A DNA stretch of 64,000 bases, taken from Engraulis encrasicolus (taxonomy: Eukaryota > Chordata > Actinopteri > Clupeiformes > Engraulidae). The notes below the pieces were generated by a model, which was given only the letters and a program-made list of their open reading frames with translations, did not search any database and was not told the DNA's origin. Both the position numbers and the translations under genes were made by a program. Shown here piece after piece: positions 1 through 64,000 of this stretch (within the stretch, counting starts at the first letter, position 1; the number at the start of each line of letters is the position of its first letter). The stretch lies in contig NC_085875.1 in assembly GCF_034702125.1 (NCBI RefSeq), positions 40,316,240 to 40,380,239 of the forward strand. The letters are read 5' to 3'.

Positions 1-59
1 TCCAAAAATCCTCTTTCTGTTTTGTGGGCCTGTGAGGTGATACCAAGGATAAAGAAGGG

Positions 60-135
60 AGTACTACCAGAGAAGAGAGAAAGAGAGAAAGAAAGGACGG
101 CAAGAAAGAGGAAGAAAAGAGAGGAAGAAAGGCAC
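60..135 (+). repeat. Purine-rich GA/GAAA tract
   Basis: Nearly all A and G on the plus strand, with irregular GAGA and GAAAGA units. This is low-complexity sequence, too irregular to be a clean microsatellite. Confidence 0.7.
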
Positions 136-699
136 AAAGTGTGAGGGAGCATACAGATGCATCGAGACCACACCGTCGTCGATGTCGGCGGTGTTGTCAG
201 TATCAGACCTCCGCGCCTCCAGCAGCTGTGTCATGCCTCGCTGCGCTCATGCGGCCTAACTGCACACTTCCTGGCCAGACAGAGCGTCTGGTGGGTGGGG
301 GTGAGAGGTCAAGGCAGAGGGCCCCGTCTACCTGGTAAAGAACAAAGCCTGGCCCGATTGGAGCACTACTTTCTCCCTCTCTGCTGCGCTCTCGCCTATG
401 GAAGACCTATTCAGCACCATAGGAACCCACCAGTGTTTGTTATTGGGGGTGGGGAGCGTAAAGGGGATGGTGTTGGTTGGGTAGGGGGGCTGCTTGGGGT
501 GATTCTGTGTGTGGCTTCAGTTTTTTGGGGGGCTGAAAAAAGGGGAGCAACACTCTACAGGCTCAGGAAAACAGTGGGCAGAATATACTTCAAACGGCCT
601 CGATGGCAGGCAACTTGTTTGGTGCATAACTCATTTCATTTGTCCACCATCTTAATGTTTATGTAAGAAAATTCTTTCATGTCCTTAAAACACAGAGAA

Positions 700-1040
700 G
701 AGAAAAAAAATAGATTTTATTATTACAAAAGTAAAATGCTCTGTCGATCATTACGTTCGTTTTTGATTGCTCTTCTCTTATTTACAACCATATTTTTGGG
801 CTGGATGACTAATTGCAATTAGTTTGGTGAAAATCCAAGCGCTACATTCTGAGTGCCAATATTTAAAATGTTGCACTTTAAAACCCTAAAAAGTTCTGCT
901 CAGCTTTAGCAGTCCTTTAAAGAAAAAAAGTAACATCAAACTTCTGGGCTAATTAAATAGTGCCGGAATTATATTATTTAAATGACGGACAGCTAATCTT
1001 TTCCGATGTTACTCGCATTAATCCTTGGGAGAAAAAAAAA
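700..1040. promoter_or_regulatory. Candidate conserved non-coding element (homeodomain-type sites)
   Basis: About 340 bp of AT-rich, non-repetitive sequence without an open frame. It has a perfect 14-bp palindrome CTAATTGCAATTAG at 809-822 (two inverted TAATTG homeodomain-type half sites), a GCTAATTAAAT site near 949 and a TTTAAATGACGG site near 978. High complexity plus dense developmental factor motifs is typical of vertebrate CNEs. This is inference; an alignment across fish would decide. Confidence 0.35.
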
Positions 1041-1233
1041 CCTCCTAGGCATGTGGATTTGACACCTGTTCTCTCACCTGTGCTGGGTCTTATCAAAGTG
1101 ACTGAAATCACTGAAGCAAAGTGTTTCCCATTTTAGAGGGAATTAGGGATTTGCCAAAGGCAGACTCTACACCCACCACATGGATGGCAGTCACATCCAC
1201 TGGCGCATCAGTGCCTGTCTTTCCCTTACACAC

Positions 1234-1292
1234 GTGCGTGTGCGCGCACAGACACACACACGCACAGACACACACACAGGCACACACACGCC
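1234..1292 (+). repeat. CA-rich imperfect microsatellite
   Basis: Interrupted CA/CG dinucleotide repeat, plain low-complexity sequence. Confidence 0.75.
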
Positions 1293-2289
1293 ACTGTCTG
1301 CGCAAGAGGTTAATAACCTCGCATTAAATCAACCCACAAGCCAGATTAAGGCCTTGATTGGGACGACTAGATAACGTCCTGAATTTTAAGCAGGAGATGA
1401 GTGATGAGGTGCAGGTGGCTGACTGGGTAGCTGGTTGTGCGTGTGGGCGCGGCGGGCACAGACACGGGCGAGTTAGTAATATCCTGATAAGCGTGGCACT
1501 GGCGTATGCCATCTGGGTTACAGTTACAGGACCTGAGGCAGGTCATATCCTGCTGGAGCTGTGCAGGCCTCCGCCCCTGTACTGCCAATAGGATGTGATG
1601 GAGAGGAGAAGGCAGGCAAAGCCGGATGTGGTGGGGATGATAATGATGGGTATATAGGGCACGGGGTGGCCATTGATGTATCAATCAGTTCATAGCGTAT
1701 GCTTGTGTCATGAACTAACTATGGCTATGACTCCGTAACGTCATGTTTTTAACGTTTTTATTGCCTGTGGACATCATATCATTCATGATGTGCCATCATT
1801 TCATGCTTCAAAGAGTTATGCCCACAGTGTCAGCTGACAAGGTGCAAAGCATTATCAAAAAAGCTATCGGTCTATCTGACTTTCTGGTGTGTAATAGCAG
1901 GTCATACAAAGACTTCAATTTTTTGTACTAATCGTATATTTGGAAATTTGATAGTAAAATTCAAATACACTGTAGGTCTACGAATAACGGCAAAATTGTA
2001 TCATCAAAGTTAAGTATTTTAGGCTTTCTTTATTTTATGAGAAATTCTAAAAATAGCACAACATTGAACTGTTCAAAGGGAACAAAGTGTAGATGATTAC
2101 ATTATTAATAAAGGGTAAAAAAAATGTTTCAAGTTTGAGAAACATTTTTTACAGTTTGAAAAAAGTTTCACTGTAATACGACTATGGTGCAAATGAACTT
2201 AAGAGAAGGGGCTGTTTGAAAACAAAAGACACTGTCGTTGTTGAGGGCCTATGCTGTTTGTGACCCCTCACTGTACACCTGTCCAGCTC

Positions 2290-2490
2290 TTTAACTGAAA
2301 AACCAGTCATATAACGCCTTTCCCTCCCCGCGGACCTGCGTGTTTATTGCCGTGCTTTGTCCATCTCAATGGGTTAAGCAAACAGAAGCGCCTGAACAGG
2401 AATAGCCCCCTTATAAAGATAAAGGTCCCAGCAATTAATTTAGCGTTTTACCATGCCTGTGATTTACAAGGGTCTAATGGTAGGGGTTAA
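2290..2490. promoter_or_regulatory. Second candidate conserved non-coding block
   Basis: High-complexity sequence with no open frame. It contains a CCGCGG site, the string TTAAGCAAACA (forkhead-like) near 2373, TTATAAAGATAAAGG (GATA/TCF-like) and AATTAATTTAGCG. It lacks the features of the transposons in this window. Called by appearance only. Confidence 0.25.
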
Positions 2491-3058
2491 ACACACTCGC
2501 TCTACCAAAATGGGGGATGAATATATACGATCAACATACAGTAATGGGGGTGAAAATAAATGTTTAATTTCTCGTCTCCTCGGATGATTTTGTAGAATTC
2601 AAAAACTTTAGATGCTCAGTCAAATATCACTTCTGCCATACATCTACCTCAGATATAAACTCTCATTGAAGGCAAGACAGTAAGAGATGTCTTAAATATG
2701 AAGTAAAGCTCTTGGAAACTCGTAGTCACTAATAGGGAGGCCATCTGAATACTGTGCAAGCTTTATTTATCACAATACTTTTACCAGGATAACACCACCA
2801 CAAATAAAATAATCGCCTGAGTCATGCCACACTTGACATAGGCCTACATTATAGACATCACAGCTAGTCAACTGAGGGTGTTGTAGACAATGCGGGCACA
2901 TATAGGCAGCATTAAGAGGAGAAGATTTAGATTTTTTTTTGTAAACATTGCTCTATTGACTATTTTATATTTTGTTGATGAAGACCAATGTGAATGTAAC
3001 AGGTTATTTGATTCCCACAGTACACAACACACTGTCCACTACCTCTTATCTTTTTGTT

Positions 3059-3166
<108 letters not shown>

Positions 3167-3245
3167 CTTTTTCCAAATGATGAGGCTGCCCTCTAGTGGG
3201 GGAATGCACTTACATCAACCGTCTGCTTTCATTAACTGTGTAGAC

Positions 3246-3453
3246 CAGTGTTTCCCAACCAGGGGTACGTGTACCACTAGGGGTACGCGAGCACACTGCA
3301 GGGGGTACTTGGAAAATGTTTATTATTATAACAAATTAATGGAGAAGTCATATTAGGACAGAGAAAGCGATATAGAACATAACTTAGGGGGTACTCGTGG
3401 CACAACTAAGATGCTTAGGGGGTACGTAAGACAAAAAAGGTTGGGAAACACTG
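3246..3453. mobile_element. 208-bp hAT-type MITE, copy 1
   Basis: Inverted ends CAGTGTTTCCCAACC and GGTTGGGAAACACTG flank a 208-bp non-coding body rich in 'ggggtac' motifs. The flanks are GTGTAGAC (3238-3245) and CTGTAGAC (3454-3461), an 8-bp target duplication with one mismatch, as expected for hAT transposition. A second 208-bp copy lies in the opposite orientation at 15565-15772. There is no transposase, so it was moved in trans. Confidence 0.9.
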
Positions 3454-4122
3454 CTGTAGACCACTAAACCAGGTTAAAAACGAGCTTCATATTGACTTAT
3501 TTAATTCTCACAAGATATATTTGTATGATTGATCACTGGTCTAATGTTTTGGGGAGGCGAGTAAACACCCACTTTAAGATTAGAGTCGTAACATTTACAA
3601 TTACATTCCAGTGACTTAAATCACACGAATACTGGGCTGCCTCCCTGGCAACTATTTCAACTTGATGGATGAGATACTTTATGACACAAAGGCTTCAAGG
3701 CTGGGATGTGAACAGATATTTGTTTATCAGCTCCAAATCTCTTATAATGTTCGGTCATGTATTACAGTATATATAAAAGATCAAGATATGCAATTGTTTC
3801 ATGTCTTTAAAACAATTGAACATTACTGATACAAAAGAGCAATACTACTCAAACAAATCTGATGAGCTGCTGATGTGCTCTGTGTTATTGACATGACGTG
3901 ACTTCATTACTGATTACATTACGCATGGCAACAGATACTGATTGAAAGTTTCGACGTAGTAAAAAAACATTACGGAAGAACAGGTGTCATCATCCATAAC
4001 CCTTAACGCATCTCGTTTTTTTTTTACCTTCCACCACCACCATCATCAACATTACGTTGTCTGTGACAAACAGAAGCATATAAAAGCAAAACCCCAGAAA
4101 TATCAAAGTCGCAGCGAATTAC

Positions 4123-4214
4123 CTCTGTACATGTCAACAAGGGAGTCCTTTAGTTCTGTCTTGTGCGCCCATTTCAGGGGATGATGCTCCTCTTCACTCT
4201 CTGAGCAGCTCTCC
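4123..4214 (-). CDS. Putative internal exon of an unrecognised minus-strand gene
   Basis: On the minus strand this 92-nt block sits between acceptor TTGATCACAG and donor GTAATT. It joins in frame to the exon at 5691-5785: the AA left by that exon plus the first G here make Lys. The open frame then reads ESCSESEEEHHPLKWAHK followed by TELKDSLVDMYR, a Ser/Glu-rich then charged peptide without stops. I do not recognise the protein. Matching splice phase at both ends and a coding-like composition are the support. The next exon was not found. Confidence 0.42.
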
Positions 4215-4509
4215 CTGTGATCAATGCAATAACACAGAAAACTTCAGCTGCGCTTCAACCTTCCCTCAATTCATAGCAACCCAGTAGCCCATGGGAAAAC
4301 AGACTTTGGCCCCTACTCTAAATGAAGCATGAAAAGCAAGTGGTGGAAATCTGGTCATATGGCCTTTTCCTACCACTCTGCATGGGCCACTAATCTGTTC
4401 TGCAATGCACACACAGCTGAAGGGGGCCTTCGGTGCACCAATGGTTGGTTCTCATGGTCATGGGGATATGTTATGGTGTTGAGCACTACAGCCTAGAGTC
4501 ACAAAGGCT

Positions 4510-4586
<77 letters not shown>

Positions 4587-4632
4587 CAAAGAGTGCGCGT
4601 GCGTGTGTGTGTGTGTGTGTAAGAGAGAGGGT

Positions 4633-4690
<58 letters not shown>

Positions 4691-4732
4691 CAAAGAGTGC
4701 GCGTGCGTGTGTGTGTGTGTAAGAGAGAGGGT

Positions 4733-4811
<79 letters not shown>

Positions 4812-5690
4812 TGAGTGAGTGAGTATGTGTGTGTGTGAGAGAGAGGGTAAGTGTGTGTGTGGAGAGTGAGTGAGTGTGAGTGTGTGTGAGTGTGAACATG
4901 AGTGTGAGTGTGTGTGTGTGTGAGAGAGAGAGTGCGTGTATGTGTGTGTGTGTGTGTGTGTGAGAGTGTGTGTTTCTGTCCATGCTACCTAACACTGATG
5001 CTGGACAAGAAAAAAAAATCACAACTATCTTTATGATGTATGTGTTTGTGGACACATGTTTCATGTTTCCGCTCTTGTCACATGCATGTTTGTGAAGCAG
5101 TTTCTGGAGAGGTGAAAGAAAGAAATGACATCTCCAAATGCAAACAGAACTGTCTATATGCAATTCACTTTTAAAGGCTCAAATTTGGATAGGTCCATCC
5201 TTTGTAATTTAATTTAATTTATATTTATATTTGCACAATGACAAGGTATTGGTGATGCACAGAGGAGCACTCAGTACATCACCAGGCACTGGAGAAGGGT
5301 GCTATCATGTTTCCTCTACTTGTGCACAAGCAGAAGTCATTCGAAATGGCAGGCAAATAGGACAGAATGTTGTTCAAGTTTTGATAACATAGTTCAATAA
5401 TCGAACAGGAGCTTTGAATAGCCATAACTACACTTATTTGACACAAGAAGTGAAACAATGGCAAAGCCGCCTGTCGCATTCAGTGCGCTTTGAGTTCACT
5501 GACCTCAATTCGTGATAAATGAACCCATCTCGGCTGGCAGAACTACACTGAATGGAAGGGCGACCAACCGGAATCATGCACACATGCAACAAGTTACACT
5601 GAGCAAAAACAGCATCACTGAAGACTAAAGCGATGTAATCATCACTAATCTTACAGAGCTTAGCTGTGCATACAAGTTAATGCCACTTAC
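4215..5690 (-). other. Putative intron of the minus-strand gene
   Basis: Lies between the two candidate minus-strand exons. About 460 bp of it is a complex GT microsatellite (4512-4972). The remainder has no recognisable feature. Confidence 0.35.
4512..4972 (+). repeat. Complex (GT)n microsatellite block
   Basis: Several long pure GT runs (4512-4585, 4633-4688, 4735-4808) are separated by duplicated spacers. The string 'gacaaagagtgcgcgtgcgtg' recurs at about 4585 and 4688, and 'aagagagagggtaag' at about 4620, 4720 and 4838. The array has thus expanded both as dinucleotides and as roughly 110-bp higher-order units. GT and GCGC runs of this length are Z-DNA prone. Confidence 0.95.
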
Positions 5691-5785
5691 TTAACAGAAA
5701 GTTCACGTTCCAAGGTTGATATTTTGTGTTTTGCCCGCTGAAGTGCGCTTTTCACATCATGTGCTCTGCTTCTGTTATCCATCAT
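5691..5785 (-). CDS. Putative first coding exon of an unrecognised minus-strand gene
   Basis: Reading from 5785 on the minus strand the frame starts Met-Met-Asp-Asn-Arg and continues KSALQRAKHKISTLEREL to Ser-Val, ending with two bases (AA) before a consensus donor GTAAGT at 5690. The heptad-like Leu/Ile spacing suggests a short coiled coil. It joins in frame to the exon at 4123-4214. The open frame continues upstream, so the exact start is uncertain; 5785 and 5782 are tandem ATGs. The family is not recognised. A divergent arrangement with psma3, whose start is 1.25 kb away, would fit a shared promoter region. Confidence 0.42.
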
Positions 5786-6900
5786 GCAGTAACTGTCCAC
5801 CACCTGATGCCGAGTTTGACAGCAGCAAAACACTGCCTGGTGAACATGGTAGCCTAGAGCTCCTCTAATCTCCAAGAATGTAGTAGCTCATTTGAAACTC
5901 GAGCCATAACCAAGACAACAAGAGAGACACTAAAGCAGTCTCAGCTCACAAGCAGATAATTTTTCACAGGGGTGAAGTCAGGAAGAGTGCCTATAGGCCT
6001 ACACCTGTTGGCACAGTGCACACACACTTCTAGCTTCCTGAGACAACTGGCGCGCGCGATGCTAAATGATAACAAATCCGCATTATTATGAATCATACAG
6101 ATGTAGACCTCTGTGCAGGTGAAAACATGTATAACTTTAACAGATGGTGCAGTCTGGCAATGTTATTCATCCACCACATCTCGAGAACGAAACGAAAAGC
6201 TGTGCGGCAAACATGCACGAGAACAAAAAACAACTTTCAAGAGTTTGAGGAGTTCTAGCCAGGAATGTTTGTGCGGAGACCTTGCAACCCACTGACATAA
6301 TCAAGATTCAATCTACCTGTTGCACAATACTCACCTGTAGAAAGTTTCCAGACGGGCGTATAACGTACTTCAACAAATTTTACATTTCAACAACAAGGGG
6401 TTTCCCCAAATCTTGGTGAGCTAGCTTAGCCTTTCTCATTCCATTTAGGAAACCGGGGGGAAACATTAAGGAAGTGCATTGAGAATACTTTTACAGTGTT
6501 TGCCCGCTAGAGAGCAGTAGATGATAAATAATTTACCATTTCACTAACCACATAGATGAAATTACAAACGCCTAAAGACATCAGCAGCTCCTGCTCTTTT
6601 CCAGCTCTCGAATCTATTTAATATTCTAGGTTCTTTGGTTTTCTTAAATAGTAATACCAGCCTATAATGTGTTTCTTTTTTCTTTTTCTTGTTTTAATAG
6701 AAGTAAGGGCTGCACCTGCACATCTCAAATATGACAATCCTAGTCCTTACGCCTTGAAGTCATGTGTTTATAGGTAGGTATTGCTATCATATATCACAAT
6801 GTCATGTAAATACAATGTTTACATGTGACTCCACATTTGATTGATAAGGTATAGGCTTGGACTAGAAGTAAGAAGTTGTGGTACACTGCCCCCTTTTGAT
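5786..6900. other. Region between putative minus-strand gene and psma3
   Basis: No exon, RNA gene or transposon is recognised. It should hold the 5' end of the putative minus-strand transcript and distal psma3 promoter sequence. A GCGCGCG run at 6052-6058 is the only CpG-dense spot. Confidence 0.4.
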
Positions 6901-6904
6901 TCGT

Positions 6905-7030
6905 CACCGTTACCCGCCAATCAGGCTCTTCCTTGTTACGAAGTCAGAGTGGGAGAAGTGATGTTCTGTGAAGTTGCGTTTTGCACAGGGACTAAAATAT
7001 TGAGCTAGTTGTTTGCAGTTGGGCCGCAAA
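6905..7030 (+). promoter_or_regulatory. psma3: psma3 core promoter and 5' UTR
   Basis: A consensus CCAAT box (CCGCCAATCAGG, core 6917-6921) lies about 110 bp before the psma3 start codon, with no TATA box. That fits a TATA-less housekeeping promoter driven by NF-Y. The transcription start is probably about 6950-7000, but the sequence does not fix it. Confidence 0.55.
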
Positions 7031-23280
<16,250 letters not shown>

Positions 23281-23495
23281 AGCCCATCCAGCCCCAGCAG
23301 AAAGACGCATTTACCCCTCAAGACTTAAGCGCCGCTTTACATGTAGTCCCCAAGTGGACTACCCCAGACTCACAGGGCGACCGATCTTCTTATTTTGTAT
23401 GTTTTATAGACCGTTGGACCATTCACTTCTTTGTTTTTTTTGTTTGAATTCTCTGATTTTGGACATCATATAAAAAAACTGTTAGAAAAAGAACT
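23281..23495 (+). terminator. psma3: psma3 3' UTR and likely polyadenylation site
   Basis: There is no AATAAA within 250 bp of the stop codon. The variant TATAAA (23469-23474) followed by a GT/T-rich downstream element (about 23495-23510) is the best candidate signal. Confidence 0.45.
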
Positions 23496-23529
23496 TGTGT
23501 TTTGTTTTTAATACTAAATGCACGCACAT

Positions 23530-25540
23530 CTTCCAGGTTGCTTTGAGCCATTTTAGCAGTGAAGTTAAGTGGTCAGTGAAGGTAAGGTAGCTTGCCAACT
23601 GCAGTGCAGAAAATAACTAATACAAAGCTGTATAGCTAAAAAGTCCAAGTCTAAACGTATTGGTCTGAAATAATTGTTCCAAAGCCTGGAAGAATTGCTA
23701 AGTGAACTTTGATTTGTTTCAGCTTAATCACCTGTCAGATCTTGTTTTTGAATTAGGGTTGCAGTGCAGTAGAGGGGTCTTTTGTGGTTGCTTGCTACAC
23801 TGCAAGGAATTGAACCTCGTGCTACAAATGAGCAGTGCCAACCACCAGTGTATGCAGCAGCACCAAATGGACAGCCTTGCTGCATCGCATCTTGTGATAA
23901 ATTGCCATAAATTATAGTCAGGAGTCAAGACTAATGGGTATGAAAAAACTGCACTAGAACTTTTGCTACACTGTTAGGCCAACTATTTTGTCAGAGGCAA
24001 ACACTGCCATGTCACTATTATTAAGGCACTGTGTCTGATGTACATTAGCAAATCAGCAAGCAAATGCTGCTGCTGGACCCATGACTATAACTAGGCTATT
24101 TACTAATCTGAGCTCAGTCTAACCATACCATGAAACAGCCATCATTCAATTCTCATCTGAGAATCAATGAAAACTTATGAGCAAACAAAGTGTGTCAGTT
24201 GCTTCTTGTCACAGTAAATACACAGGAATTTAAACCGAGTACCTTCTCCATGGGAAATGCATATACATGTCAATGGTGTATTTCAAGTCAACAGAAAAAA
24301 ACATGGACTGAACATGTTCTGGACTACTGCTAAATTATCTCTATTGAACCAGTCTGTATTTGACACACAAATCTGTGTTCATCTCTCACAATGACCTTTC
24401 TAATTCGTCTTCAAAGTGAAGTAAGCAACTGCCTGTCATAACTTAAATCCGAAGAGGGAGAAGGGTCGCCCACATTGTTTACATTTCCCAACAGCAAATT
24501 ACACAAGGAAAGCACTGACTGATTGTAAAATGTCTCAAGCAAGTCGATAGGCCTACATACCCTCAATAGAAACTGTACAGTGTCCAATCCTTAAAACGTG
24601 ACATGATGTCGGTGAACTGAAATGAACAAATGGTGATCAGCTGCTGCTGGAGCATGTGAGTAGGCCTGTATGGTTCACAGTGGGGGTTGGAGTCAGGAGG
24701 CTCCCATTATGCTCAGCAACAACCACCTACAAGGCCATGTGGTAAAAATGCAGCCGAAACATGAAACCGACAATGCAGTTTGACAAAGTGACAACTGCAT
24801 AAAAACACAAGGATCACCTTATTTCAAGCAACCAAAACCAAGCAGGAGTTCATGGACATTAAAAGGAACCCTGTCAGAGATGGAATGGACATAAGCACGC
24901 TCCCATGTCTGAAAGATAATAATGTATAACTTCAGTTCACACCACGGAAATGTGGATGTGGGGAAATGTTTAACTTCCATCATCCCAATTACAAATTGAA
25001 TAGTAATTGAACCAACTACACCATAACGTTGAAGTATCGTTATACTTGGAAATAAAACCAATATATTTGATTAAAAACAGGTATCCTAAATATTAATCCA
25101 CAACAACCTCAACGTGCCCTCTCAGCACGGCACACACCACTGTCGTTTACTTCCCTCTTTCTTGTCTTCCGGTTACGTAATCACAAAGCCATTTCTGAGA
25201 GAAGGGTTTCTGACGTCCGAAAAAATAAAAAGGACGCCATTGCTCCACTTATAGCCTTCATCTGACCTTTTCTACATAGCGAGTCGACATTCTAATACAC
25301 CGCTCACGTCAAATACAAACGCACATGATGTGTGGTTATATTTGACGATTGTATCGCTACAGCTGTAAATGATACATGGCATGTCTACGGGCACCAACTT
25401 ACTGATCGTAGTGCTGTTGTCGTCGAGCCCGCGTTCGAAATGGAAAATAAATGCAATTAGAACAAAATGGCGTATGGCGACTACGACTAGACATGCGCAA
25501 CATGAAAAGGGGGCTATTTTTTCCCTTCTGATATGAATTC
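23530..25540. other. Intergenic region psma3-arid4a
   Basis: About 2 kb with no recognised gene or repeat. A possible minus-strand first exon with a consensus donor lies at its right end (25403-25490). Otherwise nothing stands out on either strand. Confidence 0.5.
25403..25490 (-). other. Possible divergent transcript 5' exon
   Basis: On the minus strand, sequence from a YY1-like AAAATGGCG (25466-25474, plus strand) and an NRF1-like ATGCGCAAC (25493-25501) runs into a perfect donor GTAAGT at 25402-25397. It could be the non-coding first exon of a transcript diverging from arid4a. No second exon was identified. Confidence 0.25.
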
Positions 25541-25559
25541 TGTTCTGTTTCTATAAAAC

Positions 25560-25890
25560 AACTGAGCCAATGGGCAAATTATGTGGGAAGTATTACAGCA
25601 GCTCTAACCAATGATTAGTAAGGATAGCCTTTGGGCTAAAAGGCACAACCAATCGTATTTCTATACTGAATGCTCCTAATTGTATGAAAGCCAAACACAA
25701 CATAACCAATGAAAAAAACAGATTTGTAGCGCCGCTTTCATATCCACCAACCATGCTTGGAAATAAAGTATGTCCTATAGAATTCGAAGCCCATGCGAAC
25801 CAATCATAATCCACTAAGTGCAGCTACTGCCGTTGATCCAGCCAATAGGGTTTCGAGAAACACAACCTTGGCTCAACAGCTTGTTATTTC
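25560..25890 (+). promoter_or_regulatory. arid4a: arid4a proximal promoter with six CCAAT boxes
   Basis: CCAAT pentamers, all on the plus strand, at 25567, 25608, 25649, 25706, 25800 and 25842, with spacings of 41, 41, 57, 94 and 42 bp. CCAAT is the NF-Y core; several helical-turn-spaced copies just before a first exon fit an NF-Y-driven promoter. No TATA box at the expected place. Confidence 0.6.
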
Positions 25891-25940
25891 GTTTATTGCT
25901 TTGCAACCCTGGCAAGTGGTAAGCAGTCACATCGGAGCAT
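25890..25940 (+). other. arid4a: arid4a non-coding exon 1 (5' UTR)
   Basis: The segment ending CACATCGGAGCAT is followed at 25941 by a consensus donor GTAAGT. It precedes the exon with the start codon by about 1 kb. The left limit, the transcription start, is estimated. Confidence 0.5.
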
Positions 25941-26990
25941 GTAAGTGAAGTTGTACACATTTCTTTGACAGATACTTCAAAGTTTCCCTAAAAGTAATCT
26001 ATTAACATACGTAACTAACACTGGCGGTTATTATCCGACGATGTTTCAGGTTATTTCTAATAGTTTTTAGCGAGAGTACTTACCTAGCTGACGAGGAATT
26101 GAATGGCAGTGGCCAGTCGGCTTGTTTTCGCAGTGAAGACATGTAGCTAGATAGCTAACGTTATGCGCCCTTTGTGGAATTGAAAGGATTGTTTCGTGAA
26201 ATGAATAATGGATGTTTTACATCCTTTCCCTCGTTGGTAATAGCTTAACGTATCAGTCTGACCTTGTTTGGATAGGCAGTGTTGTAAATTCTTCCGGACC
26301 TAGTTGTTCTGCTGAGTGTCTGCCTAGCAAGCTAGCTTTCCTGCTAGCAGGCGGTTTAAATCGCCATAACGAGGAACAGTTTAGCAAGGTTAGTTAGCAG
26401 GCTAGCTATATTTAGCCCCTGAGTTATAGAGTTAATCGCCCTAGGCGATTCCTTAATAGAAGTGTCTGTGTTAACCGTCATTGTTGGCAGCTCCTGGCGA
26501 CACGTTGTATCATGAAAATGTGTGGCAGTCCTTCTCAAGTAACCTCACTGTACTTTGGTAGAAGATAGTAGTGCAAGCTCCTGACATGGTGCAGCACCGT
26601 GAGCTATGATGGCGACGTGACATAGTCAGATTGGGAGTAAAGCGGGAAGGAACACGCACTATTATGTTTGTCCCTACACAGCCTCCGGATTATACCTCAT
26701 ACAGCAGTTTTCTGTTGTCTTGGACATTTTGTTCGCAAACAAAGGCAAGAGTGCTTTTCGTCAGATGTTTTGAAAAGACAGCTACCTTGGTGTGAGCTTG
26801 CTTCACATTTTTGCCAGAGTGAAGGGAGGGGGGCTGCATCGAGCTTGAAAAGAATGCGTTAGAAGTAGCTAGCCTTTTTGCTAGCTTGTTAGCACATTAT
26901 CCTTGAAAACGCGGCTTTATTCTAGAAATGGGTAGATATCCGTTTGTTTGGGCTCAACCACAACATCTGTTTTGTCTTTTTGTTTTTCAG
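25941..26990 (+). other. arid4a: arid4a intron 1
   Basis: 1.05 kb between the 5' UTR exon and the start-codon exon; nothing recognised beyond ordinary intron sequence with repeated 'gctagc' motifs. Confidence 0.5.
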
Positions 26991-29900
26991 CTATCAACAT
27001 CCATCGAGCTGGACTCCCTCAAATAGCCATTACAATGAAGGTAAGTCCCTGAAACCTCTTAGTTGAAAAATACCAGTGTCGGCGACGCCTCTCTGGCTGA
27101 AGTCAGATGAGCTGCTGGTGGGGCACCTATTTATCAACAACACACGTGCTACTGTTTGCTATCTTTTACGACGGTTAACATAGGTGATGTAAGCTAGTAT
27201 TTGTTCAATCATGTCAAGAGTACATCTGTCTGTCCCAGTGAAGTTGGAAGGAGAAGTGGAAATGTTGTCGTGAGACCTTCCAAATTGCATTATGATAAAC
27301 GAAAAACACGAAGCAACTGCTGTTGCTGACCTACCTTTTGAAACATGCATGCATTTTTTGTCCTGCTTGTATGTGCAAGTCTGGTCAAGCGAGGCTGTTC
27401 ATTAAAAATTAACCTGGCATCTATTTATCTCATAGGCTTATTATTGGCCTGAAGTCTGTCTGCCTACCACTTGACAGTTTGCAGAACAGGAGTGTCTAGT
27501 GAAGAAGCGTAAATAGGCCAGCTACATCTGTCTTTTGAGACAACATTGTCATCATATCACAAGCATAATGCAGCAGCAGTTTTACTATAGTAGGCTCTTT
27601 GTTATTGAGGCATCTGTGGGATGATTGAGCTGTATGTACACCGCATCGCACCTTACAAAACATGCCTAAACAAGCATCTTCATCTGACAGTCAGTTACAA
27701 ACTAGACCAGGCAGTGGAAAAGACCCCGAATATTTCCCAACTTTCTATGATGCACCTTGTGTCCCTTGTAAGAGTCACTCAACCACATATCCGTGTCCAT
27801 GTCTTGATGCTAGCTTTGTCCAGAGTGGTCAAAGCTGACAATAGATAATCTGTGTTTCTCTTGCCTCTTTCTCCTTCAGGCAGCAGATGAGCCTGCCTAT
27901 CTGACTGTGGGAACTGATGTTAGTGCAAAGTACCGCGGTGCCTTTTGTGAGGCAAAAATTAAGACTGTCAAACGGATGGTCAAAGTTAAGGTAAGAGTGC
28001 CTCCACCAACATCAGAAGTACAGTAGGTAGCTGTTGTTGCTTTTGTGTACGGTCTACTAGGGCTACTGCTAGGGCTATATCACCATATTCTCAGCGTTTA
28101 GTTTGTGCAGAAATACATCCTCATGTCAAAGAACTGCTCTTGACTAGCATGTAAACAGTTCTCAGAATCCAAACGAAACACTGAGGCATCGTGGCAACCT
28201 GTATTTTAACCCAATCAGCACCAACTGTATTCAGAGGTGCAAACATTCCCTGTCTCAAGCCTCTGAGGAAAGTTTGGGGAAAGCATCAGCCTCCTAAACA
28301 GTAGTATTTAGTCATTCATAAGTGGCTGCATGTGAAGATATCAGACAGGGCTTGACTAACATGTCTGTGGTGACTCATGCGCCAGCTTGCTCCGCAGAGG
28401 AGTCATCCTTGTTTTGGCTCCAAGCCACAGCTCCTCTGCTCTTTGACACTGCTCCAAAGCATGTCTGCTGTCAATTGTGTCTTGTATGATGTCCGCCTGG
28501 CAATTTGACGCACAACTTCCACCGACAGTAAGAAAAGTGTTCTCTGCTGTTGCTGCCGATGCTGACGTCAATTACATCGGGCAGCTCGAATTGCATGACC
28601 CCTGCTACCAGGACTTTGTCCTCAGACTCTAGAAAATAGGCGTTTAAAGTCGTGGATTGGGTTTTATCACTGTTGTTTACAAAATCTGTAGGATCTCAAA
28701 CTGTCCGCTAGTTACGGTAGTTAGCTGTTATGCATACTGCCGTACCTTATGTATGTAGTAACTTTAGGTAGCCTTTTGGAAGAGAACCTTTCTCCATTAG
28801 TGTTTGTACTGTCATTGTTTACAAAAAATGTACCCATTCCAACACATGCAATTGTCCTTTCCCTTCCTTACGTTGGGTTCCCTGTTGTGTCGTGCATAAT
28901 GGGGTACCTGGCCTGGGGTACCAAGACGCTCCATTCTCCCTCACCCCTACTTGTGCAGTGGTGGTCCTCAGACTGTAGCTGTTAAATCTTTCACACGTCC
29001 AGCCAGGCGATGCTGTCGGCCAACCACGTGCTGCTCGGTGTGAGCAAGACGCTTACCCAGAAGCCTCTGGGTCGCAGACCACGGCGTGCGTGTGTGTTTG
29101 TGTTACACAACCAGATTACTTCACCTTGAATGAACCTCTGTATGCTCTCTCTATTGTTCAACACCCCCCCCCCTCTCTCTCTCTCAGGTGGTGCTTAAAG
29201 GAGACAGTACCTCCCAGGTTGTCCAGGATGACCAGGTGAAAGGGCCCCTCAGGGTGAGTTTTTCAAGTCAATCTTTCTCCAGAACGTCCAGGCTGCTTTT
29301 CACATCTCCTGAATGTTTTTTTGTTGTTTATACAAAAAAATCCCAGGTACAGCTAGTGAAGGATGCTTGAAAGCCACTGCTCGTCAGGGTTGTTGGTAGT
29401 CGGATGCATGAAGCTGTGTGTATGGCCAATTGGCTTCATTTATGCAGTTTGTTCCCCTCAGGGGGCCTTGGAAGATGCACTAGGTGTGTGTGTGTCCTGC
29501 TTGAAAGAGTTCCTGTCGTCTCTTGCGTTTTTGGCCATGATGAGCACCTCCCTCTGTCATCATAAGCTGGACAGGGTGAGAAACGCCAGTGGCAATGGTG
29601 CCGTTGCTTATAAGAGTATGTTGGTGAGTGGGACCTCCATTTTGGAATATTTTAGATTGGCTTCCTGTTGGGCCACAGATGAGGGAGCATGCTGTGTGTA
29701 ATTGCAGGTTACAGAGCCATTTAAAAAAAGTTATTTATTTCAGTAGCGTACTTGTTAAGTTGGTTGCTTCTGATTAGAGCTGACTTGCTGCAGCTACTGA
29801 AGGTTTTATGTTTGTGTGTGGAAAAAGTTACCACCAATTCAGCACAGCAGTCTACTTGTTCTTCAGCAGTAGTTAGTCGTTTCAGGGTTATACGATTTCA

Positions 29901-32900
29901 GGCACAGGTCCCTGGAGAGACTTTGATAGAGACCTATTCCGATAAGAGTAAAGTACCCTCTTGAAAATGGATTTTGTAGTTAAGGTAGGATTTCCAAACC
30001 TGCTATTACCTGAAGCAGGTGCACACTCTGCTTGATTTTTGGCATTGTCCTGAATATCAAACTGTGTTACTTGTGGTCACATATCAAATCATGCAGTACT
30101 GTTCATCTTTGTCTGGGAATTGTGAGCAGACTGTTTTGCACAGTGCTTTACAACATATAACTTTTATGCATATATATAACCTTGATGCATTAATAAATGT
30201 GTATGCATAAGATTTACGGTCGTCCTTCAGTATTGAAACATTATGTCAGGCAGTTAGGCCATGCATAGAGCAGTCTTTTGTGGGTGTTAATGTGCCCAAC
30301 ATGCTTAATGTGTTATGCTTTTATGCTCATGAGTGCAGAGTAGTAGACCATGCATGAACAATTCGTAGCATTCACATGTGTAGCACACACACCCGCATAC
30401 TTTACATGCAAGACATGAAAGTCGCATTATCAATGCCTTCTGCGGTGGCCTTTCTGTGCCATCCAGTATTGTGACGGAACATGTCGGTCTCCTCCTCCAC
30501 CCTTTCTTCTCCTTCCTCCTCCTCTCCCTACTCCCTCCAGGTGGGCTCCACAGTCGAGGTGAAGAGTCCAGAGGGAGTCCTGAGCGAGGCAACCATCAGC
30601 AAACTCACAGATGCCAGCTGGTACACCGTGGGTAAGTGCGCTCTCTCTCTGTCTCTGTCTCTGTCTCTGTCTCTGTCTCTGTCTCCCTCTGTCTGTGGCT
30701 GTCGCAGCAGCTTGACCCCCCTGATGGAAGTACGTACGCACATGCCGCTTGCTCACAGTCCAGTGGCGTCACTGGCTAACAAGAACAAGAAGGTTCCGAG
30801 ACACAAAAAAGGGCAGCGGAGAGCGCTTCTGCACAGTCGGATAACAACTACAAACCAGCAGCGTTAAATAATTGAGCAGAAACTGCTGGCGCCGACCGAG
30901 CACTACTTGTGGTCTATAAGCCATGATTGCAAAATGACATGCGCATCTCAGGGAAGGAATTCTTTGGTTGAAGGGCAGCATGGATGGAACTTTATTTTTT
31001 TTTCCTGCTCCCCTTTTGCCAAAGTTGTGGTCACTGTGTTGTGTGTTTTTACAAGATTGTCATACTTCTGCACTTGTATTTCTAATATGTCCTTTTGTTT
31101 TCTGTAAACCTTTTAGTGTTTGATGACGGAGATGAGAAGACATTGAGGAGGACGTCACTGTGCCTGAAAGGCGAGAGACATTTTGCTGAAAGCGAGGTCT
31201 GTACTCCACCCACCTTTTACCCGTCATCACGTGTGTATCTGTGTGTGTGTGTGCATGCATGTGCACACTCTGCTTGTATTCCTGTTGTCATGGTTTTTAC
31301 ACATCTGACATTAATTAACCTCGCCTGTGCTCCTCCCGTCCCGTGCAGACTTTGGACCAACTGCCCCTCACCAATCCGGAGCACTTTGGCACGCCTGTCA
31401 TCGGCAAGAAGACGAACCGAGGCCGAAGGACCTCCCAGGCTGTGTGAGTGCCCACTCCCTCTGCATCCTTTTTGAACGCTTTTAAGAAACTGCTGCAAGT
31501 TTCTCTTTGCTGGCTGTCAGCAAATGCAAAGTTGTCGTCGCTGTTTCATATGCCTCAAGGGGATTATTTGCTCTGACAGTTTCAGAGAGGTGTCAGTGTT
31601 GTCGTTGGAAGTTGGCTTTGTTCTTGGCACACATTATTTTGACGCTTTTGTAGCACGAGTCTGCTTTTGCGTGTTAATGCAAATGGATCAGTGGTCAGAA
31701 GCGTATACATTATTTTGAAAGGACATCGTGCAAGCACTTTCTTATTCCCTTCAAGGCACGTGTCATAGCTTTACTCAAAGGAAATTCATGCCCATGGTGG
31801 TGCTAGTATTTGATTGGTTTGGAAACTGTTTATGTTTTGCGATTATAACAGTATTGCTTGTCCTCTGCAGAAGACAAATGTACAGTATATGCATATCTGC
31901 AATAACATGTTTACAACCTCAAGAGAAACAAGCGTCATATTAATGCTGCGTTTTATTCTAAGATGTTTTCAAAAATGATTTTTTTTTTTTTTAAGTGCAG
32001 ACCATATTTCAATATCAAAATCTATACATGGTCTACATATACACCTGTGACCTGTCCAGTCCACTGACTGTTCGTTCTCATGCACCAGTTTATTGTGCTG
32101 TAACAAACTAGTGCAGTGGTTCCCAACCTATGGGCCTGGGACCCAATTTATGGGTCGCCAAAGATCCACAGAGGGTCGCGGAGTCCCCTTGATTTTAAGG
32201 GATTTAATTTTAAATATATATAGCCCATGTTGAATAAATGACAAAGCATTTAACTAATATATGCATTGATGCAACAAAATTTAAGGGCTAAATTAAACAT
32301 TTATTCTATATTTGACCAAAGACGATTTGAGGAATAAAATAGGCCTAACTAAAATGAGTTTTTGCAGGAAACAGGGGGCATCTTGTGACTCCCTCTTGTG
32401 CGGGCAATCGCGCGGTTGGGTCATCAAAGCTTACGATAGTAAAAACATGGGTCCCTGAAGAAAAAGGTTGGGAACCACTGACCTCGTGTACCTGTGCCAT
32501 ACCTAATTTTGCTGTACGTGCAGAAGACATGTATTCCTACACACAAGTTGTTTACAGGCTTCAGACAAACTAACCAAATGACCAAGCTGGTACAAGAGGG
32601 AATCTTTCTGCAAGATTTTTTAATGCATTTTAAGTGCTCCTCACTTCAGATCTACGTCAGTAAAACCCATTTCACATCCACCTTGGCCTGTCTGCTGACC
32701 ATTTTGCTCTCTTCTTTTGCTGTGTTCAGTGCGGACGAGGACAAAGAGTCTTCGTCGAGCGAAGATGAGGAGGATGACCGGCGGCGGCTGACTGACGAGC
32801 TGCTGGGGAAGGTGGCATATGTGCAGGGCAGCGGCTCAACCTCATACATGGCCCTGGTGCGTGCAGGACACTTCTTTATTATTCTTTTTCTTCAAGCCCC

Positions 32901-35900
32901 TCTTGTTCCTCCTTGTCTCCTAATGCCTCCTCTGTCGTCTTGTCTTTCTTTCTTTTCTTCTTCTGCTCCTACTTGTCCATATGCTCATTTTTCTTATGCT
33001 CTGGCTTTCCTTGTCCATCTTGTCCCTGTGTGTTGATTGTTTTGCACACATCTAGTTTTGCTGTACTTGGCATTGCTTTAGCCAGGATATCACCTACGTT
33101 TGTTTTGGGAACCTGTTTTTCTAGTTGATGTAATTTTTTTGAACGTCCTTTAATTATAGGCTGATTAATTTGCAGATCCAGAACTCTGCTTCCTTTACTG
33201 CTTTGCATACTAAAAGTGAATTCTTACTTAGTAGTGTTGCATTTACATGGACTTTCTATGTTTGCAAAGAAAACCTGTTTTTCTAGTTTTGTTGTCTTTG
33301 TCCAAATGTCCATTTACTTGAGACTTAAATGAAGCCATGGCGAGCATGCAGCGTTGCCTTGTGCAGATGACACGACGCCTGTACATTAGCTGTGTTGGGT
33401 GAACCACAGTCTATAGAGATGTGCTATTTTTGATTTGTTGAGCACAGTAGGCTGATGAAAGGTTGTGTGGAGGAGTGCTGCTATTAAGTATGCTTTTCTT
33501 CTGTCTGCTCCCCAAGGTCATATCGCCTAGCTGCAACGATGACCTCACAGTCAAAAAGGACCAATGTTTAGTGAGGTCCTTCGCCGATTCCAAGTTGTAA
33601 GTAGCTTTTTATCACTTTTTCAATGACTTCATCTTCTGTCGATCTGATATATCCAGCCTTGCTTTTAAACGACAATATGCTTCTTTTTACATGTCGTGAA
33701 AGTCAAGTGGGGTGCAAAATGTGTCATGTCTGTGCCCAAAAGCGGTGCGTTTTGACTGGGATCCATCTTAACGCCTTCTGTTTCTTCCCCTACCTCTCTT
33801 GCTTGTTTTCATAGCCACACCGTGGCGAGGAAGGACATCCATCAGCTAAACATTGACAGTATATCCAAATCCGAGTACTCATCAAAGAAAGGTAAGCCAT
33901 CGTTGGCCAGGTTCTCAAAGATTTGAGACATACTAATTACTTCAGAAGCATTGGAAGATGGATGATGCCAGAAAAAGCTTTAATTGTGCCCAACAGCAAG
34001 ATGGGGAATGCCAAGATTTGTGCCTGAGAGATGCTGATCTGCTGTAACCGTGTCATTCTGTCCTTACTCATCAGATGCAGAAATCATTCTCTCCATCAGC
34101 ATTTCTTGCGCCCCACAAAACATTTCAAGTGCTGTAATATGTGCACAGTTCAGCTCTGAAGTCAGCAGGAGCATTGTGAAATATGCTCCAAAAAGAGTCG
34201 GTTTTTGTGTTGTGTTTAGATCTTATTGCTCAGGCAATTCTGTATTATGTATCTGGCAAATGTGTTTTTTAAAGTTTTGCAACAAAAAGTAACAAATGCT
34301 TACATTCTTTGCTGTCAATCATGTCATGCAAAAACTTAATGTTTTCTACACATTCAAAATATGTGCAAAATCATTGAGTCAATGCCTGTACTTAGGGAAG
34401 TGTGCCCATACCACAGTTTGAGCTAGACTTGGTAAAGCTGACAACCTTTTGGGTGGAGAAATTTACACTGACCCACATTTCCATGCGCAGGGTTCGATGG
34501 CGCCATCCACTTCCTGAAGACGAAGGTGGTGCCAGAGAGCTGGAAGATGGACATGAGCGAGATCCTGGAGTCGTCCAGCAGTGATGAAGATGACGAGGAC
34601 GGTGACAAGGAGAGCGAGGAAGAGGTGAAGAGGAGGAGGGCTGTGGCCGACCAGGTGAGGGGACCTTGAGGCTCTGCTGCACAAACATGACGCAAACACA
34701 CTGGACCATTTAGCTGTTGGCACAAGAACTTCCTTGTTGATGTGTTGGAGGCTGGATGTGTTTGTTAGAACTATAGATGTTGGATGCTAACTAGGGGGCT
34801 ATTCCAAGAACATGGTTGAGTGATATTCCTGGCTAGGTTAACCTACAAGAAGTGCTAAACCTGACAATAGATAGCCCACAGGTGTCATCTGAGTAAGAAA
34901 ACCAGGACTTTAGGCCCTTCTATTGGATGATTTACCACCACCTCAAGGTGAACTTTACCTGCTTTACTACTGAGTCAGGTTCTTGGAATACTCCCCAGGT
35001 GACTCGGGCTCTGATGCCAGGCATGAAGGTGCCATATTGGACACACCTGAAAAGTGTTCCTTGTTCACACAGCTTCTATTCCTCATTAACGTGCTGGCGG
35101 GCCACACATGACTATTGCACTACATAAGATGTTAACGTAAAAGGCAACTTCGTACATGAAAAGCAGACGTGTTGGATCAAATTCAGAGGAACACAAGCTA
35201 CCCATCAATAACAGTGTATGGAGAGTGCTGGGTGACTTTTGCTTCTCATGTTTTCATCTTTCAAGAAAGCAGTAGAGAAATAGTAACTTGGTGGTGCACT
35301 GGACACAGTGTCTGCTACTCACGTCTGCAGTATCTGCTACTCACGCTAATATCTTCAGTGCCATTTTTTTCCTCTGTAACGTGTGGGAGGACCAGGTGTC
35401 CCTGTCTACTCCTCACCTGAGAAGTCGTGTTTATCTTTGAGTTGGAGGACTTTTGTTCCCCACTTAATTTGTTTTTGTGAACTCCAAATGGGAATGCATT
35501 GAGCCACTAGTAGCTCAACGACTCAGGTCTGCCTCTCACATGAGACTTATTGATCTCTGCTGAGGGCTTGTGCTGTTTCCTCACTTAAATTTGTCAATAT
35601 AGGGGTGCGTTCCTGAACTGCCACGAAAACCAGTAGCTAGTAATAGTGCCCACTTCACTTGAGAAGCTGTGTTCCTCATTTATTAGTTTGAGGGCTTGCA
35701 TTGAGGTCAAGCCTTAAGGTTGTCAATGTTGGACGGCTTTTGTCAACTCGTAAGAGAGGCAATAGACAGCGTATAGATTTGTGCTCATGACTAAAAAGCA
35801 CTGCTATGCTAGTGTGTTTGAAACCAGATTGCTAGGGTTTGCGCTCGACTCATGTCTGTCTTGTTTTCCTCCCAATACATACATTAGCACATGTGCTGGA

Positions 35901-38777
35901 AAGGAACCGCAAGAGTGTTTCAGTGAGATGTAAATGCAGCTTTTTTGCTAAATAAAGTAAGAGTTGTTTGCCAGCAGGGAGCCATCTAAGGCGAATGTGC
36001 CGTTAAGTTATAAGCAGTGTCCTCACAATATATATTATATATTTTCTGTGGCACTTGGCAGGCAGCATGTTTTCCAAGCCTTAGAATCCCTTTCGTGGTT
36101 GCTCATTTGTTTTGATGCATTCTGGGGCTGCATTCTAACGTGGTAGCGAGCTGTCGAGGCAGCCCTCCTCCAGCCCCTGAGCTTTTTCAGTTCACACGCT
36201 CAGCACTCATAGCCATCCACCCGCCAGCTCCACCAACCCCTCCCCTTTCCCCCTACCCCCACCCTCTGGCTGCTTCTCGCCGCAAAGCCATGTGAAGGCA
36301 TGGGAATCCCTAGCCCAGTCACTCAGAAGACCCCCTCCCCGACCCCAAGCAAGCCTACACCAAACCCCCTCAGCCAGCCCGGAATGTAAATACAGCCCCA
36401 GGCCCACAGGAGATAGATGATAAGCCCTCTCTCTTTACAGATTGACCGCCTCTTTCCCCCCCCCTCTTCTCTCCATTTCTATTTCACTTGTTCACTGTCC
36501 AAAAGCACCTTGATTGAGTCTCCTGACTGGTCTAACCGCATGTGGTGGGGGACACCCCTCCACTCCACCCCCCACTCCCTCGCCACCATTCAAATCTCTG
36601 CGCCAAACAATGCCCCATTCTTCCTGCTCCCCAACCGACTCGGACAAATGGCCATTTGTTTGGGTTTCTCTGACTTGGTTGCCGTGGCGACGGTGACTTC
36701 CTAAACTGAGGAGGAGGCAGGAGGCTGCAGGGATTGGACAATTGCCAAGGGGAGGCGTGGCCAATAAATACAGCCCAAGGGTTGGTCTAGTCCAGACTCT
36801 TCCCTCCATCTCGCTCTCTCTCTCACTCGCTCTTGCATACACACACGGAGGGGGAAGAGCTTTAGTTTTGACCCCCTCCCCTCCCCTTGCAGATATGTGG
36901 CTTGTGACAAACAGGCGCCAAGTGCGTTAGCTGCCTAGATGAGCATCGAGTGAAGTCAGGATGATAGAGCTGGGTATATACTGTACTAGTGCTCCAATGC
37001 GTCTCCTCTCGGGGTGCAGTGGGAGAGGTGGGGGTGTGACCTGAGTACAGGGGCTTTAGTAGACAGGAGCACGGGCAGTAGGATTATGCTGAGTAGCTCC
37101 ACTCCTGCGCTGAGTGCACATTGTGTACATTCTATACCCCCGGCAACACTCCTGCTTTGCTCTGTGCCATACATTGTTGTCTGCAATTTTTTTGTTGTTG
37201 CTCCGTTTTGGAAGCAATTAAGAAATGTTCCTATAGCACTTGTCATACTAGATTTCTGTGTTCCTGTCATTTTCAATGTTTGTAGTGTTTGTGTTGCAAA
37301 ATTATGACTAAATGGATGGGTATGAAGGGGGCCCTTTTTTGTCCTTTGACTTTGCCCTCCAATCCCACATGCCCACTATCTCCCTGCTGGATCTGTGCAA
37401 TATGATTTTGGAGCTAGCGCTATAGCTGCTTGCTCTGCTCTCTGTAACCATCTATCGCCTGCCTATTCCACAGTCACTGATGCAGTGAAGACTATGGCTC
37501 TGCACTTTAGCACCTGCAGTGTCGGCCCATTTATTTGCTTTTGGTAATTGGGAGTGGCACAGTGTGCCATGAGCGAAGGGGGTGAAGTTGGTTGCCCCCT
37601 TGGCAGAGTTGTTGGAAGAGGGGCTGTTAGGCCAGTGTTTATCAACTACTTGTCCCGCTGCGCCACTCTGCTCTTCTCTGCTCCTCTCAATGCTTTTTGC
37701 CCGTCTATTAGGAGCAGCAGCAGTTGGAGCTGTAGGAATTCCAGCTGTCCTGTGCGCCATGTAATCCCACCTCGCTGAGGGCAGGACATGCATGATCAGT
37801 GAGAAACAAGACTGTCGAGAGCAGCCACTGCCCACTTTAGTGAAGTGTGTGTGTGCGCAATCTGATTTTATTCCATTTGGAGAGTAAATGGACTTGTGCA
37901 GTTTGTCTTTTTGTAGAAGTGTCCAATGGTTGTCTTCCAGGGGGAGGGTCTCAAAATGATGATGCCTGAGAATGGTTTCGCTTATGGGCTGATGTCTGGT
38001 GATGCTACGATTCTCTTGGCTATCTGATTACCTCTCCTTCCCCCTAAATGACTGCTCCTAAGCACTGTGGCTGACTGTCTCGGTCTGATCAACAGACCAT
38101 GTGCTCTTCTTGACATGCGTTTGACTAAAGCTAATTGAAGTCATGGAGTCTGCAGCAAAGGCTCTTACTGCTGCACACATGGGTTCACATACACTGGACA
38201 TTTAGAGGAATTGCTTTTTAGTAACTTGATTTTGTGTGTGTGTCTGTTTTGTAGCCTGACGACGAGCCTGACCCAGAAGAGAGAGACCACTTCCTACAAC
38301 AGCTCTACAAGTTCATGGAGGACAGAGGTGAGTCAATCCTCTCTCTGCATTAACCAATAAAAACATCTGTACACCTGCCACTTCCTACACATATACACTG
38401 ACTTTTCCACTACACTTTTCCATGGAGAGTCCTAGTATGATGATGTCTGAGAATGGTTTCGCTTTATGGGCTGAAATATGGTGATGCCACGATTCTCTTG
38501 GCTATCTGATTAACTCCCTACAAATGACTAAAAACACTGAATTCAAAAAACTTTGTTCTCACTTCTGAGAACCAACATTTTAATACACTACAGGGCTCCA
38601 GACTAACTTTTTGCACTGGTTGCACTGGTGCGCCTAAAAATTTTTTTTAGGTGCACCAGCACAAAATTTAGGTGCACTCAACTGTTTTCACCACCCCATA
38701 CACACACGCACCTCAGCTTTAAAAAATAATAATTAAAATTAATAACAGTAGCAATAATAATAGCAACAATAATAGAA

Positions 38778-38837
<60 letters not shown>

Positions 38838-39033
38838 GATGGATGTATGATTTTTTTTTAACAAACCCTGCTAAAAATGTCATGATTTTTAAAATCATTA
38901 GACACAAATAGCCTAGCCTATGTTTACAGTGGAATCTGAGGTGAATTGGGTTTTGTCTATTTCCCCGTTTTTGAGCGCTCTCCCTCTGCATAATGATTGT
39001 GGTGTCTTAGCAAGCGCTACGAACAGACACGAC

Positions 39034-39083
<50 letters not shown>

Positions 39084-42000
39084 GAACGATGCCTTGCCGA
39101 CTGATAGGCAGTATGTAGCCTGCCCTAGTCGCTATCAAAAAAACTCTCACAGAAGTCCCGACAGACTAGCGCGTCACCTGTTGTTTGGCCAGCTCTGCAC
39201 GCGGCTGAAACGGGCAATTATCCGCACCCGTCTGCGTTTTTGTGTGGTAATGTTTAATATCCGCTCAAGCCATTTAGTTTTTCCCCGCGATTGTGACTCT
39301 CGTGTTTAAAATATCCTCAAGTCATTTTGCTGTTTTTACCGTGATTGTAACTCTCTCGTCCGTTGCAAAACTCGCCTGGTTGAGAACACAAAACTCGCTG
39401 GCACATGTGAACTCGGATAGTTGAGCGAAGTCGAACATTCTATTCTGAAACGTCGGGAGAAAGCTACCGGTGGTTCAGCGGAGTTGAAGGAATGACCGCG
39501 TTTTATTGTGTGATGATGGGCCACTACTGTAGAATGACTATTACTTTTATGTCCATTAAAACGGTTGTTTGGTAATTGATTTTGTTGATGGCTGGTCGCA
39601 CCGGTGCGCCTAAAAATATTTTTTAGGCGCACCATTGAAAAAAATGGGCGCATATGAGACCAAATTGGTCGCACTCTGGAGCCCTGCACTAGATTTCTAA
39701 ACGCCAAACAATTTCCTTCATAAAAGTTTTCTACTCCTCTCTGATTGGGCCCACTGCACACAGCTGTCTTGGTGACTGTCTGCAGAGATTTTGGCTGGGA
39801 TATTGCGAAGAGCCCCATGACATTATTGATCTCTGTTCTCCTTTCCCTGCAGGGACTCCAATAAACAAGCCTCCCGTGCTGGGCTACAAGGATCTCAACC
39901 TTTTCAGTCTCTTCAGGCTGGTGCATCAGCACGGTGGCTGTGACAACGTAAGAGCCTTTTCTTTTCTCACTTGTGTGTTCTGTCTTTTGTGTGGTTACCA
40001 CTTTTTTTTTCCAGGTCTCTTTTTTTTCTCATTTGTGCTCATTCTGTTTTGGGTTTGTGTATTATTCTTTTGTGTGAACCCCTCTAGCAGCTCCTCTTTT
40101 CTCTGCTTATTGTGTTGCCCTAATGTGTGGCTCCCCCTCCCTCTCCTCACCTCACCCCCCTCATAACCACAAAAGGATAACACGGAGCCGTAGCCTTGTG
40201 CTGGCGTAGAATTTCTGCACTCCATATTTAGATTACTCACTTTGTGTGCGCCTGTGTTCTCAGTTTCTCTCATTAGCTGTGTGACAACCATTCGTTCTTG
40301 TACTTGTTGACGTGCATCACACTCCATGCTGCCAGGCTCTGACGTCAGAGAGTAGCTTTTCATCACACTGTTTTGCCCGTCAGGGCAGGCTGTGAGTCCG
40401 TGCGTGCTCACACGTACAGTACTTATAACACAGACGACTGATGCAAAAAGGAAATCCTTTTTTTCTGGTTTGGAAATCGTTCAGAAGTGTGTTATGGCTG
40501 ATGGTTATCTAGCACATGTAAAATGTTTTTGCTGATTTGTATCTGGCTTGAAGAAAGCCAAGCTTATATCTGCTGTGGTGTAATCGCAGTAGTGTATGCC
40601 GTTTGAGTGAAGACGTGACTTTTCCTCAAACACTGTAGCTTTTCATGTTTCGTTCCCCCTCATCATGTTCCAGTCTAATGGATTACCTACAAAAGCAGTA
40701 ATTGTCAGACAACAGAATTTACTCTGTTAAATGTTCTTGGTCTTTGCTTTGGCTTAAATAGCTCATTTTGTTGTACTAATGCCAGAGGTTCTTACTCAAT
40801 CTTGTGCATGTTTTTTTTGGTACAGATTGAAAGCGGCTCTGTGTGGAAACAGATCTACATGGACCTGGGAATTCCAGTCCTCAATTCTGCTGCCTCCTAC
40901 AATGTCAAGACTGCCTACAGAAAGTAAGTTTGTGTGTGTTCCTCTTTAAAATGCAAAGTCTTATCATCTTTATGGTGTCTGCCCAAGTTATTAGAAGTGT
41001 TTTTACTGGATGCTTGCCATTCATGTTTAAAACCTGATGCAAATTTACAAGCAATACATCGTTGTAGAATGAAAATGTAGTAAAGCACGGTTGCCAAGGT
41101 TACCAACAGTTTTGTTGGCACACCAATGGGTGGTTTAGAGACCTTAAAAAACCGTACAAATACAAATGAGTAAACAAACATGCCAAGTCAAGGCAGTGCA
41201 GTGTGGAGGTGGCCTTGGACTTTGCTGCTACTGCTGTTGTTGTTGGTTTGTGCCATGCTAAGGCCTCTGTTGAGTGGCGTGGCGTGGTGTGCTGTGCTGT
41301 GTTGCTGTGAGGTGTGGTGAATGGCACAGAGCATTGAGCCTGGCTGGCTGATTGGCTGGCATTAACCTCGGCAGGCCAGGCAGGCGGGACCAGCTGACTC
41401 TGTGGTCGCCTGCAGGAAGCGTGGCCGTGCCTTGACAAGCTAAGCTTAGCCTTAGCGGGGGAGGTCTGCACAGTGTGGTAACAGCCAGCTGGGTTAGGAG
41501 GACTATAATAAAACAACACGCAAACAAACGAACATGATGATGCCTGAGAATGGTTTCGCTTATTGGACTGATGTTTCTGTGATGCCACGATTCTCTTGGC
41601 TATCTGATTCGGCTGTTGTTTTTTAACCCTGATTGAAATATTATATTATAGGTCAGGGATTCTTAACCTTTTTGACGTCGAGGCCCATTTTTTCCAGTGC
41701 ACAGTGACCCGGGGCCCATAGTACCCATGTATATATTATTATATTATATTATATTATATTATATAAGGCTATATATTATATGATATTGCATTATATTACA
41801 TATAACATTATATTACACCATATAATACAATATAATGATAATATAATATAGGTGTTTCTCCCACAAGGGATAGCCCTATATTAATTAATGTTAATGTTAA
41901 TCTAATTTAATCTCCCTCATCAAATCTACTCACAGTTTAACAAGACAGTCATTCACATATTTGAATGCCTTTCTGACAGCTCAAAGCTTGCTTGACAGCT

Positions 42001-45000
42001 CTTGACTTGCGCTTTGTAATCAATATGCTGGTTATAAATTCAAGACGCTTTTCTAAGTGGAAACGCAACGCGGGAACAGAAGTTCCACATCCTGACGGAA
42101 AACTTTCCAGTAGGCTATCAAGCAAAATTCGTAAAAGCACTGTCATGGTGGGGACACTTGGACAAGGATAAGGGATACCTTTTTATTTTGAGTAGCCTGA
42201 CCGTTAAACACTAACCGCTAAAACGTGAGGATTTTAGGAGAAGACGTCGCCAAATCAGCTGGGAACCGGAACCGGTTGGTAATTTCTCATTTTACCGAAC
42301 ACCAGTAATAACTATCCCACTGCAAAGTGCGTTTGCGATCACCGGCTGTGTTACTTCTTGTTCGTAATGAATCGCCCTCAAACAAGAACAAACAACGGGG
42401 TGTTGCATTGCGTTATGACAGTGTTGCGTTTGACTGAAAAGACACACACTAGTAACTAGCGGTCTCACGGCCCATCGCGGCCCACTGGTGTGAAATTGAA
42501 AGTTGTCTGCGGCCCAGGAGGTTGTGAGCGCGGCCCAACTTTGGTCCGCGGCCCTATGGTTAAGAATCCCTGTTATAGGTGAAAAGATGTTTTTGCCTTA
42601 CTTAACCTGAAATCCGGACCGTTCAGCATGACTTCTTCATGGTTCATGACTGTATTTTGTAAATGTCAAGTCATCCATTTCTTGTAACATGTCAGGGCTC
42701 CTGGTAATGACATCGACATCTGCTATGACTCAGTTCAAGTGGTTTCATGGGATCCCCATCATCTTCATACCTGCAATGAAGGTGATGGGGACCCCCATTC
42801 AAAACATTTGTATTTAGGAAATTATGTCTGTGGACTTTTGACAATGGTTTCCATTTTACGAAAGAAAGACTGTGAGCTCTTACTGACCTGTGTTGCCACA
42901 TGTCTCTGTTGCCAGGTACCTGTATGGGTTTGAGGAGTACTGCCGGTCTGCTGGCATCACCTTCCGCACCGTCCACCACAATGACCCGCGCCCCGTTGTG
43001 TCGGCCAGCGAGCCCCAGAAGAGCTCCGTCAAGCAGGAGCCGGTCGACACCAGGGAGCCTTCGGAGCCTCCAGCCATCACCGACAAGCCAGCCGCCCACG
43101 ATGACGACTCTGAGAACGAGAGCGAAAAGGCCCACAAAGGAACCTCGCCGAGGGTAAGCGAGCCATATGCTTCCATGAAACGTTGCGTTAACACATGGGA
43201 ATCTTTTCACTCGATTTTGTCGATTTAATCTTACATTTATTTGCCCATGTCTTTTTTTTTTTTAAAGCACACATCTAAAGAGAGATTGCTTCTTTGTGGA
43301 GGTACTGCTGATGTTGGGATCAAGCCCTGCTGAAAATGTACAGCATACGGTTTGTTTGCAACTGGGTGATTTCTATTGGACTAAGACATTTTTGTTTCTG
43401 GTTCTAGCCACGTTGGTCCAAAATATTGCAGCATTTGCTCCTTTTTGAGCCCAGATCCCTCTTGATGATTGTAACACAGCTCCAGATTTTTACTCTCGTC
43501 AAACTGCTTGTTCACTTAAGATGGTCTTTGTTAAATTCAATGTTTTGCTTTGGCTTATTAGCCAAGTGTTTGTTTTGAGGGATTACACTGCAGCGGGCGT
43601 GAGGAGTTGTGCAAATATTGGTCGTCTGGAGTGGTCGAGTTGTCGTTGAGTCGTCCCTCTTCAAGCCCCATTGTGGAATCTGCAGATGAGCGAGAGGCCG
43701 CCTAGTACCTCAACTTGCTTAGCTAGAGTAATACAGAGTGCTGAGGGTTTTGCAACATCAGGACACTTTGAGCTTGTATTTGCCCCATTAACCGACCCAC
43801 ATTGTGGGCACTTTGGAAAGCAACGTCTTCCTTCCACAAGATGTAGAGATAAGCTCAGACACTTGAGTAATTGTTGTTGCGTAGCTTACAAATATGAAGC
43901 ACAGTGTTTTGTTTTGTTCCTGTTAGTTCAGAGTACTGTGCTGTCTCTGATTTGAAACTACCTTTTCGGCAAACGGGAACAACAACGTGATGATGCTTGA
44001 GAATGGTTTCGCTTTCTTGACTGATGTCTTGTGATGCCACACTTCTCTTGGCTGTCTGATTAGTTCCCACTGCCATTTTATTGTGTTCTCCCCTTTCTCT
44101 TCTTGAACTTTGCACCTCAGGTCCATTACCTTTTTAATAGTTTTCGTTTTGTTTTGTTACCTTTCATAGTAGTACATAAGTCAAAGTGTCACCTATTATG
44201 CTCTGCTTCTGTTTGCATGGCTGCACATGTGTATTATGTGAAGCAGCACAGGTTACCTATGTGTGAGAGAGTGAGTGAATGAATGAATGTGTTCGTACAT
44301 GCAGAGCACTTCACACAAGTTCCCTTCTTGTGTGTTTGTTGTTTTTGTAAGCTGAAAATGGTTATTGTGCCTCTGCAGCTGAATCTTTGCCCTCTTTCTG
44401 AGATGAGCATGTGTGAACATGCAGTGAGCGACCAAACTGTTAAACTGTGCCTCATCATGAAGGCGCTCTGTGATTTTCTGCGGAAGCCTTTTAATGATGG
44501 CTTCTCTGTTAACACACTTGGAAGGGAAAGGGCAATACAGAAATAGAACGGGGTTCTAATTTGGGACAAATCAATTGGGGCAAAACGTTACAAACTTGAG
44601 CAGCGTCTTAGCTGATCTGTTCCTCTCCCTCTGGTTCTGTGCTTGCCTGGTTGTGTACACCTGCAAGTTTCGGTTCCCTCTTGACTAACATCCTTAATAA
44701 TGTTTTGTGCACATGCTTTTCCTTTTTCCTGAGGAGGTAACATACCTTCAAAGTTGTCATACTACACAATTTTTTGGCTCCAACAGTGGTCATGCAATTG
44801 GTCAAAATCATCAAATGGTTGTGTTGAAATCCTTGTTTCTCTCCACTGAATTGAGCAAGAACTCTGTCACTTTTTTTCTCGTGTGTGTGTGTGTCGGAAT
44901 TATTCCATTTAAGTGTTACTGTAAGTTCATTTTCATATTAGAATGTCCCTGTTCTTATCTGTGCAGTGCGGTTTCAAGCCAGCTCATGGCTGCTCTTGTT

Positions 45001-48000
45001 GTCTCCGTGTGTAGGGGCGGCGGCGCTGTGCGGTGACTCCGGTGAAGGTGGAGCAGAAGGATCCTCCACGGCTGCAGAAGGAGGAGAAGGAGACCACCCC
45101 ACAGCAGCGGAGAAAAGAAGAGAAGGAAACCCCTCCCCAGCAGCGGAGAAAGGAGGAGAAGGAAACCCCTCCCCAGCAGCGGAGAAAGGAGGAGAAGGAA
45201 ACCCCTCCCCAGCAGCGGAGAAAGGAGGAGAAGGAAACCCCTCCCCAGCAGCGGAGAAAGGAGGAGAAGGAGACAACCCCACAGCAGAGGAGGAAGGAGG
45301 AGAGGGAGACCACCCCACAGCAGCGGAGGAAGGAGGAGAGGGAGACCACCCCACAGCAGAGGAGGAAAGAGGAGAGGGAAACTACGCCACAGCAGAGGAG
45401 GAAAGAGGAGAGGGAAACCACCCCACAGCAGCGACGGAAGGAGGAGCGGGAGACCACCCCACAGCAGCGGAGGAAAGAGGAGAGGGACCGCGAACGGGAG
45501 AGGGAGTGGGAGCGTGAACGGGAGCGGGAGAGGGAGGCCAGTGAGGAGGAGCATAGGGAGCATCAGGAGGAGGAGGAGGAGGAGGATGACGAGGAGGATG
45601 ATGGCCGGCCAGGGCCCCCCGGCAAGAGACGCAGCCGACGCTTCGAGGAGTCAGACAGAGAGTCGGAAGATGAGGACGCAGAGGAGGAGGAGGAGGAAGA
45701 GGAGGACGACGATGAGGATGACGATGGAGACACCTCCAGAACTCGCGAGAGGTAAGTGGTCCTTATTACTTACATGCGGTCAGAGTCTCACTGCTACAAA
45801 TGGCTGGAATACACTTGTGGTTCCCAGTTTCTTGGATTGTTTGAGTCATTGTTGATTGGAGTTGGTCAAAATATATACAGCCTTTTCATGCCAATAAATG
45901 TAGGTCTACACACATGAGTGTGAAGCATCAGATGAATGAAAGGGGTGTTCTTTCGCAGGAAATAGAAATAAAATGCAGACTTTCACTTCGATCACTGTGT
46001 GAAAACTGAAAGCCATACACTAATTAAAGACCCTTCTTTCCATACACTTAGCCTTAATTGTTCTGCCACTGGTATTTGGCCTTGAAAATGGATATGATGG
46101 TTGTAGATGACATCAATATACATGCATAGCGCATGACTTGGACAGTACAGTGGAGACGTGAAAGTGATTGCAGCACTCCACCATTTCACATAAGTCAGTG
46201 TTGTCTCATTAATGCAGTCAGTGGTTTCCTGCTTAAGTGATAGATCTGTCTTCCTCTCGACCATTAAGCCCTGTTGGTTACGACAGTCTTATAGACTTGT
46301 CTTGTGTTATTGCCTCAGATCCAATAAAGTTGACTGTACTACAGTGTGATTGCAGTTGGCCACTGTCATGTCAAAAGACATGCAGCTCTCAAAGCATTCT
46401 TTAGCAACTGAGCTGGTTCACACGTCAGTAAATACCATATGCAGAGTAAACAAACTGTTTGGAAGTAAACAAATGGGGTTTTATTGCAATACTACGCCCT
46501 TAAAATCTCTAATAAAAGCTAATCCATAATATAAAAAATGTGGTCTTGAAATGTTGGGTTCTTAATTCTGTAAAAAAAATGTTTACGCCCACAGATCTGG
46601 TTTTGTCAGTGTGGTTAACCTGTGGTTCTTTGATATCTGTATAGCTTTGAAGTGCGTCTGTAAGCAAGCTTGTGGTGTTGACTGAACTGCACAGCAAATT
46701 CATTTGGCTCATTATAAACTTATTTATTTTTAAACTATTGGGTGCAAATTGGGCATCAAAGTGGGCTGTTTCTCTGAGTAATCAATCAAAAGGGGGGTTA
46801 TGCTAAGCTGCAGAGGCTGAATATGATGATGCCTGAGAATGGTTTCGCTTTATCAGCTGATTCTTAGTGATGCCACGATTCTCTTGGCTATCTGATTCAC
46901 CCCTGAAGAACAACCCCTTCTCTTCACTTAGATTACACTCACCTGTGTCTTGATCTTTTGTTTTGACTTCAAACGTTTGATTTACCAATGTAAATGTTGT
47001 ATTTGTGTGGGAGTCTTTGACATTTCCATTTCTGTAGTATGGAAAGATTCTGTGCACTTTGCAAGGCATTAGTTACCAACACGGAACCATACATTGTCTG
47101 TGAATCTAGAATGCACAGAAGTTCTATTCGGACGTCCCAAGGGAGGAGTCCTTTTGTGAATGGGGAAACCTGAGCCACTTGAGCACAGCTGACGGGTGTG
47201 TGATTGTCCCTCCTCTGCCTGCAGGGGGGAGAACGAGGAGGGCGGCGATGATGATGTCACGGGCACCAAGGTGCGGGTGAAGTACGGGCGGGGCAAGACT
47301 CAGAAGATCTATGAGGCCAACATCAAGAACACAGACACCGAGACAGACGACGGAGAGGTGCTGTACCTGGTGCACTACTACGGCTGGAACGTTCGGTAAG
47401 TTCACAAGCCAAAGGCAGCTTTCTTGTCAATTTCTTAAACAAATGTAACTTAAAATTTCTTGTAATGTACATATTATGTCTCCTGTGTAGACAAAGACGG
47501 CACAAACATAAAAGTGCAAAGCAAGACGATATTGAGTGAAATGTGCTGGATGGTCTTTTAGCAGGTTGACGGGGTTGAAGGATCTCAGGTCTGTTGGCTG
47601 AAATCGAGTGTGGGATAGGAGGCCTCAATCCACATTTGTTAGTGGATATTGTCCTTGGAAATCATTTGATAATGTTAAGGGTAGAATTACTTCTGCTTTT
47701 TGCTCAGTTTCCTTTAAAAGATCCGTACGTGCACGTGTTGGCTGTATTTAGATTTTTAGACCCAGCAGTTTTGGTGGTATTATTGTGGCTGTAGCTTATG
47801 AAATAAAACATGCAAACGTCACCCAAATGTCCAGCGCATTAGTAATCGTAGAGCAGTCTTGTGATTTGGGGTGTTGTGAGGTATTGAGTCTGCAGTGCAT
47901 TGTGTACAGTAGTGGAGGGAACCTTATGCTGGCTGCAGAGAGGGGGTGGAGTGGTGTAGTATGCCCTTGGCCTCAGGATGTAATCAGATAGCAACCAGAT

Positions 48001-51000
48001 ACAGCAGGCTGTCTGAGACGCAAACATCTTAACCTTATTTACCTGCTGTACATGGCCTCCCGTGACCCACATCCACTTGCACTGCTCATGAGCACTTCCA
48101 TTAGGCGTACTGTACAAGTGTGTCTGCAAAGAGGCATGGAAACAGTTATGGAAATCGGAATGCTCTCATGAAAACACAGGGTTTGGAATTCTTCGTTTGT
48201 GTGTGTGTGTGTTTTCTATCCATGTAAATTGGCGTGGATGATTGACAGAACTCCTCAGACATGTCACCATGGGGATGGTGTGTCCATGACAGATGGGACT
48301 TGACAGTGGATGACAGTGGAAAGTGGACAGTGAAAGAATGAGTTGAGCATGATGAGCCAATGCTTTTAGAAAGCATGTAAATCCTCACAGGTGAGAAGCT
48401 ACTGATGTCTGTTTCTCTCTCTCTCTGTCTCTTTCTGCCTCTCTGTGTCTCTCTCTCAGCTATGACGAGTGGGTGAAAGCGGACAGGATAATATGGCCTG
48501 TTGACAAAGGAGGAACAAAACGGAAACCGAAAAAGAAAGTAAAGGTGGGTGTTTTGTCGTCGTCGGTTACAATTCCCATGTCCATTAGGGGCCTCTTGTC
48601 AGAAACTCGAACAAGACCTCTGAGGTTTAGACTCCTCCCCTGCAGGAACAAACATGATGATACCAGAGAACGGTTTCGCTTTCTTCCACTGATGTCTCCC
48701 TGATGTCACGATTCTCTTGGCTATCTGATCTGTCTCTGATGTGGCTGTTTGAGTACAGTTGCATCTACTACGGCCATCTTTTGCCTCCCTGCCTTGGATT
48801 TATAGCCGGGTTTCTTCTTAATGGCTTTCCCAGACTGCTATAAAAGAGGAGATTATATTTCTACTTTTGCTACTAAGAGATGACGTGAGTAATTGTATGT
48901 AAATGTGTTGGGTGCCATCTGGCACTGTAGTATTAAGTAGCTGAATTAGGACGAGAACTATCCACGAAATGATGTCCGGTTACACTTGCTACTGTTAAAG
49001 AATGCCAAATGGCAATATTTAAAGTTTTATAGTGTCAGTAGTAGTAGGTATAGTATTCAGTCTGTTATTTTTCCTATTGTTATAATTGCAAAATGTAGTT
49101 TTTACTGTTGTAATTTTAGTGAAACTGTTTGGTACCACCTGCCTTAACCCTGTCTTGATCTAACCTCCTCTCCATGTTACCCCCCTTTCTACCCGAACAC
49201 CACTGTGCAGAATAAAGAGGATGGGGAAAAGGAGGAGGACAAGCAGGCAAAGATGGGCAGTGGTACGAAGAGGGGCCGGCCCCCAATCAAGACCACACCC
49301 CCCAGTGCCTCCCGCAGTGCCTCCAAGACGCCCAGCAACGAGAGCCGCTCCGGCAGCAAGAGCTCCCGCCAGTCCGACCCCTCGGCCCTGCCCAACGGAG
49401 AGGGTAAGACCCACCAGGCACTGCATTATTGGTTGAAATGAATTGGTATGTTGTTCAGAATGATCAGCATTTTGCCCATGGTGCTGTCCAACGGAGAGGG
49501 TTAAGGCCCCCTGTGCACCTTATAAAAAGCACTGCAATTTTTGTTGTGGTTGTTGGGAAGTCTGTAATTTGTCAATACAAATGTTTTCATCGTGTTCTCA
49601 AGGTGTTCAAATCGGTTGTCTGGGCATATGCCCAATATTCACAAACAGATATTTGTTAAATGCTTTGTTCGCACTACTATGGCTGTTATGCTGTCCAGTG
49701 TAGAGGAGTAAGGCCCACTGCAGGGACAATCCTATTGCATTGATGGTGAAAGTTATCAACGGAAGTGCGGAGTACAGTTGGGATATGGGCACCAGTTTAG
49801 GCACAATTTGCCAATGGGTGGAATGGCTAATTGTCCAAGATGCCCGACAGTTTTAACATCTATCGCAGATCTGAAAAGGTGACCTGGGCAGAGAGTTGTG
49901 TTAACGCCAAGCTGCAGACGCTGAATATGATGATGCCTGAGAATGGTTTCGCTTTATCAGCTGATACTTTGTGATGCCACGATTCTCTTGGCTATCTGAT
50001 TCACTCCAGAATATAAGGCCCTTTCAAACACTCAAAAACCCTCTGTCTGCCTTTCAGTCTGTATGATTTTTCTGACATAGAGTAAGTACTATGGCAATGT
50101 GCATGAACTGCCTTCTTTAGTATGATTTCCTGGTCTCTGTCCTGGTTTCTTGCAAACTATTAAGCAGTGGAATCATCACCCTGGTGTCAAGGTCAAATTA
50201 TGCTGCGCCTGTGTGGATAGGGGGGTCTTGCAGGGTGCTGGGGGATCTCATTTTAAAGAATTAAGAGCTTTGTGGTGACTAATTGGATTTTCAAGGTCTT
50301 GCTGCGTTCATACAAAAGGCAGTGTAAACATTTATGACATGAGGAAAAGGTAGGCCTGGGCGATATGAGAAACACATAAGATTTTGATTATTTCTTCCCC
50401 AAATTTTCGATTTCGATTTTAATCACGATATGAATGAAATCACATTTTTAAAAAAAATGTTTCCGGGGGAGGGGGGCATGAAGCGCATGCGACATACACA
50501 AGTTTATATTGTATATACAATATAGCCTACAAAGTATCTATAAAGGATTAAAATGAGAGATGAATGCCTAAAGCAAATATCTTTAACCACAAGAGGGATA
50601 ACTGTCTAAAACACATATCCTTAACAAGACCAAAGGTGCAATTGCCTATAGCAGGGGTAGCCTACTCAATTCAAAGTCCACCCGAGTCCCCCAGTTTTTC
50701 CAAATTCCTCCCAATTACACACTCACACCCACAGCAGGTATTTAGTTTCCATTGACAGAATGGGACAAAAAACTCTCATACAGGGCCTCTATTTTCCTGG
50801 AGCACTGTGGGGTGATGTGCCTGCCTTGTTCTCATTGCCACCCTTAAGTATTTTTTTTTTTTAATGACATACGATTATCTGTTAGCCTTTATTTGCAGAC
50901 TGCATTCATAAAGATTTATTTCTTAGTGAGAAAACCAATAAGCCTGAAGATAACACTTTTAAAACAAATGTTGCTTATTATGACCTTGTTTATGCAGCTC

Positions 51001-53890
51001 TCACATGCATAATGAGAATCAGATGCAATAATATGGACCCAACAAAGAGGACATCTCAGGTTTTGTCAACAAGAAAATGGCACATTTGATGCAATGTTGA
51101 TTAAATGCAACAGCCGTTAATAAATCGTCAAGTTGCTCATAACTTTGTTTGTAGTCTTAAGAGGGGCTTAGCATTCCAAACAAACTATTTGGGGACTGTT
51201 TAAAGGTGTGAAAAGCACCATCAAGCAATTCGTTTTTTATTACCACTAGTTAGCTGCCAGCAGAGCTCAAACACAATTTGCCTTCATTTGTGTTAGCAAC
51301 TAGCTAGCAGCTACAGCTACTGCTAAACCAATTCGAAGTCCTAACACTGTTTGCAATCAAATGTGGGCCATTACTTTCAAAAACAAGGCATAGAGAACTT
51401 TGTGAGGTAGACTACAAGGGAAGGACAGTATCAGAGCCTGTAAATAAATTATTTACAATCTCTGATACCACCCTCGTATTCACTACTGTCTGGAGCCAGC
51501 AGTGACTGGCAAAGACAGAGAATCAGACTGAGGGGGCGGGGCATGGCACCCTTCTTCCTAGCGCCTGGGGCGCGATTTCGAAATAAGAGTACATGGCGCG
51601 ATCGGACAAAAAGGAAAAAAAAAATGTTTTGAATGCGCATCAAACGTCTAATTTATAATCGGAGAAAATTGACCTCGCGATTAAAATTGAAATCGAAAAA
51701 TCGTCCAGGCCTAGGAAAAGGTGAAGTGCTCTGCTGGACATACAGCCTTAATGCTGACAAAGTACAGTAGGCTGTATATGTTAAAACAGCAGGAGTGATT
51801 CAGGTCGAAGGAATGACTAACTTCATGGGAATGAGGTACAACAGTTTGGCAGCAACCAAGTAGATAAAGATCTCCCCTAATAGTTCTCCTATCACTTTTA
51901 CTGAGCTCTGTCTGAACGTACGTAGTTATATTCCTAAGTGTATATCTTGCTTTCCCATAAAAGATGTGATTTCCTATAGCCTAACCCTCCTAATGTAGCA
52001 AGAGTGCAGCTTTGTAGGTCGTGTTTGAAAATGCTTGGTGGATATCATAAACAAGTGTCATGATGTATGAGTTACGTAAGGTTTTTCATGCCAAGCCTCG
52101 ACTCTGTTCTCATTTTGCGGCTTCTGCCAGTGTTGGGTCTCCCCCCGCCTCGTCATCTCGGGCACTATACTGTGAAGATGGTTTCACAGTATTCTTTGGG
52201 GATCAGTAGTGTTTGAGTTTGTGACACTCTGGCTCGTCTCTGTGATGGCGAGATGGCTTGTTATGCTGTCACGTAGGCTGAGACGACTTCCCTTTTCAGA
52301 CCGTTTACAGCTCCAGGCCTTTTTATTAGAATACCATGAAAAAGTTGATTTATTTCCATAATTCCATCAATAATGTTAAACTGTCATGGATTTTAGATTC
52401 ATGGCCCAGTTTTTGAACTATTCCAATCATTATTTTTTTTCTTTTTATATACGTTGGCCTTCCAGCTCAAAAAACCCATGAATTGGGGAATTCGCATTAT
52501 TAGAATATTGTTATAAAATCACATTTTTCTTCATCAAAATTCGGGTCACATTAAATCAGTTGGAATTTGGTACTTTCTACATAACATGCAATGGTCAATA
52601 CTTGGTTAGGACATTCTCTGTCTTCATAATGGCCATGATGCGTTTAACATTGAAGTCAATGGCAAAAACAGTGCATGGGTGTTATGGAAGCCCAGATATC
52701 CTTGATGCTTTGCTGTCAGCTGTTCTTGTTTGTTGACCTGGTACCCCACACTTCACTCTTCAATATACCCTGTAGATTTCCATGCCACGTTTTGGCGCTA
52801 ACTCACCAGTTTAATTCTAAATAACCAGAAATGAAACCCCATTGAAAATGAATGGAGTTTAATTTCTGTTGAGTTAGAATTAAACTGGTGAGTTAACACC
52901 AAAACGTGGCATGGAAATCTTCGGGTATATTGAAGAGGGAAGTGTGGGGCACCAGGTCAACAAACAAGAACAGCTGACAGCAAAGCATCAAGGATATCTG
53001 GGCTTCCATAACACCCATGCACTGTTTTTGCCATTGACTTCAATGTTAAACACATCATGGCCATTATGAAGACAGAGAATGTCCTAACCAAGTATTGACC
53101 ATTGCATGTTATGTAGAAAGTACCAAATTTCAACTGATTTAATGTGACCCGAATTTTGATGAAGAAAAATGTGATTTTATAACAATATTCTAATAATGCG
53201 AATTCCCCAATTCATGGGTTTTTTGAGCTGGAAGGCCAACGTATATAAAAAGAAAAAAAATAATGATTGGAATAGTTCAAAAACTGGGCCATGAATCTAC
53301 AATCCATGACAGTTTAACATTATTGATGGAATTATGGAAATAAATCAACTTTTTCATGGTATTCTAATAAAAAGGCCTGGAGCTGTATATAACAGTGCGG
53401 CGTCTATTGTCTGTCTGCCCTCTGCGGTCTTAAGAGTGGCTTGTACAGATGCTCAAGTCCCCAGACAAGAGCTGAAACTCTTTACACAAGGTTGCAACAT
53501 GATTGTGGTTATTTAGTGTCAAACATGTTAAAGTTGCATTTTTTTGTTTTGTTTAGTGTAAATGTTTCATCACAACATGGTGTGCTATATATATTAATGG
53601 CCACCGATGTTGGATGGCAACAATGCTGGCTAACCCTAAAGTTCCTACTCCTAAATAACACATAGTACCTGCAAGATTATGGCATCTTTAATCTTTATTG
53701 CTTACTTGTTGTATGCAATACATATGAAGGCCTTGGCCTACTGTATATTGTTCCCTGGAAGGTTGCATGAGTGATGTTGTTAACACTCGCCTGTTCTCTT
53801 TAACAGTGACTCCCCGCAGACGCACGAGGAGGACTTCTGGGATGTACGACTCAGACAGAGGGTCCAATGGTATGTAGTGCATCTTCATGA

Positions 53891-53925
<35 letters not shown>

Positions 53926-56057
53926 AGACACACACATACGTTTGCTTGCTTGCTCGCACACACGTCTGGTCAATTTGCAGTTTGCAACCATGATGTAGCC
54001 ACAAGTACAACAGGCACAACAGGCCCCTATGGTGTGTACCTGCATACAAGTTTCTTGTGTGCATGTCAGACCTTTACAATAACAACCATGGCATGATCCT
54101 AAAGTGTTATGGAAGAAATGGCACTCTGTGAGTTCTAATGTTTGGTTTGCTTTTTTGTGGGATAACACTTCATAACATTTGAAACTTAATTACAGCACCT
54201 AGTTCCTTTGCCTCCTTTTTACTCCAGGAGCTGAAATTATTCATGCTAGCCAATCAAACCCAGTAATATAAAAATGTCTCTTGAAATGAGTACTTGCACG
54301 GAAAGGTTACTCATAGTTCGTCTCCGCTGTCTGCAGATTCGGGCAACTCATCTGAGGACAGTGAGGGCGAGGAAGGCCCGACGGAGAAGCTCGATTGGAC
54401 AGAAGGACCAGACCAGCCAGCCGTTACCAAGCAGGAAGAGGAGGAAGAAGACGAGGAGGCGGAGGAGGGACAGCCAGAGGCAGAGAGGGAGAGCCTTGCT
54501 GAGGCATTACCCCTCGAAGCAGCAGCAGCAGCAGCAGCAGCTCCCACTGCAGGGACGACGGATACTGAAGCCCCAACGACGACTCCAGACACCGAGCCCC
54601 CCAGCAGCCCTGCAGAGATGCCCAAGGCTCCCGAGATGCAGGACAAAGAAGATGAGGAGGAGGAGAAGCCTGCAGCGGCTAATGTCACCACCACACCACC
54701 GATGGCAGCTGCAGTTGCACCGGCAGCAATAACAACCTCCCCCACCACCACCCCGACCAAGACGACTCCATCAACGCCACCCACGTCAGTAGCCGCACCA
54801 GTGCCCGTAACGCCAGAGCCGGAGGAGAAGCAGGCCACCCCCAGGTCGAAAGCGCGTCGGGGGCGACTCAAGGAGCCTGGCTCGGAGACCCCCACTCAGC
54901 CAGCGGTCGCGGCAGCCCCCACCTCCACGCCCGCCACCACCCCTCACAACGCGCCACTCCCGGAGGGCGACACTCCCGGCAGCCTGCCGCGGCCCGCCAA
55001 GAAGCCCCACCACCAGGAGGCCCCGGGGTGTCCGCCGCCCGTGCTGAGCCTGAGCAGCGAGAGCCGGCCTCACCAGCCCAGACCAGACGACTCGGACACG
55101 GACTCCGCCACCGAGGATGTGGACACGGAAGAGCACAAGGTCAGCAGCGTTGGCGTCAGCCCCATCGGCAGCGTGGCCAAACGCAAGGCCACTGAGCAGC
55201 GCTCGCCAGACAAGCGGGCGAGATTGGAGCCCCCGAAGACCCTCTCGCCCGAGAAGAGGGTTCCTGAGACGGAGAGAAGGAGCGAGGGAGCGTCCAAAGG
55301 AGTAGGAGGAGGAGTGGAGCACCTCGGGTCGCCCACGTCAGCTGCAGCAGTTCTGACGCCTGCAGCAGCAGCTGCCGCGGCTGCAAAAGAAGCCGAGTCG
55401 AAAATGGAGATGCCTTCCCTGACTAGAGAGGTGGCGCCTACCACCACCAAGCCAGAACCGGGCGCACTGCCGAGCTCGGCGCCCTCGCTGGACGAGCCCT
55501 CGTCGGGGAGAGAGGAGGAGATGATGCCCCAGATCGGGCCCGAGGAGCTGGTCTGCTACGAGGTCGACTTGGACGACCTGGACGAGAAGGAGAAGCCGGC
55601 CAACGAGCTGCCCACCAGCCGGTCAGTCGGAGACGTGAAGAGCCAGCAGCACCCGCCGCCACCACCACCACTACCACCTTCGTCATCCTCTTTATCCATC
55701 GCCACCTCCTCCGCAGTCGCCGCCGCCCTGTCGTCGACGTTATCGGTGTCCTTGTCCACCCATTTACCGCTCAACGCCATGGCGGCAGCGGCAGCTGCAG
55801 CACAGCGGGCGCCCACCATCTCGTCCTCGGCGTCTCCGCCCACCTCGGCGTCGGCCTCTGCCGCCAGCCCCGAGTCGCACAGCGCCAAGAGCGAGAGCGA
55901 CGTGACCATCGAGGTGGACGGCGAGTCGCAGGAGGGCCTTGGCGGGGCCGAGTCCATGCGCGGCTTCGACGCCAGCGCCAGCTCCAGCAATTCCAGCCTC
56001 TCACTGCAGGAGCGCGACACCAAGGACAGAGGTCAGCACCTTTTTACTCCATATACA

Positions 56058-56145
<88 letters not shown>

Positions 56146-59100
56146 GTCTCTCTCTCTCTCTGATAATTGTTCTATTGCTTGTAGAAATGGTATTCTTCCT
56201 TCTGGCTTGCAGTGCTATAATGTTCTTTGCGTCACTTTCACTGTGGAGCTAAGCTGTAAGCAACTGGACAAGTCAACAACTTTTCTCTTTCCAACTTACT
56301 GTTGGGAGTCTAAGGAGGACATTTGAATAGACCAGTCTCTGCACTCAAAGGATTATCCTCCCTGCGCCTCTACTCCGTTTTAAAGCAGCAAGTGGACTAA
56401 CTCTTGAAATTAATCTACATATTTAATGGATTGGAATAGCACATTTAAAACGTTTTGTCCAATGGCTGTATGTTCACATTTCTTTTATTTATAACTTCAA
56501 GTATGGAAATGTATAGATGAGTTTTATTCTGAGGTGCTAGTGTGTGTGGTTGTGGTTAAGCTTTGCACCATCCAATGCTTACAGACAATTTTTGCACTTC
56601 TACCAGTTTACAGTTCAGATTTGAACTATCAGTGGTGATTTTTGTGCATACTTTTTTTTTCTCTCTCTCAAGGCAAGTGTGAACAAGATTTAAAGCAAGT
56701 CGCAACCATGCTCTAACTGGACCTGTGACTCAAGTGATGATTATAAAGCTTGCTTTGTCCATACCATGTAAATGTATCCAGCACTTAAACCTGCAGTACT
56801 CTAAGGGTCACATGTTTCACTCAAACCTGTGCTTATTTCCCAAGCCAGTCTGATTAAGTAGCCGTGGTATTTCGAGCTACCGTATGGCCTCGCCTACATT
56901 ACATGTGCGCTGTCCACGTGCTTTGGTCCTTCTCTTCCCAATGTAATGGCTTGTCTTCCCCCCCCTCAGGTCAGAAGAGGTTGACTGATGGCAACAGCAG
57001 CTCGGCGTCCAAGAAGGTGAAGCGCAACCAGAAGCGCTCCAGCACCACGGGCAAGACTGAAAAGAATGGAACAGGTGAGAGAGACTTTTGAAGTTATTCT
57101 TAGACACTCCGCTGAGCGTCTTCCCAACTCTGCATGCAAATTCCGTGTTCATCCTGTAATGATCAAGCTTGGACTGCAGCTTTTGAGAGGGAACGTTTTT
57201 TTTTTTATTTTTTTTTTATTTTTTTTATTATAAATGCCATCCTCATTCCATGTATCACATAACAAGACTGAAAGGAAGAAGTAATTCTCCACCATAACTG
57301 ACCTAATGTTTCAGATGTTGTGGCTGTAGAGAAATGTCTAATGTAGCCTACTGTCCAGCACCTCACTTCAGGCCCCATGCCATGATCATGCTCGTCCTGG
57401 CATCCCTGCGTCTCTCTGTGAAAGGTCATTGGAAATGCTGTTCCGTTTCAGGATGCTTCAGATCTCTAACCCAGTAAACCACGTATGCTCTCCCCCACTC
57501 AGGTCACAGCAGCGACAGTGAGGACCTGCCCGTCACTGACCCCTCCAATAAGCTGACCCCCATCAAGCACTCCAGCATAGCCAAGGCCCAGAAGCAGTCG
57601 CGCTCCCCGGGCACCGTGTCCCCCAACAGCAAGGAGCTGGACAAGGACAAGCACAAGGACAAACAAGGCTTCCCCTCGCCACGCACATACAAATGGACCT
57701 TCCAGCACAGTGAGTACAAACTTGCTCCAGCAGTCATGCTAGTTCTACTTGGGGCAAATACTTTTTTTCTGATTGAGATCTGTACTGTCGACTTCAACAG
57801 TGTTCCCTTGTGGTTCAACTCTCAGCTGGAAGGAAATGTGTCATACTTAGTGCCAGCTTCATCATTAGGATTTTGTTATCAGTTTTGCAATGGTCAGAGC
57901 AGATTTTTTTGAATGCCTAAAATGTTACTGCTGTAACTTGGTTTGATAACTGGCTACCTCCCCCTAATAAAGCCTCTCATTCCAAGTTTAGTGTTCACAA
58001 ATACCCAGTGTTTGTTACTTAGCAGTAAGGCTGTAACGATATTGCATCGAACCGAGGGATCGCGGTACGCAGACCCACGAACCCCTATCGCGAACCTTCC
58101 TCGCAGAATCGCGATGCGCCCTTTTAAAGTTGTTACCCCTCAGTCTCGAAAACAGCAGGGTACAGGCAAATGCTTGCATATGCGCTTAATGCTTGTATAT
58201 GCGCTCAAAGACAATTAGAAATGGGGCGCACATGAGCGAGTAACACTTCCATTCACCCATCTCTCCTGTAAAATGTTCCGTCCAACCAGCAGCACGTGTA
58301 TTGGTTGTTATTCATTGCCTGAGCAACCTCCGCGACCGCGAGACAAAAAACTTGGGCAAACGTCGGAAGGTAAAGCACAGAAATGAGCAACAGACCAAGA
58401 AGGCTTTATCAAACGTGTGAAGATGTTTTTGATTCATGCATGCGCCGATGTATGTTGAGTGGAGATAGACGTTGAGCGGAGAGAGAGAAAGAATGCGAGA
58501 GAGCGAGATGCTCCGCCTGCCCAAATTTGAAAAAGCTTTGAAAGAGCTCTATACGCTCATAAGAGTGTCTGAAGTCGGGCGAACGTTGAGGTCGATGTGG
58601 ATATTAGGCAGCATTATATCCTCCCCACATTGAAAGCCTGCCTAGCGAAAACATGCTCCATTTCAAAATGTCAAATCACAAATCCAAACAAAAGACAACG
58701 TGCGTGTTGCATAGCCTACTGAGAACATAACTGAGGTTCATTTCGAGTTTTTTTGTATAAGCGCGTGCGCGCTGCTGCACGATCAAAACAGTTACAAAAA
58801 TATTAAACATCAAAATTAAGTGTTGCATTTCTGTAAGTAACTTAATACAACATGTTTCCTGACGAAATATTACCAGTGTTGTTTTCAGTTAATGTTTGGA
58901 TATTAATTGGATAATGTTTGACAATGTGAGACAGTTGTTATAGGCTACCTATACTGGAACCCTGACCCTTCTCTCTCCATCTCTGTCTCTCACACATGGT
59001 CAGCATCTCAGCATGATATGATCTAAGCCTATTTGTAATAAGCCTATTTTTCCTTGGTGAACTAATGTCCCTTATTTCTCTGTGTTGTGTTTTGATGTCA

Positions 59101-62100
59101 ACACCTGGGCAACAGGTTGCAGTGGTAGGCCTATATCTGCAACATCATTTAGTAGACCTAAAAAAAATAATGTAGGCAGATAAATGCAAAAAGAAAGCAT
59201 AGGCCTAAATATAGCCCATAATTTATTTTCTTATTTTTTTCCCTTAAAAAAATAATAAAATCGTGGGGCATATCGAACCGTGGGTCATATATCGTGATAC
59301 AAACCGAATCGTGGGTTGGGTGTATCGTTACAGCCTTACTTAGCAGGCTAACCTGGGCTAAGATTCTCGAAACCTTCGTTGCTAACTAACTTAGCAACTA
59401 ACGACTCTGGTGCGACAAAACTAAGTCCGAACGAGGAGTTCCAAAAACAAAGTCCCAATGTTTACCAGTAATGTAGTTAGTCGTTCGTCCGGTGCTGAAG
59501 TGAACGACTCAGGTGTTGCTGCAAAACGAAGTAGGGGCTGTTCATCAGTACTACTGTCGGATTTGGAACAAATTGCATGGTTGGCTAGTTCACCTTTTGT
59601 TTTGGGATGCACGTCACTTTTGCTCGTGGTTTTGGACGGGTTCAGAGTTTAAGCAACATCAATCGATTACTGCCACCAAGTGCACAAGCCTTTGACCCAT
59701 ACTACACCAAAATGTCTAGTCATGTTACGAACAGGGCTGAAAAAACCCCACACCAACACAGTGTTCAAATATGGGGGAAAAAATATTGTCAAAATATAGT
59801 AGGCCTAGGAAATTCCATATTCCACAATCATGCTTCACGAGCTCCGATCAATCAAAGCGGCGCCAATAAAAGAACCCTGTTTGATTACCATCGGGATTTG
59901 AACCCACACCAAAAGCAGCATCTCTCATGAATGCAAAATATTTAACCACTCACCTATCTCCACACATGACTGAATGAATAGTATGTTTTGATTAAGCTCC
60001 AATAAGCATAGGCTACATGGAAATATGCTAGGCCTACATGTAGTTGTCATTATGAAATGCGTTGTTGACTATTTAAAAAAGGGCACCAGTGTGCGGTGAT
60101 CCTTCTCGTTTTCCTTGCTTTTTAGGCTATGCCTTGGTCTACAATAACTCCCAACTACATCATAGGCTACAACAAGTTCAAAAATGGACATTATGCAACT
60201 GCATAGCCTGTTGGAATAGTGCGTAATGGAAAGGCGAGCGTGATGACAAGAACTGGACACTTCTTATAGTTAGTTCTTATTTCATTGTATTCATATTCTT
60301 CTTTTCATTTCAATTCTACTATTGTAATATAAGCCTGTCACAAGCAGCTGGCCAATAGGCTACTGTTAAAACAAATGTTGTTTCAGCAAATGGCGCCATG
60401 GCCCATGGCGCACAAAATGTCCGTTATGCAGTCAGGAGAAAACACAGCGCATCGTGTCCTTATTTCTCTCTGTGTGTAAATTGGGCCATCGTTTTGTGTC
60501 TTTGTAAAATGCAGGTGAAAAGCAGTTAGTTACTTGGCCTTAATGTGACTGCGTGTGTGGCTGCGAGGCTTGGATGCCACAGTTCCACACGCGCGCACAA
60601 CAGCACGTGTGGATCGGCCACTTTACGCACACAGAGAGGGGGTGAAAAACAGTTGCGCAGAGGAATAGGCACCTGCGCTTAATGTATCTTACTGAGGGAA
60701 TCGAAATCTTATAGACACTGAAAACGCAGCCGCGATTATGCCTTCGCGCTTATCATGCTCTTGCTCTTCAGTCATTGATGGCGATAGTGATGTGTAGGCC
60801 GGCATTTGGTTACTGCATTTAATGGGGTGGATTTTGGGGATATGATTGTGTTGTCAGGTCTTTTCCGATGTTGAAGGACTTTGAATGTGCCATGTTTACA
60901 GACATTGACGGCCCCTTCCATAGGACTTCTTCATCCATCCTTCCATCCCTTCCTGTGCGTCTTTAGGCTATGTAGGCTACAACGGCAATAAGGGCAGTTC
61001 CACCTTAGCTTACGTTGTGCGTAAAGACGTGCTGACTGGAAATTACATAAACATCCTGATATGTTTCTCGAGCGTAATTTCAGTTATCATTTCAAGCAGC
61101 ATTTAGCCTACTGTCCAATATGCGTGGCCATGACCTGTTGAAAGTGTTTCGTTGCCTAGGAGCGTGAGGATGACTTCGCTTGCCGTTCTGGAAAAAAAAA
61201 ATATGTGATGGGTGGTTATAGGCTCGGCTATACTTCATTCACCGTGGCTTGAACTCACACCACTAATAAGGAAACGGCAAACGTGTATGATATTCTGACA
61301 TTTTAACCACTCACCCACCAACTGTGCTTCCAAATTAGTGGTAAGTGAAAGTGAAAGCCCATTGGGAAACTCCAACTCCCATTGTCATTGTGACACAGCA
61401 CTCCACAGCACACAAGTGAACACTGCACACTGCACACAACGAAATTGCATTTATGCCTCACCCGTGCAAGGGGGCAGCCCTCAGTGGCGCCCCATGGGGA
61501 GCAGTGCGGTGGGACGGTATCATGCTCAGGGTACCTCAGTCATGGAGGAGGATGGGGGAGAGCACTGGTTGATTACTCCCCCCACCAACCTGGCGAGTCG
61601 GGAGTTGAACCGGCAACCTCTGGGATGCAAGTCTGACGCCCTAACCGCTCACCCATGACTGCCCTAAGGTTATACAATAGGGTATTAATCCAAACATTAG
61701 GCCTATACAAAACGTAAGTAAAAATAGCCTAATGCATGATGGATTGTAATGTCTCATTTCATAACTGCAGTTGAAGGGGTGAATTCGGGGACATGATTGT
61801 GTTGACAAAGATTTGTGGACTTTTGATAGGGATGTAGGCTAATTACTGCATTTGGCAGACACTGTGGTAGCGTCACTGCTTTGCGATAAATGCACCCGAG
61901 CTGAGGCGAGACACTCCGAGCATTTCCGACAACTTCATCGTGCGTCTGAACTTACTTGGTTGGAATTTCATCGGACTTAATTCGTACCTACATCGGACTT
62001 TGTTGGTTTGAGGCTTTCGAGAAATCATAGTTATTGGTTAGTTGTTGTGTCGGACTTCGTTCGGACTTACTTGGTCCGAAGGCTAATTTTGGTCTGATTC

Positions 62101-63796
62101 CAGATACCCACACCTGCTTCCAAGTTTAAACACTGGGTATTTGCGAACACTAAACTTTGGAAGCAGGTTATCCTGCCAAGTGACAGTGTTCGGAAATACC
62201 CAGTGTTTGTTAATTAGCAGGCTAACTTGCTTAACTCGCTTGCTGAAAAATCTTGGCTCTGTGTAGTGCCAGCTTTGTCATTAATTTTTAATCATATTAA
62301 ACTGTCTGTTATCTCCTGGTTTCAATGTGATCATGCAGATGCTTGCTCCGTTCTGCCTGGCATTGAATGTTGAACGAAAGTGTGACAATGCCAGAATCTC
62401 ATTGAACACTTTTTAATGGTAATGCATGGTATGTCCTTTGAGAGTCGCTTTGGATGAAATTGCCTTCCAAATGTAATGGCAAAATGTTTTATGTGTAAAT
62501 GTGTTGTGCCTAATGGCTCCTTTCCCCTCCTCTTCTGCAGATGAGCTGGATAACATGTCGAGCCAGGAGCGGATCTCCTTCCTTCAGGACAAGCTGCAGG
62601 AGATCAGGAAGTACTACATGTCCCTCAAGTCAGAGGTAGCCTCCATCGACCGACGACGAAAGCGGTTAAAAAAGAAAGAAAGAGAAGGTAACTAGGCCCA
62701 CGACTTAACCACGACATCACTCTCTTTGCTCATTTCACTAATTGTCTGCATGCATAGACGTAGAACACTGGATTTTATCGACTAAGCCGTCTATTCAGTT
62801 GAGTTGACGTGTCCTCACTATCGTGTTGCAAAGGTGCCGCCATGTTGAAAAAGGGGGAAATATTTACATTAGTACCTATGGAAGGAATGGGTTGGCAAAC
62901 TGAGCCAAACTTATCATACTCCTCTGTAGTATTGTTCTTACACTCCATGAAATAAAAGCTGACACTAGTATTGTGGCCTTAGTCCGTGTTAAAAGATTTG
63001 CAACAATGTAAATGGGGACATACACAGCACATGCAGTGATTTCGTAAAGATCCAATTAGTCCAATTTAGTCCAAGTCCAATTACCGTAGATATCACTTCT
63101 TACCATTTCCCACCAACTTGTCTTCAAGTTCATTCATTGCCACTTCACACAGTTTAGAATAACAGTCAGAGAACATTAACATAAGAGTCAACATGCAATT
63201 CAATGACAATACTCCTCCCAAATGGGGATGGCATGTGCCTGATTTTGTTGAAAATGTGAAAAATGCCTGGATGATGTCCGACACAAGGGCCGTACACACA
63301 CGTCGCTACTAGTTACTCGCTCAGCGACTGAAGTCAATAGAATGTCAATGTGTTACAGCGAGACGATCAGGCGAGTACTGTACAAGCGATGCTATGTGGG
63401 CGGATTCAGAGTTGAAAATATTTTAACTCCGAGCGATGCGAGTGAGCAAGTAACCAATTGGAATGCAGAGTTCGGAACTTCTCGCCTGTTCATTGGCAGT
63501 GAAAGCCACGGGAACTTTCAGCGAACGTTCCATGAAAGAGTGGCAAGTAGGCGAGCAAGCGAGAAGCTAGTAATGTGTGTGTACGCCGCTTTAGTCAATT
63601 CACCACCATCTTTGTACGTGATGACAGTTGCGGACAAGACGATGTGCGAATAATAATGTGCAATGTACGTTTTTTTTCCCTCCCCATCTCTGCAGTGTCC
63701 CATACCACAGCTTCCACTTCCTCTTCCTCTGACACGGGCATGAGCCCCTCGTCGGCCTCGCCCACACAGAACACAGTTGCCGTGGAGTGCAGGTGA
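26991..63796 (+). CDS. arid4a: arid4a, AT-rich interaction domain 4A / RB-binding protein 1 (gene span)
   Basis: Nuclear chromatin-reader subunit of the SIN3-HDAC co-repressor complex that binds RB-family pocket proteins. Coding exons 2-25 join at GT-AG junctions to 4905 nt: 1634 codons plus TGA. In order: Tudor-type segment about residues 6-60 ([20 protein letters not shown]), second Tudor region about 62-120, RBB1NT-type region about 190-260 ([11 protein letters not shown]...VISPSCNDD), ARID about 308-400 ([40 protein letters not shown]), 12-residue tandem repeat 487-618, chromo-barrel about 727-785 ([29 protein letters not shown]), LVCYE at 1288-1292 within [17 protein letters not shown], and C-terminal coiled coil about 1553-1601 ([20 protein letters not shown]). 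It is much longer than the human protein (about 1257 residues), mainly through the exon 16 repeat and exon 21. Linkage to psma3 favours arid4a over arid4b. Seven introns hold box C/D snoRNAs. Confidence 0.95.
27035..27040 (+). CDS. arid4a: arid4a exon 2, start codon
   Basis: Exon 26991-27040 has acceptor TTTTTCAG and donor GTAAGT. Only the last six bases are coding (Met-Lys). An in-frame TAG lies upstream in the exon, so this ATG is the start. Confidence 0.93.
27041..27879 (+). other. arid4a: arid4a intron 2
   Basis: 839 bp with nothing recognised. Confidence 0.6.
27880..27990 (+). CDS. arid4a: arid4a exon 3
   Basis: Encodes [20 protein letters not shown] and [17 protein letters not shown], the start of the first Tudor-like domain. 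Confidence 0.96.
27991..29187 (+). other. arid4a: arid4a intron 3
   Basis: 1.2 kb. A 9-bp perfect stem (GCAGAGGAG 28394-28402 / CTCCTCTGC 28431-28439) lies in a GC-richer segment; no box H or ACA element could be fixed to make it an RNA gene. Confidence 0.5.
29188..29253 (+). CDS. arid4a: arid4a exon 4
   Basis: Encodes [20 protein letters not shown] then LR, the end of the first Tudor-like segment. The acceptor follows a C8 and (CT)n tract. Confidence 0.96.
29254..30540 (+). other. arid4a: arid4a intron 4
   Basis: 1.29 kb without recognised elements. Confidence 0.6.
30541..30631 (+). CDS. arid4a: arid4a exon 5
   Basis: Encodes [20 protein letters not shown] and [10 protein letters not shown], the second Tudor segment. 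Donor GTAAGT is followed directly by a tract of repeated CTCTGT units. Confidence 0.96.
30632..31116 (+). other. arid4a: arid4a intron 5
   Basis: 485 bp beginning with a (CTCTGT)n simple repeat (30638-30690); nothing else recognised. Confidence 0.6.
31117..31196 (+). CDS. arid4a: arid4a exon 6
   Basis: Encodes [20 protein letters not shown] then RHFAESE. The donor GTCTGT departs from consensus at +3, but frame and homology require the junction here. Confidence 0.94.
31349..31443 (+). CDS. arid4a: arid4a exon 7
   Basis: Encodes [20 protein letters not shown] then [11 protein letters not shown]; an RGRR basic patch ends the exon. Donor GTGAGT. Confidence 0.96.
31444..32729 (+). other. arid4a: arid4a intron 7
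   Basis: 1.29 kb containing a 367-bp hAT-type MITE (32114-32480). Confidence 0.65.
32114..32480. mobile_element. hAT-type MITE in arid4a intron 7
   Basis: Inverted ends CAGTGGTTCCCAACC and GGTTGGGAACCACTG. Flanks AACTAGTG (32106-32113) and ACCTCGTG (32481-32488) match at 6 of 8 positions, consistent with an old duplication. Confidence 0.85.
32730..32856 (+). CDS. arid4a: arid4a exon 8
   Basis: Encodes an acidic serine stretch ([19 protein letters not shown]) and [20 protein letters not shown], the start of the RBB1NT region. Donor GTGCGT. Confidence 0.95.
32857..33516 (+). other. arid4a: arid4a intron 8
   Basis: 660 bp, pyrimidine-rich at its 5' side; nothing recognised. Confidence 0.6.
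33517..33596 (+). CDS. arid4a: arid4a exon 9
   Basis: Encodes [20 protein letters not shown] then SFADSK, the middle of the RBB1NT region. Confidence 0.96.
33815..33891 (+). CDS. arid4a: arid4a exon 10
   Basis: Encodes [20 protein letters not shown] then EYSSKK, the end of the RBB1NT region. Confidence 0.96.
33892..34490 (+). other. arid4a: arid4a intron 10
   Basis: 599 bp, nothing recognised. Confidence 0.6.
34491..34654 (+). CDS. arid4a: arid4a exon 11
   Basis: Encodes [20 protein letters not shown], then [18 protein letters not shown] and an acidic-to-basic end ...[10 protein letters not shown]. Donor GTGAGG; followed by a 3.6-kb intron. Confidence 0.96.
36700..36960 (+). promoter_or_regulatory. 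Possible internal promoter in arid4a intron 11
   Basis: In order on the plus strand: GATTGGACAATTG (inverted CCAAT) at about 36732, GGGGAGGCGTGGCC (GC/KLF-type) at about 36750, AATAAATA (TATA-like) at about 36764, then a pyrimidine-rich initiator-like stretch TCCAGACTCTTCC about 25-30 bp further on. Ordering and spacing match a core promoter; no coding exon follows that I can identify. Confidence 0.3.
37951..38032 (+). ncRNA. Box C/D snoRNA, SNORD53/92-like, copy 1 (intron 11)
   Basis: Box C ATGATGA 37956-37962, D' CTGA in GGGCTGATG, C' GTGATGC, box D CTGA 38024-38027. The guide TTCTCTTGGCT just before box D is complementary (one G-U) to the 28S rRNA segment AGCCAAGGGAA, placing the methylated base on its first C. 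TGGTTTCGCT upstream of D' is complementary to the neighbouring AGCGAAACCA. Host intron processing is expected, 227 nt upstream of the acceptor. Confidence 0.85.
38255..38327 (+). CDS. arid4a: arid4a exon 12
   Basis: Encodes [20 protein letters not shown] then MEDR, the first helix of the ARID DNA-binding domain. Confidence 0.97.
38432..38514 (+). ncRNA. Box C/D snoRNA, SNORD53/92-like, copy 2 (intron 12)
   Basis: Box C ATGATGA 38437-38443, D' CTGA, C' GTGATGC, box D CTGA 38506-38509, same D guide (GATTCTCTTGGCTAT). One guide-region change (GATGTCTGAGAATGG instead of GATGCCTGAGAATGG). A transposon inserted downstream accounts for most of its distance from the acceptor. Confidence 0.83.
38776..38837 (+). 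repeat. (ATT)n microsatellite
   Basis: Trinucleotide ATT/TTA array with one interruption, within the hAT-like element. Confidence 0.95.
39036..39079 (+). repeat. (CT)n microsatellite
   Basis: Uninterrupted CT array of about 22 units within the hAT-like element. Confidence 0.95.
39853..39947 (+). CDS. arid4a: arid4a exon 13
   Basis: Encodes [20 protein letters not shown] then [12 protein letters not shown], the ARID core. Confidence 0.97.
39948..40825 (+). other. arid4a: arid4a intron 13
   Basis: 878 bp, pyrimidine-rich at the 5' end. No snoRNA of the arid4a family is found here, although both neighbouring introns carry one. Confidence 0.65.
40826..40923 (+). CDS. arid4a: arid4a exon 14
   Basis: Encodes [20 protein letters not shown] then [12 protein letters not shown], containing the ARID helix-turn-helix. 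Donor GTAAGT. Confidence 0.97.
41529..41612 (+). ncRNA. Box C/D snoRNA, SNORD53/92-like, copy 3 (intron 14)
   Basis: Box C ATGATGA 41534-41540, D' CTGA in GGACTGATG, C' GTGATGC, box D CTGA 41604-41607. The D guide and the TGGTTTCGCTT block are identical to copy 1; the spacer before D' differs. Confidence 0.85.
41654..42572. mobile_element. hAT-type non-autonomous element, 919 bp
   Basis: Inverted ends CAGGGATTCTTAACC and GGTTAAGAATCCCTG; perfect 8-bp target duplication TTATAGGT at 41646-41653 and 42573-42580. A-T-rich TATAT stretch inside (about 41728-41850). No transposase frame. Confidence 0.94.
42916..43153 (+). CDS. arid4a: arid4a exon 15
   Basis: Encodes the end of ARID ([27 protein letters not shown] split across the domain edge) and a disordered Ser/Glu/Pro linker ending KAHKGTSPR. 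It includes SVKQEP, a possible sumoylation consensus (psi-K-x-E). Confidence 0.96.
43154..45014 (+). other. arid4a: arid4a intron 15
   Basis: 1.86 kb with snoRNA copy 4 in the middle (43982-44064); the rest is unremarkable. Confidence 0.7.
43982..44064 (+). ncRNA. Box C/D snoRNA, SNORD53/92-like, copy 4 (intron 15)
   Basis: Box C GTGATGA 43987-43993, D' CTGA in TTGACTGATG, C' GTGATGC, box D CTGA 44056-44059. The guide has two substitutions (CACTTCTCTTGGCTGT) but the rRNA-matching core TTCTCTTGGCT is intact. Flanking GGGAAC (43975-43980) and GTTCCC (44063-44068) form a terminal stem, as expected for a functional C/D snoRNA. Confidence 0.82.
45015..45751 (+). CDS. arid4a: arid4a exon 16 with coding minisatellite
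   Basis: 737-nt exon. It opens [18 protein letters not shown], then eleven 12-residue repeats of type [12 protein letters not shown] / [12 protein letters not shown], then a DRERERE segment and a long acidic run ([14 protein letters not shown]). Charged and almost certainly disordered. Acceptor GTGTGTAG, donor GTAAGT. The frame is unbroken and the total coding length stays divisible by three. Confidence 0.95.
45072..45467 (+). repeat. arid4a: 36-bp coding minisatellite, 11 units
   Basis: Tandem 36-bp units encoding [R/L][R/Q]KEE[K/R]ET[T/P]PQQ. Units 2-5 read ...KETPPQQ, units 1 and 6 KETTPQQ, units 7-11 RETTPQQ, so two subfamilies have expanded as blocks. A twelfth partial unit (RRKEER) follows. 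Unit length divisible by three keeps the gene in frame whatever the copy number, so length polymorphism is expected. Confidence 0.95.
45752..47224 (+). other. arid4a: arid4a intron 16
   Basis: 1.47 kb carrying snoRNA copy 5 (46818-46900), about 330 nt before the acceptor; nothing else recognised. Confidence 0.7.
46818..46900 (+). ncRNA. Box C/D snoRNA, SNORD53/92-like, copy 5 (intron 16)
   Basis: Box C ATGATGA 46823-46829, D' CTGA in TCAGCTGAT, C' GTGATGC, box D CTGA 46892-46895; D guide identical to copy 1. Its upstream flank (GCTGCAGAGGCTGAAT) nearly matches that of copy 7, so the two derive from a duplication that included flanking intron sequence. Confidence 0.85.
47225..47395 (+). CDS. 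arid4a: arid4a exon 17, chromo-barrel
   Basis: Encodes [20 protein letters not shown] then [20 protein letters not shown] and [13 protein letters not shown], the bulk of the chromo-barrel domain, which binds methylated histone tails in this family. Confidence 0.97.
47396..48459 (+). other. arid4a: arid4a intron 17
   Basis: 1.06 kb; no snoRNA copy and no transposon recognised. Ends in a (CT)n-rich polypyrimidine tract. Confidence 0.65.
48460..48544 (+). CDS. arid4a: arid4a exon 18
   Basis: Encodes [20 protein letters not shown] then KRKPKKKVK, the end of the chromo-barrel and a basic, NLS-like cluster. Confidence 0.97.
48545..49210 (+). other. arid4a: arid4a intron 18
   Basis: 666 bp carrying snoRNA copy 6 (48649-48733). 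Confidence 0.7.
48649..48733 (+). ncRNA. Box C/D snoRNA, SNORD53/92-like, copy 6 (intron 18)
   Basis: Box C ATGATGA 48654-48660, D' CTGA in CCACTGATG, degenerate C' CTGATGT, box D CTGA 48725-48728. The D guide (CACGATTCTCTTGGCTAT) is intact; the upstream block is CGGTTTCGCTT with one change and the region after box C is diverged (TACCAGAGAACGG). The most divergent member. Confidence 0.78.
49211..49403 (+). CDS. arid4a: arid4a exon 19
   Basis: Encodes [20 protein letters not shown] then [14 protein letters not shown], an AT-hook-like RGRP core, and a Ser-rich tail to PSALPNGE. Donor GTAAGA. Confidence 0.96.
49922..50004 (+). ncRNA. Box C/D snoRNA, SNORD53/92-like, copy 7 (intron 19)
   Basis: Box C ATGATGA 49927-49933, D' CTGA in TCAGCTGAT, C' GTGATGC, box D CTGA 49996-49999; guide identical to copies 1, 3 and 5. 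Upstream flank GCTGCAGACGCTGAAT matches copy 5 except for one base. Confidence 0.85.
50351..51713. mobile_element. hAT-type non-autonomous element, 1.36 kb
   Basis: Inverted ends TAGGCCTGGGCGAT and ATCGTCCAGGCCTA; perfect 8-bp target duplication GGAAAAGG at 50343-50350 and 51714-51721. Subterminal 'tcgattt' motifs at both ends. No transposase frame survives. Confidence 0.93.
52306..53387. mobile_element. 1.08-kb foldback (long inverted-repeat) element
   Basis: The left arm 52306 to about 52821 and right arm about 52875 to 53387 are inverted copies, nearly identical over about 510 bp (outer ends TACAGCTCCAGGCCTTTTT / AAAAAGGCCTGGAGCTGTA) around a loop of about 50 bp. The termini resemble Tc1/mariner-derived ends (TATTCTAATAAAA). 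As intron RNA it would form a long near-perfect hairpin. Confidence 0.9.
53807..53869 (+). CDS. arid4a: arid4a exon 20
   Basis: Encodes [20 protein letters not shown] then N; the short basic RRRTRR cluster is conserved in ARID4 proteins. Acceptor TTTAACAG, donor GTATGT. Confidence 0.95.
53870..54336 (+). other. arid4a: arid4a intron 20
   Basis: 467 bp with a short (CA)n array (53892-53923); nothing else recognised. Confidence 0.7.
54337..56031 (+). CDS. arid4a: arid4a exon 21, large disordered exon with RB-binding motif
   Basis: 1695-nt exon encoding about 565 residues rich in Pro, Ala, Ser, Thr and Glu, with three poly-Ala runs (GCA repeats at about 54518-54540, 55361-55384 and GCGGCAGC at 55783-55800). 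The RB pocket-binding motif LVCYE is at 55548-55562 within [17 protein letters not shown]. The donor GTCAGC is weak and (CT)n starts 27 nt downstream. Reading through it would add a Leu-Ser repeat, so splicing at 56031 is chosen because it joins in frame to exon 22. Confidence 0.93.
56032..56969 (+). other. arid4a: arid4a intron 21
   Basis: 938 bp. It begins with the weak donor and a (CT)n array of about 100 bp (56059-56160); nothing else recognised. Confidence 0.7.
56059..56160 (+). repeat. (CT)n microsatellite just after the exon 21 donor
   Basis: CT array with a few TGTCTC interruptions, starting 28 nt after the exon 21 donor. Open in frame with exon 21, which gives a spurious Leu-Ser extension. 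Confidence 0.95.
56970..57074 (+). CDS. arid4a: arid4a exon 22
   Basis: Encodes [20 protein letters not shown] then [15 protein letters not shown], a basic bipartite-NLS-like segment. Confidence 0.95.
57075..57502 (+). other. arid4a: arid4a intron 22
   Basis: 428 bp with a T-rich stretch (57198-57231); nothing else recognised. Confidence 0.65.
57503..57709 (+). CDS. arid4a: arid4a exon 23
   Basis: Encodes [20 protein letters not shown] to [11 protein letters not shown], a Ser/Pro/Lys-rich region preceding the C-terminal coiled coil. Confidence 0.95.
58026..59338. mobile_element. hAT-type non-autonomous element, 1.31 kb
   Basis: Inverted ends TAAGGCTGTAACGATA and TATCGTTACAGCCTTA; perfect 8-bp target duplication CTTAGCAG at 58018-58025 and 59339-59346. 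Subterminal 'atcgaaccg' / 'cgaaccgtg' motifs. No intact transposase. Confidence 0.94.
59884..59972 (-). repeat. tRNA-like segment, minus strand
   Basis: On the minus strand GGTGAGTGGTTAAAT (A-box-like) is followed about 40 nt later by GGGTTCAAATCCC (B-box-like, core GGTTCAAATCC 59904-59894). It does not fold into a complete cloverleaf by eye. Likely a SINE head or decayed tRNA-derived repeat, not a tRNA gene. Confidence 0.5.
61243..61328 (-). repeat. tRNA-like segment, minus strand, decayed
   Basis: Minus strand: GGTGGGTGAGTGGTTAAAAT then GAGTTCAAGCCAC, a degenerate A/B box pair similar in layout to 59884-59972. Repeat-derived. Confidence 0.4.
61350..61667 (-). mobile_element. tRNA-derived SINE
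   Basis: The tRNA-like head is at 61667-61598 on the minus strand: CAGTCATGGGTGAGCGGTTA, then GGCGTCAGACTTGCATCCC (anticodon-arm-like), then GGTTGCCGGTTCAACTCC with a GGTTCAACTCC B box. The body runs to about 61350 and includes the CACAACGAAATTGC and ATGGGGCGCCACTG type strings I recognise from dispersed fish SINEs. Not a functional tRNA gene. Confidence 0.75.
62541..62687 (+). CDS. arid4a: arid4a exon 24, C-terminal coiled coil
   Basis: Encodes [20 protein letters not shown] then [20 protein letters not shown] and KRLKKKERE. Strongly conserved in ARID4A/B and related to SIN3-complex contacts; ends in a lysine-rich cluster. Confidence 0.97.
62688..63695 (+). other. arid4a: arid4a intron 24
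   Basis: 1.0 kb; nothing recognised. 63280-63590 has dispersed 'gcgag' strings but no defined repeat. Confidence 0.6.
63696..63796 (+). CDS. arid4a: arid4a exon 25 (terminal)
   Basis: Encodes [20 protein letters not shown] then [13 protein letters not shown] and TGA. The VECR C-terminus matches vertebrate ARID4A. Confidence 0.97.
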
Positions 63797-64000
63797 TGAC
63801 ACGCCCGTGATGGACCCACCCACCACCCAGCCTGACCTTGACCCCTTGTCCCTTGTCCCTCCTCCTCCAAGACCTCTGCCTTGTCAGCAATGCGCTGCCT
63901 CCCCTGCAGTCACACCAAACGCCGGGCCAGAGCCAGCAGCCAGCCCGCCAATAGCACTCGACTGCCCCGCCTTGTCTCCCCCCCCCCCCCCCCCCCTGTC
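63797..64000 (+). other. arid4a: arid4a 3' UTR (start)
   Basis: C-rich 3' UTR; no polyadenylation signal before the window ends. A C-run of about 18 lies at 63979-63996. Confidence 0.7.

Follow-up and report, generated by a model that had tools for sequence, protein, structure and literature searches.

Seven putative SNORD53/SNORD92 box C/D snoRNA genes in the introns of a gene of Engraulis encrasicolus that is very probably arid4a

The window, that is, the whole 64-kb stretch of Engraulis encrasicolus DNA analyzed here, carries seven related sequences in seven different introns among the 19 modeled for one host gene, all of them sense to that gene (7/7). We think it very likely that this block represents a seven-gene set of SNORD53/SNORD92-type box C/D snoRNAs, encoded in introns of arid4a and guiding methylation of 28S rRNA.

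Seven copies and their conservation

The Rfam covariance model RF00325 (SNORD53_SNORD92) matched seven sites in the window, all on the plus strand, which is the coding strand of the host (Table 1). Scores ranged from 48.6 to 63.5 bits, in each case above the gathering score of 46, and the full model, positions 1 to 78, was spanned by all seven copies. Permissive settings up to an E value of 0.5 returned no eighth match in the window. We also made a sequence model from the seven copies with 20-nt flanks and scanned both strands of the window with filters switched off. Here, the copies scored 84.4 to 104.6 bits, while the next of the 28 listed matches reached at most 6.8 bits (E 0.2); as the copies are the training sequences of this model, it is the score gap alone that is informative. 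Given this gap, the own-model scan revealed no decayed or intermediate snoRNA copy in the 64 kb.

Box C/D snoRNAs carry a box C (RUGAUGA) and a box D (CUGA), with about 60 to 80 nt from C to D. All seven copies have kept the RTGATGA of box C, the CTGA at both D′ and D, the TGATG core of C′, and the guide, and measure 72 to 75 nt from the first base of box C to the last base of box D. The guide before box D, TTCTCTTGGCT, occurs exactly seven times in the window, once per copy. When two mismatches are allowed, it becomes weak evidence on its own, since the excess is small (35 sites versus 23.7 expected, with 35 reached in 1 of 100 shuffles). These features support, at the level of sequence, an assignment of the seven copies to box C/D snoRNAs of the known SNORD53/SNORD92 family. 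An earlier note on this DNA had described a recurring box C/D block of about 75 nt with boxes C, D′, C′, and D plus a guide in every copy, absent from any other intron and akin to SNORD53/SNORD92. The block and its elements were found as described, the kinship was confirmed by the Rfam model search, and the restriction to these introns holds window-wide at the sensitivity of RF00325 and of our own model.

Table 1. Host gene and SNORD53/92 copies (positions in the window; introns from the exon model)
Feature	Position	Strand	Box C to box D	Intron	RF00325 score or basis
Host gene, very probably arid4a	27871..57709	+			Exon model, ARID4A-named homologues, tblastn of fish proteins
Copy 1, SNORD53/92	37951..38031	+	37956-38027	34655-38254	53.5 bits
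Copy 2, SNORD53/92	38432..38513	+	38437-38509	38328-39852	58.5 bits
Copy 3, SNORD53/92	41529..41611	+	41534-41607	40924-42915	61.2 bits
Copy 4, SNORD53/92	43982..44063	+	43987-44059	43154-45014	60.3 bits
Copy 5, SNORD53/92	46818..46899	+	46823-46895	45752-47224	63.5 bits, highest of seven
Copy 6, SNORD53/92	48649..48732	+	48654-48728	48545-49210	48.6 bits, barely over gathering
Copy 7, SNORD53/92	49922..50003	+	49927-49999	49404-53806	61.7 bits

A generic C/D scan, which demanded box C, D′, box D, and 10-nt flanks pairing into a stem at −4 kcal/mol or below, recovered copies 3 and 5 only; having missed five of the seven known copies, it is uninformative about other snoRNAs in the remaining introns. 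Copy 5, used as the query in distant mode, had no match in the plasmid collection, and a snoRNA scan of viral contigs gave zero matches.

Conservation among the copies is concentrated in the boxes and antisense elements, where 39 of 41 alignment columns are invariant, against 12 of 34 in the rest of the core and 2 of 65 in the flanks. In this count, gapped columns were scored as variable, the boxes were taken by their canonical definitions, and the antisense elements were set by rRNA complementarity. The difference between the first two classes has a Fisher p of 2.4e-8, which should be read as a guide only because the alignment was visible when the elements were delimited. Between copies, the C-to-D cores are 79 to 97% identical, with copies 5 and 7 at the upper end (97%); copy 6 is the most diverged (79 to 85% to the others) and departs from the other six within the accessory element and beside the C′ box. 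The 25-nt flanks show a gapped identity of 31 to 57% in 20 of the 21 copy pairs. In local alignments of 200-nt flanks, 20 of the 21 pairs likewise never exceeded the best of 60 shuffles (copies 1 and 2 tied with it upstream), so that what has been preserved is the RNA unit as such. An upstream flank, 21 nt long, is common to copies 5 and 7 alone; their values in the 25-nt comparison are 84% and 68%. This pattern supports the view, in line with the selective conservation noticed earlier, that selection would act on the functional parts of the copies.

Pairing of the sequences on either side of the copies lends partial support to the box C/D reading. When upstream and downstream flanks were re-paired between copies, 15 of 5040 permutations had duplex energies as good as the native pairing, and only copies 1, 3, and 4 paired better with their native partner than with any of the other six. 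We further compared the predicted external stems with approximate dinucleotide shuffles, using flanks of 15, 20, or 25 nt. At 25 nt, the stems of copies 1, 3, 4, and 5 fell below 4% of the shuffles: copy 1 at −22.5 kcal/mol (2.4% of shuffles as low), copy 3 at −11.2 kcal/mol (3.8%, and not significant at 15 or 20 nt), copy 4 at −16.5 kcal/mol (1.2%), and copy 5 at −9.4 kcal/mol (1.4%). Copies 2, 6, and 7 had no external stem beyond shuffles. With flanks of 15 or 20 nt, copies 4 and 5 alone remained below 5%.

The host gene and the arrangement of its introns

The host is very probably arid4a, as the earlier note had proposed; this identification is drawn from an exon model and from ARID4A-named homologues. 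The model, in which AG and GT were forced at all 19 introns, comprises 20 frame-consistent exons from 29188 to 57709. An extra upstream exon at about 27871-27993 was found by tblastn with fish proteins, and a conserved C-terminal stretch near 62600 (62.6 kb), which we recognized by a motif, presumably belongs to a 3′ exon. The N-terminal 442 residues of the predicted protein contain RBB1NT and ARID domains, and a later piece of 149 residues contains a Tudor-knot. Comparison with homologues covered 120 listed of 153. Among those listed, three ARID4A-named proteins at 88 to 99% coverage are 67 to 69% identical (P0001, P0003, and P0005), a partial ARID4A-named one is 55% identical at 95% coverage (P0032), and vertebrate ARID4B-named proteins at 77 to 94% coverage are 55 to 61% identical. 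A short ARID4B-named match reaches 73% over 23% (P0109), and ARID4A-named ones among the listed matches reach 79 to 84% over 27 to 63%.

Among structures, the chromobarrel part had ARID4A as its top matches, and for the RBB1NT-ARID part ARID4A structures came first in a list that held no ARID4B structure of that part; for the N-terminal Tudor part, a longer ARID4B construct (181 bits) scored above a shorter ARID4A construct (130 bits). Upstream of the host, exons at about 7.9-18.3 kb correspond to the proteasome portion of a protein from Caranx that goes on into ARID4-type sequence. This upstream gene is probably psma3, which we take to adjoin ARID4A in human.

The occupied introns are seven of nine consecutive ones, from 34655-38254 to 49404-53806, in a pattern of two occupied, one empty (39948-40825), three occupied, one empty (47396-48459), and two occupied. 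The same pattern results from the list of introns 11, 12, 14, 15, 16, 18, and 19 given earlier; intron numbers in our exon model are one lower, and the 5′ exons are incompletely modeled. For seven length-weighted random placements, the chance of falling into seven different introns is 0.127 when all 19 introns are counted and 0.015 when only the nine-intron block is, a block picked with the data already known. The usual layout in vertebrates is a single snoRNA per intron, encoded in the sense direction. Between copy and splice site there are 104 to 3296 nt on the 5′ side and 223 to 3803 nt on the 3′ side. For C/D snoRNAs, 70 to 80 nt to the 3′ splice site is often given as best; the distances seen here exceed this, which counts against a reading as snoRNA genes.

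Complementarity to 28S rRNA

Each copy contains two elements complementary to rRNA, namely, TTCTCTTGGCT, which precedes box D, and TGGTTTCGCT, on the upstream side of D′. The former had been named as the guide in the earlier note, rightly so, whereas the latter had been overlooked. For a search pattern, we combined the reverse complements of both elements, allowing a gap of 0 to 8 free bases and leaving two purines of the guide target free. This test was not blind, since the 28S segment was already known when the pattern was designed, and it gave 11 matches in a prokaryote genome collection, three of which (L003, L005, and L006) lie in eukaryotic LSU rRNA (RF02543). The other eight lack an RF02543 LSU match, and viral contigs yielded zero matches to the pattern. 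These three loci alone of the 11 have every guide-target base pairable, G-U allowed, while the other eight place an A opposite a guide C. All three sit in bins labeled bacterial, and their rRNA is that of contaminating eukaryotes, not of Engraulis.

In all three LSU matches, the two targets are one base apart, in the arrangement AGCGAAACCA-C-AGCCAAGGGAA. Computed with the elements of copy 5 only (the guide being identical in all seven), the duplexes with the contaminant LSU rRNA reach −19.4 kcal/mol for the guide region and −15.7 kcal/mol for the second element. Since it is the 5′ rRNA segment that pairs with the 5′ element of the snoRNA, the two duplexes would not join into a continuous helix. 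Five bases upstream of box D stands a G, which faces the first C of AGCC in the LSU rRNA; we take this C to be C3848 in human 28S numbering. Two bases from box D, six of the seven copies have an A, unlike the SNORD53/92 consensus in Rfam with its G; the result is an A-C mismatch next to the guide duplex.

With their conserved boxes and elements and with adjacent targets in LSU rRNA, the copies are very probably functional 2′-O-methylation guides for the 28S site that has been linked in print to SNORD53/SNORD92. A passage in PMC8522698 describes overlapping 28S rRNA interactions of these two snoRNAs at A3846 and C3848, possibly needing additional pairing, and Am3846 is assigned to SNORD92 in a passage of PMC9941101. 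An A and a C two positions apart fit the AGC of the target.

Function, alternatives, and related families

We infer expression, processing, and methylation to proceed as follows. After splicing, each snoRNA would be freed from its intron, cut back to about 75 to 80 nt around boxes C and D, and joined by the customary C/D proteins, fibrillarin and NOP58 among them. Its guide before box D would pair with 28S rRNA at AGCCAAGGGAA; 2′-O-methylation is predicted for the first C of AGCC, which faces the base five positions upstream of box D. A3846, which neighbors the predicted C3848, is a reported site as well. The element UGGUUUCGCU is 5 to 8 bases from box D′, beyond the distance at which the usual rule would let it guide, and would pair with the rRNA just upstream, probably as an accessory clamp. 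Several copies per transcript might give more dose and redundancy.

It is quite possible, although we would put it forward only tentatively, that just some of the copies work, the others (copy 6 in the first place, perhaps also 2 and 7) being duplicates that are either recent or in decay and that persist by chance or serve as a reservoir. The low score of copy 6 (48.6 bits versus the cut-off of 46) and its changes in the accessory element and beside the C′ box would fit this, as would copies 2, 6, and 7 having stems no better than shuffles. Passages in PMC10234308 also put the predicted share of expressed snoRNAs at about one third of those annotated in a vertebrate genome and note that abundance often differs drastically among snoRNAs from the same host. 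However, boxes C, D′, and D and the full guide are intact in all seven copies, while the flanks have diverged in 20 of the 21 pairs, which would require that each copy be under selection or that gene conversion be frequent.

The shared unit is RNA-sized only, as it would be in retroposed copies, but we consider it extremely improbable that the block reflects dispersal of a retroposed repeat or a snoRNA pseudogene family functionless here: all seven copies are sense and in introns of one gene, with none elsewhere in the window, and conservation is confined to functional parts. Neither target-site duplications nor A-tails were found at the seven copies; flanking direct repeats do not go beyond chance (the best, 8 nt at copy 4, is matched by 6% of random places), and a 3′ A-run longer than 5 is absent in 7/7. 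Seven structured elements within one gene might also be taken to favor a role exerted chiefly on arid4a pre-mRNA in cis, through its splicing or stability, and not on rRNA; PMC11028025 reviews such cis roles for intronic snoRNAs. We hold this to be very improbable, too, because both rRNA antisense elements are among the best-conserved parts and the position of the copies relative to the 5′ splice site varies from 104 to 3296 nt.

The human SNORD53/SNORD92 genes are hosted by what we take to be WDR43. In a gene table excerpted from PMC3443222, mouse Snord92 and Snord53 follow Wdr43, and a passage of PMC8178906 has the three expressed human members of RF00325 (SNORD53, SNORD53B, and SNORD92) share a host. 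The Engraulis family thus resembles the mammalian one in having several copies per host, yet differs in having seven instead of three and in residing in arid4a instead of WDR43, the host not being a sequence criterion of the family. That vertebrate snoRNAs occupy different introns or hosts between species, with a trend toward low copy number in placental mammals, is stated in a passage of PMC3349704; the surprise expressed earlier at arid4a was somewhat overstated, since host changes are known in vertebrates. The relocation of the family raised in the earlier note would be a hypothesis. In titles, abstract openings, and passages of main text pairing ARID4A with snoRNA or SNORD, ARID4A is nowhere described as hosting a snoRNA, nor is arid4a named as a host in titles or abstract openings on SNORD53 with SNORD92, zebrafish, WDR43, or fish snoRNA hosts. 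The name arid4 is likewise absent from the main text, as distinct from the supplementary tables, of PMC6954239, which covers 88 zebrafish host genes. What is known, then, is the SNORD53/SNORD92 family and, in principle, both host changes and multi-copy families outside mammals; the arid4a host and the seven copies are distinctive.

A more far-reaching reading, which we regard as unlikely, is that, in the lineage of this fish, the family has wholly left wdr43 and spread through the arid4a introns, such that transcription of a chromatin regulator would set the methylation of one 28S site. If true, this would link chromatin state to ribosome make-up. As a case of a conserved rRNA target with an unusual host and many copies, the block could be useful for studying the movement of snoRNAs between introns and the relation of copy number to rRNA methylation level. 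Passages in PMC8522698 and PMC9941101 call A3846 and C3848 hypomethylated and give an Am3846 level of 0.80 in SH-SY5Y cells, respectively; with the target site incompletely methylated, a seven-copy species might offer a natural dosage test.

Two other cases are illustrative, each taken from a passage of its source. SNORD87 is likewise a C/D snoRNA with multiple copies in non-mammals, four in Xenopus and four in zebrafish versus one in human (PMC3349704), but it is of another family, has another target, and has fewer copies than arid4a. Zebrafish nanog also carries a snoRNA, conserved among teleosts, in an intron of a gene for a gene-regulatory protein (PMC6954239); that snoRNA is newly annotated and in one host, whereas the arid4a copies belong to a known family and extend over many introns. 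The seven loci may already be marked by automatic Rfam-based annotation.

A mascRNA-menRNA match outside the gene

The interval between the proteasome-subunit exons and arid4a, the very probable snoRNA host gene, contains a match to mascRNA-menRNA (RF01684) that, at 53.5 bits, exceeds the family's gathering threshold of 42.5. In MALAT1, the triple helix is built from an A-rich tract and a U-rich element; inspecting by eye the bases upstream of the match, we saw neither element of the MALAT1 type, and ARAGORN called no tRNA at this site.

Repeats within arid4a

Inside an arid4a coding exon lies a tandem array of 11.4 copies of a 36-base unit (90% matches), translated as repeats of ∼12 residues with the motif ETxPQQRR. 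Two introns that carry snoRNA copies also harbor inverted sequences. That of copy 2 includes a stretch whose ends form arms of 21 nt and 38 nt (81% and 87% complementary), ∼1 kb apart, perhaps an insertion that shifted the snoRNA further from its own 3′ splice site. The inverted repeat in the intron of copy 7, with 465-nt arms that are 99% complementary and spaced by 152 nt, looks like a palindromic mobile element; its center gave sub-threshold matches to microRNA families on both strands.

Positions of the additional features in the window
Feature	Position	Strand
RF01684 match	23796-23852	-
Stretch with inverted ends	38582-39695	
Tandem array	45077-45487	
Inverted repeat	52306-53387	

Eukaryotic rRNA in bacterial bins

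Three of the 11 matches to the rRNA-target pattern in the prokaryote genome collection (L003, L005, and L006) fall within eukaryotic LSU rRNA, on contigs assigned to bacterial genome bins.
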